A program made the position numbers and the translations under genes. A DNA stretch of 64,000 bases from Promethearchaeota archaeon Loki_b31 (GTDB lineage Archaea; Asgardarchaeota; Lokiarchaeia; Sigyniarchaeales; SOKP01), in assembly GCA_005222975.1 (NCBI GenBank), contig NJBI01000010.1, forward strand, positions 1-64,000. The letters are read 5' to 3'. The notes under the pieces were generated by a model, which did not search any database, had not been told where the DNA came from, and saw nothing but the letters and a program-made list of their open reading frames with translations. Shown here piece after piece: positions 1 through 64,000 of the stretch. Position 1 is the stretch's first letter; each line of letters starts with the position of its first letter.

Positions 1-1404
1 AAAGAAAGAAAGAAACACAAATTCTTTCTCTCCCTTAAAGATCTTGAAAGACATATGTTCGTATGTGGTACTACGGGCTCTGGGAAGAGTAATTTCTTAC
101 AATATCTCTTAACCAACTTTAAAAAACACTATGATATTCCTTTCTTACTTGTAGAATTTAAGGGGGAATACACGTTTTTACAAGATATAATTGAAGATAT
201 GGTAATAATTAGACCTGGAGAAAATTTTTCCATAAATATATTTAATCCAGAGGGGGCTAATCCAGAAATTCATGCTGAAAGAATTTTTAATATTCTAAAA
301 AGTGGACAATTTTTAGATGAGCAATCGGAATTCTCCCCTCAAATGGAAAAAGTCTTGGTAGATATTTTAACAATAGTATATAGTAATCCACAATATCAGA
401 GCTGGAAAGGTTTTTTTAATCAATGTGATCAGTATCTAGAAAATGAGAAAAGAAATATCCCTATGCTACATCAGAGTCTTGTTAGTATTCAAAATAGAAT
501 TAGAAGATTTTCATTGGGACCATTAAAAGCTATTTTTTCTACAAGGTATAAACTGAGCGTAAAAGAACTATTTGACAAGAATATTCTAATCGATCTAAGC
601 TCTATTATACGATTAGGTGGAGAAAAAGAAGATGCTCTATTTTTTCTAAATATGGTTTTAAAATATTTATGGGATAAAAATATAACACAAGGAGCGTATC
701 AATTCAAAGGCATAAAGCATCTGACAATTATCGAAGATGTACAATATTTTGCACCAAAAGATTCATCATCCCAATCCAAATTAACAACTTACTTAGAAGA
801 TATCGCACTTTTACAACGAGGTACTGGCGAATGTTTGATTTCAATTGCCACACGCCCTCAAATAAGTGGAGAAATTTTAGCAAATTGTGGCGTTTTGATT
901 GTATTTAAAAGTTATATGCAGAGGAGTCTCCTCCGTGAAATACTGAATCTTGAAGAAGAAAATGAAGATTATGTGTCAATTCTAGAAGAAGGACAATGTA
1001 TTGCCCGTGTAAACTCTGTAAAGAGACCATTTCTACTTTGGGTTCCGTATTTCAAAAGACATTGGCTAAAACGAGGGGATGTAAATAGAAAAAATAAAGA
1101 AATTCTAAAGAGATTAAAGGATAAAGATAAACCAGATATTAAACTAAATAAAGAAGAACTAAAGCAAAATACTAAAAAAGAAATAAAAAACAAAAAAAAA
1201 GGTTCAAAACCTCGTAAAAAGAAAATTTCACTAGAGAGTAAAGAATTAGAGCATAAAGTTTATTGCAAATTTTGCGGAAAAGAAGTAGAGCAAAACGTGG
1301 AAAAATGTGAGGAGTGTTCGACCAAATTAGAAAAGGAAGATAAAGAACATATGGAATTAGAAAAATTCATAGATACATTGTTGGACAAACAAACAAAGAG
1401 TTAA
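1..1404 (+). CDS. HerA/VirB4-like P-loop ATPase with C-terminal zinc ribbon; 5' end outside window
   Basis: Walker A GTTGSGKSN, IIEDVQYFAP Walker B-like, CKFCGKEVEQNVEKCEEC zinc ribbon; frame stays open upstream of the ATG at 55 to base 1 (KHKFFLSLKDLERHMFVCGTTGSGKSN). Confidence 0.75.
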   Translation, partial: KERKKHKFFLSLKDLERHMFVCGTTGSGKSNFLQYLLTNFKKHYDIPFLLVEFKGEYTFLQDIIEDMVIIRPGENFSINIFNPEGANPEIHAERIFNILKSGQFLDEQSEFSPQMEKVLVDILTIVYSNPQYQSWKGFFNQCDQYLENEKRNIPMLHQSLVSIQNRIRRFSLGPLKAIFSTRYKLSVKELFDKNILIDLSSIIRLGGEKEDALFFLNMVLKYLWDKNITQGAYQFKGIKHLTIIEDVQYFAPKDSSSQSKLTTYLEDIALLQRGTGECLISIATRPQISGEILANCGVLIVFKSYMQRSLLREILNLEEENEDYVSILEEGQCIARVNSVKRPFLLWVPYFKRHWLKRGDVNRKNKEILKRLKDKDKPDIKLNKEELKQNTKKEIKNKKKGSKPRKKKISLESKELEHKVYCKFCGKEVEQNVEKCEECSTKLEKEDKEHMELEKFIDTLLDKQTKS

Positions 1405-1603
1405 AAAGGTTTGATGAAATGCACATCAATCTCATGCGGATAAATCCGGTTTACATCAAGGATTTAAAGCACGAGCTCAAAGTGCTGCTGCTAAGAATAA
1501 AAAATAAATTCAAATAAATAAAATTTAAGTTTTAAGTTAATTGTTATAAAACTCGTATTAGAACTTTTTAAAGATCATAAATCACTGGCAATGAAAATTC
1601 CTC

Positions 1604-2323
1604 ATGAAAAGACATATCCAAGTCTCTTTAGTAATTCCGACATATAATCGATTAATGAAGCTATTTAGGCTTTTAAAAAGCTTAAATCGATTAACTCCAT
1701 TACCAGATGAGGTTATTATAATAGACGATCATTCTACGGACCAAACGCCAGAATTACTCAAGCGATGGAAAGATTTAGGCAATGGGATTTGCAAGAAAAT
1801 TGTGTTAAAGGACCAAAATAAGGGACCAGCACATTCCCGAAATATAGGAATTGAGTTAGCGTCAAACAAATTAGTGGCATTTATTGACGATGATGTTGTA
1901 ATTAAAAGCGACTGGGTTGAAAAAATAACAGCACCCTTATCTAATGCCCATAAAAGTCTTGTTGGTGTCGGTGGAGTCGTTAACGCGTTTAAAAAACATA
2001 TTATTAGTCAATATTATGTAATCCATAATATTCTGGAAGCACCAATACAACTGAATTATCTACCAACAGTAAATTGTTTTTTTAAGAAAGAACATCTTAT
2101 GGAAGTTGGGGGATTCGATGATAATTTTTTATTTGCGGGAGGCGAGGATACTGATCTCTGCCTTCGATTAAAAAAAAGGGGTTTTTTCTTCGATAAAGTT
2201 CAAGACGCTATAGTGTATCATGATTTCTCACCGAATTTTATTGATTTTTGTCATACATGGTTAAGATATGGAAAAGGAACACATTTAGCAATTCATAATC
2301 TAAGGAGGGATTCACTTGACTAA
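1604..2323 (+). CDS. Family 2 glycosyltransferase (N-terminal catalytic part)
   Basis: VSLVIPTYNRLMKL, IIIDDHSTDQT, AFIDDDVV, GGFDDNFLFAGGEDTDLCLRL. Confidence 0.85.
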   Translation: MKRHIQVSLVIPTYNRLMKLFRLLKSLNRLTPLPDEVIIIDDHSTDQTPELLKRWKDLGNGICKKIVLKDQNKGPAHSRNIGIELASNKLVAFIDDDVVIKSDWVEKITAPLSNAHKSLVGVGGVVNAFKKHIISQYYVIHNILEAPIQLNYLPTVNCFFKKEHLMEVGGFDDNFLFAGGEDTDLCLRLKKRGFFFDKVQDAIVYHDFSPNFIDFCHTWLRYGKGTHLAIHNLRRDSLD

Positions 2324-2561
2324 GTCATATTTAGTCAATGAAATTCAACAGTACGAGCTCTCTGAATTATGGGAGCAAAATATCATTGCCCGAAAATTCT
2401 CCATAAGGAATATTACTAAACAAATGACCTATAATCTGCGTATGTATTTGCGGGAAAAAGAATCCTTAACGCATATAATAATTTTTTCATTTCTAGGTAT
2501 CATTCAACTGTTTTTTTACACATTAGGGGCGTTCATAGCAAGATTACGTCTTAGACGCTAA
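2316..2561 (+). CDS. Probable C-terminal part of the preceding glycosyltransferase, in +1 frame
   Basis: Overlaps the previous stop by 8 nt in a different frame; ends in a hydrophobic helix as in GT2 C-termini. Confidence 0.45.
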   Translation: MTKSYLVNEIQQYELSELWEQNIIARKFSIRNITKQMTYNLRMYLREKESLTHIIIFSFLGIIQLFFYTLGAFIARLRLRR

Positions 2562-2810
2562 GATCAATAAAAGAGCATAACTATTTATAATAAAAAAAAA
2601 ATATAATTCTCTTAGAGACTTTTAAAAAATACATTTAAAATTACTTGATAATAATTTGGATTTTAAAAGTCCAAAATTTTTTCATAATATTTTCAAAATA
2701 AAGAAATCCAATAAATTAAATATTTATAAAATATAAAATGTATAAGAAAATCTGTATATGTCTTTCTTTTTATCTTTATAGAGTATTTAAGTATATCTAA
2801 AGTGAAATGA

Positions 2811-4724
2811 ATGGAATTAGCAAACTTTTTAGAAATATTAAATAAATTATGGGATTTTGCAAATAATTACACTTCTTATTTTAATAATCCAGCACTATTT
2901 CTTGAGACAATAAAAAGCATGGATAAGTCTTTCCTATTTGAACAACAAGATAATTACAAGTTATATAGTTTATATGATAAAGATAATATGCTTGCTCCTG
3001 TAAATTTTGTCAGGTATATAATATTAAATAAAATTTTGAGTGATAAGGAAATTACAATTGAGATGATTGAAGAATTAAAGGAAAACATTTTACAAAAGAA
3101 TAAAGGCTTTTTTAAAGAATACCCAAATCATCTCCTTGCTTTGGAAAACCTAGTTGTTGAAAAAATCGAAGCGGGAAGAAATAAGAAAGTGAAAGTATTC
3201 CGATCTTATAAAAATAATTTTAGGATTTTATACCAAATCCATTATAACAAATATAAAGAAAAATTCATTTCAGATCTCGAATCTATTGCTACTTTTTTAA
3301 GAAATGATGTATTAAATCTAAAAGAACGTTTAAAGTTTAAAATTGTGTCATTTAGTGGGAGTTCTTATTTAGGACTGCATTATTGTTGGATAGTTCTGTT
3401 TCCAAGTAATATTAGTTCTCATATGAACTCATATCAAATGTTTTTCAGAATAAAACCAGGAGAGAAAGGATTCCCCCCAAAATCAATTCATTATGGTTTA
3501 AGAAAAGGTTCAAATGTTATTGATGAAGAAAATTTTGGGAAATTGCAATTTCAGGAAATTGATAATTTTAATTATGATAATTTCAAGCAAGATTTACAAA
3601 ATATATCAACAAAACTATGGGAAAAGAACCAGAAAGTCAAACTTAAGAAGAGAATGATAGGAACACCCAATAAAGTATCCGATCTAGTAGAGGAAGACGA
3701 GGACATAGAGATTAAGGTCGAAGAAACCGAAGATATTGTGCCGTTAAATCAGATTCTTTATGGACCTCCCGGAACGGGAAAAACTTATAACAGTATTAAT
3801 TTAGCCGTTAAAATTGTTGATCCTGATTTCTTAGGAGAATCAAGAGAAGATCTCCTTAGAAGGTATGGAGAATTAACTGATATCAATCAAATTGGATTTA
3901 TTACCTTTCATCAATCTTATTCATATGAAGATTTTATAGAGGGTTTACGCTACGATGAGGAGAAAGGAATTCCAATCCCCACTGCAGGGGTTTTTCTACT
4001 ATTTATACAGAATGCCAAAAAAAATCCCGAAAAAAAATATGTACTAATTATTGACGAAATAAATAGAGGCAAAATGTCAAAGATTTTTGGAGAATTGATA
4101 ACCTGTATTGAAGAGGATAAAAGATTAGGTGGTGAAAATCAAGTACCTATAACATTACCTTATTCTAAAGAAAAAATTTCAGTTCCCAACAATGTATATA
4201 TCATCGGTACAATGAATTCCACAGATCGGAGTATTGCTTTATTAGATATCGCCCTTAGAAGGAGATTTCAATTTGTCAAACTATATCCCGATCATGAATT
4301 ATTAAAGAAAGAGTTAATTAATAAAGAGTTAGATTCTGGATTTGTAAACAATTTTATTTTTATTTTTAAGATATTAAATGAAAGAATTGAGGTATTACTT
4401 GATAAAGATCATACTATTGGTCATTCTTTCTTCTTAAAAATGAAAAATCCTCGAGATCTTTATAAAATATGGTATAACCAGATAATACCATTATTAGAAG
4501 AATATTTTTATAACGATTGGGAGAAATTACAGCTTTTACTTGGAAAATATAAGAAAGAAGAACAAAAGTTGGGGAAGGGATTTATAAAAACAAAGGACAT
4601 TGACAAAAAATCTCTTTTTGAGGAATTTTTTGAAGATTTTGACCTTTATGAAGTTGAAGATTATGAAGGAATGGAAGATGATTTTATAGAGATATTAGAA
4701 AATACTTTTATCAAAAAAAAATAA
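2811..4724 (+). CDS. mcrB: McrB-like AAA+ GTPase of a type IV (McrBC) restriction system
   Basis: LYGPPGTGKTYNS, TFHQSYSYEDFIEGLR, IIDEINRGKMSKIFGELITCIE, GTMNSTDRSIALLDIALRRRF; MrcB_N-like N-terminal region. Confidence 0.9.
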   Translation: MELANFLEILNKLWDFANNYTSYFNNPALFLETIKSMDKSFLFEQQDNYKLYSLYDKDNMLAPVNFVRYIILNKILSDKEITIEMIEELKENILQKNKGFFKEYPNHLLALENLVVEKIEAGRNKKVKVFRSYKNNFRILYQIHYNKYKEKFISDLESIATFLRNDVLNLKERLKFKIVSFSGSSYLGLHYCWIVLFPSNISSHMNSYQMFFRIKPGEKGFPPKSIHYGLRKGSNVIDEENFGKLQFQEIDNFNYDNFKQDLQNISTKLWEKNQKVKLKKRMIGTPNKVSDLVEEDEDIEIKVEETEDIVPLNQILYGPPGTGKTYNSINLAVKIVDPDFLGESREDLLRRYGELTDINQIGFITFHQSYSYEDFIEGLRYDEEKGIPIPTAGVFLLFIQNAKKNPEKKYVLIIDEINRGKMSKIFGELITCIEEDKRLGGENQVPITLPYSKEKISVPNNVYIIGTMNSTDRSIALLDIALRRRFQFVKLYPDHELLKKELINKELDSGFVNNFIFIFKILNERIEVLLDKDHTIGHSFFLKMKNPRDLYKIWYNQIIPLLEEYFYNDWEKLQLLLGKYKKEEQKLGKGFIKTKDIDKKSLFEEFFEDFDLYEVEDYEGMEDDFIEILENTFIKKK

Positions 4725-4788
4725 AATCTGTTTTATTTCTAAATCATTTAAAAATATAAGAAATTATTTAGAATATTAGAAAATTGAA

Positions 4789-6156
4789 ATGTATGTAAAG
4801 GATAAACTAATAACAGTTTTTGAATATGAGAAAGTCCCCTATGATGATCTTGAAGATAAATTAATAGATGTAGATCTTAATAGAATTAAAAATCAGATTG
4901 AGAAGATCAATGTTAGTCTAAAAACCGAAGTTATTACCTTGCGGTGGAATTATTTACAAGCTAAAAATTATGTAGGATTTATAAAACTTAAGAAGTATTC
5001 AATCCAAATAATCCCAAAAATATATCGCATAGATGGGGATTTGGAATTAGAGATTCCTAGAAATGTTAATTTTTTACTTTTCTTATTTCAGTACCTCAAG
5101 AAATCTCTATGGAAAATTAAACAGCATGATTTAGGTACCTTAAGCAGGATGAAGGGAGATATCTTTGAATTTTTTATTTATTTCTTTGCAAACAATCTTA
5201 AGATACTTATTAACCAAGGAATCTATAAGTCTTATATGAAAATAAATGAAAATAATTGCTTTTTAAAAGGTAAATTTCTAATTGATAAACAAATAAAATA
5301 TAATTCCACGAAAAAATGGAAATTTTGTTATGAATATGAAGAGTTTACAGAAGATAATATTTTAAATCAAACATTAAAATATGTTTGCTTTTTACTAAAA
5401 AAACATTCAACAAATTCAAGGTCAGAAAGACTACTCACCGATGTTTTAGCTTTATTAAATGATGTAAAATTAAGGCAAATTCGACCCGCTGATTTTAAAT
5501 TTCTGCACTTTGATAGAATAAATTCGGCGTATAAACCATTTATAGATTTCTGTAAGATATTTATAGAACAATCTAATATTGGATTTAATTATGAGGATTT
5601 TAAAAGTTTTTATTTTTTATTTGATATGAATAAATTATTTGAGGGATTTCTATCAGAATTTATAAATCGCAATAAAGATAAGATTTTTGTTAACAAAATA
5701 CATGATTTAATTGAAATTAGAGGACAGTTAGATTATTATTCAATTGGTAAACTATTTGATAAATTTAAGCTGTATCCTGATTTACATTTGAGATATAATG
5801 AAAAAAATAAAGAGAAATATATTCTCCTCGATTTTAAATATAAAATTTTAGATCCATCTAAGAGAAATTTAAGTTTATCACGTAGTGATTTATTTCAGAT
5901 GTTCACTTATTCGCAATCCCAGGATGAAAAGTATAATAACATTATTCTATTATTTCCTGAAGCAGAATTTATGAAATCTAATATTGATAATTTTTATAGA
6001 CATTCAAAAATTAGTTGTGAAGTAAATCTATTTGTTAAGACTATTAACTTACAGAAGATCTTCTTTTTTGATGAAGCTAAAAATGTAAAATACAATATTA
6101 TCGAATGGCAGAAAAAATTAATTAGTCAACTAAACAAGATTTTAGTTTTAAATTGA
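4789..6156 (+). CDS. mcrC: McrC-like PD-(D/E)XK subunit
   Basis: Directly downstream of mcrB; YPDLHLRYNEKNKEKYILLDFKYK nuclease motif. Confidence 0.85.
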   Translation: MYVKDKLITVFEYEKVPYDDLEDKLIDVDLNRIKNQIEKINVSLKTEVITLRWNYLQAKNYVGFIKLKKYSIQIIPKIYRIDGDLELEIPRNVNFLLFLFQYLKKSLWKIKQHDLGTLSRMKGDIFEFFIYFFANNLKILINQGIYKSYMKINENNCFLKGKFLIDKQIKYNSTKKWKFCYEYEEFTEDNILNQTLKYVCFLLKKHSTNSRSERLLTDVLALLNDVKLRQIRPADFKFLHFDRINSAYKPFIDFCKIFIEQSNIGFNYEDFKSFYFLFDMNKLFEGFLSEFINRNKDKIFVNKIHDLIEIRGQLDYYSIGKLFDKFKLYPDLHLRYNEKNKEKYILLDFKYKILDPSKRNLSLSRSDLFQMFTYSQSQDEKYNNIILLFPEAEFMKSNIDNFYRHSKISCEVNLFVKTINLQKIFFFDEAKNVKYNIIEWQKKLISQLNKILVLN

Positions 6157-6167
6157 GCTCATATTGT

Positions 6168-6335
6168 TTAGAGAAATCTTATAATAATTTGATTAAATAA
6201 CCTACGCATAATACTTCTAATTTCGGTGAAAGAGTCATATTTCTTCCCTGTAACCTCGTCCATATAGAGTTCACGATTTATCTCAATCATTATAGATTTT
6301 ACGTGTTTTTCTCGGTGAAGGAATTTTTATGGCAC
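6168..6335 (-). pseudogene. C-terminal remnant of an N-formylglutamate amidohydrolase-like gene
   Basis: Minus-strand translation ...VKSIMIEINRELYMDEVTGKKYDSFTEIRSIMRRLFNQIIIRFL* resembles the FGase C-terminal EINRxLYMDE motif; stop directly upstream. Confidence 0.5.
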
Positions 6336-6523
6336 ATAACAACCCTTAATGTTTAAATGTTTATCTCGTTATGACTATGTATTGCTACTTAATATGCTAA
6401 TTTTAAATCTTTCTAATTTTTGCTTTTCAGCTCATTATTGTCCTAGATTTAAAATGACTTTCCAATCCAATAAACCGCTATTATTAAGAAAAAAATAGGC
6501 TCGTAATTTTATTGATATTTAAT

Positions 6524-7762
6524 TTATATTAGACTTTTAACTATTGTTTTGATTTTTTTTTTCGATTCTGAATTTTTTAATTGATCCAAAAACAATCTTA
6601 TAAAATTATCTGGAGATTCTTCTTTAAGCGTATATAATTTTCTTAATAAAGCAATATGTTGATAAAGATTATGAAAGAAAACCCTGATTCTCATTTCTCT
6701 AAAATCTGTGCCATGTTGATTTTGGTTAGTTAATTTCTTATCTGCTTCCATACATCTACTTCTTACTTCTGCTATTGAAATATCGTTACAAAAAGGACAA
6801 TTACAAGTAAAATCTTTAAATCTGTCATTATATAATCCTTCATATTTGAACGGATCAGAATAATTGGTAATATTAAGTTCATTATCAAGTAGAGGTATGT
6901 AAACTTGAGATATCCTATCCGTACAAGCTCTTCTCCACGGGGTTGCGACATCACAACTTTCAATTCCATAAAACACCAAGAAGAAAATTTTTTTCCACCC
7001 TCCCAATCCTAAACCGTGACCACGGACTTCCCAATTATGTTTTTCTTTGAAATTAGAAAAAAGTCTTAATATTTCTTTTAATTTTAATACTCCTTGATTA
7101 GCAATACCGGCTATTCCTATATAATCTATTTTATTCGAGTGATTATTATATAATTCTTGTAATTTGGATTTGAAATCGGCAGGATTAATAGCATTTATAG
7201 GAACCATTAATTCGCAATTTTCATGTTTATTTTGAATTGAAATGTCTAATAATTCATTATTCAAATTTTCTTTTGTTTCTAATGATAACTTATTCCACTC
7301 TTCCCTTCCTTTAATCGAAATTTCGTTTCTAGATGAATAACTTGGACCAATATCAAAATTAACATAAATATCTGGTCTCCCATTTTTTATAAATTCAAAA
7401 TATGCTTCAAAATAACATCTATAACTGTTAATCTCATTTACAGGAAGATTATCATTTATAATTTTATTAAAGATTCGATTACCGCCAACATCTAATAGAA
7501 TTTTTAAATTTTGAGCTAGTTTTATGTCAACTGGCGTATATTCGGCAAGGATATCTCTAAGATTTTTTCCTTTATATTTTATTTTATAATTATTAAAGTA
7601 GGGTTTGCTTTTTGGTATAGTAAAACCGAATATAAATGAAGAGAAATTAAATAAAAAGGTATAATGATTTATTTTATTACAAAAATATGATAAATTATTA
7701 AATAGATTGTCATATTCTCCACGACCTGCTGGCCAACCAATTATTGGATAAAAATTAGTCAT
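6524..7762 (-). CDS. TGT-superfamily, DpdA-like transglycosylase (copy 1)
   Basis: KILLDVGGNRIF (TGT D-S/x-GG region), RGHGLGLGGW, IESCDVATPWRRA (nucleophile Asp region), CNCPFC...FFHNLYQH zinc site; no C-terminal PUA extension apparent. Confidence 0.75.
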   Translation of the reverse strand: MTNFYPIIGWPAGRGEYDNLFNNLSYFCNKINHYTFLFNFSSFIFGFTIPKSKPYFNNYKIKYKGKNLRDILAEYTPVDIKLAQNLKILLDVGGNRIFNKIINDNLPVNEINSYRCYFEAYFEFIKNGRPDIYVNFDIGPSYSSRNEISIKGREEWNKLSLETKENLNNELLDISIQNKHENCELMVPINAINPADFKSKLQELYNNHSNKIDYIGIAGIANQGVLKLKEILRLFSNFKEKHNWEVRGHGLGLGGWKKIFFLVFYGIESCDVATPWRRACTDRISQVYIPLLDNELNITNYSDPFKYEGLYNDRFKDFTCNCPFCNDISIAEVRSRCMEADKKLTNQNQHGTDFREMRIRVFFHNLYQHIALLRKLYTLKEESPDNFIRLFLDQLKNSESKKKIKTIVKSLI

Positions 7763-7879
7763 ATTAAAATCTCTAAGTTTTATCTTAATATAATCTTAAT
7801 ATGATTTACTATTTAAAATTGTTATTAAAAGTAAGCCAAACACGCGAATATAAATAAAAGATATTTTATTGAAATAATT

Positions 7880-8758
7880 ATGGAAGAAAGCATTCATCTA
7901 TATAAAGAACTTTTAGAATTTTGTCGCCCTAGAATTTTAGAATTTTTTAAAAATGTTAATTTGCAAGAAAGACAATTCATAATTGATCGAACTAGTGAAT
8001 TATGTTATGAACACCTATATTTTAAGAATTATAATATTCAAGAAAGACAACAATTCTTTGGTCTTATTCCACATCTTAAAAAAGTATGTAGTGGTTGTTA
8101 TAAATATTATATGAATCCTAGAAATAAATCAAACAAAAAAATGGATGTGATTTTAGGTCAGCAATTTGAATATCTCTTAATTGATTTTTTTAAAGATAAA
8201 AAAGGAATTATTTCTGAAAAAGCAGATAAATCGTATAAAAATTATCCTGATAATCTTGTAAGAGATAGTAGTAATCAAATAGTATGTTATTATGAAGTAA
8301 AATTTTTAACAGCTCCATTTCTTTTAACTTATAAGGTAAGACCCGGGAGAGAATGTTACGAAGGTTCGACAACATTAGATATTGCTAAAAAAATAAAAGC
8401 GCAACGGGAAATCGTTGAGATGTTAGATGAACCAACTTATTATGTATATTGGTTAGATTACCCCTGCCTGAAAGGAATCTTTTATTGGGAAGCAACAAAA
8501 GTCTATCAATATATTGATAAGGTAAAGATTGAATGGGATAGAAAAGAAAGAACTGGAGATTTCAAAAATAATAAAAAGATTTCTGTAACCAAAAAAGTCT
8601 ATTTGCCGTTGCTCGAAATGCATCCTTTTTCATCATTGGTTTGGATCTTTAAAAATCAGGAAATTAGAGCCTCTGAAATAATAGATAAAAGGAAAAAAAC
8701 CCGTTTACAACACAAACAAAAGAAATCAGTTCAAAAGGGATTAAATAGATTTTTCTAA
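7880..8758 (+). CDS. PD-(D/E)XK restriction endonuclease-like protein
   Basis: GQQFEYLLIDFF ... YPDNLVRDSSNQIVCYYEVKFLT (PD...EVK). Confidence 0.6.
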   Translation: MEESIHLYKELLEFCRPRILEFFKNVNLQERQFIIDRTSELCYEHLYFKNYNIQERQQFFGLIPHLKKVCSGCYKYYMNPRNKSNKKMDVILGQQFEYLLIDFFKDKKGIISEKADKSYKNYPDNLVRDSSNQIVCYYEVKFLTAPFLLTYKVRPGRECYEGSTTLDIAKKIKAQREIVEMLDEPTYYVYWLDYPCLKGIFYWEATKVYQYIDKVKIEWDRKERTGDFKNNKKISVTKKVYLPLLEMHPFSSLVWIFKNQEIRASEIIDKRKKTRLQHKQKKSVQKGLNRFF

Positions 8759-8885
8759 TTTTAGTTTTTATCTTTTTAGAAATTTTAAAGAGATTCTTGA
8801 TATCTAAATTACATCTTATTTTCAATAATTGGTTGAATAACCAAAATGTTTATTTGAAATCGCTTGAAATAAAATATTGGAAAGC

Positions 8886-9629
8886 TTATTTTAATAATGG
8901 ATAAGAATACCAAAAAATAAATCCTAATTCCATCATATCCATATTTAATGCATTACTCGTTAATTTAAAAAGCTGGATAATTTCATATTCGTTTTTTAAA
9001 TTTACTTCTAAGTCTTTTAATATTTTTTTTATTCTAAATTCAGGTTTAATTGTATTTACTCCTAATTGCATTCGTAAATATTGTATTCCAGCTATTCCAA
9101 ACCCTCTAAAATTGTACTTATTTGGGTTACTTTTAAGAAATTCTTTAATATCAAGATTAACCGCCCAATTATGAATTTCATGAATACTTTCGTCTTCTTC
9201 TAAAAAGAATTTTACAAACTCTTTAAATAATTTCCATCTATTAATATAGGAGAAAGGATGATCTGATTCTAAATATTCTCGTTTTGAGGTTGATCTCAAC
9301 AATTTATAATTATTTAGCTGCGAGAATTCATATAAACTTAATTTTGAAAACTTTTGATAGAATGGAATTAATATGTTTTTTAACATATTTTCATAATTAG
9401 CTCTTAAACTAAATATTGTGTCTACTAATATTAACGCTAAATTACCATTAAATCTTTTTAATGAAAGCCATTTGTTAGTCTCTGTTCTCGCTACTTCTTC
9501 GACTTTCTTCTTTTTACCTGTCCATTCATTGTTAAAGACAATTATATCGTATTCATAAAAGACGATTTTTTCTTCTTTTATATCCTCAACATAGTTGATA
9601 AGTTTTTTTACATCATCCAAGTTTTCCAT
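8886..9629 (-). CDS. HhH-GPD-like (base-excision glycosylase fold) protein, tentative
   Basis: FRGFGIAGIQYLRMQLGVNTIKPEFRIKKIL resembles the HhH hairpin plus KPDxHVKRF pattern; catalytic Asp position appears to be Glu. Confidence 0.4.
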   Translation of the reverse strand: MENLDDVKKLINYVEDIKEEKIVFYEYDIIVFNNEWTGKKKKVEEVARTETNKWLSLKRFNGNLALILVDTIFSLRANYENMLKNILIPFYQKFSKLSLYEFSQLNNYKLLRSTSKREYLESDHPFSYINRWKLFKEFVKFFLEEDESIHEIHNWAVNLDIKEFLKSNPNKYNFRGFGIAGIQYLRMQLGVNTIKPEFRIKKILKDLEVNLKNEYEIIQLFKLTSNALNMDMMELGFIFWYSYPLLK

Positions 9630-9641
9630 ACCTTTTTGATA

Positions 9642-11159
9642 TTAAAGAAATTCGTCTAATTTCATTACTTTTTTCCCTTCAGCTTTTAGTCTGTATTTCA
9701 TGATTTCAACATAATTTGGGTTTATTTCATAACCTATCCAATTTCTAAATAATTTATTCGCAACGACTAATGTAGTTCCAGATCCTGCAAATGGATCAAG
9801 AATATAATCACCCTTATTTGTAGACAATAAAATTATCCTTCTTACAAGCTCTTTAGGATAAATTGCGGTATGTCGTATTTTCTTATTTTTAATCATAAGG
9901 GAAACTTCTCTTCCAATATTACCGATTTTACGAAACATTCGCCATATATTAGGTAAATCTTCATTATTTAAATGAATGTAATCAGGAGTATGTAATAACT
10001 TAATCTCTTTATTAAATTTATAATCTGAAGTTTTGGAAAATAACAATATGAATTCATATCGGTCTCCAAGATTTTTTTCGCCATAAGCAGATACTGCTAT
10101 TGGTTTATGCCAAATAATAATATCAAGTAAACTAAAACCAATTTTTTCAATGGTAGTATAGAAATTATAGGGGAATAAAATCATATTTCCTTCTTTCACT
10201 CTTTTGTTAATATTAATCCAAAGTGTACCATTATTTTTTAAAACTCTATAACATTCTTTCCAGACTTTATTTAGCCTATTTAAATACTCAATATAAGGGC
10301 TATTATATCCTATTTGATTAGAATGATCGTAATCTCGCAATCCCCAATAAGGAGGGCTTGTAATGACAGATTGAATAGTATTATCAGGGAGATCGTTCAT
10401 GTTTTCACTAGATTTTATGAAAATATTTGATTTTAAATGATTTTTAATTAATAATGCATGATTTTTGTAATCTATTGATTTTACCAAATTTAATTCGTCT
10501 TTTTGTTCGAGAAAATTGAACTTTAGTTCTACACTAAGAAAATTTTCATTGAAATTATTAATTTTATTAAATTTATCGTGTAAAAACAATATTTTATCGT
10601 CTTTACTTGTAGTAGCTTTAATTATTCGGTCTATTGCTTCAGATTTTTTAAGGATTAAATATTCAATTATTTTTCCTTTACCGTTATCTTTAGTTTTAAG
10701 CCAAAAATTACTAGGATCTTTCCCCTTCTCGTTATATCTGCTTTTTCTTCCTCCTGACCACTCTACATTTTTCCATATATGTTTTTCTCTTATCGGATCT
10801 TTGTTGAATTTATAATTATCTTTTTGTTTTGTTAAAAATATTATATGAGAATATCTGTTTTCAAAATTTACTGAATTATTTTTATAATTAAGATTGTAAT
10901 AAACGATTAGATTTTTTAACACATACCCTAATTCTTTTAAGTTATTGCACAGAATAAAGGGAATAGGTATAAGTTTACTGTTATTAATAATATTGTTTGT
11001 AAAAATCCATAGTGTTCCTTGTTCTTTTAATAAATCTTTACACTTACTATAAATTTTTAAAAGAGGAGGTAAGCTTTTATAACTATTTTCTATTTGAGTA
11101 ATAATTGTTTGAATAGAATTTTGTTCTATTTCACCTAAAATTGAAAGATTATCATTCAT
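9642..11159 (-). CDS. DNA N4/N6 methyltransferase, tandem fusion with degenerate N-terminal copy
   Basis: C-half TSPPYWGLRDYDH and DPFAGSGTTLVVANKL; N-half aligns with it but lacks both motifs. Confidence 0.85.
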   Translation of the reverse strand: MNDNLSILGEIEQNSIQTIITQIENSYKSLPPLLKIYSKCKDLLKEQGTLWIFTNNIINNSKLIPIPFILCNNLKELGYVLKNLIVYYNLNYKNNSVNFENRYSHIIFLTKQKDNYKFNKDPIREKHIWKNVEWSGGRKSRYNEKGKDPSNFWLKTKDNGKGKIIEYLILKKSEAIDRIIKATTSKDDKILFLHDKFNKINNFNENFLSVELKFNFLEQKDELNLVKSIDYKNHALLIKNHLKSNIFIKSSENMNDLPDNTIQSVITSPPYWGLRDYDHSNQIGYNSPYIEYLNRLNKVWKECYRVLKNNGTLWININKRVKEGNMILFPYNFYTTIEKIGFSLLDIIIWHKPIAVSAYGEKNLGDRYEFILLFSKTSDYKFNKEIKLLHTPDYIHLNNEDLPNIWRMFRKIGNIGREVSLMIKNKKIRHTAIYPKELVRRIILLSTNKGDYILDPFAGSGTTLVVANKLFRNWIGYEINPNYVEIMKYRLKAEGKKVMKLDEFL

Positions 11160-11189
11160 TTTTTACTTAAGTTTATAGATTTTTTTTAT

Positions 11190-12065
11190 TTAAATATCAT
11201 TAAAATTAATTAGTTCAAAGTTAGACGCATTGTATTGTAAGTTATCTAATTCTAGTCTTCTTTTAATCAAATCACGATAATTTGGATTTAACTCTATTCC
11301 AATTGAATGCCTTTTTAAAATTCTGCTTACTCTCATAGTTGTCCCTGAACCAACAAAAGGATCTAGCACGATATCATATTCATTTGTAGTCATCTTTATT
11401 AATCTCTCTATCATTGGATCTGGATATACACAAGGATGATTTATATTGTTTTTTTTTTTTGTCATATTATTAACTCTGTTAAAAAACCAGTGATCCGTAG
11501 GGTTTCTTCCTTCTTTTCCAATTAATCTTTTATCTTTCTTAGTTATAAATGGTATCCTTATATCATCCAAATTGAATATATAATTATTTATATCTTTAAC
11601 AAACCATAAAATGGCTTCCCAGCGACCACTCAATCGTTTTACGCAATTTTGCATGTTATTAAAATGCCATATAATCTTATTTCTTAAAAAATATCCATTT
11701 TCTTTAAAAATAAAATATACAATAGAATCTAATGGTATAATTTCTTTTGTTTTATTGTTTTTTGGGATGGGTGATATATTTATTAAAAAACTTCCATTAT
11801 CTTTTAAAATCCGCTTACTATATTTAGCTGTTTTATTAATAAATTCTTGCCATTTATCTAGATCTAATTTATCTTCATAATATCCGCCATAATCTTTATA
11901 TAATCCATAGGGTGGACTAGTGATAATCGTTTGGATGCTTTTTGATTTAATCAAATTCTGATCTTTTAATGCTTCTATTGCATCCCCAATTATTAATTTA
12001 TGATGAGTCTTTTTTTCGTCGGACACTTTTATTATACTTGTTTGTTTCAATAATTTATCTGTCAT
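11190..12065 (-). CDS. DNA N4/N6 methyltransferase (TSPPY then DPFVGSGTT order)
   Basis: IITSPPYGLYKDYGG, VLDPFVGSGTTMRVSRI. Confidence 0.88.
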   Translation of the reverse strand: MTDKLLKQTSIIKVSDEKKTHHKLIIGDAIEALKDQNLIKSKSIQTIITSPPYGLYKDYGGYYEDKLDLDKWQEFINKTAKYSKRILKDNGSFLINISPIPKNNKTKEIIPLDSIVYFIFKENGYFLRNKIIWHFNNMQNCVKRLSGRWEAILWFVKDINNYIFNLDDIRIPFITKKDKRLIGKEGRNPTDHWFFNRVNNMTKKKNNINHPCVYPDPMIERLIKMTTNEYDIVLDPFVGSGTTMRVSRILKRHSIGIELNPNYRDLIKRRLELDNLQYNASNFELINFNDI

Positions 12066-12248
12066 TAGTTATTACCATTAATTATTTAATCATTTTATGT
12101 TTTTAATTTTATTATTAACCCTATATAATCACATTTATTTTATTTAAACGAAAAAATTATAGGTATTATGATATATATATCAAAGGATATATTTAAATAT
12201 AACTAGTAGTTACCCGAAAATATATATAATAATTGTAATTGTAATTAT

Positions 12249-12410
12249 ATGATCGAGATGGGAAATAAAAAAATTATCAAGCTTCCAGAAGAATTAACAG
12301 ATAGAATAGATAAATTTATTAATCAAAAAGGAAGATCAATAGGGTTAGAAAATAGAACTGAATTAACAAAAAGAGCAATTGATGATTTTTTATCAAAATA
12401 TGAAAATTGA
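12249..12410 (+). CDS. Small ribbon-helix-helix (CopG/MetJ-like) regulator, 53 aa
   Basis: Not in supplied track; translated MIEMGNKKIIKLPEELTDRIDKFINQKGRSIGLENRTELTKRAIDDFLSKYEN*. Confidence 0.65.
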   Translation: MIEMGNKKIIKLPEELTDRIDKFINQKGRSIGLENRTELTKRAIDDFLSKYEN

Positions 12411-12593
12411 AGATTTTTTAATTAGACCTACCTAATTCTCTCATCAATTCAAGATTTTGCATTTTTTCGACTTTTTTAAATAATATTTTTATTATTTTTT
12501 CTAAAAAGGAATTATTTTTTCATTAGATGATGAAGATTTTTAAGTATATATTCACTTATAAAATAAATTTATAAATCCATACGGCTAAATAAC

Positions 12594-13988
12594 TTGAGAT
12601 TTAAAACAATAGATAACCAAGAAAAAATTCTTAAAACTCCTTCTTTCTTTATAACTAATAATTTTGGCGGTGGCGGAACAAATGTTTCAAGATTATTCTC
12701 TTATTTAGGGGAATTAAATATAAGAAAAATTAATCTTCTTTTAAATTATTATTATTTAAACACCAATTTAGGCAATAAAATGGTTTTTGATAGAGTTCTA
12801 ATCGATAAATCATTTGAATTTGAGAATATTGAAAATTGGGTGGAATATGTAAGAGGAGTGTATATTGAAACTGAAAAAAAAACCACAAGTAAGATTTCTT
12901 TAAAAAAATTAGAGAATTTGAATTTCTTTTTACTTGATTCAGGTTCGGGTAACATTTTCAGGAATATAATTGAGGATACATCTGATAATATTTTAGATGA
13001 ATATACTAAGATTATTAAAGATTATCATAATTATGCCCATAATTTAAAATTAAATATAATAATTGCGATGGATTTTGCTAAAAAGTACACATATAAGGCA
13101 GGTGAGAAAGGAGATGAGAAGTATGTAAGAATCTCCGATGAATTTGGAGAAGATCTAAATAAAAATCGTCGATTAATAAAATTAACAATAGAAGATCTTC
13201 AGAAGAGAGACTTTTTCACTCCATTAGTCTTTGCTCCGATACATGGAAATTCTCCTAACAATTATTTAAGTTATTTAAAATCTATTATAGAATTTGAAAA
13301 AAAATATGATTTTAAATTTGATGGATTTGCTATAGGTGGAGGTATTGCTAATTCTAAAGGAAAAGACGAGGATATATGGCAATTCCCTAAAAAACTTAAT
13401 AGATTTACTAAAAGTGCATATATTTGTTCGATAGTTACTAAAATGATTTCAGATTTTTTAAAAAACATAAATGATGACCGAACTATACACATTCTTGGTG
13501 CTGGTAATCATTTTAATATATTGCCATTATGGATTTGTGGAGCTGATTCTTATGATTGTCATTCTTCTTGGAGAAGAGCTACAGAAAACAAGATTTTAAT
13601 ACCTCTATTAAATTCCAATGGAAACTATGTTAAAAATAAGAACATATTTCATTTTAAAAAGTTAAGTGAATTAAATGGTTCAGATTTTAACTGTGAGTGT
13701 GAAGTATGTCAAAATTATAATTTAAATAATTTAAAAGAGTTAACAATAAAAAATAAAAGAGAAACACACATTGATAAAGAAAAATATTACTATGGAGAAA
13801 TTCTTGTATTTTTTCATGCAATATATCAATATGAATATTTACTCAATAAATTTAAAGAATTTAAAGATATTGAAACTATACAAAAATTCATTTTGAAAAT
13901 TCCAGATAAAAATTTGCAGAAAAATTATATTGATCTTTTAAAGCATTTGAAAATTACAGAGGGAATAACAAAATTCTTTGGAGCTTAA
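12594..13988 (+). CDS. TGT-superfamily, DpdA-like transglycosylase (copy 2)
   Basis: FFLLDSGSGNIF, FDGFAIGGGIA, ILGAGNHFNILPLWICGADSYDCHSSWRRATENK, CECEVC...FFHAIYQYEYL. Confidence 0.75.
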   Translation: MRFKTIDNQEKILKTPSFFITNNFGGGGTNVSRLFSYLGELNIRKINLLLNYYYLNTNLGNKMVFDRVLIDKSFEFENIENWVEYVRGVYIETEKKTTSKISLKKLENLNFFLLDSGSGNIFRNIIEDTSDNILDEYTKIIKDYHNYAHNLKLNIIIAMDFAKKYTYKAGEKGDEKYVRISDEFGEDLNKNRRLIKLTIEDLQKRDFFTPLVFAPIHGNSPNNYLSYLKSIIEFEKKYDFKFDGFAIGGGIANSKGKDEDIWQFPKKLNRFTKSAYICSIVTKMISDFLKNINDDRTIHILGAGNHFNILPLWICGADSYDCHSSWRRATENKILIPLLNSNGNYVKNKNIFHFKKLSELNGSDFNCECEVCQNYNLNNLKELTIKNKRETHIDKEKYYYGEILVFFHAIYQYEYLLNKFKEFKDIETIQKFILKIPDKNLQKNYIDLLKHLKITEGITKFFGA

Positions 13989-14239
13989 TATATTTTAAAT
14001 ATTATTGCTTTCTTTCATAATTTAACTCTGATGATATTTGCGACTTTTTTGATCATATCTTAGAAGTAGTTTTCACTAAGAAATTAAAAATTATTTCTCA
14101 ATAATTATTGAACCAATTAAGTTTACTTACATCTATAATTTGCCGATTAAATAGATTTAAGAAAGATTTTAGTTTAGTTTTTAAAAAAGAAGTGTAAATT
14201 TTTATAAATGTTAATCAAATTTAATCATTCAATAATTCT

Positions 14240-15397
14240 ATGAATATAAATCACTATTATAAATATGATTTTGAACCAATTTCAAAAAATTTAAGCTCTT
14301 CAGAAATTAAATTATCAGAATTAGAAAACATCCGATATATTGAAAATCCAAAATATTTTCATAAAGAGACAGCATATAAAAAAAAAATAGATGGGAAAAT
14401 TAGTTATTATTATTATTTTTCTAAAATAAAATCAGTAAAAGCTAGCCTTGGAACAAGATATTTAACTCATGGATTAGATTTATATAAGGGGAATTTTCAT
14501 GCACAAATGATTCGGAGTTTGATTAATTATTGTAATCTCCCTCCGAAATCTATTATCCTTGATCCTTTTTGTGGCAGTGGCACTACTTTAATTGAAGCAA
14601 ATCTTCTTGAATTTAATGCAATTGGTATAGATATCAACCCAATCGCATGTTTTAATTCTCATATTAAGACAAAATTACTAGATGTACCATTAGATTTTTT
14701 GATTTCACATAATAAAAAATATTTTGATATAAACTATTATAATAAAAAGAACTTTACGAAATTTAATTTTAATGAAATTTTAAAAATAAATATCAGAGAA
14801 CTTTTTTATTTATTTATATATACACGTGCTATTTCAGATGAGACTTATATTTTAAAAAATAGATTTGAATCCTTTAAAGATAATTATGAAATTATAATTG
14901 ATATTCTTAGAAATTATCAGATATTAAAAAAGCAGTTAAGATTAAGTATAGGAAAGACTAAAATAATGCATGGAGATAATCTTTTTCATTTAAAATTGAT
15001 AAAGAAAAATATTATTGATTGTATTATTACTTCACCTCCTTATTTAGATGTTATAGATTATATATCAAATGATAGAAATCAGATTAAATATTTTATAAAT
15101 GAAAGCGAAATTAACCAATTAAGAAATAAATCATACGAACAAAAATACGAGAGCTATAGGATTACAGAAAAAAAATTTTGGCTAAAGATTGAGAAATTTT
15201 TACAAGAAGCTTTTCGAATTCTAAAATCCAATTCACATTTGATAATAGTTGTAGGTTTTTATAGGAAAATGCATGAAAACTTATCAAGATTAGCAAAAGA
15301 CATAGGTTTTATTATGGAGATGATAATAAAAAGAGAATTTTTCAATTTTAAAGGTAAGAAAAATCATGATTTCATTTTATTTTTTAAAAAAATATGA
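14240..15397 (+). CDS. DNA methyltransferase with motif order DPFCGSGTT then TSPPY
   Basis: IILDPFCGSGTTLIEANLLEFNAIGIDINP ... IITSPPYLDVIDYIS. Confidence 0.8.
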   Translation: MNINHYYKYDFEPISKNLSSSEIKLSELENIRYIENPKYFHKETAYKKKIDGKISYYYYFSKIKSVKASLGTRYLTHGLDLYKGNFHAQMIRSLINYCNLPPKSIILDPFCGSGTTLIEANLLEFNAIGIDINPIACFNSHIKTKLLDVPLDFLISHNKKYFDINYYNKKNFTKFNFNEILKINIRELFYLFIYTRAISDETYILKNRFESFKDNYEIIIDILRNYQILKKQLRLSIGKTKIMHGDNLFHLKLIKKNIIDCIITSPPYLDVIDYISNDRNQIKYFINESEINQLRNKSYEQKYESYRITEKKFWLKIEKFLQEAFRILKSNSHLIIVVGFYRKMHENLSRLAKDIGFIMEMIIKREFFNFKGKKNHDFILFFKKI

Positions 15398-15852
15398 TAT
15401 ATTTTTTTTATATATTTTAAATACATTTTATATGTTTCAAGAAGAGATGATCGCGAAATAACCGTTATTCTAAGTGTTCCTAGAAACAGGAAATTAAAGC
15501 CAAAACAATCCGAGTGCACTTTCTTTAGCGGGCTATCAAATTGAAAAAATAGGAGTGCAAATGAGAGAGGGTATAGCGGACATGAACACTTTTATTTATT
15601 CAAATAACCATCGAGGTAATTAAATATACCATCTTTAATCCTTAGAAAAGACTGATCGTATACTTTTACTTTTTCAGTTATTTTTAATAAATTCTCTTTT
15701 GAATTAATTTGTTTAATATTGAAGAAATTATGTTTGTAATCGAAAATGATACTCAGGCATTATTCGAAAAACTCAATCAATTAGGTATTAAGGATTATGT
15801 TGATATTAATCGACCAAATGCATGCAAAAAATAACATATCTAAATTTTTAAA

Positions 15853-16203
15853 TTAGAATTTCAATCGCCTTTTTTTCTTAATCGAAACTTCAATCGCTTT
15901 TATCTCTAAAGGATTTAACCCCTCCAAAAGAATGGCTTCAGCAACCTTTAAACCACTCTCATTAAGAAGAATCTTATGCCGTGAACCGTGATTTTTAAGA
16001 TTATCTACATATACTCTATCAATATATCGCTTTTTTGTTAAGAAAGAAAGCACTTGAGAAATTTCGCTCTTGGATTTATTAAACTTCTTAATGATGTCCT
16101 CTGTTAGTATCTCTACCTTACGATAACGCCGTTGCCTAAGAAATAACAAGATCCTTGAACTGAGTTGGGGGTAGAACTTCTTCATCTCCTCGTTTGTTAG
16201 CAC
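15853..16203 (-). CDS. Winged-helix/MarR-like small DNA-binding protein
   Basis: RRYRKVEILTEDIIKKFNKSKSEISQVLSFLTKKRYIDRVYVDNLKNHGSRHKILLNESG. Confidence 0.5.
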   Translation of the reverse strand: MLTNEEMKKFYPQLSSRILLFLRQRRYRKVEILTEDIIKKFNKSKSEISQVLSFLTKKRYIDRVYVDNLKNHGSRHKILLNESGLKVAEAILLEGLNPLEIKAIEVSIKKKRRLKF

Positions 16204-16593
16204 ATTATTTATCGGTTTAAAAGTTTTTAAACTCCATTTTTTTTCAATGAATAGTTAAACAGAAAAGATATATAATAGATTTAATAAATTAGGTTAATTT
16301 TAAAATATTTTATCATAAAAAGAAAGCTATATCTGGTCCGTATGGATACTTTTTTTGCCTTTCACATTCTACTAAATACATAAATTTCGTACAGTCTAAA
16401 ATTGCTTCTTCTATGTCTTCAATAGAAAACTGAAAATTGATGGTAAAGATTTACAGAAATTTAATGATTTCATTAATAACCTCTGGAAAGAGCAAAATGA
16501 TAAATTATAAACCATCTGAAAGAATTAAATTCCTTTTTCTGTTTTATGGGCTCTTTAAATTGATGAAGTTAAACCAAGTAATGTATTTCTATC

Positions 16594-16794
16594 TTGGTGA
16601 AAAAAATGAAGAGTGGTTTTTACTATGTCCTGTGCGATAGGTGCTATAAGATTCAAAGTTTTGAAAAGCTTAAGGAAGATGACCCATTCTGGAACGATCA
16701 TGATAATGATGGAATAAAGGCTTTTTCTTGCTCTTGTGGTAATATCGACATAATGATTGTTGTCTGTAAAGAAGCCCTTTGGGACTTTCCCTAA
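16594..16794 (+). CDS. Small zinc-binding protein
   Basis: LCDRCYKIQ...CSCG, two Cys pairs; start likely at an internal ATG. Confidence 0.4.
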   Translation: MVKKMKSGFYYVLCDRCYKIQSFEKLKEDDPFWNDHDNDGIKAFSCSCGNIDIMIVVCKEALWDFP

Positions 16795-16903
16795 ATTTCT
16801 TTTTTTTTTAATTCAAGATAGATTTACTCTTCTAAAAAAAAAATCAAATAGAAATACAAATAGCCATTTTTTATTTAAATATAACAATATAATATCATTA
16901 ATA

Positions 16904-16964
16904 GATTCCTACCAGAAAAAGGTCATCACATAGCCTCCAAGATAGATATACACTGGTAGGAATC
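16904..16964. repeat. 12-bp perfect inverted repeat GATTCCTACCAG/CTGGTAGGAATC with 37-nt spacer
   Basis: Arms at 16904-16915 and 16953-16964. Confidence 0.8.
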
Positions 16965-17198
16965 TCCCTATTTTTTTAGTTTAGATTTTATTAAACTACC
17001 TATTCTCCGCTTACAATGACAAAGTTTAATAAAGATTAAACCAGTTTACTGAGCATTAAACTTCAGATTTCCTCTAGTTCCAAGAATACAATTATATATT
17101 ATGATTTGCTATCTGTTGCATAAGACTGCGCGAATTGCAATCTTAAAAATCAGTATGCGCGATAATGCTGCTGATAAAAACCAAAAGGTTGGAAAAAA

Positions 17199-18845
17199 AT
17201 GAATAATTTAGATAATGACAAAAAAAAAGTGGAACAACTCACAAAAATTAGACACGCATATACAAACCTTGTAGATTATTTAAAAGAACTTTTATTTAAA
17301 GAACGCATCCTAGATTCTCCCTCGTACGCAGAACTCTCAAGAAAACTTGGTTTTAAATACAATTGGATCAAGGAAAAAAAGTATTCAATGAATCAAGGAC
17401 ATTTCCCTAAAAAAGAAACTTTTGACGATCTCTATAACCGACTAGCAAACAAGTATATGAGTAAACTTAGTAAATCCTACGAAGCGATCCAGAATAAATT
17501 TAACACTCTCTATACTTTTAGCTTCTCTACGGATAAACAATCGCTTTCAATTTCATCTTCTCAACAAAAGTCTATCAAAAGGGGATTCTTTAATAACATA
17601 AAAGGAATTATAAAGAACCATTTTCCTAACGCTAGAGTTTTTGACACAGACATTTCAAGACTATTCTTTGAGAGAGCAAGAGCATTGAAGGATTCTCATC
17701 TTAAGGGTAATTATAAATATAGAAAACTTGAATTATCAACTCTCTTTAATTTCATATACAAAATAAGAACTGTAACTACTGAAGAATTTGCTAATTTTTT
17801 TACAGATATAATTACTGTAGATGTGGATAATTTACAGATAATTAGATTTGAGGTAGAAAATTTCATTGAAGAATTCATTTTTGCAAATCCGTTTGATGTT
17901 AAATATATTGGCGATTCACATAACAAAGGAACAAGATATTTTAAACCCGAATATGAATTAACATTATCTATTTGGTTTGAAATGTCTAAAGCAAAGAAAA
18001 AGCCAATTCTCCTAAAGAATGCACGAAAACTATTGAAATATCAGACTTTTGGAAGGATTAATAGATTTGGACAACCTGATAGAGGTAAAGTCTATTCTTG
18101 GATAGGTCTTATGAACATGCTTAAAGAATTAGTTAAATTAGTACCTTACAGCTCATATTCTAAAATTTTCAAAGAAGTTTGGGACTATATAAATATACGA
18201 AATCTGTATCTTATTCTACCTAGAGTTTATCATCCAAGTTGGTACACCATCAGCACTATAAAATTTCATATAATTACACTAATAATTCGGGATCTTGGTC
18301 TTGATATTTTAACCTTAGAACCGATCAAATCTGAATCTTTTAAAAAAACTCATAGAATGGATTCATTTACTTACGAAAGACATCATATATTTGTAAACGA
18401 TAAGATGTCCATCGATGTCAACAGATTAGCTCTTGTTATGCATACGAATCATTATAATCTTGAAGGAAAATCAAACTTAGTTCTTGATTTAATTCGAAGA
18501 AGAATCAACTTAACTTTTGATTGCCCTCAATATTACAAGAAAAACATTATTGACTGGAGAGATAAATGGCAACATTATCTACAGAGACGAACTTTCTTAA
18601 TTCAGAATGGAATCGTGAACTTTATCAACGAATATTTCACTGACGATAACGGAAATAACTATATCTTTGAAAAGTTCTTCAGTAACATTCCCAAAGACAA
18701 CATTGAACAAGATATCAAAAATCTCATGCTCGAATGGATCAACAAACACCGACCAGCACCCATCCTAAACTCTCACATCATAACAAAACTCTTCTGCGGT
18801 ACTCCAAATTTAGTTACATCTGGATTTATTCAATATAAATCCTAA
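17199..18845 (+). CDS. Uncharacterised protein with HNH-like motif in C-terminal half
   Basis: YERHHIFVNDKMSIDVNRLALVMHTNHYNLEG resembles HHxx...N..H nuclease spacing; otherwise unrecognised. Confidence 0.45.
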   Translation: MNNLDNDKKKVEQLTKIRHAYTNLVDYLKELLFKERILDSPSYAELSRKLGFKYNWIKEKKYSMNQGHFPKKETFDDLYNRLANKYMSKLSKSYEAIQNKFNTLYTFSFSTDKQSLSISSSQQKSIKRGFFNNIKGIIKNHFPNARVFDTDISRLFFERARALKDSHLKGNYKYRKLELSTLFNFIYKIRTVTTEEFANFFTDIITVDVDNLQIIRFEVENFIEEFIFANPFDVKYIGDSHNKGTRYFKPEYELTLSIWFEMSKAKKKPILLKNARKLLKYQTFGRINRFGQPDRGKVYSWIGLMNMLKELVKLVPYSSYSKIFKEVWDYINIRNLYLILPRVYHPSWYTISTIKFHIITLIIRDLGLDILTLEPIKSESFKKTHRMDSFTYERHHIFVNDKMSIDVNRLALVMHTNHYNLEGKSNLVLDLIRRRINLTFDCPQYYKKNIIDWRDKWQHYLQRRTFLIQNGIVNFINEYFTDDNGNNYIFEKFFSNIPKDNIEQDIKNLMLEWINKHRPAPILNSHIITKLFCGTPNLVTSGFIQYKS

Positions 18846-18900
18846 TTTTTTTTTTTCATCATTATTTAAATATTCTTTTTTCCATACCTTTACCATAACA

Positions 18901-19350
18901 ATGAAAGACGAACGAAAAATCGTCATCCGAAATGAACGGCTCCGAAAAATTAGAAACAACTTAAGACAAATCTTAATTCGAGCTGTATGGGATGAATTCT
19001 GGATTTTAGGGCACTATGCTAGTTTATATCCGCCACCCCTTGACCTCCCACCCGAAGAACTAGCAGAATTATACTACTTAGAAGGAACGAGACATAAACT
19101 CTCTAGTCTGAAAAGAAGATCTTTTTGTGAGTGTGCTAGATGCTCTAGCCAAGATAAAGATATGATATATATTGGATTTCACGACGAATGGTATTGTGTT
19201 GAATGTCATGATAACGATCTTATCTGGTATCCCTCACATGGTAGTGCTGAAAGTAGATGGCAAAACGATTACATCAATATGTACTATGAAATGAAAGAAA
19301 AATTTGAAAAGAAATATCTAAGCAGAAAGAAAGGGATTTTCGATAAATAG
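18901..19350 (+). CDS. Uncharacterised zinc-finger protein paired with the upstream ORF
   Basis: CECARCSSQDKDMIYIGFHDEWYCVECHD. Confidence 0.5.
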   Translation: MKDERKIVIRNERLRKIRNNLRQILIRAVWDEFWILGHYASLYPPPLDLPPEELAELYYLEGTRHKLSSLKRRSFCECARCSSQDKDMIYIGFHDEWYCVECHDNDLIWYPSHGSAESRWQNDYINMYYEMKEKFEKKYLSRKKGIFDK

Positions 19351-19418
19351 CTCTGCCAGATCGCCTAATAAAGGCTTTAAATCAGACTCTGCGCCCCCTG
19401 TGACCGCCTGAGCCGTTT

Positions 19419-19811
19419 TTAGAGGGAAATCTCTAAAAATTTACGACGGCAGTGATCATGAGACTTTGGGGTGACTTCTTCAATCCTTCCAACTCTTAAT
19501 CCGGAACGTGCCAGTGCACGGATACACGCTTGGGCACCAGGTCCGGGAGTTTGGCTTTTGTTCCCGCCGGGCGCTCTTACTTTGATGTGAACGCCCAAAA
19601 CGCCTTTATCTCTAAGATCGTTAGCCACACGGAAGCCGCACTGCATGGCCGCGTATGGATTCGATTCGTCTCGGTCGGCTTTAACCACCATACCGCCGCT
19701 ACATTTTGCGAACGTTTCACCGCCGCTAAGGTCGGTAGCTGTTACTATCGTGTTGTTATAGCTACTAAAGATGTGAACAATTGCCCACTTAACTTCTTCG
19801 CGTTTACTAAT
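19419..19811 (-). CDS. rps11: Ribosomal protein uS11
   Basis: [55 protein letters not shown]...[23 protein letters not shown]-terminus upstream of the called ATG read by hand, likely ATT start at 19811. Confidence 0.9.
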
Positions 19812-20000
19812 TTTAAAACCACCATTTTAATATTTTATTTTATTATAAAGGACTAATTATTTCTAAAATTTGAAGTTTATTATAATTTTAACTAGTTATC
19901 CTAATATCTTCAGCGAATTATGATAGATAAAATGAGGAAATTTGATAGGATAATTAAAAAATTTTTTATTAGATTAAATATCTAATATTCCTTAGAATTA

Positions 20001-20504
20001 CTAACTCTTTTCTTTAACTGTTGTTAGAGGGCTACTGGGAGCGTACCCAATGAAATCTTCTTCTTCTCTTTTTACTATGTAAGAAGGGGCGTCAATTTTC
20101 TTGCCTAGTACTTGAATGTGGCCGTGAACAATAAATTGTCTCGCTTGATAGATAGTTTTCGCGAACCCTTTCTCAAAGACCATAGTTTGTAGTCGTCTTT
20201 TTAATAAGGCCTCTACAGTAAGCGATAACACATCTTCGAATCTTGCTTCTGGACCTACTACGCCGAGCCTGATTAACTTCTTACTTAGCGTATCTTGAAC
20301 CTCTGCTGCTCTTTCTTTTGATAATGTTCTAGATTGTCGTGCTATACTTCTCCAATTACCCAGCATGGTACGCATTTTCCAGAACTCTCGTTTATTTCTA
20401 AGGCCGTATTTTCCTAGAAATTCAAGTTCTTCAGCCAACCTTTCTTTTTGAAAGGGATGTTTTGGTTTTTTAAATTTTTTCTTTAAACGTCGTGGATCTC
20501 CGAT
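20001..20504 (-). CDS. rps4: Ribosomal protein uS4
   Basis: (I/M)[43 protein letters not shown]; called TTG at 20438 misses the conserved N-terminus, in-frame ATC at 20504 fits. Confidence 0.9.
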
Positions 20505-20517
20505 TTTTTGTCACCTT

Positions 20518-21006
20518 TTAATCCCTTTTAATACCTTTTAATCTTCTTCTCAATACGCCGACTACTAGTCCGTGTCGTCCCGTGCTTTTAGTTTTTTGAC
20601 CTCTTACTTTTAGTCCTTGGTGGTGTCGTACTCCTTTGTAGCTTTTAATCCGCTTCATTCTATCTATATCGCGTCTTACTGACAATTCTAGTCTATTTCC
20701 AAAGATGTGTAAATTTTCTCCGGTAACTAAGTCTTTTTTACGATTAACCATCCACGCGGGAATACCATTTGCAATCGGATCTATAATTATTTCTTCAATT
20801 CTGTTTAAATCCTTTTCAGGGAGGGCGCCAATTCTTAAGGCAGGGTTTATACTTGCAACCACAATTATTGCTTGAGCGAATCGTCTTCCAATTCCCATTA
20901 TTTGAGTTAATCCTTGTTCTACTTTCGCGTTTCCATCGACTTGACTCCGAAGTTTGCGAAAGAATAATTTTTCCCGAAAGTTGGCAGGTCTTGTAGTTAA
21001 GCTCAT
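20518..21006 (-). CDS. rps13: Ribosomal protein uS13
   Basis: LTQIMGIGRRFAQAI, RSYKGVRHHQGLKVRGQKTKSTGRHG. Confidence 0.93.
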   Translation of the reverse strand: MSLTTRPANFREKLFFRKLRSQVDGNAKVEQGLTQIMGIGRRFAQAIIVVASINPALRIGALPEKDLNRIEEIIIDPIANGIPAWMVNRKKDLVTGENLHIFGNRLELSVRRDIDRMKRIKSYKGVRHHQGLKVRGQKTKSTGRHGLVVGVLRRRLKGIKRD

Positions 21007-21141
21007 TTTTACTCTAAATTATTACTTAATTACTTAATGTAATAATTAACGTTATAATTCTTAATATGAAATTTAATATTAATTTTATGGTTTATAAAGG
21101 AAGTAGGAATATTTGGGAAAAATTTTGAGAAAATCTAATAT

Positions 21142-22635
21142 CTAATATTGGGGGTATCTTATTTTCTCATTTTTCTTTTTATCGATATGTTTAGTACATT
21201 TGTTTCTTTTGGATTTGGCAGTCTTTTCGAGAAGAGGTAATCCAGGTTTAGCATCTTTAATCTTCTTTGACTCGATTAAATCGTTTTCGATTAGCCCGCT
21301 ATATAAATCTTTTCCTATTTGGGTTCTTATAATAACCGTATTCCAACCTGAGGGAGAACCAATAGAACCAATAGAAATATCCGCTGCTTCTGATGTCAGA
21401 TCAAAGCAGATATCACAATCTTCTCTTGCTAAGTGTGTAATCTCTTTAATAGGGACCGTTAATTCATCCCCAGAATTAGTATAAATAAAAAATTTCCCCT
21501 TATTTATGTCGGTTTTTCTTACGTCCTTTACGTTAACTTTCAAAACCTCGCAGATTTTTAAAAAGGATTCGTACGAGAAGGACTCCATACAGAAGATGCC
21601 AATACGAAATTTGATTTGGTTTAACGCGGGTATATCGATATTATAAATTTTAGATTTTAATAGCCCTTGCATCATGCAAGGAACTCCAACAACTGCTAAT
21701 TTGGTTGGATTTTTGTTTAAATCATTTAACACACTTAAGGTTGGGTTATTTACGTATTTTGTACCGGTAGTTAAAAGAATATCGTCTTTATTTTGAATTA
21801 CTATCGGTTCAGGCCTCCACGGAGTTCCGCTCATTTTTGCGCCTAGTGCTAGATCGATTTGGTTTGTGTCAAAAAGGTAATGTAAGCAAGTACTGGTAAT
21901 TCCACCATCCTGACATACTTTAGCAATACTTTCAATTTTAGTTCTTGCGGAATAAACTTCTATGTAATGTCCAATTGTAGAAACGCTTTTAATTTCTGAA
22001 GAGTTTTCTTGAGTCATGTTCAAGATATCTATGGGTAAATACGTACGAGGGCATACAAAATAGCACATTCCACATTTGATACACACATCTTCATCTAATT
22101 TACCAAAACCATTATAAATATTTAAACAATTTACAGGACAAACGCCGGCGCATAAACCGCACCCAGAGCAGATATTTGATTCAAACACTGCCTTAACTGG
22201 TTCGTAAATAGATTTTACTTCGGAGGGTTTAACAAAACGGCTTTGAATATCGAAATCCTTAAAAACTGTAGCTTTAATTGCGTCATTATTCCCTTCTATC
22301 GTATCGTTGATTTTATTGACTATTATAAGGTTTTCATTCTTCAATAATTCTAATAAACTAAGAGTTTTTCTGATATCTATGGAGTTTTTTTTGGAAAATT
22401 GTTTTATAGAATCAAAATTATTGGAATTATGTTGATTTAAATAGTTAAAAAGTCTATATTTCAAATGCTCTTCATCGAACATTTTGAACAACAGTTTATA
22501 GTATTGTTTTTCGCTATAGATGCCCGCATCTAAGATTTCCTGCTTAGCGTCAATTAACGCGCGGATCCTATATGAGTCTAAAGTAACAGCTACATCTTTT
22601 AAGGTTTCCCATGAAATGTTAGACTCAGAGCTCAT
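21142..22635 (-). CDS. FrhB-like F420-interacting iron-sulfur oxidoreductase subunit
   Basis: CSGCGLCAGVCP, CIKCGMCYFVCP, QDGGITSTCLHYL, VVGVPCMMQGL. Confidence 0.85.
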   Translation of the reverse strand: MSSESNISWETLKDVAVTLDSYRIRALIDAKQEILDAGIYSEKQYYKLLFKMFDEEHLKYRLFNYLNQHNSNNFDSIKQFSKKNSIDIRKTLSLLELLKNENLIIVNKINDTIEGNNDAIKATVFKDFDIQSRFVKPSEVKSIYEPVKAVFESNICSGCGLCAGVCPVNCLNIYNGFGKLDEDVCIKCGMCYFVCPRTYLPIDILNMTQENSSEIKSVSTIGHYIEVYSARTKIESIAKVCQDGGITSTCLHYLFDTNQIDLALGAKMSGTPWRPEPIVIQNKDDILLTTGTKYVNNPTLSVLNDLNKNPTKLAVVGVPCMMQGLLKSKIYNIDIPALNQIKFRIGIFCMESFSYESFLKICEVLKVNVKDVRKTDINKGKFFIYTNSGDELTVPIKEITHLAREDCDICFDLTSEAADISIGSIGSPSGWNTVIIRTQIGKDLYSGLIENDLIESKKIKDAKPGLPLLEKTAKSKRNKCTKHIDKKKNEKIRYPQY

Positions 22636-22760
22636 TTTTTTTTTACTAATTTATTCTTTACAATTTATGTTTTTTATTATATGTTTTATATATCATAATT
22701 CCGAAAACTCATGCTGTGAGTTAGTTACCTTCTAACTCCTTTTTTTTTAGAAGGGTCATT

Positions 22761-23189
22761 CTATTTCGGGTTAATTTTTAGTTTTGGTAGATGAGGAAGA
22801 GCTTCGATTTTGTTGGTGATGTCTTCTACTGAGTTAAGGAAATTTTCAACTTCGGCTGCAGAGCAGAAATATTGTTGAATCCTATCTTCAGAAAGGCCTA
22901 TGTGTTTAAACAACCTCTTTAAAAATTTGACATGTTCGTATGTATTCAAGTTTCCTTTTCCAAACTCACATTCGCCTTCTTTTCAGGAAATAATAGCTAC
23001 TCCATCGGCTCCGTTCAAAAAGCATTCCATTATTAAATGAATTCCAATTCTACCAGTACATCTAACTCTTATTAAATGGAAAGTGCTAGAATACGATTTT
23101 CTCATAGTACCTGTTAAATCTGCTACGGAATACCCTCACTTTTCACATCCAAAAGCAATAATATTTCTTTCTTTTACGCTATTTGACAT
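22761..23189 (-). CDS. MvhD/VhuD-like hydrogenase delta subunit with two predicted selenocysteines
   Basis: MSNSVKERNIIAFGCEK[U]GYSVADLTGTMRKSYSSTFHLIRVRCTGRIGIHLIMECFLNGADGVAIIS[U]KEGECEFGKGN...; in-frame TGA at 23136-23138 and 22983-22985. Confidence 0.85.
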
Positions 23190-23210
23190 TTATTCTCGCC
23201 TATAATCTCT

Positions 23211-25211
23211 TTAATTTTCAATTTTGGTTGATATTTTCTTCATAACTTCGATTTCACTGCCCGCGATTCCTTTAATTTCTACCTCAAATTGCTTATTTCT
23301 GTAATACTTTAAATCGATAGCTCTTGCTGGACACGAAGAAACGCACACTCCGCAACCTTTACATTTTAACTCGTCAACAACGGCAATGCCATCTTCAGCT
23401 ACGATTATTGCTTGATATTCGCATAATTTTTCGCATCTATGGCATCCCACGCAGAGGAGTTCGTCAACTTCAGCTATAATTAACTCTTGAACGATAGTAT
23501 CGTAAGAAAGCAATGTAGCAGCTTTACTTGCAGCGGCTAATGCTGTAGAAACGGAATATGGGATGTTTTTTGGTCCCGCAGCACATCCACATATGTAAAT
23601 CCCTAATCCCTTAGTTTCTTGAGGTTTTAAACACCCGTGAATTTCTGAAAGGAATCCATTGGGACCTTTACTAAGCCCCATTACATCAATTATTTTATCT
23701 GTACCTTTTGAAGGTATCATCCCTGTTGAACACACTACTAAATCAAAATCCAAGTAAGAAACGTCTCCCTCTAAAGAATTGTCGTAAAAGAGTTTCATAG
23801 TTCCATCCTCGTTCAGCTTTATATCGCCCGGTTTTCCCCTTATGAACATTACGTTCTGTTCTCTTATATTTCTATAATATTGTTCGTTTCCTTTATCTGT
23901 GGTTCTAATATCTATATAGAATATCGTTATTTCCATATCGGGGTATTCTTGCTTTAACAATTGAGCGTTCTTCAAAGAAACGCTACAACAGACAGCAGAA
24001 CAATAATTATTTCCTCTTAACGTTCGGGACCCAACACATTGGATCATAGCTACTTTTTTAGGCGATTTTCCATCGGATATTCTATATACATGCCCCTCGG
24101 TTGGGCCAATTGGACTTAACAGCCTTTCTAATTCGATTTGTGTAATGACATCAGGATAAATTCCATACATATACTCTTTACTTTTTAAAATGTTGTATTC
24201 GTCCCATCCAGTTGCGACAATAACAGCGCCTACCGTAATATCGAGAATTTCAGGTTCTTGATCAAAATCAACCGCTTCACTAGGGCAAGTTCTTTCACAA
24301 TTTTTACAGTCTATACACACATCCATATCGATTACGGCATACTTTGGCACTGCTTGCGGAAAAGGAATATAAACTGCTCTTCTTTCTCCAAATCCTCGAT
24401 CAAACTCATTAGGGATCGTAATTGGACATTCTATTGTGCATAAACCGCATCCTGTACACTTTTTTTCGTCAACATATCGAGGATTTTTTCTGATTTTTAT
24501 CTTGAAATTTCCAGTTATGCCACTAAACTCTATAACATCGCTATAGGTCAGTAAAGTTATATTGGGATGTTTCGAAGCATTTACCATTATTGGGGCCAAA
24601 ACTCATATTCCACAATCGTCAGTAGGGAAAATCCTATCGAGCTGTGCCATTTTTCCGCCTATGGTTGGCTCTTTTTCAACCAAATAAACAGATATTCCTT
24701 GACTGGCTAAATCTAATGCAGCATTCATCCCCGCAATTCCAGCACCAATTACTAAAGCTGCTTTAGTTACAGGTATTTCTTTTCGTGGAACAGCTTCTAA
24801 TTCTCGAGCCCGATTTATTCCTGCTAATATTAACCTTTTTGCTTTTTTTGTCGCTTTTTCTTTATCGTCTTGATGAACAAAGGAGCAGTGTTCTCTGATA
24901 TTTACCATTTCAAAATAGTAGGGACTTAACCCTGCTTCCTGTAATACAGTTCGGTATGTGGGTTCGTGAATCTTAGGAGTGCATGCTGCGACCACTACTC
25001 TATTTAAATCTAATTCTAATATATCGCTTTTAATAATTTGTTGCCCCGGATCGCTACAAGTGAAATTATTAACTCTTGCTATGACTACGTTAGGTAAAGG
25101 CTCAACAAAGTCTCTTAAAGCATCGCAATCAACGTGAGCTCCTATATTAACGCCTCATCTACAAATGTAAACTCCTATTCTTAGTTTATCGATGGTCTGT
25201 TTATCAGACAT
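23211..25211 (-). CDS. hdrA: HdrA-like heterodisulfide reductase subunit A with two predicted selenocysteines
   Basis: MSDKQTIDKLRIGVYICR[U]GVNIGAHVDCDALRD...FTCSDPGQQ...VVVAACTPK...RIFPTDDCGI[U]VLAPIMVNASKHPNI...; in-frame TGA at 25155-25157 and 24603-24605 joins track ORFs. Confidence 0.9.
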
Positions 25212-25721
25212 TTAATTCACCTTTAGTTGAAACATCACCGAAAATAGTTATTGTTTATACTTACTTCTTAAAATTTTAATAGAAGTCCCTTTGGTTTAGG
25301 AATTTTTGAATTAATATATTTTTAAGCATTTTTTTAAGCAACCTATAATTCCATTTAGATCTGTAAATTTGCATTCAAAATGCAAATCTCATTAACTTTT
25401 TTATGATAAATTCATTATTTTCTAATATGGTGGAGCAAGAGGAAGGGAAAAAAGAAGATTTTGCTAAGCAATTTATGGCAGAAGAAGGCTTAAAAGGTAA
25501 AGCTAAGAGAATAAAAATCATGAACATTATAGATAAAGTTGGATACGACAATAGAAAAATAAGAGTTGCCTTTCTACGCTCAACAATAACTGAAAGAGTT
25601 CAGCATGAATGAGATTTTTGATTATTCTTACAAATATTTATAATTTTCATAAATTAATTTAATGATTATTTATAGAAATTTAATAGAAATTAGAAATTTT
25701 AAATTTTAATGGGATTAAAAC

Positions 25722-27005
25722 TTGCGAGATATTGAAGATTTTAGAAGAAATTTTAAAAAAATCGTTGAATCAGAGAAGAAGAGATTTAACAATCCTGTTA
25801 AAGCAGAAAGAGTATTTGAATACGATCAAAAGTGGAAAAGCGTCCTACAAGAAATTCAAGACTTAAGAAAACAAATAAACGAACTTACTAGTAAGATTAG
25901 CACTTACAAGAAATCGGGCGATAACATAAAAGCCGAGAAAGCGATAAAGGAATCAAAGCAAATTAAGGAAAAAATTGACGAGTTGGAAAAGAAGAGAATC
26001 GAATTTATCAATAAAAGAGAAAAATATCGATATTATGTGGGAAACGAACTACACGAATCGGTTCCTATTGGTGAAACGGAAGAGAGCAACGAAATAGTAA
26101 GAACCATTGGAGATTTGCCTAAATTTGATTTTAAACCTTTATCACATGTAGATCTAATTGATGAAATTAATGGAGCAGATACAAAGAAGGCATCTGAAGT
26201 GGTGGGGTCAAGGTTTTATTACTTAAAAGGGGATATGGTGCTACTTAATTTAGCTCTCATTAGATTTGCTTTAGATAAGTTGATTAGCAAAGGTTATACT
26301 CCTTTATGGACCCCCTTCTTTATAAAGCATGAAGTTATGAAAGCAGCCGCAGAATTGGCAGATTTTGAGGAACAATTATATAAAATACAAGACGAAGATC
26401 TCTTTATGATTGCCACATCAGAACAGACTTTAGCTGCTTATCATTACAATGAGATCATTGATCCTAATTTGTTTCCACTAAAATATGCGGGAGTATCGTC
26501 TTGTTTTAGGAGAGAGGCAGGTTCACATGGAAAAGACACTCTGGGAATATTTCGAGTACATCAATTTGAAAAGGTGGAACAATACGTTTTTTGTAAACCT
26601 GATAATTCGTGGAATATCTTTGAAGAATTAATAACAAACGCAGAAGAGATTTATAAAGAATTAAATATCCCTTATCGAATTGTTAATATCGCCTCTGGCG
26701 AATTAAACGATAATGCCGCTAAAAAGTACGATCTTGAAGCTTGGTTTCCTGCTTCGGAAAAATATCGAGAATTAGTCTCGTGCAGTAATTGTTTAGATTA
26801 TCAAGCAAGAAAATTAAAAATAAGAGTCGGAAAAGTAGGTTCTACTCAAAAGAAAGAAATCGCACACACCCTAAATTCCACTGCGGTCGCTACTGAACGT
26901 ACAATTTGTTGTATTTTAGAGAATTATCAAAACAAGGATCGTTCAGTTTCGATCCCGAAAGTTCTTCAAAAATATATGAATGGTAAAAAATTATTAAACT
27001 CATAA
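25722..27005 (+). CDS. serS: Seryl-tRNA synthetase
   Basis: TSEQTLAAYHYNEII, CFRREAGSHGKDTLGIFRVHQFEKVEQY, N-terminal coiled coil. Confidence 0.95.
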   Translation: MRDIEDFRRNFKKIVESEKKRFNNPVKAERVFEYDQKWKSVLQEIQDLRKQINELTSKISTYKKSGDNIKAEKAIKESKQIKEKIDELEKKRIEFINKREKYRYYVGNELHESVPIGETEESNEIVRTIGDLPKFDFKPLSHVDLIDEINGADTKKASEVVGSRFYYLKGDMVLLNLALIRFALDKLISKGYTPLWTPFFIKHEVMKAAAELADFEEQLYKIQDEDLFMIATSEQTLAAYHYNEIIDPNLFPLKYAGVSSCFRREAGSHGKDTLGIFRVHQFEKVEQYVFCKPDNSWNIFEELITNAEEIYKELNIPYRIVNIASGELNDNAAKKYDLEAWFPASEKYRELVSCSNCLDYQARKLKIRVGKVGSTQKKEIAHTLNSTAVATERTICCILENYQNKDRSVSIPKVLQKYMNGKKLLNS

Positions 27006-27030
27006 AATAAAATTTGTCTAAAAATTAATA

Positions 27031-28263
27031 ATGATTGAAATTTCATTAGAAGAATTCGAAGTTTTTTATAAGGAAAAGCTTGATTCTCAATTTTATAAAG
27101 TTAAAAAAGCTGTTAAAAAGCAAATTTCTGACGTTCGAGATAACCTAATTGAAATAAAGGTTTGTACAGATCATTTTATTGATGCTGGAAAAGGAAATAT
27201 AGATGAGAAAGCGGTTAAATCGTTACATTTCTTTTCTGACAGAATTAAAAAAGAAATTGATGAAGTTGAAATACCTGAAGAAGATATTACTTACGACAAC
27301 ATGCATAGTTTATTAAACTCAATCAAGAAACTCTTTACAAGCATCAATGATATAGCAAAAAAATCTTTACCAAGATTCCAGAAACAAGTACAACCAGAAA
27401 TAAAAGAATTAAGTTATATTACGCGGAAATTAGGCACTAAACAAAAAGGTTTGGATGAGTTTCTAAGGAAAAAATACACTGATCTAAAGGAGGCAGAATA
27501 TTTACTTAAAAAGCTGCCAAAGTTATTTTCTTTAAGAGATAACATCGAACATGCCAAGTCTGATTTAGATGTGTTTGAAAGGGATTTAGAAGAGAGACAG
27601 AAAGAACAAGAAGATTTAATCCAAAAGCTATCAATTGTAGAAAAAAACGAACTGTTTGGAGAACAAGAAAAACAAGAAGATAACTTAGCCAAGTTGAGGA
27701 TGAAAATAAACAACAAATTTGGTTTTAAAAAAGCTTTAAAAAAGTTAAAATTTGAATTAGAAAAAGAAACTATTCATATTCCTAACATTAACACTTTTTT
27801 TCTAAGAGATTTTTTAAAAAACCCAATAAATACGTTAGTTAAGGAAAGCAGGGACCTACCAAAATTTTCAAGTTTGCTTATCCAATTACGTCATATTTTA
27901 GAGGAAAATAAGCTAAATCTTAAATCTGAAGTAAAAGATAAAACAATTCACCAAATTAATGCAATCTTTGACGAAAAAACAATTCAAAGCGATATCGATA
28001 AAATCAAAGAGACGACTAACAAAATTAATGAATTAAAGAAACATATTGACCAAGCAGGTTTAGCGATTAATCGAGAAGATATCAAGAATAAAATTGCTAC
28101 AAATACAATAAAAATAGAACATTTGGAAAACGATCTCGATAGAAAAAACAAAGATTACCTAAGATATTTATCTTCCTTAAAGAACGAAAGAGAAGAATTT
28201 CAAAAATCAGTTAAAAAGATTTTAAACGAAGAAGTTAAATTAAATATTACCTTCTCATTTTAA
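27031..28263 (+). CDS. Long coiled-coil protein of unknown function
   Basis: Heptad-like Lys/Glu/Leu-rich sequence. Confidence 0.5.
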   Translation: MIEISLEEFEVFYKEKLDSQFYKVKKAVKKQISDVRDNLIEIKVCTDHFIDAGKGNIDEKAVKSLHFFSDRIKKEIDEVEIPEEDITYDNMHSLLNSIKKLFTSINDIAKKSLPRFQKQVQPEIKELSYITRKLGTKQKGLDEFLRKKYTDLKEAEYLLKKLPKLFSLRDNIEHAKSDLDVFERDLEERQKEQEDLIQKLSIVEKNELFGEQEKQEDNLAKLRMKINNKFGFKKALKKLKFELEKETIHIPNINTFFLRDFLKNPINTLVKESRDLPKFSSLLIQLRHILEENKLNLKSEVKDKTIHQINAIFDEKTIQSDIDKIKETTNKINELKKHIDQAGLAINREDIKNKIATNTIKIEHLENDLDRKNKDYLRYLSSLKNEREEFQKSVKKILNEEVKLNITFSF

Positions 28264-28298
28264 TTTTTTAGATATTTCATAAGTTAATAAAAGCTTTG

Positions 28299-29030
28299 CT
28301 AATTGGTTTTAACAATTTTAAAATCTCGATTATTTCTTTTATTTCTTTTTTGCAAAGTTAATTTTAAATTATTTTTTAGAAACTTATACGTCTCCGTTTC
28401 AATTAAATTAAAGATTTTAAAGTATTCGTGCGCTAATACTAAGTCTTGTTTAATATCGATATCAAAACCCGCCTGAAAAGAATCGTAAATCGCAAATTTC
28501 AAGTTTCTTTCTTGAGCGTCTTTTAGTAACGCGACAAAAGAAGGAACATTCGGATCTGAAAAATGCGTAGGCAAAATATCGGGAGGTTTTCTTCCAAAAA
28601 TAGAAATACCGGCCGAATGAATAGCAGGACATACGACCAGTTGGTTTTTTTTCATTAAATTACTTACTTCAATAAAATTTCTTTCTGATATTAAAATAAC
28701 ATCTAAAAACGTAAAAATCGTTTCTTTAGCGTTAAATTCTTCAATGGCTACATTATTTAAATCTCTAATAACTTCGTCAAACGATTTTTTTGGTACTGTG
28801 AGGTGCTCCTTTATCCCAACTAATCCATATTCTTCTGCTAAGTCTAATATTTCACCGCTATTACAATAAACTACTTTTTGGTCAAAGCAATCAACATTAA
28901 CTACTTTATTTGCTAAGTCTTTAAACATAGCAATAGTCAATTCTTTGAGTAATTCTTTTGGAAAACAATCTCTAAGACGAGATTTAGTTCTTGACAAAGG
29001 GGCGATAGGGATTAAAAGAATACTCCTCAT
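28299..29030 (-). CDS. cofC: CofC-like 2-phospho-L-lactate guanylyltransferase
   Basis: LLIPIAPLSRTKSRL, nucleotidyltransferase core, GFDIDIKQDL. Confidence 0.8.
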   Translation of the reverse strand: MRSILLIPIAPLSRTKSRLRDCFPKELLKELTIAMFKDLANKVVNVDCFDQKVVYCNSGEILDLAEEYGLVGIKEHLTVPKKSFDEVIRDLNNVAIEEFNAKETIFTFLDVILISERNFIEVSNLMKKNQLVVCPAIHSAGISIFGRKPPDILPTHFSDPNVPSFVALLKDAQERNLKFAIYDSFQAGFDIDIKQDLVLAHEYFKIFNLIETETYKFLKNNLKLTLQKRNKRNNRDFKIVKTN

Positions 29031-29088
29031 TATGAAATTTAGGTATAGTTAAAATTTAAAATATATTAAAATTAAGATTTTTAAGTTA

Positions 29089-29646
29089 CTATTTAAAATT
29101 ATTTAATATTTGAATGGATAAACTTTCAAATGCCACATCCACATTTTCATTAAGTTTAGCGGAAGTCTCAAAATATTCTACTCCAAGCTTATTTACCCTT
29201 TCATCGATAAGAGACTGGTCAATTTTCCTTTCAAGGTCTAATTTGTTTCCAACTATTATGTATGGGACATCACCGCTTAATTCCTTCAATTTAGAGAGCC
29301 AGAAGTTTATACCCTTGAATGATGATAATTCATTTAAATTGAAAACAATCATAGCCCCGACCGCTTGAACAAAATAGTATTCGTTGCTAAAAAGTTTATC
29401 TTGTTGACCTCCTATATCCCAAAAATATAGTTTGAAGCCCTTTTCTTTAATATCCTTCTTCAATTCAGGGTTTTCTAATTTTAATTTATCAATGACTTTG
29501 CTCAAATCAATCTCTTTAATTAAAAAATTTGCACCAAGAGTTGGAACTGATTCTTCGCTAAATTTGCCATCTACATATCGAGATAGTAGGCTCGATTTCC
29601 CCACAGAAGGGTCTCCACACAAAATCACTTTACCACGATATGACAT
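29089..29646 (-). CDS. Ras/Rab-like small GTPase
   Basis: GDPSVGKSS, FWDIGGQ, GNKLD, ETSAK. Confidence 0.9.
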   Translation of the reverse strand: MSYRGKVILCGDPSVGKSSLLSRYVDGKFSEESVPTLGANFLIKEIDLSKVIDKLKLENPELKKDIKEKGFKLYFWDIGGQQDKLFSNEYYFVQAVGAMIVFNLNELSSFKGINFWLSKLKELSGDVPYIIVGNKLDLERKIDQSLIDERVNKLGVEYFETSAKLNENVDVAFESLSIQILNNFK

Positions 29647-29783
29647 GCTTTTTTACCCCTATGATTTTCAATCGTATTTGATTAACATTCGTGTTAAAAT
29701 TTAAACTTATTTTTATTTCAGTTTGTCCTTTTTATTCGTAATTTTAAACTTCTATTTTTATTGATAAATTTGATTAAATTTAT

Positions 29784-30638
29784 TTACGTTTGGTATGGAG
29801 CTTTTGCGGGAGTTAGCTTAATTTCTTTCGTTTCGGAACTAATAAAATGTTTGAATAAGTGTTCATAACCAATAATTTGGCTTATTTTACCGTTTTCTAA
29901 CCATATTCCAGATGTATATTCCGGAGCTTCTTTAACTTGATCAAGTGTAGTTATTAGAAAACCATAATCCGCAATCAATAAACCGAAAGGGATTACATTA
30001 TCGCCTTCAATTGAATGTATTTTAACAGAAATTTTTAATAATTTCTTAATTTCTTCTTTTAAATCCTCAAAATACTTCAAGGCAATTACAATTTCCATAT
30101 CGGATGAAAATTTTTTGTTCCATAATTCCTTTAAAATCCATTCATATCCTCCTAATTCTCCCATCAGTAAATCAGGCGTTATAATAAAATAAATCCGGTT
30201 TTCTGACGAGCTAATTAAATCCTTAATTTTTGCTCTAATTTTTTCTCGAGAATTTATTGCCCATACTCTGGGTTCTGATTCTTCTGTGTCGATTTCCAAT
30301 TCAGTTATGGCTTTTTCTAGGATTAATGTATCTTCGATTTTCTTTTTGTATCCTTCTCTAATAGTTTTAAATATTTTTTCAATAGGAATAACTTGGTAAT
30401 TTGCGCCCCTCTTTACCGGTTCTTTTTGGATAAAACCTTTTTCAATTAACCGGTTAAGACTATCGTATACTCTAGCACGATCGACTCCAGAAAATTTTGC
30501 TATATCTGCGGGACTTAAAATTTTATATTTGGCAAGAGTTAGTAAAACTTTGGAATCGTTTTTAGTAAATCCTAACGATTGTAGAGAGAGTTCGATTTCA
30601 TATTCTTCAAGCTTTATAATATCACGACTAAACGGCAA
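29784..30638 (-). CDS. TrmB-family transcriptional regulator
   Basis: LQSLGFTKNDSKVLLTLAKYKILSPADIAKFSGVDRARVYDSLNRLIEKGFI. Confidence 0.85.
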   Translation of the reverse strand: MPFSRDIIKLEEYEIELSLQSLGFTKNDSKVLLTLAKYKILSPADIAKFSGVDRARVYDSLNRLIEKGFIQKEPVKRGANYQVIPIEKIFKTIREGYKKKIEDTLILEKAITELEIDTEESEPRVWAINSREKIRAKIKDLISSSENRIYFIITPDLLMGELGGYEWILKELWNKKFSSDMEIVIALKYFEDLKEEIKKLLKISVKIHSIEGDNVIPFGLLIADYGFLITTLDQVKEAPEYTSGIWLENGKISQIIGYEHLFKHFISSETKEIKLTPAKAPYQT

Positions 30639-31177
30639 GATTGGAATCTAATTCTTTTTTTATTTCGTATTAAATATCTAATTTTGGAACTATTATTTAA
30701 TTTTTATTTTTTCAAAAAAAAGTTGACACTTTTATTAAAACATCTAATTATGCTAAATATTTGATGACATGCATAAAAAGGTACTTTAAGCTAAAAATCC
30801 TATTGTTTAAAACATAAATGTTAATTTAATAAAAAATGAAGATTTCGAATATTTACATGATATTAAATCTTTAATAAAAAAAGAAGATTTCGAACTTTTG
30901 CATGAAATCCTTTTTAAAATCACATTCCAGTGAAATTAAACAATCAAAAAAAATTTATTCCCAATTTAATAAATTTTAAAAATTTATTTTAATAATGGTA
31001 TTTTGTCGGACAAATAATCTTTAGTAAATTTTAGATACATAATAAATAATTAACAAAATTTCCATAAAGTAATATTCCGAACCATAATATTTATATAATA
31101 GAAAATCGTAGTTATTATTAATTATAAATTTAATTTAAAACAGTTCAATTCAAAAAAAATTAGTGGAGGAATAAATC

Positions 31178-31408
31178 ATGGCAAAAAAAGCCCCAGCAAA
31201 AAAAAGCGATAGTTATATTGCAAAAGCTCCAATTCGGCGATTAATGAAAAAAGAAGGCGCTGATTTAGTTGCTGCCGATGCTCTAGATAAACTTATCGGT
31301 TTTCTCGAAAAAACAGCCGCAGACGCAACTAAAGAAGCTATTAAGATTACGAAAGCTGATAAACGAAAGAGAGTTACTGCTGCTGATATTCGAAAAGCTA
31401 CAAGATAA
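31178..31408 (+). CDS. Archaeal histone with short Lys-rich N-terminal extension
   Basis: IAKAPIRRLMKKEGADLVAADALDKL...KRKRVTAADIRKA; GGAGG SD upstream. Confidence 0.95.
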   Translation: MAKKAPAKKSDSYIAKAPIRRLMKKEGADLVAADALDKLIGFLEKTAADATKEAIKITKADKRKRVTAADIRKATR

Positions 31409-31467
31409 GTGATTCAGTTTTTAATAATTTAGTTTTTATCTTTTTTTTACTTTTTTTCTTATTATAA

Positions 31468-32403
31468 TTAAAACGAGTTGGTTATCAATAATTCCTTTAT
31501 TTCTCCTCTTTTACTTCCATCACTATTTATAGCTCTTTTAGCGTAAAGGATGTTTATTTGATATTCTTTATATAAATCTAAAATAAAATCAGAATAAGAA
31601 TTACTCAACATTACCTTACAACCCCGTTCATCTAAATTTTTATATACATTGAAAAGCCTGATTTGGTCTTCTTTGCCAAAATTACTCTTAGTATAACTGG
31701 TAAAATTAGCAGAACGCGATATTGGAACATAAGGTGGATCAAAATAAATGAAATCATCTTTCTCCGCAAAATCTAAACATTTTTCAAATGAGTCATTTAT
31801 TAATAAAACATTTTTTAGAGCTTTGTGAATAGCAACTAAATTTTCTTCATCGCAGAATTTAGGGTTCCTATACTTTCCAAAAGGCACGTTAAACTGTCCT
31901 TTGCTATTTACTCTATATAATCCATTAAAGCAACAGCGATTCAAATATATAGTTCTTGAAGCCTTGTTAACATCTGACAATTTATTATATTCTTCGGGAT
32001 TTCTATCCTTACTCCGTACTTCGTAATAATAATCTTTTTCATTTTTGTGGTTTTTAAGGGATTTTATGAGTTCAGAAACATTATTTTTTATTAATTTATA
32101 GGTATTAATTAATTCTTTATTTACATCAATTAATATAGCCGTTTCGGGTAATAAATAAAAAAAGATAGCTCCGCCGCCCACAAAAGGTTCAATATATTTA
32201 TTGAATTCTTTAGGAAAATAATCGTTCATTTGTAGAATTAATTGTCTTTTACCGCCTACCCATTTTATAAAAGGTTTAGGTACATCTACGATAGATTTCT
32301 TCCTTCTATTTTGCTCTTTTTTAATATCAAGATATTGAATTTTTTCATCATTTTTTCGTAAAAAATTTTGCAATGATTTTTGGGTCAAGCTTTTTTCATT
32401 CAA
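31468..32403 (-). CDS. dam: D12-class DNA adenine methyltransferase (Dam-like)
   Basis: PFIKWVGGKRQL, EPFVGGGAIFF, FIYFDPPYVPIS. Confidence 0.92.
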   Translation of the reverse strand: MNEKSLTQKSLQNFLRKNDEKIQYLDIKKEQNRRKKSIVDVPKPFIKWVGGKRQLILQMNDYFPKEFNKYIEPFVGGGAIFFYLLPETAILIDVNKELINTYKLIKNNVSELIKSLKNHKNEKDYYYEVRSKDRNPEEYNKLSDVNKASRTIYLNRCCFNGLYRVNSKGQFNVPFGKYRNPKFCDEENLVAIHKALKNVLLINDSFEKCLDFAEKDDFIYFDPPYVPISRSANFTSYTKSNFGKEDQIRLFNVYKNLDERGCKVMLSNSYSDFILDLYKEYQINILYAKRAINSDGSKRGEIKELLITNSF

Positions 32404-32546
32404 CGTTAAAATTTCATTTTTTCTAATATTGTTAAATCAATTAAATCTAATATTTCTATTGATATCAACTATTTAATTAATTTTATTACGACATAAATAT
32501 CTTAAAATCAAGGATATAAAAGGAAGAAACCTTTTGGTTTTTGAAA

Positions 32547-33068
32547 TTATTCAAACTTCTCAAAAAATTCCTTATTAAGAAATTTATCAATATTATCCTT
32601 TAATTTTTTCCTGACGGAATCCAATCCTTCAGGAACAATTCGAGTTTTGCTAACAATATCAATGTATCCTAATTCTGAGCCATATCTTGGAACTAAATGG
32701 AAATGGAAATGTTCTATGCTTGCTCCAGCGTCTTTTCCTTGATTAATTCCAATATTATACCCCATTGGATTGTATAATTCATCAAGTAATAATTGTAAGC
32801 CTTGAATCGTTCTTGATATATGGACGATTTCTTCTTTCTTTAAATCGGTAAATTTTGTGATATGACGATTTGGAACGCACATGAGATGTCCGGGATTGAA
32901 GGGGTATAAGTTTAAAATAACAAAGCAGATTTCATCTTCGAAAATTTTTAATGAAACTACTCTTTCGTCATTCATTCTGATAGAGCATAAAATACAATCA
33001 ACATCAGGTTTTGCTTTTCCTTGAACATAATCTAATTTTCCTAATGCTTGTAACCATTTCTCGAAAAT
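32547..33068 (-). CDS. HIT-family protein
   Basis: VDCILCSI...NLYPFNPGHLMCVPNRH, HFHFHLVPR; extended N-terminus, ATT start proposed at 33068. Confidence 0.85.
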   Translation of the reverse strand: MFEKWLQALGKLDYVQGKAKPDVDCILCSIRMNDERVVSLKIFEDEICFVILNLYPFNPGHLMCVPNRHITKFTDLKKEEIVHISRTIQGLQLLLDELYNPMGYNIGINQGKDAGASIEHFHFHLVPRYGSELGYIDIVSKTRIVPEGLDSVRKKLKDNIDKFLNKEFFEKFE

Positions 33069-33097
33069 TACATTTCACCTACTCATCAATTTAATTG

Positions 33098-33628
33098 TTA
33101 TGAATATAAAGAGAAATCTGAAGTAAAATCTTTAGATTTAGAATAATCTCCGGGTTTGATTTTACCCATACAATATTCATTTAAAATCATGTTTGAATAA
33201 GCTGCACATGTAAATACCTTACGTATGCTTTTAAAAAAAGAATTTTTTGAAATAGTACCATCTTTTTTAAGGAAGATTTGATCGCTTACTTCGTATCGAA
33301 ATTTCTGAGTATCGATTCTAAAAAAAACATCACGAATTAGAAAAAATTTCCTCAAATCCATAAAAAATTGTAATTTTCTGTTATCTTCTAGAGCGTTTAA
33401 GGCATCCACTTGTTGAGGGGCTATTTGAATTGGGTTAGAAATTATAATTAAATCTTTATTTTTAGGTTTTAAAGCAACCATTTTTTGTGCTATAGGGCTA
33501 GGCGGGAATATAAATTGAAAGCCAAATTCAAGTTTTTTATCATCAATTGGAATTTTTTTTCTTAAAAGACCTTCATCTAATAGATATTCTTGGATTAGAT
33601 GTTTTATATTGCTCTCGGTATCAGTCAT
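33098..33628 (-). CDS. Uncharacterised archaeal protein, possibly DUF2299-like
   Basis: Single intact ORF; family assignment tentative. Confidence 0.4.
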   Translation of the reverse strand: MTDTESNIKHLIQEYLLDEGLLRKKIPIDDKKLEFGFQFIFPPSPIAQKMVALKPKNKDLIIISNPIQIAPQQVDALNALEDNRKLQFFMDLRKFFLIRDVFFRIDTQKFRYEVSDQIFLKKDGTISKNSFFKSIRKVFTCAAYSNMILNEYCMGKIKPGDYSKSKDFTSDFSLYS

Positions 33629-33776
33629 TATTATTCGTAATCTTTGATTCGATATAAAACGTACAATTTTTAAGGGATGGATTAATTTCCTAATAATTAC
33701 TTAAATCTTGAAATTATTAATAGTAAGTATAAATATATCGTCTAACAATCAGGATTTAGACAATAATTTAATGGCT

Positions 33777-34268
33777 CTAATCCCAAAGTAATTTAGATCC
33801 GCATTTAGGACAAGGATTTGAATTAACGGGTATTAATTGATGGCAAATAGGACAATTCTCTGCAAGTTTAGGTTGCTTTGAGGCGCTTTGCGAAGCAATA
33901 GGTCTTGAATTATGATTGGGTGTGATTGAAATGGGAATATTCGGAGTAGTAGAACCGTATTTGGTTTTAAGATATTCGATGAACTCCTGCTCTGATTGAT
34001 TCATTTTCTTAGTTAAAGAGTTCCCACTCGTTATTATCATACACGCAACTACGCCTAATGGGAGGAATGTCATTTCATTAAAGGGTAATTCATTTAATAA
34101 TATCCCAACTACAATAAATAATAATATGGCAACACCAATTAACACGCCAATGAGGCTTGAACGGATCGATTTATTTGCCTTTTTTTTATATTCGGTGTAA
34201 TCATCATCCGTTAAAGTAATTCCATGTTCATTTTTTATCTTTGATACAAAGAGAGTCTTTTGTTTCAT
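33777..34268 (-). CDS. Two-TM membrane protein with C-terminal zinc ribbon
   Basis: Hydrophobic segments and CPICHQLIPVNSNPCPKCGSKL. Confidence 0.6.
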   Translation of the reverse strand: MKQKTLFVSKIKNEHGITLTDDDYTEYKKKANKSIRSSLIGVLIGVAILLFIVVGILLNELPFNEMTFLPLGVVACMIITSGNSLTKKMNQSEQEFIEYLKTKYGSTTPNIPISITPNHNSRPIASQSASKQPKLAENCPICHQLIPVNSNPCPKCGSKLLWD

Positions 34269-34495
34269 AATTTAGTAGTAAAATTGCAGTAATTTAAACT
34301 TATGTTTATAGAAAAGGGCATAAGAATATCATAAAATGGAGAAGAATTATTGGTGTGGTTGTGATTTAGAAAATGTGTTTAATAAATTATTTATCCCGTC
34401 ACTTAAAGAAATGTTGAGTGTGGATATAAGCGTTGGAAGGCAAGTAAAATATTGATCATAATAAAATAGTAGGAGAAAAATTAACCTAAATTAGG

Positions 34496-34858
34496 TTAAT
34501 ATTTACCTTTTGGTCTAGTTTGAGGTTGAACTCCTGCGTTCTTTAATTTTTCAATATTTTTTACTAAATCTTCTGAAGAAGTGCTGTAAATAACTTGTAG
34601 AGTGTCTAAATCTATATATAAGGAGCCAACAATCCCCAATCCCATCAATTGATTATCTTTATCTATAAAAGTATTATCAAGATTCATTTTAATCGCTTTT
34701 TTATTGCCCTCAAGCTCAACAAGTTGCGGTTGACACGCAGTGTACCCCGCTCCTCTATTTTTAATCACATAACTCATTATTGCGTAGTCTAATTCGTCGT
34801 TGATCTCTCCTTGCTCTTGGAGAATTTTTACCACATTTGGAGGGTTTTGCGATGACAT
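34496..34858 (-). CDS. Uncharacterised 120-aa protein
   Basis: Intact ORF in conserved-looking gene context. Confidence 0.45.
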   Translation of the reverse strand: MSSQNPPNVVKILQEQGEINDELDYAIMSYVIKNRGAGYTACQPQLVELEGNKKAIKMNLDNTFIDKDNQLMGLGIVGSLYIDLDTLQVIYSTSSEDLVKNIEKLKNAGVQPQTRPKGKY

Positions 34859-34935
34859 ATTTATATAACTATATCATTTAAATAGAACTTTAAAGGGACA
34901 GAATTCACATTATGGATTTTGTTATAATAAAATTT

Positions 34936-35187
34936 TTATTTTTCAATAATAACTTCATCAACCGAGTGCAGGGCACAGTTCATGCTTTCTAAAATATCCT
35001 TTATTGAATCCAATGTAAGGGCTTCAGTACCTTTAATGGTTAAAAAAATTGAGGTTGTTTTTTGGTCTATCTCGTCTGTCTTAATCTGCACGTATGTAAC
35101 ACCCTCAGTTTCTATTAAGGTACGGCCGATCAGTTCGTTATCAGGAGTGTGTGGTTTCAAAACATCTAATTTGAAAGTAATATTCAT
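34936..35187 (-). CDS. DUF211-family protein
   Basis: LDVLKPHTPDNELIGRTLIETEGVTYVQI ... HSVDEVIIEK. Confidence 0.75.
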   Translation of the reverse strand: MNITFKLDVLKPHTPDNELIGRTLIETEGVTYVQIKTDEIDQKTTSIFLTIKGTEALTLDSIKDILESMNCALHSVDEVIIEK

Positions 35188-35264
35188 AATTTAATAAATT
35201 AAATATTTAATTAAAATTATTTCAATAATTGATTAAATTGTATTTATAATTTATTTTTATTAGT

Positions 35265-35960
35265 TCATAAAAATTTTTCAAGTGTTTCAATTAATTTAGA
35301 TGGAATTTCTTCTGGTTCGATAATTTTATTAGCTTTCTTGAAAAATTCTCTTTTCAAGTAATTTGGAATTTTAGTGTTTAAAGCGATAGAACGCGATCCT
35401 ATGTTAATCGCTGCTTCAATATCTCGCCCGGTATCCCCTATAACAACAATTTGATCAGATTTTACATCTATTTTCTCACATATGTGTTTTAAATGATCTG
35501 GGTGCGGTTTAAGATTTTTAGTATTGTCACGACCTACTATGACTTCAAAGTAGTGAAAGATACCTGCTGTTTCTAGTGAAATTCTTGCGTTGTTATGGGT
35601 ATTATACGTAAAAACAGCTTGTTTAAGTCTTTTCTTTTTTGCAAACTCTAAAACCTGGTCTATACCCTGAGTTAAAGTCGCTTTAATGGCAGCTTCGTGT
35701 TCGACTTGAATTACGGCGTTATTCACTTCGTTAATAATTTCTTTAATTTTTTCGGAAGAAAACCCTAATTCATTAAATATTACTCTGGAGATTTTAACAT
35801 TTTCTAAAATAGGCATTTCAATTGAAATGTTTTCCTTTGGTATCCCATAATCTCTTAATACTTTAATAGCCTTCCTTCGAGCTTTAACCGAGTTAATTTT
35901 AAAATGTATTAAGGTACCGTCCAAATCCCATATAATTGCTTTAATAGGTTTTTCGTTCAT
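35265..35960 (-). CDS. HAD-family hydrolase
   Basis: IIWDLDGTLIHF, VIGDTGRDIEAA. Confidence 0.9.
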   Translation of the reverse strand: MNEKPIKAIIWDLDGTLIHFKINSVKARRKAIKVLRDYGIPKENISIEMPILENVKISRVIFNELGFSSEKIKEIINEVNNAVIQVEHEAAIKATLTQGIDQVLEFAKKKRLKQAVFTYNTHNNARISLETAGIFHYFEVIVGRDNTKNLKPHPDHLKHICEKIDVKSDQIVVIGDTGRDIEAAINIGSRSIALNTKIPNYLKREFFKKANKIIEPEEIPSKLIETLEKFL

Positions 35961-36545
35961 TTAAAATACCAAATCGGAATATACCGGCCCTGTAGGCGTT
36001 AAAACAGACTTCTTTAGTTTTACCTGGCTTACATTAAAAGGTCCAAATTCGAAATTTTTATTCTCGTTAATTAGTTTTTTTAGCACATCAAAAGTTTTAT
36101 AATTTACTTTATCCCTTCTCAATCTTCCTATCGTAAGATGCGGTTTAAATTCAGTTCTTTTATCTTTTTGAATTTTCAATCGCTCAGATAAGAGTTGTTC
36201 TATTGTATTTTTAATTTGCTGTAAAAATTGAACATCTCCAATAAGTTTTACCCATAAAACAGAGAATTTGTTAAATTGACCTACCCCTCTAAGACTATAT
36301 TCAATGGTTTTTCCTTGAAACATGCTTTTGTTTACATCTTCTTTCAAAATTTCATAAATTTTTGATGCCATGGATTCAGAAATGTTTCCCAAAAATTTTA
36401 CAGTCATATGAAGGTTTTCTGGTTCTACTACTTTAAGTTTAGGCTGATTTTGTTTTAATCGAGATGAGAAAGCCTGAATTTTCTCTATCGTGTTTTTATC
36501 TTTTAATTCGATCGCTATAAATGCTCTAATCATGATTACATCCAA
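35961..36545 (-). CDS. thpR: RNA 2',3'-cyclic phosphodiesterase
   Basis: MIRAFIAIEL, LHMTVKFLG, PHLTIGRLR (two HxT motifs); true start probably 36533. Confidence 0.88.
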   Translation of the reverse strand: MDVIMIRAFIAIELKDKNTIEKIQAFSSRLKQNQPKLKVVEPENLHMTVKFLGNISESMASKIYEILKEDVNKSMFQGKTIEYSLRGVGQFNKFSVLWVKLIGDVQFLQQIKNTIEQLLSERLKIQKDKRTEFKPHLTIGRLRRDKVNYKTFDVLKKLINENKNFEFGPFNVSQVKLKKSVLTPTGPVYSDLVF

Positions 36546-36577
36546 ATTAATGTTAATATTACAAGTTTTTTGACGAT

Positions 36578-37540
36578 CTACCTTTCAATTTTGCCAGGAA
36601 GATAGAAATCATACTTTTTCTTAAAGACTTTAGTTTTAAGAAATCTATCAAAGCGTCTCACACTTTGAAAAATAACCCACATACTACTGTCACTTTTGTA
36701 ATATTTTTTAACTTCTTCTAATGTTAACGGTTCAATATCGAAATCAATTGCTTCTTCTTCGAAGAATTTATTGACAAGGTTAATCAATTCAGGGATAAGT
36801 TCGGGTTTTTGTTCCTTAAAGAAATTTGCGACTAAATCAATTGTAACCTTCCTCCAGTCGTAATATCTTCCTACAGTTTCTTCAAGAAATAAAGCTTTTA
36901 ATAACCACCTTAGAAATGAAGGGGCACTTTTCAAAAATAGGACTGCCTCCATCGCTTCGTTACCATTAACCCTAAACATTGGTGTACTCGTATCGAAATA
37001 CATTAGTTTTGTATCAAGATCAACTTTGGGATTGTTAGGATCGAAACCAATAATGGCAAAGTTAGATATTTGACCATCTAACCCTAAATCTATATTATTA
37101 TGGTTTTTACTATAATCCCACACTTTCTTCATTTCTCTCATTACAAGTAGAATTAAAGATTTAATGTCTTGATCGCTCAATTGATGAATTACCTTATGCC
37201 CTACTGATTCTGAGGGGAGTTTTTCTTGAACACAATAAAATTGAATTTTTCCCTCTTCGTCTTTAAACCATGCTACATCGTACTCAGGTAGATTTAGCCC
37301 CACATCTTCTTTTAAAAGTCTATTGTATTCGTTATATGCCCAAATATGTCTTTCGACTTGCGTTTCATTATCAAAAATTGGAATCCTTTTATAGGCTATT
37401 TGCTCTGGGTTATTCAAAAGCTCAAAAACGAGGCTTATTTCACCGTAACCTAAAATTTTTATTGGTACTTCTCCTTTTTCAGGATCAGAAGTATCAATTG
37501 ACTTTTCTAACTTTTTTAAAACTTCTATATCAATTTTCAT
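36578..37540 (-). CDS. Protein-kinase/APH-fold-like protein
   Basis: GYGEISLVFEL...AYKRIPIF; LGLDGQISNFAI...LMYFDTSTP. Confidence 0.45.
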   Translation of the reverse strand: MKIDIEVLKKLEKSIDTSDPEKGEVPIKILGYGEISLVFELLNNPEQIAYKRIPIFDNETQVERHIWAYNEYNRLLKEDVGLNLPEYDVAWFKDEEGKIQFYCVQEKLPSESVGHKVIHQLSDQDIKSLILLVMREMKKVWDYSKNHNNIDLGLDGQISNFAIIGFDPNNPKVDLDTKLMYFDTSTPMFRVNGNEAMEAVLFLKSAPSFLRWLLKALFLEETVGRYYDWRKVTIDLVANFFKEQKPELIPELINLVNKFFEEEAIDFDIEPLTLEEVKKYYKSDSSMWVIFQSVRRFDRFLKTKVFKKKYDFYLPGKIER

Positions 37541-37714
37541 ATCTAATCAATTCACTTCTTTAATATTTAAAAAAATTAACTTAAATCTTTATAAAATTAA
37601 CTCAAAAGTTCAATATTAATATTTTTTAAAAAGAATTGATTCTAAAAAAATAATTACCTTTTTTTTAAATAAATAGATCGAATCTATTGTTAGTTTTGTT
37701 TATTTGAATGAATG

Positions 37715-37972
37715 CTAATCTTGTTTTGAATCATCCTTTAAAATAAAAATAAGACTCAATAATAAGATAAGTGCCACAAAACAAAAAAAAACAATTAGGC
37801 TCGCAATAATAAGAGATATCATTAATGGATTTGACATATTTATTATCCATGATATTGCTACTAAAAGCCAAAAACTCAATCCAAAAAGTATGAAAAAAAT
37901 AGTAAAGACATAAACAGAATGATATCGTTCTAATTTCTTTTCTAAATCATTAATTTTTTTTTCTAATTCCAA
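37715..37972 (-). CDS. Small two-TM membrane protein
   Basis: Coiled N-terminus plus two hydrophobic helices. Confidence 0.5.
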   Translation of the reverse strand: MELEKKINDLEKKLERYHSVYVFTIFFILFGLSFWLLVAISWIINMSNPLMISLIIASLIVFFCFVALILLLSLIFILKDDSKQD

Positions 37973-38080
37973 ATCTTAGAGCCCCCTTTAGTGTTTAGTT
38001 ATGTTAAAATAAGTTGAGTTTAAATAAAAGTTTTTCCAAAAAAATCTTGGTCAAGATAAAGAGAAATATCTCAGAATCAA

Positions 38081-39124
38081 TTAATATTTTCCAAATTTCT
38101 CTACTAAGGTTTTTGCAATTCCTAAATTTCTGCTTGCCATAGTTAATGGTTCCCAGGGCCACTCGCATCCTGCGGCATACATAAACATCCCACCTGGTTT
38201 TCCTAATTCGATTGTTTTTTCCACTTCGCTAATAACATCGCTAATTGAATAAGTTGTGCTTCCCAATATCTGTGTATTAGTATTTCCTCTAATACAATTA
38301 TTTGTCCCGATCTTCTCTTTAGCTAATTTTAAGTCTACTTGATAATCTAAATCTAAAATTGCCGCGTTTGTATTTGATATTAACTTAAGCATGTCTCTCC
38401 CTTCCTTATCTATCACCGAATTATCGCCACAAACATGATACAACACCGGAACATTACTCTGAATATTATCGAATAGTTCTTTTGTTGCCTTTAAACAGCA
38501 TTTTTCATACCGCATTGGACCAATTTGAGATATCGCGGAATCACCAGCGCCAATAATATTCGCTCCAACTTCGATCTGCATTTTAGCAAACTCTTTTTGT
38601 ATTGGTAGTATTCGATTTATGAGATCTCTTATTTTTTTTTCCCAATCTTGATGCTTACATAACATCAGAACATTTACCAAATCAAATAGGCAGCAAATTT
38701 CGGCAAAGGGAGCCTCTATCCATCCGATAATGCATTGTTCACCTCCAACTTTTTCGCTCAATAGTTTGACAGCGTTAACCCTATTTATTATTCTCTTATT
38801 TGAATTTAAATCAGGTATTTCGAGTGAGTCAAATTCATCAATTTTTAAGTAAGTTTTTGCTACAGGAGTATGACTCTTCCAATTTATTTCCACGCCCCAC
38901 GCGTTAGCTTCGCGATATGCGTCTGTAGATACATTCACATGATCAATTCCAAAAAAATCAGAGCATTTTGTTTGAGCTTTAGCCAAAATTTCGGGGTTTT
39001 GGCAGTATTCGCGATTATAATCGACATTGTTCAAGCTGGCTGCAAGGTGCATAATAAATGGGTTAAAGGGTATCTTCTCGGGCGTTCCATTAATCGCAGA
39101 GAGGGTTAATTCCAATCGGTTCAT
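38081..39124 (-). CDS. Uroporphyrinogen decarboxylase-family (MtaA/CmuA-like) protein
   Basis: Overall URO-D pattern: ...PFAEICCLFD..., YHVCGDNS, GNTNTQIL. Confidence 0.75.
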   Translation of the reverse strand: MNRLELTLSAINGTPEKIPFNPFIMHLAASLNNVDYNREYCQNPEILAKAQTKCSDFFGIDHVNVSTDAYREANAWGVEINWKSHTPVAKTYLKIDEFDSLEIPDLNSNKRIINRVNAVKLLSEKVGGEQCIIGWIEAPFAEICCLFDLVNVLMLCKHQDWEKKIRDLINRILPIQKEFAKMQIEVGANIIGAGDSAISQIGPMRYEKCCLKATKELFDNIQSNVPVLYHVCGDNSVIDKEGRDMLKLISNTNAAILDLDYQVDLKLAKEKIGTNNCIRGNTNTQILGSTTYSISDVISEVEKTIELGKPGGMFMYAAGCEWPWEPLTMASRNLGIAKTLVEKFGKY

Positions 39125-39234
39125 TTTCTATAGAAGTTCTATAAAACTTTGAAAAATTATTTATTTTCTTTCCAGAATTTTTTATTAATATTAAATTTGG
39201 TTAAGTTTTTATTTATAATAATTCTTTTTTTCTC

Positions 39235-41145
39235 ATGGAAAAATTAGGCGAAGAAAATATACCTAGACCGGAATACCCAAGACCCCAATTTGTAAGAGCA
39301 GATAATTGGATAAATCTTAATGGAGAATGGGATTTTCAATTTGATGATTTTAATATAGGTTTAAGAGAGCGGTGGTACAAAAAACAAGCATCAAAAAAAT
39401 TTGATCAAAAGATTATGGTGCCATTTTGTTTTCAAAGTGAATTGAGTAGAGTTAATGATCAAGAGTTTCATGATATTGTTTGGTATAAAAAAGTAATTAA
39501 CTTACCAGAAAATTTTAAAAAAAAGCGAATCTTGTTACATTTCGGGGCAGTAGATTATCTTTGTAGAGTTTATCTAAATGGAGAGTATATAGGGAGTCAT
39601 GAAGGAGGATATATTGGATTTTCGCTTGATATTACAGATTTTGTTGAGAAAGAAAATTATTTAGTTATTCGTGTAGAAGATCCAAGCACAGATAATGAGA
39701 TCCCTCGAGGAAAACAGTATTGGAGAAAACAAAATGCGGGTATTTTCTATTCTAGAGTTACAGGTATTTGGCAAACTGTGTGGATCGATTGTGTTGACTT
39801 AAATTTCTATTTAAGAAAAGTAAAAATTACGCCTGATATTGATAATTCACTAATAAATCTTGGATGCGATATTTATGGGATTGGATTTGATGATCTTTAT
39901 ATTCAAGTCTCGATTTTGTTTGAGAACGATTTAATAACTGAATTTGAAACGAAATTAAATTTCTTAGGTAGTATTAGTAAAAAGAAAAGAGGTAAAAATA
40001 TTGTTAAAGAGGAAGTTGGATTCTACGAAAAAATATTTCGTTTTATTAAAAACCCAAATCAATTTCAACTTAAAATAAGAATTCAGAAAGAAAAATTAGA
40101 AATGTGGGATGTTAACACCCCTAATTTGTATGATCTTCATATTTCAATTTATAACAAGAAAACGGGGGAAATCTATGATAAGGTTAAATCATATTTTGGG
40201 ATGAGGAAAATTTCTATATCTAAAGGTATTGAAAGTATTAATGGTTTTAAAACTGCTAATAAGGTAATTCTATTGAATAATAAACCCATATATCAAAAAT
40301 TATTCTTAGTTCAGGGTTATTGGCCAGAAAGTTTATATACTGCCCCTTCTGATGACGCAATAAAACGAGATGTTCAGATTATTAAGGATTTCGGATTCAA
40401 TGGAATAAGAACACACCAAAAAGCATTCGATCCGAGATTTCTCTATTGGTGCGATAAGATGGGAGTTTTGGTATGGAGCGAGATCGGAAATGCCTTTGTT
40501 TTTTCTAAAGATTCCCAACTCAGATTAATGAACCAATATATAGAAATGATAGAAAGAGATTATAATCATCCTTCAATAATCACTTGGGTTATTTTAAACG
40601 AAGGTTGGGGTGTAGGTAATGCTGATAAAGACAAAAGAATGGTTGACTATATCGCTTCTATGTGCTTCTTAATAAAATCAATTGATCCAACAAGAATAAT
40701 TATAGATAATGCCGGATGGTGGCATACTATTTCTGATGTTTGTACGAAACATTTCTATTTAGATACAAAATTATTACCAAAAAATTTCGATGAGGAGAAA
40801 AGTATAAAATCACCTGATCCGATAGTTCCAGATTGTTATCTTGAACCTTATCATTATAATGATGAACCAATTGTATATAGTGAAATCGGAGGTTATGGTC
40901 TTGACTATTACGAGAAAGGAACAAAGGATTTTTTTTATCCGGTATTTAGTTCCCCTGAAGAACTTTTAACCAAGATTACAAACCTTTTAAAGGAATTTGA
41001 TAGAAGAAAAGAATGGATTCATGGATTTTGTTATACTGAGCTTTACGATCAGTTCCAGGAAATAAATGGTTTATTAACTTTCGATAGAGAACCTAAATTT
41101 CCACCGCATAAATTGAAAGAAAAACTAGATACAATGTTTTATTAA
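39235..41145 (+). CDS. Glycoside hydrolase family 2 protein
   Basis: NLNGEWDFQFDD, GAVDYLCRVYLNGEYIGSHEGGY, GFNGIRTHQKAFDPRFLYWCDKMGVLVWSE, HPSIITWVILNEGWG. Confidence 0.92.
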   Translation: MEKLGEENIPRPEYPRPQFVRADNWINLNGEWDFQFDDFNIGLRERWYKKQASKKFDQKIMVPFCFQSELSRVNDQEFHDIVWYKKVINLPENFKKKRILLHFGAVDYLCRVYLNGEYIGSHEGGYIGFSLDITDFVEKENYLVIRVEDPSTDNEIPRGKQYWRKQNAGIFYSRVTGIWQTVWIDCVDLNFYLRKVKITPDIDNSLINLGCDIYGIGFDDLYIQVSILFENDLITEFETKLNFLGSISKKKRGKNIVKEEVGFYEKIFRFIKNPNQFQLKIRIQKEKLEMWDVNTPNLYDLHISIYNKKTGEIYDKVKSYFGMRKISISKGIESINGFKTANKVILLNNKPIYQKLFLVQGYWPESLYTAPSDDAIKRDVQIIKDFGFNGIRTHQKAFDPRFLYWCDKMGVLVWSEIGNAFVFSKDSQLRLMNQYIEMIERDYNHPSIITWVILNEGWGVGNADKDKRMVDYIASMCFLIKSIDPTRIIIDNAGWWHTISDVCTKHFYLDTKLLPKNFDEEKSIKSPDPIVPDCYLEPYHYNDEPIVYSEIGGYGLDYYEKGTKDFFYPVFSSPEELLTKITNLLKEFDRRKEWIHGFCYTELYDQFQEINGLLTFDREPKFPPHKLKEKLDTMFY

Positions 41146-41220
41146 ATTAGGTTAATTTTTCTTACAGAATATTAGAAATTAAAATTAAAATACTTTAGAA
41201 TTAGTAGGTTTGAAGTTAAA

Positions 41221-42036
41221 ATGGGAAGACCGTTATGGTTCGTAAATTTGCTGAAAAAAACTTTTCCTAATATTAAATTGATAGCTAAATTAACGAGGTT
41301 TCCTGTTGTTGGTAAAATCTTTGACTTCCTGTTATTTGAAGGAGACGAAATTATATACTTGACGCAAGATAAGGTAATTTCTATTAATAAAGAAGTCAAA
41401 AAACAAGCGGAAATGGTGTTACCCTCAAAAGTTTTGGAACACTTTATAGAAAAAGCTAACTACCATTGGGTAATGAATTTCTGTATATGTCGAGATTCAA
41501 TGCAGTGCAACGACTATCCAATTGATTTAGGATGCTTATTTCTGGGAGAAGCTGTTTTAGGAATTAATCCTCAATTAGGACGACTTGTGTCAAAAGAAGA
41601 AGCCCTTGATCATATAAAAAAATGTAAAGAAGCTGGTTTAGTTCACATGATTGGAAGAAATCGATTGGATAAGCAATGGCTTGGCGTAAATCCAGGGTAT
41701 AAACTTCTAAGTATATGTAATTGCGATCCTTGCTGCTGCTTATGGCGTATATCTCCCGTTTTAGCTTCTAAAATTGGTTCTAAAGTGCAAAAAATGCCAG
41801 GAGTCACCCTAGAAGTATCAGAAAGATGTGTGGGGTGCGGAACATGCATGCAAGGAATATGCTTTGTCGACGCGATACATATGGTTGACAACCGTGCCAA
41901 AATTACTGAGGAGTGTAGGGGGTGTGGTAGGTGCGTTGAAATTTGCCCCCAAAACGCTATCGAACTCACGATAAATGATAAAGAATATGTAGAGAAATCA
42001 ATTAAACAAATTGAAAAAATTATCGATGTTACCTAG
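41221..42036 (+). CDS. 4Fe-4S ferredoxin-domain protein
   Basis: CVGCGTCMQGICFV, CRGCGRCVEICP. Confidence 0.85.
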   Translation: MGRPLWFVNLLKKTFPNIKLIAKLTRFPVVGKIFDFLLFEGDEIIYLTQDKVISINKEVKKQAEMVLPSKVLEHFIEKANYHWVMNFCICRDSMQCNDYPIDLGCLFLGEAVLGINPQLGRLVSKEEALDHIKKCKEAGLVHMIGRNRLDKQWLGVNPGYKLLSICNCDPCCCLWRISPVLASKIGSKVQKMPGVTLEVSERCVGCGTCMQGICFVDAIHMVDNRAKITEECRGCGRCVEICPQNAIELTINDKEYVEKSIKQIEKIIDVT

Positions 42037-42070
42037 TTTTAAATCTTACCAATCTTAATTCTTTAATGAA

Positions 42071-43186
42071 ATGAGAATTAAGGACTTTAAATTAGAAGAA
42101 TATTTCGCAAAGTATGAGTTTAATGTTAAATACTCTTTGTGTTCCTCAGATTGCGAATCATTTAGCGTAGATGAATTGCTAACTTTAGAAAAGGATTCCT
42201 TAAAAGATCTTAAAGAAGTTTGGCTAGGTTATACTGAATCTCTTGGCAATCCTTTGTTAAGAGAAGAAATCTCTAAATTGTATAGCGATATCAAGCCAGA
42301 AGAGATAATTGTTTTTTCTGGAGCCCAAGAAGGAATTTTTGTTTTTATGAATGTTTTATTAAAGAAAGGAGATCATGTGATCGTTCAATATCCTGCTTAT
42401 CAATCGCTATACGAAATCGCTAACGCTATAGGATGTAAAGTTACTAAGTGGATAATGAGTGATGAGAACAATTGGGAACTTGATTTGAAATTCTTAGAAT
42501 CAAACATAGAGAAATCTACTAAATGTATTGTTGTAAATTTTCCACATAATCCAACTGGGCACCTCATCTCAAAAGAAAATTACGAAAAAATTATTAAGAT
42601 AGCTAAAGAAAACGATATTTACCTTCTTTCTGACGAGGTTTATAAATTTTTGGAGTATAACAAAGCCGACAGATTACCATCTGCTTGCGATCTTTACGAA
42701 AAAGGAATATCAATAGGCGTGATGTCAAAAGCATTTGGCCTTGCTGGGTTAAGAATTGGATGGATTGCAACAAAAAATAAAGCACTTTTCAAAAAAATCG
42801 CTTCTTTCAAGAATTATACTACTATTTGCAATAGTGCCTTAAGCGAATTTTTTTCAATTTTGGCTTTACGTAATAGGGACAATATTATTAACAGGAATTT
42901 GGACATAATTAATAAAAATTTGAACCTACTGGATAACTTTTTCAATAAATATAAAAATATATTCTATTGGGTTAAACCAATAGCCAGCTCAATAGCTTTT
43001 CCTAGATTAATAATAGATACTAATGTGGAAGCTTTCTGTTTTGACTTAATAAAAGAGAAAGGAGTATTATTGATGCCTGGCACCAAATACGATTATGGCG
43101 ATCACCACTTTAGAATTGGATTTGGTAGAAAAAACATGCCTAAAGCATTAAAAAAATTAGAAGAATACTTAGAAGAAAAATATTAA
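42071..43186 (+). CDS. PLP-dependent class I/II aminotransferase
   Basis: NFPHNPTG, SDEVY, SKAFGLAGLRIGW. Confidence 0.92.
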   Translation: MRIKDFKLEEYFAKYEFNVKYSLCSSDCESFSVDELLTLEKDSLKDLKEVWLGYTESLGNPLLREEISKLYSDIKPEEIIVFSGAQEGIFVFMNVLLKKGDHVIVQYPAYQSLYEIANAIGCKVTKWIMSDENNWELDLKFLESNIEKSTKCIVVNFPHNPTGHLISKENYEKIIKIAKENDIYLLSDEVYKFLEYNKADRLPSACDLYEKGISIGVMSKAFGLAGLRIGWIATKNKALFKKIASFKNYTTICNSALSEFFSILALRNRDNIINRNLDIINKNLNLLDNFFNKYKNIFYWVKPIASSIAFPRLIIDTNVEAFCFDLIKEKGVLLMPGTKYDYGDHHFRIGFGRKNMPKALKKLEEYLEEKY

Positions 43187-43208
43187 AATTTAAAATTTTA
43201 AGGTATTA

Positions 43209-44093
43209 TTATACATCAATTCCATTCATTTTTGCTAAAACTCTGTATAATCCTTGAGTTCCAAGGTTCTCTAAACCTAATGCCGTTGCAGATATGTAAA
43301 ACTGATAAGCGAGGGCAAGCCCGGGTAACGATAAATTCAATTGTTTCGCTTCTTTTAACGCAATGCCCATGTCCTTTATGAAATGTTTAATAAAAAAGCC
43401 CGGATCGAAATTACCTTTTACAATTCGGGGACCAAGATTGTTTATCGACCAACAGCCCGCAGCACCCTTCCCAATAACATTTATTACTTCCCCTAAATCA
43501 TTTCCTGCTTTATAAGCGTACAATAAGGACTCTACAACCCCTATCATAGTAGAGGCAATGAGAATTTGATTACTCATTTTAGTATGTTGCCCAGCTCCTG
43601 CTTTACCCATATATGCGATATTTTTACCCATTAACTCGAAAAAAGGGAACACTTTTTCGTACGTCTCTTTATCGCCACCAGCCATTATTGCTAGCATTCC
43701 ATTTTTAGCGCCAACATCTCCTCCAGATACAGGTGCATCGATAGATAATACGCCTATCTTTTTTGCCTCTTTATATACTCTTTGAGCAAGAGAAGGTTCG
43801 GATGTTGTCATATCAACGATAATTGACCCTTTTTTTATCGCTTTTAGAACTCCATTTTCTCCTAGATAAACATCTTCGACATCGTGAGGGAAGCCAACGA
43901 TGGTAAAAACGATATCACTCTTTTCAGCAACTTCTTTAGGGTTTGAACACCAAACAGCGCCCATATCAATCAATTCTTTAGCTTTTTCTTTTGTTCGATT
44001 ATAAACTGAAACATTATATCCAGCTTTTAAAATATGGGCACACATAGACTTACCCATAACTCCTGTTCCTATCCATCCAACACGGTTATCCAT
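43209..44093 (-). CDS. 3-hydroxyisobutyrate dehydrogenase-family protein
   Basis: GWIGTGVMGKSMCAHIL, DAPVSGGDVGAKNG, GKAGAGQHTKMSNQ. Confidence 0.92.
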   Translation of the reverse strand: MDNRVGWIGTGVMGKSMCAHILKAGYNVSVYNRTKEKAKELIDMGAVWCSNPKEVAEKSDIVFTIVGFPHDVEDVYLGENGVLKAIKKGSIIVDMTTSEPSLAQRVYKEAKKIGVLSIDAPVSGGDVGAKNGMLAIMAGGDKETYEKVFPFFELMGKNIAYMGKAGAGQHTKMSNQILIASTMIGVVESLLYAYKAGNDLGEVINVIGKGAAGCWSINNLGPRIVKGNFDPGFFIKHFIKDMGIALKEAKQLNLSLPGLALAYQFYISATALGLENLGTQGLYRVLAKMNGIDV

Positions 44094-44199
44094 ATTTTTA
44101 TCAACTTTTTAAGCGAAATTCTTTAATTACTATATTCAGATTAATTTAAGAAAATTTGTAATCTTTTTTCCTATAAATTTTTAAAAAAGAAATTAAGAG

Positions 44200-45651
44200 T
44201 TATTTGTGTTTTTGCTCCCAAAATAGATTTCCTTTCTTAACATTATCAATTCGTGTTCTATGTTTAAGCGCAGAAACCGCTTGAACTGCTTCTTTAATGG
44301 AATGAAAAGTGGATATGTACGCGAGTTCAAGGGATTCGATTATTAAAGTGTATTTTGGAACGTACGGAATAAAACATACTACGGGCTTATTTTTTGTAGA
44401 AACAATATTAGCTATCCTTCGACCTATTTGAAACGAGATGTTAGGAGGATAAGGAAGCAGTAGTAATATTATACACTCAATACGCTCAACATCCGATAAA
44501 TATCTTACTATATCTTCAATATCGGTATCGATCACAGAACCCGTTAAATCTATTGGATTATTAAAAGATGCAATTTCTTGGGTAGCGGGATTCATAAGCT
44601 TTCTTAAGTCTTTTTTCTCTTGCCTTTCAAGTCGTACTGCATTCAAACCATAATTTTTCAACATATCGGACGCAATTACTCCGTGGCCTCCAGAAACTGA
44701 CACAATCACGACATCTCCATAGGTAATAACATTTTGCCCAAATGGGTTTTTTCTATGCGATAATACATCATAGACTTTTAAGCTCGATAATAGCTCTCTT
44801 TCAGAATTAGCTTGTATAATTTGATATTGCCTCAATGCTGCTGATAGTATTTTATAATTTCCTGCTAAACTAGCTGTATGCGACTGTGTAGCTACTTTTC
44901 CTTCCCTAGTTTTTCCTCCAAAGAAAGTTACAACAGTATCCTCTGATTCTTTTGCTAATTGCAAAAATCTTCTTGCTCTCCCTTCCTTAAATCCCTCTAA
45001 ATAGAACGCAATGTTAGTTGTTTCCTTGTCGACCTTGCTAAAATATTCTAATAGCATTGTTTCGTCAACAACCGCTCGATTTCCTATGGAAACTGCGGTA
45101 GATACGCCTATATTTCTCTCCTTGAATTTATTGAAAAACTGGTCTACCAATACTCCTCCACTTTGACTTATTAATGCCACAGAACCTTTCGGTGGTCTTG
45201 TAATACGCTCCGTAGGTAAAAAGATTGTGTCTACAAGTGGACTTGCGTAAACACCAAGACAATTCGGACCGAGAACTGCAATATCGTTTTCAAAAGCTAT
45301 TTTCTCCAATATTTGTTGTCTTTTCTTACCTTTTCCCCCGATTTCAGCAAAACCGCCACTAATTATCACGCTTGAAGGAATTCCTAGATCTGCGCAGTCT
45401 TGGATATATCCTAAGGTGTCGTCCGGTCCAACTGCAATAACGAGGAGATCTGGAATCTTAGGTAATTTATCTAACCTTTCGTACAATTGAATGCCTTCAA
45501 TATCCCCTCCCGTTGGATAAATTCCAAAAACCTCGACATTCATTTCAAACTCATTTTTTAATAAAACAATTCTTCCCGGGCTAAGGGGATTTCTTTTTGA
45601 AATACCCACTACTGCCATTGATTTTGGTTTGAATAACTTTTCTAAATCCAT
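44200..45651 (-). CDS. ADP-forming acyl-CoA synthetase alpha-type subunit
   Basis: CoA-binding domain, GPNCLGV, ISQSGGVLVD, KTREGKVATQSHTASLAG. Confidence 0.88.
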   Translation of the reverse strand: MDLEKLFKPKSMAVVGISKRNPLSPGRIVLLKNEFEMNVEVFGIYPTGGDIEGIQLYERLDKLPKIPDLLVIAVGPDDTLGYIQDCADLGIPSSVIISGGFAEIGGKGKKRQQILEKIAFENDIAVLGPNCLGVYASPLVDTIFLPTERITRPPKGSVALISQSGGVLVDQFFNKFKERNIGVSTAVSIGNRAVVDETMLLEYFSKVDKETTNIAFYLEGFKEGRARRFLQLAKESEDTVVTFFGGKTREGKVATQSHTASLAGNYKILSAALRQYQIIQANSERELLSSLKVYDVLSHRKNPFGQNVITYGDVVIVSVSGGHGVIASDMLKNYGLNAVRLERQEKKDLRKLMNPATQEIASFNNPIDLTGSVIDTDIEDIVRYLSDVERIECIILLLLPYPPNISFQIGRRIANIVSTKNKPVVCFIPYVPKYTLIIESLELAYISTFHSIKEAVQAVSALKHRTRIDNVKKGNLFWEQKHK

Positions 45652-45888
45652 TTTAGACAGAACTCTTCAATGTTCTTTATAGTGATATATTTGTTAAAGA
45701 TTAAAATCATATCTATTTTTATCTTATGTTTATTTTTGATAATAATTCAATAGAATAAAGATTAAAGGATTAAGGTTTTGACTCTATTAAATTTCAAAAT
45801 AAGTATCAAACTTCCAATCATGAACAAATATTTATTTAAGATAAAAAAGAAATAAGATCAATTTAATTAAAAATTTTACTGGTAATTT

Positions 45889-47289
45889 ATGAGCGAAACT
45901 GAAAATAGAATTGAAAAAACAAAATTTTCATATAAACGCGCTGTTTCCTACAGCATTGGTCAAATCGCGGATATAGCCTCTTACCAAGCGTTCACATTTT
46001 TGACTTTTACATTTTACTTCGCAGTCGTAGGAATCGACATAGGGTTAATTATGATAGGATTTATTATATGGTCAATATGGAATAGTTTCAACGATACATT
46101 TATCGGTTATTTATCGGATAAAACACATACTAGATGGGGGCGTAGATTCCCTTGGATCATGGCTTCTTTAATTCCAATAGCCGTGATTATGGTTCTATTG
46201 TTTACACCACTATCTTCAATAGGTATTACCGATCCTACTCTAAACTTCGTATATTTTATGATTATAATCATTGTATTTGAATTATTTTTTACAATGTATG
46301 ATATAAATTATACTTCTTTGTACCCAGAAATTTTTATAACTGAGGAAGAACGGGCGAAAGGTAATAATGTAAGGCAACTTTTTGCTATAGTTGGATTGCT
46401 TGCAGCCTTCCTTTTGCCTGGCATGTTTATTTCTAGCTATACAAGCCCATTACCTGGAGAATATCCTACTTATGGAATAGTTGTTGCCATAATTGTCGTT
46501 ATTGCTGGTTTACTTTTCTTAAAATTCTCACCAAAAGGAAGAACTGAATTTCGGAAGGATTATAAAGACGCTCCTAATTTTTTCAACACTTTAAAATATA
46601 GTTTTAAAAATAAGAGCTTCATGCGTTACATTCCCGCAGAAATTGCTAATTGGTTTGTTTATGGGATGATTCCTGTGATGGTTCCCCTTTATGGTGAATT
46701 TATTTTAGATGTTGAACCTTTTACTATATCGCTTTTGTTAGGTGTTAGTTTTTTATCTGCTGGACTTTTTATGACAGTACTTTGGAAACCAGTGGTTCAA
46801 AAATTAGGCCCGAGAAAATCGTGGCTAATATCAATGACAATTTGGATCATAACTCTAATTCCGCTATTTTTTCTAGGGCCAGGGATGGAAGTAGTAGCAT
46901 TTATAGTATTCTTCTTAATTGGAATAGGTTTAGCTGGCTCTTTATACATAATTGATATAATTATTGCAGACATTGTAGACGAAGACGAAGTGAAAACAGG
47001 AATACGCCGTGAGGGGGGATATTACGGAATCAACATCTTCTTTCAGCGATTTGCAACTGTATTTGTTTTTCTAATTATAGGACCTGTGTTTCTTATTGCT
47101 GATTGGGGTACATTCACTCCTATTGACATCCCAGAATTTGAAATAAGGAGTTTGTTGGTAATCTTTCCCGTAATAGCTCTGGTAATCGCTATTATTGCAA
47201 TATATTTTTACCCTTTAGATGGCAAATATTTAAAGCAAATCAAAGAACAACGCGATGAAATTCATCAAGACAAAAAATCAAAAATTTAA
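45889..47289 (+). CDS. MFS (GPH-type) transporter
   Basis: YLSDKTHTRWGRRFPWI plus 12 hydrophobic helices. Confidence 0.88.
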   Translation: MSETENRIEKTKFSYKRAVSYSIGQIADIASYQAFTFLTFTFYFAVVGIDIGLIMIGFIIWSIWNSFNDTFIGYLSDKTHTRWGRRFPWIMASLIPIAVIMVLLFTPLSSIGITDPTLNFVYFMIIIIVFELFFTMYDINYTSLYPEIFITEEERAKGNNVRQLFAIVGLLAAFLLPGMFISSYTSPLPGEYPTYGIVVAIIVVIAGLLFLKFSPKGRTEFRKDYKDAPNFFNTLKYSFKNKSFMRYIPAEIANWFVYGMIPVMVPLYGEFILDVEPFTISLLLGVSFLSAGLFMTVLWKPVVQKLGPRKSWLISMTIWIITLIPLFFLGPGMEVVAFIVFFLIGIGLAGSLYIIDIIIADIVDEDEVKTGIRREGGYYGINIFFQRFATVFVFLIIGPVFLIADWGTFTPIDIPEFEIRSLLVIFPVIALVIAIIAIYFYPLDGKYLKQIKEQRDEIHQDKKSKI

Positions 47290-47327
47290 CTTTTTTTTAT
47301 TTTATTAAGTATCTATAAAGTAATATA

Positions 47328-48881
47328 TTGTTAAAATTCATTATTGAAATTGAAAATTCTATGAAAGTATGTATAATTGGATCTGGTATTGCAGGATTAA
47401 CCTCTGCGGCATATTTAGTAAAGAATGGGCATAAAGTCACAATTTTTGAACAATTTAATCAAATTGGAGGTGTTACTGCTTCATTCGAAAAGGACGGATA
47501 TAAATGGGATTTAGGACAACTTCTACTCGAGGGGATAGGGGCAGGAGAACCAGTTGGTGATGTACTTAAAGAATTGGGAGTGTTGGATCAAATTGAAGTG
47601 ATAAAGGACGATCGAACATATATTTTCCCCGATTTTGAAATAAAAAAACCTGAGAAGTATGAAGGTCTTAAATGGAGGATGGATAAGTTAAGGGAACTTT
47701 TTCCAGAGGACGCTAAAGGATTGTCTAAATACTGGAAATATTATCTGCGCTTTATGAAACTAATGACAATCGCGCGTAAAATGGAAAAAACAAAAGGAAT
47801 AAGAAAATTTGGTTATAAAATTTCTCTATTATTAACATTATTCCCTTTAATTACGAAAAAAAATTGGAGCGCTCAAAAATTAATGGATCATCTCTTTAAA
47901 TCTAAAAGGCTTCAAAGCATATTTATCTCTATATTGGCAGATTTTTTCGTAAAACCAACTCAGTTTATTGGACTCGGGGTTTTCGCTTTGAATCCAGAAC
48001 CTTTTTACGATAAACGAATGCCAAAAAAATTAACAAAAAAATCTGAACATTTACATCTTTTTAATGTTTTAGGAGGAATTGGTTCTTTAATAGATGCATT
48101 AAGCAATAGAATTCAACAAAAAGGAGGAAAAATCTTAACAAATAGTTTGGTTTCAATAATACTCGTTGAAAACAATAAGGTTACAGGTTTACAAACTGAC
48201 AACGGTCAAACACACCCTGCTGACTTAATAATTGCAAGTGGAGGGGCGAAAGAAACATTTTTGAAGTTAATTGGAAAAAAAGATTTACCTATAGAATTTT
48301 TAGAGGAAGTCGAAAATATTTCATTAATGGATTCTGTATGTATGGTTCATCTAGGTGTAGATTATAACCCGTCTCCCTACTTATCAGAAGTGTGTACTTA
48401 TTATTATGGTACATACGATATTGAAGGAGGGGTAGAACATTGTCTAAAAGGTCTTTACCACGAAGGGGCAGATGGTTTTGTAGTACATGTCCCTTCATTT
48501 CATTCTCCATCGATGGCTCCTCCAGATCATAATGCGATAACAATTTATACAATTTGTCCAGATTCATTAAAAGAAGGAAATTGGGAGGAAAAAAAAGAAG
48601 GGTACTCCGAAAAGTTAATAGAATATGCCGAGAAAAGGATTCCTAACCTTCGAGACCACATCAAAACTAAAATAATTATGACTCCAGAAGATTTTCGGAA
48701 AAGAACTAATTTAAATCATCACGCTTTTGGTGGAATAGCACCAATCATGGGCAAACAAGGTATTCCTCATAAAACCCCAATTGAGAATTTATGGTTTGTG
48801 GGTGCACAAAGCGAAAGTGGGGGCGGTGTTAGCACGATTATACTAAGTATATATAGGATGATAAAAAGATTTAAAATTTAA
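47328..48881 (+). CDS. Phytoene dehydrogenase/CrtI-like FAD oxidoreductase
   Basis: CIIGSGIAGLTSAAYLVKNGHKVTIFEQ; C-terminal LWFVGAQSESGGGVS. Confidence 0.88.
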   Translation: MLKFIIEIENSMKVCIIGSGIAGLTSAAYLVKNGHKVTIFEQFNQIGGVTASFEKDGYKWDLGQLLLEGIGAGEPVGDVLKELGVLDQIEVIKDDRTYIFPDFEIKKPEKYEGLKWRMDKLRELFPEDAKGLSKYWKYYLRFMKLMTIARKMEKTKGIRKFGYKISLLLTLFPLITKKNWSAQKLMDHLFKSKRLQSIFISILADFFVKPTQFIGLGVFALNPEPFYDKRMPKKLTKKSEHLHLFNVLGGIGSLIDALSNRIQQKGGKILTNSLVSIILVENNKVTGLQTDNGQTHPADLIIASGGAKETFLKLIGKKDLPIEFLEEVENISLMDSVCMVHLGVDYNPSPYLSEVCTYYYGTYDIEGGVEHCLKGLYHEGADGFVVHVPSFHSPSMAPPDHNAITIYTICPDSLKEGNWEEKKEGYSEKLIEYAEKRIPNLRDHIKTKIIMTPEDFRKRTNLNHHAFGGIAPIMGKQGIPHKTPIENLWFVGAQSESGGGVSTIILSIYRMIKRFKI

Positions 48882-49004
48882 TTGATTAAATCTCTTAAAT
48901 TTTAATATAATTAATGAAAAATGTCTTACCTAAACATTTATTAAAGAAAAAATTGATTAAGATTAACTACAAATTTATTAAAATTGATTAATTGGTGATG
49001 ATTT

Positions 49005-50396
49005 TTGAGTAAAAAAGAATCTGGAACTCTTAAAAAAGCGTTTTTCTATAGTTTTGGTCAAATAAGTGATGTAACAGCCTACCAAGCATTTATTCTTTTA
49101 ATTTTTACATTTTATTTTACTGTAGTTCAAATAAATATATGGTTAATCACTCTAGGATATTTTATATGGACGGTTTGGAACATGTTTAACGACCCTTTAA
49201 TAGGATATTTATCAGATAGAACTCACACAAAATGGGGTCGCCGTATGCCTTATATTGTTGTATTTTTCGCACCTTTAGCTGTAGTAATGTATTTCCTGTT
49301 CACACCTCCGTTGCCTGTTGGTACAATAAATGAAGTTGGTAATTTCTACTATTTTTAAATGATTATTCTCGTCTTTGAACTATTTTACACTGCTTTCAGT
49401 TTAAATCTGACGTCACTTTTTCCAGAAGTTTTCATGACCGAGCAAGAACGAACGAAAGCAAATAATGTTCGTCAAATTTTCTCAATTATAGGCTTAATTT
49501 TTGCGTTTATATTGCCTGGACTAATAATATCAGATTTTTCTGATCCCGGTGCTTTACCTGAATATCAATTGTTCGGAATTATAGCCGGAATAATTGTAAT
49601 CGTGGGGGTATTAATTTTTCTGCTATTTGGTCCAAAAGAAAAACAAGAATTTCGAGAAGATTATAAGAATGCATTTGGATTCTTTAAAACTATAAAATTT
49701 TGCTTTAAGAGTAAGTCTTTTAGATGGTATATCGTTTCGGAAACATCAAATTGGTTTGTATTTGGTATGCTTCCTACTCTCGTTCCACTCTATGCAAAAT
49801 TCGTTTTAAATGAATCAGTCGCATTCATGGCTTCACTGCTTTTAGGCTTAACATTTATTTCAGCTACGCTTTTTATTACATTCTTGTGGAGACCAGTTGT
49901 TCGTAAATTCGGTAATAGAAAAGCGTGGATGATCTCAATGACCATCTGGATATTATCACTGTTTCCTTTAATGTTTATAGGAGATCTTATATCAGGGATG
50001 ATTATTTTCTTCTTAATAGGGATGGGTTTATCTGGTTCATTGTATATTATTGACCTAGTTGTCGCGGATATCGTAGACGAAGACGAAATTACTACAGGAA
50101 TGCGTAGAGAAGCGGGATTTTATGGCGTAAATGCTTTCGTCCTTAGGTTTTCTAATATTTTAGTAATTTTAGCCATAAGCACAGTTTTTAGTACTGTTGG
50201 TTGGGCAACCTTTGATCCATCAGTTGATCCATCGCAAGTTGCTTTCGGGTTAAGAGCTTTAATCTTTATATTTCCAGCAATAGCCCTATTAATTGCCATA
50301 TTGGCAATATACAAATACCCCTTACACGGTGAAAAACTTAAGGAAGTCAAAGAAAAACTCGAGGAAATTCACGAACAAAAGAAAGCAAGAGTGTAA
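49005..50396 (+). pseudogene. Second GPH-type MFS transporter interrupted by in-frame TAA at 49356
   Basis: NFYYF*MIILVFELFY aligns to paralog NFVYFMIIIIVFELFF at 45889-47289; both halves in same frame. Confidence 0.8.
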
Positions 50397-50556
50397 AATT
50401 AAAAAATTTTTCTTTTTTTTCTTATTCTTATTTCTATTTAATTGTTTATTATCAATAAAAAAAAATATTATTTCCTCCAACTATTAAATTAGCTCTTAAT
50501 AATCAATAAATATTAAAAATTAGATAAGGAAAATAAAAGAAATAATAATTCAGAAT

Positions 50557-51438
50557 TCAGAATTCGTAGCCACACTTCTTACATACATTCTTTTTAGCAT
50601 ACATGGGTATATGGCCAACATATGACAAGACTTTTGTTTTATCCTCAATTTGCTTGATTTCTCGTCCTACTGATCCGCACATGGGACAAGTTATCCTTTC
50701 ATCGTTAGCAAAACCACCCGTGCCCATTTCTGGAGGCTTTAACTCGCCTAATTCGGTTTCAACATCATCTAGATGTGCAGTTTGAGCTTCAATTAGTTTT
50801 TCTTTAGCACTTAAATTATTACTTAACTCTTGAATACTGGTGTCTTTTTGCAGCAACGTATTGTTTAATTCCATTAATTGTTCGTTTAATTTCGTGTTTT
50901 CTTCTTGGGTACTCGTAAGTTTGCTATTCAATTCTTGAACTTCAGAAGTTAGATTATCAATTTTTTCTTGGCTTTCTGAAGTTGAGCTTTGCAACCCATT
51001 TATTTGAGCTTTAGATGCGTCTAACTCTGAAGATAAACTCGAGATCGTTGCTTCAAATTCTTGCTCTTTACTTTCTAATTTCTCTTCAAGTTCGCTTGCT
51101 TTACTATTTATGTTTTCAAGATTAGAATTCAAATTATTTACAGTTTGTATTTTATCTTCGAGATTGCTGTTAACTTGTTCTAATATCGATTTAGTTTCAT
51201 TTAACTCAGTTTTGGTGCTATCATGCGTAGATTTAGTACTATTAAGATCAGTTGTAGTAGCCTCGAGTTTTCCCTCAGTAGCTTTAAGGTTACTCTGCGT
51301 TCCAGTCAAATCAATTTTAGTTTCGCTAAGTTGTTTTTCTAAATCGTTAACTTTCGCTCTTAAGTCTAATAAGAACCTTCCTTCTACGGCTTGCTTCTTA
51401 TCAGGCTTTTCTTCTGCTTTGGCCCAGTCTATCGACAT
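50557..51438 (-). CDS. Long coiled-coil protein with C-terminal zinc ribbon
   Basis: Repeated Ser/Glu/Leu/Asn coiled coil; CPMCGS...CKKCGYEF. Confidence 0.65.
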   Translation of the reverse strand: MSIDWAKAEEKPDKKQAVEGRFLLDLRAKVNDLEKQLSETKIDLTGTQSNLKATEGKLEATTTDLNSTKSTHDSTKTELNETKSILEQVNSNLEDKIQTVNNLNSNLENINSKASELEEKLESKEQEFEATISSLSSELDASKAQINGLQSSTSESQEKIDNLTSEVQELNSKLTSTQEENTKLNEQLMELNNTLLQKDTSIQELSNNLSAKEKLIEAQTAHLDDVETELGELKPPEMGTGGFANDERITCPMCGSVGREIKQIEDKTKVLSYVGHIPMYAKKNVCKKCGYEF

Positions 51439-51625
51439 TATTTTTCACTTTATGTGTGAATTTTGATTTTTTTGGTTATTAATTTTTTATATTTATAATT
51501 ACTATAATAGGTTTGTTTTAAAAATCTATTTTTATAAAAAAACAATATTTTAAAGTAAAAATTGTGTAAAATTTATTTATTTTACGGTTGTTATATTATA
51601 ATAATAATAACTTTTCAGATTAGAA

Positions 51626-52504
51626 TTGAGCAAAATGGAGAGAGATAATAATTCCAAATTTGAAATGGATTATATATCTACATCTGGAGTTTACAAAACC
51701 CCTTTTTCTTTGATTATAATAGTACAATTGTTTATAGGGGGTATAGTTTTATTTCTTGTGAACTTATGGTTTATTAATAGTTTACATTATCTTTTAACTG
51801 GAAGCGAATTTTATTCTTTTGGGTTAAAGGCTGAGTGGTATTATTGGTTATTGCTTCCTCTAAATATATATGGAAATATTTTACTATTCACATTTACAAT
51901 CATATTATTTTCTGCCGGAATTTTTAAGCTACTGAACAAACTCTCTCCACCCCGAGAGGGAATTTTTGAGAGAGGAAGTAAGGACTGGAAGTACATGCAT
52001 AGAAGGTTCTGGGTGGCATATTTCCCGATTTGGTTGGCAAGAGCTTTACCATTGCCTTGGGTTGATATTGTTGTTTATCGATTTTTCGGTACTCGGGTTG
52101 GAAAAAGCGTAGTTTTATATGAAGGGTATGTAGATCCTTTATTTATAGAGATTGGTGATTTTACGATGACTTCATTAAACATTTGTATTTTTTCACATTT
52201 AATTTATCAAGATAAAATCTTAATTAAAAAAGTAAAAATTGGAAAGGCATGCGTTGTAGGACCTCACACAATAGTTTCGCCAGGTACAATCATGCAAGAT
52301 TTCGCCATATTGGGCGTAAATAGTTATACATCGATTGAACAGGAATTAGAAGGTAATTTAATTCACATAGGTACTCCAGTGAGTTTAACATTGCCTATTC
52401 AATCAGTCGAAGATTCTCAAAAAAAAGCGAAAAAAGTTAAACTAGGGTCTTCAAATGCCGAAGTGAATCAAAATGAAAACGATCTAAATTTAAAAGAGGA
52501 GTGA
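51626..52504 (+). CDS. Membrane-anchored left-handed beta-helix acyltransferase-like protein
   Basis: TM segments, then hexapeptide-like IGKACVVGPHTIVSPGTIMQDFAILGVNSY. Confidence 0.7.
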   Translation: MSKMERDNNSKFEMDYISTSGVYKTPFSLIIIVQLFIGGIVLFLVNLWFINSLHYLLTGSEFYSFGLKAEWYYWLLLPLNIYGNILLFTFTIILFSAGIFKLLNKLSPPREGIFERGSKDWKYMHRRFWVAYFPIWLARALPLPWVDIVVYRFFGTRVGKSVVLYEGYVDPLFIEIGDFTMTSLNICIFSHLIYQDKILIKKVKIGKACVVGPHTIVSPGTIMQDFAILGVNSYTSIEQELEGNLIHIGTPVSLTLPIQSVEDSQKKAKKVKLGSSNAEVNQNENDLNLKEE

Positions 52505-52507
52505 AAA

Positions 52508-53245
52508 TTGTTTCAACCTGTTAGCTTAAAGGGAGATTCACCATCACCTATAGACGAGAGAATTAGAAGTAAATACCTAATTTTATATATTGGAATAATT
52601 ATTCTTAGCCTTGTTCCCTTCTCTATTTTTGAATATTCGTATGTTATTTATTTTTGGAACAAGATGGGTTATTGGTTATTCTTTATATTATTGCCGCTTA
52701 ATGTTTTAGCCGCGATCTACATAATTCAATTTAGTGCGACTTTAATATCAGTTTTAATTTTGAAAATAGTTAACCTCCTACATGTTCCAAAAGAAGGTAA
52801 CTTCAAACGATCTTTAGAAGATCGGGATTATCTCTTTTGGAATATACGAAATTTTGTTAAAAAATGTCCGTTATATGTTGCAGCTTCAAATCCGTTTCCA
52901 TGGTTTAAAAATCGGTTCACTTTAAGGTTTTTTGGTGTAAAAATCGGGAAAAAAACAATTTGTGATAATAGTTGGATTTCTTCGGAATTCGTATCAATTG
53001 GAGCGAATGTTATAATAGGAATGAATTCTACGATCTTGAGTTTTGGTATTGAACAAGATAATTTCATTTTAAGAAAAATAAGAGTGGAAAGCGATGCTCT
53101 TATCGGAGCCAAATGCGTTCTTCTGCCTGGTACGGTTATGGAACAAAACTCGAAACTTTCAGCTCATTCGTATACAAGTTACGACCAGATTCTAAAAGAT
53201 AATTCAATTTATTTAGGTCATCCAGCAAAATTAAAAACTACTTAA
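52508..53245 (+). CDS. Second membrane left-handed beta-helix protein
   Basis: Similar layout: RFFGVKIGKKTICDNSWISSEFVSIGANVIIGMNS ... IGAKCVLLPGTVMEQ. Confidence 0.65.
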   Translation: MFQPVSLKGDSPSPIDERIRSKYLILYIGIIILSLVPFSIFEYSYVIYFWNKMGYWLFFILLPLNVLAAIYIIQFSATLISVLILKIVNLLHVPKEGNFKRSLEDRDYLFWNIRNFVKKCPLYVAASNPFPWFKNRFTLRFFGVKIGKKTICDNSWISSEFVSIGANVIIGMNSTILSFGIEQDNFILRKIRVESDALIGAKCVLLPGTVMEQNSKLSAHSYTSYDQILKDNSIYLGHPAKLKTT

Positions 53246-53249
53246 AAAT

Positions 53250-54848
53250 ATGATCTCCGAAAAAAGCTTTAGAATTAATCCAAAGGAGAAGTTAGAGTCG
53301 AAAAAAAGACTTGTGATCATATCTGATACTCATATTACTCGATCGGGTGGCGCATTTAACCTTCACGCCTTTAATGTTGGAATGGAAAAAATAAATAAAA
53401 TTAAAGACGCGTCTATTTACTTGCATTTAGGAGATATTACTCACATGGGAACATTATTGGAATACGAGTATGCGTTAGAGCAATTTGAAAAGTTCCAACC
53501 TTTATCCAAAAGTCCAAAAATGATATTTTTAATAGGAAACCACGACGCAATGAATGTAGGGTATTTGTTATTTGAAGAACTGGTCGGAACCAGACATTAT
53601 ACCTATGAAGATGACGATCTTTATATATATGGGATAGATAGTACAAAACCCGATTTACCTGGTGGAATAATTCATCATAGTATAATCGAATCAGTTAGAA
53701 AAAAGTTAGAAAAACCTGAAAGAGAAAATAAATTTAAGGTTGTATGTTTTCATCATCAATTAATACCGATTCCTAACACAGGAAAAGAACGATCAGCGAT
53801 AGATGATTCAGGAGATATGCTTAAGATGCTTTTAGAGGCAAAAGCAGATTTAGTTTTAAATGGGCATCGACATTTTTCTAATTTATATACTGTGAGTAGC
53901 AGTGAGAAAGATTTATTTGTTTTTAATGCAGGAACTTTTTGCTGTAACAAAACGAGGTATCGTGAATTATTTACTTATTCAATCATAGATATTGATGGCA
54001 ACAATCTTAATTTTAAAGTGATTCCCGTATTAGATTCAAATTCTCAACGAGAAATTCTACGCGAAGTTAACTATTATATTCCATTACAGATAGATAAAAA
54101 ACAAAAACCTATTGCTAGATTTATTCAAATATCAAATTCGTTAGTTTCAGAACGATTTGAGAGTAATTTCAATAATTTTGATAAAGCAATTGAAAAAATT
54201 AATAAAATTGGCGAAGTTGATTTAGTTGTTCATGCGGGTAATCTTACTAAGAATAGCTTTAAAGAAGAGTTTCAAATAGCTAAGGATAAACTAAATCAAT
54301 TAAAGCATCCTTATTTGGCCGTTCCGGGATATACTGATTCAAAACCTCTTGCTTGGGAATACTGGAAACATTACTTTGGAGAATTTGATCCGCTGTATGA
54401 AAATGACAATATATATTTTCAGGGTATGAACTCTACGACTTTAGATTCGAAAGAAGGATTTATTGGTCGAAAAAAATTGAATAAGTTCATCGAAAAAGTG
54501 TTGTCGCTTAGTCATCAGAAAATTTTTGGAGTTTGTTGTTTTCACAACTTAATACCTACTCCTTTAAGCGTGTGGAGGACGGAATTAATTGATTCTGGAG
54601 ATGTTCTTTCTCAATTTGCCAGATCACAAATTGATTTGGTTTTAAATTCTTCGCCGAGCATTTCATTTAACATTAAAATTGAGAATACAGTCTTTTCAAA
54701 TGGTGGAAACCTTGAAGGTAAATATTTTGAGGAAGTTTTTATTGAAATTGAAATTTATAAGAAAGGACTAGTTGTATTGAAAGAACATAACTTACAAACG
54801 GGAGAGATAAAGGTTATTGGAAACTATTACCTATCTATTTTAATTTAA
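53250..54848 (+). CDS. Tandem calcineurin-like phosphoesterase (N-half canonical, C-half degenerate)
   Basis: ISDTHI, HLGDITHMG, GNHDAMN, CFHHQ, NGHRH in N-half. Confidence 0.88.
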   Translation: MISEKSFRINPKEKLESKKRLVIISDTHITRSGGAFNLHAFNVGMEKINKIKDASIYLHLGDITHMGTLLEYEYALEQFEKFQPLSKSPKMIFLIGNHDAMNVGYLLFEELVGTRHYTYEDDDLYIYGIDSTKPDLPGGIIHHSIIESVRKKLEKPERENKFKVVCFHHQLIPIPNTGKERSAIDDSGDMLKMLLEAKADLVLNGHRHFSNLYTVSSSEKDLFVFNAGTFCCNKTRYRELFTYSIIDIDGNNLNFKVIPVLDSNSQREILREVNYYIPLQIDKKQKPIARFIQISNSLVSERFESNFNNFDKAIEKINKIGEVDLVVHAGNLTKNSFKEEFQIAKDKLNQLKHPYLAVPGYTDSKPLAWEYWKHYFGEFDPLYENDNIYFQGMNSTTLDSKEGFIGRKKLNKFIEKVLSLSHQKIFGVCCFHNLIPTPLSVWRTELIDSGDVLSQFARSQIDLVLNSSPSISFNIKIENTVFSNGGNLEGKYFEEVFIEIEIYKKGLVVLKEHNLQTGEIKVIGNYYLSILI

Positions 54849-54866
54849 AAGAGAATTAGGAATATC

Positions 54867-56087
54867 ATGGAAAAAAACCTTATTCTAGAGCAGTACAACT
54901 TAATACTAATAAGATACGCTGAGGTTTGGCTGAAATCGCAAAAAGTAAAAATCCGTATGCTCAAATTCTTAATGAATAATATAAAAAATATGCTCAAGAG
55001 AAAAGGAATTCACTTTAATAAGTATCAATTAAGCAAGGATTCCTCCAGAGTATTATTCTTTTTTAACAATAAAGATATTCCTAATGCTATCGAGGTATTA
55101 AAAAACGCTTTTGGAGTGCATTCACTCAGTCCGGCAATTAGAACTTCGAATAGTCTTAAAAACATTACTGAAAGAACGATAGAATTAGCTAAAGAAATTT
55201 TGGAAAAGGGCGATTCTTTTGCGCTCAGAGTTAGAAGATCTGGAAAACATGACTATACCTCAATGGAAGTGGCTAAAATCGTGGGTAAAGCCGTCATTGA
55301 CAATCTCTCGAATCATAACTTAAAAGTAAATCTAACTCACCCAAAGAAACAAATTTTTGTTGAAATAAGGCAAGACTTTTCATACATATTTTCTCAAGTA
55401 ATTAAGAGCAAATGGGGGGGCTTGCCAATTGAACCTGTAAAAAAGATATTAGTAATGGATGTCGGCAGGTTAAACGATTTAATAGCTGGTTTTTTATTAA
55501 TGAGAAGAGGCTCTGAAATTTATCCTGTATTGTTTGATATTACAGAAGATAAAGCACTGAACGATATCTGGATATCGAATTGGAAAGAAGTAACGGATTA
55601 CATACCTTTTAACCAGTTCAGATTAATAAAAGTTAATTTATATAACATTTTAAAAAAACTCAGCTCAGAATTAAGCGATATTCAGTACTTTTGCGGTATA
55701 TGTAGATTAATTAGATTTGATTTATTATCAAGAATTCTTACGGTTTCCAATTTTTCTTTTTACGAAAAAATTAGGGCAATAACAGACGGAACTAGTTTGA
55801 GCTGCTCGAGCATTTGTTCAGATTCAGTAGATTTAGATTCCATAGTACTTAATCACCTTATTTCTAAATTTCCTATTTTTACGCCGTTAATAGGTTTTGG
55901 AAAAGATAGTATTCAAAATCTAGCTTTTAAAATATCAAAAAAGTTTAAACCTATTGAGTATTGCCCATATAAACCAAAAGATCAAGAATTTGACGCTGAG
56001 AAATTAAAGAAAATATACGGTAATTTAAATCTTGATAAAATTCTTGAAGAAAGCGTTGAAAAAATTGTAGAAATAAAAATTTTTTAA
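54867..56087 (+). CDS. ThiI-like THUMP protein with degenerate PP-loop
   Basis: RYAEVWLKS...; THUMP-like mid region; SGGxDS replaced by MDVGRLNDLIAGFLLMRRG. Confidence 0.75.
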   Translation: MEKNLILEQYNLILIRYAEVWLKSQKVKIRMLKFLMNNIKNMLKRKGIHFNKYQLSKDSSRVLFFFNNKDIPNAIEVLKNAFGVHSLSPAIRTSNSLKNITERTIELAKEILEKGDSFALRVRRSGKHDYTSMEVAKIVGKAVIDNLSNHNLKVNLTHPKKQIFVEIRQDFSYIFSQVIKSKWGGLPIEPVKKILVMDVGRLNDLIAGFLLMRRGSEIYPVLFDITEDKALNDIWISNWKEVTDYIPFNQFRLIKVNLYNILKKLSSELSDIQYFCGICRLIRFDLLSRILTVSNFSFYEKIRAITDGTSLSCSSICSDSVDLDSIVLNHLISKFPIFTPLIGFGKDSIQNLAFKISKKFKPIEYCPYKPKDQEFDAEKLKKIYGNLNLDKILEESVEKIVEIKIF

Positions 56088-56240
56088 ATTACAAAAAACA
56101 AAAGCTCTTGAATTTTTGAACCTATTATTTTTCATTATGATTAAGCTTAAAAATAAATTAAATTTATTAAAATTGAATCAAATTTAGGATTGGATTTTAT
56201 CTAATCTTTTAACTTTTCAATTATATGGGGTCAAAATATT

Positions 56241-56522
56241 ATGGTTAAAGTTGATCTAAATTTATTGAACATATTTGTATTGAAGGTTAAAAAAAATACT
56301 ATTCAATACGAAGGAAACACCGTCGGTGATATTATAACTCAATTTCTTAAAGAGCATAAAAACCTATTAGATGATAGCATCCTATCCAAAAATAAGAAGA
56401 AATTAAATCCACTAATGATCATTTTACTCAACGGCAGAAACATCACTTACATGAAAAATTATAAAACGAAACTAAAAGAAGGAGACCAACTTTACATATC
56501 GTTCCCAATTTCGGGAGGGTAA
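56241..56522 (+). CDS. MoaD/ThiS/SAMP-like beta-grasp protein ending in GG
   Basis: LNGRNITYMKNYKTKLKEGDQLYISFPISGG*. Confidence 0.8.
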   Translation: MVKVDLNLLNIFVLKVKKNTIQYEGNTVGDIITQFLKEHKNLLDDSILSKNKKKLNPLMIILLNGRNITYMKNYKTKLKEGDQLYISFPISGG

Positions 56523-56645
56523 TTCTTTTTTTTTTTAATCAAAATTTTTACAATAAAAAGTAAGTATTTATTAGTTTCTTCTGCTATAAATATTTTGTAG
56601 AGTTACTTCCGTAATTTTCAATAAAATGCCCAATGAACGATTATT

Positions 56646-57578
56646 ATGAAAAAAATTAGTTTTATAGGACTTGATAATGCAGGTAAGACTAGTATTATCA
56701 CTGTAATTACTAAAAGATTCGGTTTCGAAGAAGAGATTTCGAAATTGATGCCTACAAGAAAAATCGCACGTGATGCTTTCAAATTTTTAGGTGTTGAATT
56801 CATAAGAATGGATTTTGGGGGGCAATTACAATACAGAGAAGAATATTTGAAGAACCCAACTAAATACATTAGCGGAACCGACTTAATATTTTATGTCATA
56901 GATGCGCAAGATTACGACCGTTATGTTGAGACAATAGATTACCTTGACAAAGTTTTACTCTTCCTAAAAGAAGAACAAGACTACCCTCCAATGTGTATTC
57001 TTTTTCATAAATTCGATCCGCAACTTACTAAAGAAAAGGTAATAAACCAGAGAATTTTAACTATTAAACAAGCATTAACCCGATATTCAAATGATTTTGA
57101 TATCTTTTTCTTTGAGACTTCAATATACGATATTAAATCAATAATGGATGCTTTTTCAAGCGGGTTATCGTTATTATTTGAAAAAATGGAAATGGTATCT
57201 CAATTATTTGCTGAGATGAGTAAAAATTACAATTCGATTATGATCGCATTATTTGACCCTAAAGGAATAACAATTGGGGAGTATTATCGGCCGCATTTAC
57301 ATTTATTGGAAAAAATGCGGATTTACAATAAATATATAGATGCTCAAAAAAAAATAATAGCAGAAAACCGGACGCTATTAGAATTCTCAGACAAGTTTGA
57401 AAATGGCGATAGATATTCTGGATTGGTAGAAGTATTAAAGTTTGGGAACTTGGACTTCTATTTACTATTCATTATTGAAGAGGACGAACAGAATTTAGGA
57501 AATACTGTAGAAATGTTAAATAAAATAGAATCCGCGAAACCACAAATGGAAAATATAATTCTCCAATTAATACAGTAA
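56646..57578 (+). CDS. Gtr/Rag-type GTPase with C-terminal (roadblock-like) extension
   Basis: GLDNAGKTSI, DFGGQ, FHKFD (Rag-type HKxD G4), long C-terminal domain. Confidence 0.8.
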   Translation: MKKISFIGLDNAGKTSIITVITKRFGFEEEISKLMPTRKIARDAFKFLGVEFIRMDFGGQLQYREEYLKNPTKYISGTDLIFYVIDAQDYDRYVETIDYLDKVLLFLKEEQDYPPMCILFHKFDPQLTKEKVINQRILTIKQALTRYSNDFDIFFFETSIYDIKSIMDAFSSGLSLLFEKMEMVSQLFAEMSKNYNSIMIALFDPKGITIGEYYRPHLHLLEKMRIYNKYIDAQKKIIAENRTLLEFSDKFENGDRYSGLVEVLKFGNLDFYLLFIIEEDEQNLGNTVEMLNKIESAKPQMENIILQLIQ

Positions 57579-57589
57579 AAGAGAAAGGT

Positions 57590-58666
57590 CTATTTAATTT
57601 TAAAAGTTTTAATAAAATCTTCCATTTCTTTCTTAGTTGGAATTAACTGATTAGTAATTTTATAAATCGCCGTATAAGTTGCAAATTCTATGCATTTGCT
57701 TAGAATATCTCTTAATTTTTCGAGATTCTCATCTTTATTTAATTGATCGAGCATTTCTTTATCTTTAACTAATTCAAATAATTTCGTCAAAAACCCCGCT
57801 GCAAAACAATCTCCTGCCCCCGTTCGATCGACAACTTCTTCAACTTCTATTCCGGGAAAAAAGATTTCAAAATTATCAGTTCTTGTAAAAGAACCTCCTT
57901 TTCCAGCCGTGTAAATTCGAATTTTTGCGTATTTTTTAAATTTTTCATCGACCTGATCGATTGAAAAAGTCCCATTTAATATAGAGTAAGCATCCTTTAA
58001 GTTTAAAAAAAATAAATCAAACTTTTGCTTGATTAATCCATCAAGTTGTTCGATTGATTGAACTTTTTGAGTCTCTATATTAAAAGCGGTTATCAAGCCC
58101 AATTTAGAACCATTTTCAAACAATTTAATAAACTTTTTCGCAATAGGTGTTGAATATAATATTTTTGCATTCAAAAAAGCATCATCTTCTATTTCTATTC
58201 CTTCGAAGTTCATTCTGTTTTTTAAATTAGGAGCTAAATGGATTTTTGTTGTAAAGTCTGATTTTATAATAGTACTAACTGGTGTAATCTCATCTATTTG
58301 AAAAATATCATCGGTGTTTATGCTTAGTTCATTTAGTTCTGTAATCATCCATTCACTTCCTCTTCCAATTACACTAATTAATTTAGTGAAAACTCCAAGT
58401 TTTGCGATAAATTCAGCTGAATTGTTACCATTCCCCCCTCTCTTAAAGTAACAATGCCCCACTATTTTTTTGGGTGTTTCTGAGAACCCTTTTTTAACTA
58501 TTTTTTCAAATAATTTTCTATTAAGATCATCTGGGTTGAATTTGATAAAATCAATTATATTCGTTACTATTTTTTGAACTAATTGCCAATAGAAATCGCT
58601 TTCATAGTATAAATCTTGATGTAATTCTCCTACAACAACAATATTCTTATTCAATTTGTTTTTCAC
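57590..58666 (-). CDS. PfkB/ribokinase-family sugar kinase
   Basis: GGNGNNSAEFIAKLG, DRTGAGDCFAAGFL. Confidence 0.9.
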   Translation of the reverse strand: MKNKLNKNIVVVGELHQDLYYESDFYWQLVQKIVTNIIDFIKFNPDDLNRKLFEKIVKKGFSETPKKIVGHCYFKRGGNGNNSAEFIAKLGVFTKLISVIGRGSEWMITELNELSINTDDIFQIDEITPVSTIIKSDFTTKIHLAPNLKNRMNFEGIEIEDDAFLNAKILYSTPIAKKFIKLFENGSKLGLITAFNIETQKVQSIEQLDGLIKQKFDLFFLNLKDAYSILNGTFSIDQVDEKFKKYAKIRIYTAGKGGSFTRTDNFEIFFPGIEVEEVVDRTGAGDCFAAGFLTKLFELVKDKEMLDQLNKDENLEKLRDILSKCIEFATYTAIYKITNQLIPTKKEMEDFIKTFKIK

Positions 58667-58683
58667 CCTAAAAAAATAATAAA

Positions 58684-58787
58684 CGCAGATGGAGGGACTC
58701 GAACCCCCGAACGCTTACGCGCACCGGCTTTTATGGTAATAGTGCATTACTCTCGAAGCCGGCGTCTTACCACTGGACCACATCTGC
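58684..58787 (-). tRNA. tRNA-Ser(CGA) with 22-nt intron (58730-58751)
   Basis: GCAGATG/CATCTGC acceptor, GGGGGTTCGAGTCCCTC T-arm, long variable arm CGC-GTAA-GCG, CCGGC/GCCGG anticodon stem, G73, intron after position 37. Confidence 0.88.
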
Positions 58788-58920
58788 TTTAAATTATATG
58801 CTTTATTAGGATTAGTCGTAAAAAATATAAATTATTTTCTAATAACATTTTGTTTGGATTGAATAAAAGTAAGTAAAGTAAATTAAAAAAATTAGTAGCT
58901 GAAATAATATAAATCAGAGA

Positions 58921-59250
58921 TTAAGATTTAGGAACATAAATCTTTAATTTTAATGAAGGATCTAATAATTTTATTAAGCCTTCTTCTTCGTATTGCTTTA
59001 ATAGCAGATTTACAGTTGATATTCTTAAATCATACTTTAGAGCTAAATCAGACGCTAAAATTGATTTCCGTTTCGAAAGTGATTCTCTAATTTCCTTTTC
59101 TATTGAATTAGGTATAAAAGCATCTCTTTCTACAATAGTGATTTGTTTTGATCTTCCGTATTTTCTACGCAAATTTAAAGTTGCTTTTCTGACCACTAAC
59201 TTTTCTTCCTTTTCAGACAATAGTATCACATTAAAAAATTGAAATGTCAA
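58921..59250 (-). CDS. Ribosomal protein eS25-like
   Basis: FIPNSIEKEIRESLSKRKSILASDLALKYDLRISTVNLLLKQYEEEGLIKL. Confidence 0.7.
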   Translation of the reverse strand: MTFQFFNVILLSEKEEKLVVRKATLNLRRKYGRSKQITIVERDAFIPNSIEKEIRESLSKRKSILASDLALKYDLRISTVNLLLKQYEEEGLIKLLDPSLKLKIYVPKS

Positions 59251-59371
59251 AAATTAAAGATAATTAAAATATTAAATATTTAAATTCTAATAAAATTTTT
59301 GATTTATAAACTGATTTAAGAAAGCTTTTTCCGTATCAAATAGCGAAGCAAATTAGATAGGCATACTCAAT

Positions 59372-60004
59372 TTGAGCGATGATTATTTTTTTAATATCAA
59401 ACGTAAAAGACCAGAGGAATTATATAAGAGCGCATTAGAATATTTTAAGAAGGATACTCTTTCTAGTTATGCCAAGTCTAAATCCATAATGCGTACACAA
59501 AGAAAAATTACATTGAGAGCATTAGAAATAATGGAACTTAAAGAGAACCATTGTTTAATACTTGATGCTGGTTGTGGTCCTGGATTTGTGGCGATTTACC
59601 TGAATGAATTAGGACACACGACAATAGCACTTGACATCATTTCAGATTTTCTCAATTTTTACGATATTAAAGATTTAAATCCCATTCTTGCTGATATGTG
59701 TTATCCTCCATTTCAACCAAGCATTTTCGACGCAATTATTTCCATTTCTGCTTTGCAATGGATCTACAAAGATTCAAATTTAGAAAAAAAGCGTTTAGAT
59801 TTAATTGGTCTTTTTAAATCGTTTTATAGCATTCTGAAGCCTAACGGGAAAGCAGTTTTTCAATTTTATCCAAAAAATAAAATAATATTGGATGACATTG
59901 GAGATATTATTGCTGAGAATACAAAATTTAAGGGAAATTTCATTATTGATAACCCAAATAATCCAAAAAAAAGAAAAATCTTCTTAATCCTAAAAAAGGA
60001 GTAG
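59372..60004 (+). CDS. Bud23-like SAM methyltransferase
   Basis: LDAGCGPGF, DAIISISALQWI, AVFQFYPKN. Confidence 0.7.
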   Translation: MSDDYFFNIKRKRPEELYKSALEYFKKDTLSSYAKSKSIMRTQRKITLRALEIMELKENHCLILDAGCGPGFVAIYLNELGHTTIALDIISDFLNFYDIKDLNPILADMCYPPFQPSIFDAIISISALQWIYKDSNLEKKRLDLIGLFKSFYSILKPNGKAVFQFYPKNKIILDDIGDIIAENTKFKGNFIIDNPNNPKKRKIFLILKKE

Positions 60005-60057
60005 CCATAAAATATAGTTAAAATTCTTTTGAATTTTTGATTTTCTTCCTTTTTCTA

Positions 60058-60104
60058 AACATAAGATTATAAGAACATAAGATTATAAGAACATAATATT
60101 ATAA
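60058..60104. repeat. 16-bp tandem repeat aacataagattataag (about 2.9 copies)
   Basis: 60058-60073, 60074-60089, partial 60090-60104. Confidence 0.85.
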
Positions 60105-60181
60105 TTTTATAAATTTGTTAAAAAAAAAGATGAAAAAGCATCATTGGAAAAAAGGAAAAATGAAGAAGGTGTAATTTAGAA

Positions 60182-61285
60182 ATGCCTGTCGGATTAGTTG
60201 TAATGAAATGGGATGAACGAGTCGGTACTGAAATCCTAGCGAAGTATCCCGAAGAAATCGTAATCACAGATAAAACTCTTATGCAGGTGTACAGCACGCA
60301 CGAGTACAGTGGGGAATCGGGGATGATTAGTTTAATGGTTGGTTCATTAAACATTGCTTCATATTACACGGGACCAGAAAAAGGGTATTATATACTCTTA
60401 CTTTTAAACCTGGACGATGATCCTGATGCGTACGAAGGAGGCTTAATCGATACATCAAAAATCATTTTACAAAATCTTGAGGACGGTGCTTTTATACAAT
60501 TAGTTCCTTCATTATTTAGGAGGGTATCTATGTATCCAACCTTAAACGAAGAGCAGCGATTAGCAATTACGTATCAAGACGACATAAAACGAATGATTAT
60601 CAACCGTTTAAGGGAAGAAGGCGTAGTTTCAAAATCAGAGTTAATGATTTGGCTAAAAGATAGATATAAACAAGATTTTGTTGATTTAGAAGGAGTTGTC
60701 ATAGAACTCATTAAAAGAGACATCATAAAAGAAACATCAGTGAAGGGGATGCCTTCAGAATTAATCTTTCTAACAAACGATTTAATAATGATGCGCGTTC
60801 CAGCAATCCAACTTTTCAAGGATCCAAGCGATAGGGGCTTACCTTCCCAACTTAGCGATGATTACACAACAGAATCCAAGAAATTTTTTCAAAACTATCG
60901 TCCTTCAGAACAAGACAACCTAAAAGTTATAGAAATTCTCGTAAACCCTCAAGCCTACGAAGTATTGAGATTACTGAGGACCGCTATTGTTACTAAAAAC
61001 GATCTTGAAAAACTGAAAAAGAAAGGAGTCGAAGACATAGATGATGTTTTGAAATCTCTATGGGAAAATCAGATGATTCAGGTTTTCCGAGACGATAGGA
61101 ACAACGAATACTACGCTCTTATTTCTGACTTTCACATAGCTTTAATATTTCCAAAATATTTATTGAATGTTATTAAAGCGGAATACGATAAAAAATCCAA
61201 AGCCGATCAAGTGCTAATAGAATATCTAAATGTTCTTGAAAATACGTTTTTAAATTTAAAATCAGCCACAAAATCAAAAGAATAA
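60182..61285 (+). CDS. Asgard-type protein with longin/roadblock-like N-terminus and winged-helix-like middle
   Basis: PVGLVVMKWDERVGTEILAKYPEEI...; REEGVVSKSELMIWLKDRY... Confidence 0.45.
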   Translation: MPVGLVVMKWDERVGTEILAKYPEEIVITDKTLMQVYSTHEYSGESGMISLMVGSLNIASYYTGPEKGYYILLLLNLDDDPDAYEGGLIDTSKIILQNLEDGAFIQLVPSLFRRVSMYPTLNEEQRLAITYQDDIKRMIINRLREEGVVSKSELMIWLKDRYKQDFVDLEGVVIELIKRDIIKETSVKGMPSELIFLTNDLIMMRVPAIQLFKDPSDRGLPSQLSDDYTTESKKFFQNYRPSEQDNLKVIEILVNPQAYEVLRLLRTAIVTKNDLEKLKKKGVEDIDDVLKSLWENQMIQVFRDDRNNEYYALISDFHIALIFPKYLLNVIKAEYDKKSKADQVLIEYLNVLENTFLNLKSATKSKE

Positions 61286-61667
61286 TTTTCGTAAATTTTT
61301 TTTTTTTTTTAATCTATTTAGTTTTAATGGGCAAAATTTTACTTACTAGAAGGATGTACTCACACCAGTTTCAATAGCACAGTCTGAAAATTTTAAGGTA
61401 AACAAATCTGCTCTTGGTTGTTCAGATAAATATATAATTAAAAAAAACTATATTAGATTATTTTACTAAAGATGGGAGAGTTTAAGTAATGAAATGAATT
61501 TATAAGGCATTAATTTTCTATTACAATTATTATGTCAGAGTAATATTTAGAATTGTTTTATATTAGGGAAAAATTAAATATGAGATACTTGATCATTATT
61601 TTAATAATAAAAATTCTCGAAGAATTTTTAATACTTTATAACAAAAAGCATAAAATAGGTAATCTTA

Positions 61668-64000
61668 ATGAATAGAATTAAAAGCAAAAAGACTCAATTA
61701 AAGACATTATTAATGTTATTGATTTTGGGATTTACAACTATTTATATTAATTATGCTATGTTTACCATGACTAATTCAGATGTTTCTAATGAACCCGATA
61801 ATGACATAAACATGCCAAAAACAAATGAAGTTAGCCTTTCTGATTGGTGGAATGCATCATTCTTTTACAGAAAGCTTATTAATATTACGAATCCTAATGC
61901 TGTAGATTTAACTGATTTTACCACCTATATTACTTTCAATTATACCGATTTAGTTTCTCAAGGGCATATGAATTCAAGTTTGTATGACATAAGAATAGTG
62001 GAAAATGGTATTTTGAGAAATTATTATTACAGAATTGATTATCCTAATACTGATTACGCTACAGTATGGTTCAAGACAAACTGTTCTTCAAGTGCTACTG
62101 AATATGATACCTTCCTATATTATGGAAACAATTCAGTTGGATGTGCTGAAAGTTATTATATGTCACAGGATCCTGAAGGGCTAATTTGGTATTCTTTTGA
62201 AAATGATAATACTGGAGTTATTGTTGATAAATTAGCAAATTATAATGCTACAACATATAATAATCCGGGTCATACTGATGGAAAGGTGGGAGATTATTCA
62301 CTCAGTTTTAACGGGAATACTCAGTATTTGGGAATACAAGGAAAAAATTATAATACTGTTGGTGCTCTTGGTGAATTAACTATAGGTTTATGGTTTCAAA
62401 CTTCATACAACGTAGGATCTTGGACTAATAATTGGGCATTCTTTGATTACGATCGTTCAGAATATTTTAATTTTTTTATACGACCAGATACAGGACAACT
62501 AGGATTCTCCACCTCTAGAAGTGGTATTGACGATTTTTATAGTGCTACTGGCGGATTTAATGATGGAGAATGGCATTATGCTGTAGCAGTGTATGATGGT
62601 ACAAATAAATATATTTATATTGATCCATCCACAGGCCAACCAGATAACACAGATTTGGATTCTCACTCTGGATTAGCAATTGGGACAGGGACATCCCGAT
62701 ACGGAATAATTGGAGACGGTTCTGAAGCAACTAGTGTGGGTACTCCCAGAAATAACATTTATTATCAAGGATTAATGGATGAGATTAGATATTATGAGCG
62801 TGCTTTAGCTGGCCAAGAAATAGAATGGCTATTTAAGGATTATAAGTTATCAGCTTCCTTAAATGAAGAACAGCAACAATTAGCTCAAGTGATTTTCACT
62901 TGTTATGATGTTGATGGCAGGATTGTCCCTAATGCAGAAATCTCTTTAATTAACGGTACCGATGGATCAATGGTGGCAATTCAAAACACATCTTCAGACG
63001 GATCAGCAAGATTCAATCAGCTAAATTATGGTTCTTATAACATTACAATAAATTATACATTAAATTCTGGAATAGAGGGTGTTGTTTATGACAGTACTCA
63101 AAGCAAATATGGTGGTCCTACTCAATATTTATTGACAGGGCTTTACCATACTTTTGATATTAATGTAGATATTTGGACCATAGATTTCGAAATTGTTGAT
63201 TGGGATAATAATCCATTAAACCACGGATATATAGAGATTAGTAATGATTCAAGTAGTCCTGTATTTGAGACATTACAACTCGATAGCGAAGGAAAAATGG
63301 TATTCCGATGGCATAATAGAGCCTCATATTATTATAAAGTCTATTATCAAAATGCAGATTATAACCCAGCTATTACACCATTAAATGCAAGTGATATTTA
63401 TAGAAATACTTACATCTCAAATCAAAAATATTATAGCCAAAGTATTAAAGTAAATGAGACAAATATCGCATCAGCTGGCTTCTTCTCTATAAAGGAAAGC
63501 ATATTTTCGGGGGGTTCTTCGACCGAGCTAAGCTATAAAAAGATTTTGAAGGCTAATATTATGTTATTAAATATGATTGACCATTTGGATTCAGTGAAGA
63601 TTTACTATATTAATAAGGAGAATAAAACTTTTACATCAATTCCAGGGGATCATCTAATTTTTCAAAATACATCATATGGAATAAGTGATACAACTGATTT
63701 CATTCAAATTGATATGAGAAATCCAACAGAATCTAGTACCCCTCTAATTAATGATAATTATGAAGTTTTTGGACTGTATTTGGAAGTGGATGGAACAAAT
63801 GCTACTCAGTGTAATGGAATAATTCAAATAGATACTCTCGAAACTCTTAATGTTTATAATAAAACAGCTCTAGCTAAAATAAATATTAGAGTAGTAGATG
63901 AACCTCCAAATAGAGTCCCCGTTCCTAGTGTAATTGTTCATGTTTTCAATGGATCGATTTCAGACTCGAATTCAGTTGTTAACTTGACTACTGATCAAGA
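61668..64000 (+). CDS. Secreted/surface protein with DUF2341-like and LamG-like regions, runs off window
   Basis: Signal-like N-terminus; DWWNASFFYRKLINITN...; LWFQTSYN...ISLINGTDGS; open frame to window end, absent from track. Confidence 0.7.
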   Translation, partial: MNRIKSKKTQLKTLLMLLILGFTTIYINYAMFTMTNSDVSNEPDNDINMPKTNEVSLSDWWNASFFYRKLINITNPNAVDLTDFTTYITFNYTDLVSQGHMNSSLYDIRIVENGILRNYYYRIDYPNTDYATVWFKTNCSSSATEYDTFLYYGNNSVGCAESYYMSQDPEGLIWYSFENDNTGVIVDKLANYNATTYNNPGHTDGKVGDYSLSFNGNTQYLGIQGKNYNTVGALGELTIGLWFQTSYNVGSWTNNWAFFDYDRSEYFNFFIRPDTGQLGFSTSRSGIDDFYSATGGFNDGEWHYAVAVYDGTNKYIYIDPSTGQPDNTDLDSHSGLAIGTGTSRYGIIGDGSEATSVGTPRNNIYYQGLMDEIRYYERALAGQEIEWLFKDYKLSASLNEEQQQLAQVIFTCYDVDGRIVPNAEISLINGTDGSMVAIQNTSSDGSARFNQLNYGSYNITINYTLNSGIEGVVYDSTQSKYGGPTQYLLTGLYHTFDINVDIWTIDFEIVDWDNNPLNHGYIEISNDSSSPVFETLQLDSEGKMVFRWHNRASYYYKVYYQNADYNPAITPLNASDIYRNTYISNQKYYSQSIKVNETNIASAGFFSIKESIFSGGSSTELSYKKILKANIMLLNMIDHLDSVKIYYINKENKTFTSIPGDHLIFQNTSYGISDTTDFIQIDMRNPTESSTPLINDNYEVFGLYLEVDGTNATQCNGIIQIDTLETLNVYNKTALAKINIRVVDEPPNRVPVPSVIVHVFNGSISDSNSVVNLTTDQ

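Follow-up and report, generated by a model that had tools for sequence, protein, structure and literature searches.

The window, which is the whole stretch of 64,000 nucleotides analyzed here and lies on contig 17 of a 3.5-Mb genome, carries a cassette of ∼5.9 kb that encodes, in this order, a transglycosylase of the TGT type (copy 1), a putative nuclease (protein Y), a DNA-glycosylase-like protein (protein X), two N4/N6 DNA methyltransferases (MTase B and MTase A), and a 53-aa protein resembling ribbon-helix-helix (RHH) regulators (Table 1). The cassette recurs in mirrored order, with 62 to 81% protein identity, in "Candidatus Lokiarchaeota archaeon isolate 9R3_44" (genome G120), the nearest named relative that bears it and, by the grouping of the classification tool, a member of the same family but of another genus. 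The similarity between the two blocks stops sharply at both ends, at positions 6552 and 12421, and includes the 53-aa ORF and its upstream region, whose product is a possible controller of the cassette. All five large genes have dN/dS values of 0.09 to 0.25, rough figures with synonymous sites near saturation, and are by this measure under purifying selection. The low G+C content of the region (0.23 to 0.25, compared to 0.31 to 0.35 for most other parts of the window) and the McrB-like AAA protein and McrC encoded next to it (2811-6156) are consistent with an acquired defense island, in which the cassette is a mobile six-gene block. No Rfam family was found at positions 1 to 20000, and the region has only short repeats, which seem to be chance matches of AT-rich sequence.

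Table 1. Features of the cassette and its immediate surroundings (positions in the window)
Feature	Length	Position	Strand	Basis and remarks
TGT/DpdA-like transglycosylase, copy 1	412 aa	6524..7762	-	ATG start; TGT profile, AlphaFold2 fold, active-site alignment
Conserved cassette		6552..12421	.	~75% nucleotide identity to L009 12471-6456, mirrored; flanks unrelated
Protein Y, putative PD-(D/E)XK nuclease	292 aa	7880..8758	+	E97, P123-D124, E139-V-K141; low-confidence model
Protein X, HhH-GPD DNA-glycosylase-like	247 aa	8886..9629	-	Profile comparison; Glu197
MTase B, N4/N6 DNA methyltransferase	505 aa	9642..11159	-	TSPPYW, DPFAGSGTT
MTase A, N4/N6 DNA methyltransferase	291 aa	11190..12065	-	TSPPYG, DPFVGSGTT
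Ribbon-helix-helix-like protein	53 aa	12249..12410	+	Divergent from MTase A; RHH_1 E 0.02-0.03, below cutoff
Copy 2, second TGT-like protein	464 aa	12594..13988	+	TTG start; other branch of copy 1 clade

Just beyond the conserved block lies the gene of a second TGT-like protein, copy 2, which matches the Pfam TGT family (PF01702) more strongly than copy 1 does (44.4 bits, E = 1.5e-11) and is followed by another N4/N6-type MTase gene (14240-15397). MTase B seems to consist of two MTase halves in tandem; the first of them, at the N terminus, looks degenerate and has no catalytic SPPY motif.

Copy 1 is a diverged, true member of the TGT superfamily. It scores 27.1 bits against PF01702, compared to a gathering cutoff of 26.3 (E = 2.8e-6), and as a profile with its homologs it matches QTRT1 structures at E ∼5e-4; the 9R3_44 ortholog, searched alone, does not reach E 0.01 against PF01702. 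An AlphaFold2 model of the 412 residues, built from four sequences and of moderate confidence (pLDDT 65, pTM 0.70), matches only TGTs in the PDB at E ≤ 0.001—six out of six, with the archaeosine TGT 1iq8 as the best hit at 1.5e-5—and its matches in a viral library include proteins annotated as queuine/TGT. These results bear out the TGT relationship proposed for this gene in an earlier note on this DNA, together with the TIM-barrel TGT fold on which that proposal had been staked. The label "DpdA-like" given there fits in a loose sense, in that copy 1 does score weakly with DpdA models (21.1 bits with that of PADLOC), but it does not hold as a family assignment: the NCBIfam DpdA score (NF041059, 20.1 bits) is below threshold, at a tenth of the equivalog cutoff of 200, and copy 1 belongs to a branch separate from DpdA, marked by a WRRA motif that follows the nucleophile in all four aligned proteins of the clade (residues 276 to 279 of copy 1). 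A separate, canonical TgtA is also encoded in the host genome.

To compare active sites, we aligned copy 1 with Tgt of E. coli, TgtA of the host genome, and DpdA of phage 9g. D91 of copy 1 aligns with the general base of E. coli Tgt (D89), D137 with its pocket aspartate (D143), D271 with its nucleophile (D264), and C320, C322, C325, and H364 with its zinc ligands (C302, C304, C307, and H333), and we take these residues to have the catalytic roles established for TGT enzymes. Across four homologs, which represent two branches sharing 22 to 24% identity, none of these residues varies, nor does H249, and the probability that eight residues named beforehand all fall within the 44 invariant columns is ∼9e-9; the same catalytic and zinc residues are present in copy 2 and in two homologs. 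The general base, nucleophile, and zinc ligands that the earlier note had recognized by eye are thus confirmed, whereas its substrate loop was misplaced. The segment in question, GHGLGLGG, aligns with RYLMGVG of E. coli Tgt and holds H249, the equivalent of His196 in 9g DpdA; the loop itself (YAVGGL in E. coli) corresponds to IGIAGI at residues 215 to 220 of copy 1. His196 is described as a conserved residue of DpdA proteins that DpdA2 proteins do not have (PMC6884629). A histidine also occupies this site in the TgtA of the host genome, so that H249 does not discriminate between DpdA and archaeal TGTs.

All catalytic residues have been retained under purifying selection (dN/dS ∼0.17), which makes it plausible that copy 1 is enzymatically active. 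Its base pocket differs from that of known TGTs, with N95 in place of F93 (an aromatic position), V92 in place of S90, and N190 in place of Q187 (Gln or His in known TGTs); copy 2 has a histidine at the site of N190. These substitutions in the pocket, the linkage to DNA methyltransferase and nuclease-like genes, and the failure to find preQ0 synthesis genes in the host argue for a nonstandard substrate. The earlier note had argued for the same from the missing PUA domain, and this argument falls away: Pfam finds neither a PUA nor another recognizable tRNA-binding domain in copy 1, but E. coli Tgt and phage DpdA equally do without a PUA.

The partner of copy 1 is protein Y, which has no match in Pfam, PADLOC, PHROGs, or NCBIfam, and whose profile gives no significant Pfam match and no meaningful sequence match in the PDB. 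Three Y homologs share the invariant motifs Q95-F-E97, Y-P-D124, and E139-V-K141. In a model of low confidence (mean pLDDT 56, ∼70 to 83 over much of the core), a helix at residues 83 to 106 precedes strands at 111 to 114, 125 to 128, and 134 to 143, a helix at 165 to 181, and a strand at 186 to 193; this is the strand order of PD-(D/E)XK nucleases, with Asp124 preceding one strand and the ExK motif in the next. No PDB structure matches the model below E = 0.001, and the top five hits (Rep15) carry no nuclease annotation. Among the other matches are λ exonuclease, archaeal Hjc, fusellovirus D212, MGME1, and HincII, all of them weak (E 0.02 to 0.5), and tRNA splicing endonucleases are also on the list. 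Whereas the MTase genes of the cassette are clear, Y is thus nuclease-like by motif and weak fold likeness only, and we regard it as a putative PD-(D/E)XK nuclease.

In all three known loci, Y neighbors a TGT of the copy 1 clade. Of 232 Asgard genomes, three have the TGT clade and three have Y, and these are the same three, a coincidence with a chance value of 5e-7 if kinship is ignored; the three genomes represent two families. For these counts, the remaining weak matches among the 232 genomes were examined and then set aside, among them a weak Y match in G078, which was rejected because the ORF is a different protein. A scan of genome contigs with a few Y patterns returned only two loci, both already known. 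In Freyarchaeota SQRJ_82, a distant member of the Asgard archaea, ∼190 bp separate the genes of a Y homolog and a copy 2 homolog, type I Cas6-Cas8-Cas7 genes lie ∼7 kb from the pair, and there is no MTase gene within 10 kb on one side, the other side being the contig edge.

Protein X, in turn, is not specific to the TGT system, as no TGT is found in the short flanks of other X genes. Seven further Asgard genomes encode relatives (E 7.5e-17 to 1.4e-6), whereas X has no significant Pfam or meaningful PDB sequence match. A nine-sequence X profile scores 32.9 in hhalign against an Asgard HhH-GPD glycosylase profile, while 100 column shuffles reach no more than 17.8 and the reversed profile 14.7, with the HhH motif and the catalytic Asp in register; two-sequence profiles give no significant match to HhH-GPD proteins, so that the likeness emerges with the nine-sequence profile only. 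At the catalytic position, X and its ortholog read KPE (Glu197), whereas the relatives in other Asgard genomes (L047-L053) read MPD. Protein X thus resembles HhH-GPD glycosylases, and its catalysis may be altered.

The genes for a putative nuclease and for DNA methyltransferases next to that of a TGT suggest a so far undescribed defense system that marks and cuts DNA. Copy 1 most likely works on DNA, although its sequence by itself does not tell a DNA target from an RNA target. We give an even chance to a small restriction-modification module resembling Dpd: the TGT would exchange a base and so mark the DNA, and the nuclease Y would cut whatever DNA lacks the mark. In such a module, D91 as the general base and D271 as the nucleophile would release a target guanine by breaking its glycosidic bond, the enzyme would hold the DNA covalently during the exchange, and the other base installed in place of the guanine would serve as a self mark; DNA without this mark would be cut by the PD-(D/E)XK-like Y. 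TGT and Y would form the conserved core, to which the lokiarchaeal form would add the two N4/N6 MTases with their methyl marks, the HhH-GPD-like X, and possibly the RHH-like controller. A marking enzyme with a cutter of unmarked DNA is also the simplest reading of the Freyarchaeota pair, which has no MTases on its readable side, and the defense surroundings (McrBC here, Cas6-Cas8-Cas7 in Freyarchaeota) count in its favor. Counting against it are the failure to recognize a DpdB- or DpdC-like gene in the cassette, the low confidence of the Y model, and the presence of the pair in only three genomes.

A further point against this explanation is the supply of the base. DpdA enzymes insert preQ0-type bases, that is, 7-deazaguanines, in DNA within bacterial restriction-modification clusters (PMC6884629, PMC12839542). 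In the host genome, which is 92% complete, PTPS/QueD, the ArcS core, and the YhhQ family have no match, and the QueC-family matches are weak and partial, none of them convincing, which puts the source of a 7-deazaguanine in question. Within the genus, 11 of 25 genomes have QueD, which is absent also from some that are reported to be ∼100% complete, and QueC/QueD-type base-supply genes are present in the Freyarchaeota genome. The base could be salvaged by another route, or it could be other than a 7-deazaguanine. In 9R3_44, QueC and PTPS/QueD matches occur only in broken frames (G120:C53:5697-6390), which may reflect decay or an assembly error. A broader departure from Dpd, which we consider unlikely, is that guanine is exchanged for a base that is not a 7-deazaguanine, or that the exchange is itself an attack on unmethylated DNA, served by a dedicated PD-(D/E)XK nuclease, as a new kind of defense that is so far limited to Asgard archaea.

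The attack version, taken alone, is the main rival and, in our view, unlikely: the TGT would swap or remove guanines in DNA that MTases A and B have left unmethylated, and the altered or abasic site would be cut by Y, perhaps together with X. The two MTases could then provide self-protection, a relative of HhH-GPD glycosylases and a nuclease-like protein are indeed encoded alongside the TGT, and restriction enzymes that act by base excision are already known, R.PabI being the analogy (PMC4357717, PMC10273834). R.PabI would share glycosidic-bond chemistry and accompanying DNA methyltransferases with the cassette under this reading only, and it differs in its unrelated HALFPIPE fold and in that bases are not exchanged. 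TGT chemistry, moreover, restores a base at the site, so that AP sites are not its normal outcome, and the Freyarchaeota pair shows no MTase in the 10 kb visible beside it.

A second rival moves the target from DNA to RNA, with the TGT modifying tRNA or another RNA, Y taking part in a defense linked to tRNA as a DNA nuclease or an RNA-directed one, and the MTases being ordinary neighbors. The best PDB matches of copy 1 are tRNA-acting TGTs, copy 1 keeps the zinc site that the aligned 9g DpdA lacks, and tRNA splicing endonucleases are in the fold list of Y. Yet the genome already has its canonical TgtA, the order of MTase and TGT genes is conserved in a second genus, and copy 1 lacks a PUA or other recognizable tRNA-binding domain, all of which leaves this rival with a small share of the probability. 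Smaller still is that of a solo TGT paralog settled in a defense island beside an unrelated type II-like restriction-modification system made up of the MTases and Y, as a passenger or a stand-alone DpdA of the phage type. Defense islands do gather unrelated genes, and phages carry solo dpdA (PMC6884629), but the gene order and sharp ends of the cassette are conserved in two genera, and in Freyarchaeota Y adjoins the other TGT branch with no MTases seen there. Finally, a catalytically dead TGT or a DNA-binding subunit, to which the changed residues of the base-holding pocket (N95, N190, and V92) and the low overall similarity to known TGTs might point, is very improbable given the invariant catalytic residues and zinc ligands and the purifying selection.

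The Dpd-like module that we favor differs from each of the systems closest to it. The bacterial Dpd system (DpdA with DpdB/DpdC and restriction genes) likewise ties a TGT-superfamily enzyme to restriction-type functions, and copy 1 shares with it the catalytic Asp residues and the His196 equivalent. Because copy 1 falls far below the DpdA equivalog cutoff and no DpdB or DpdC match is found among its neighbors with Pfam, PADLOC, or NCBIfam, we do not file the cassette as a Dpd system; it also departs from Dpd by including two N4/N6 MTases and an HhH-GPD-like protein and by pairing the TGT with another nuclease-like partner, and is found here in Asgard archaea only. The DpdA and DpdA2 proteins of phages (Enterobacteria phage 9g and Vibrio phage nt-1) are, like copy 1, stand-alone TGT folds without a PUA, and they are DNA enzymes. 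They differ from copy 1 in that no preQ0 synthesis genes lie beside it and in their very low sequence identity; 9g DpdA shares the histidine but not the zinc ligands. Archaeal TgtA and bacterial Tgt have the fold, general base, nucleophile, and zinc site in common with copy 1; TgtA has extra C-terminal sequence and a tRNA substrate, whereas copy 1 has an altered base pocket and the WRRA motif. BREX-related (BRC) systems with a TGT also combine a TGT in a defense cluster with the lack of DpdB/DpdC, but they contain PglZ, a BrxC-like protein (DUF6079), HerA/FtsK, and GNAT, none of which is present in the cassette (PMC12839542).

Beyond Asgard genomes, scanning viral contigs with the TGT alignment, with either TGT copy, or with Y yielded no relatives. 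In tblastn searches of phages and plasmids, copy 1 and Y had no match and copy 2 had a single weak one, and X had no relatives in plasmids. The known systems of DNA base exchange rely on preQ0-derived bases and occur in bacteria, in phages, and in some archaeal viruses. If our reading is right, the TGT-nuclease core would extend the exchange of guanine in DNA to the Asgard archaea, the archaeal lineage nearest to eukaryotes, in hosts that may not make preQ0; it could reveal a new DNA base, and it would offer a very small system for studying how base exchange marks and directs the cutting of DNA. Our literature search found no paper joining Asgard archaea, 7-deazaguanine, and transglycosylases, and the main text of a survey of archaeal defense does not mention Dpd (PMC12988326).

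Several minor observations were made along the way. Distant TGT-like proteins in other Asgard genomes carry a Glu where TGTs have the nucleophile Asp (SIES; L027 211-1365 and L030 9155-10279), and the gene in L030 adjoins a DUF5591 (ArcS-core-like) gene. In L028 (8185-10811) and L029 (8211-10835), a distant TGT-like gene lies between DUF6884 and DUF5591 genes (Pfam, L028), possibly as a different base-modification cluster. Elsewhere in the window, a 548-aa protein (17199-18845) has no significant family match, and an HdrA-like gene (23211-24995) contains one in-frame TGA (CGI-U-VLAPIMVNASKH). Some archaeal HdrA proteins carry selenocysteine, and this TGA probably encodes it as well.
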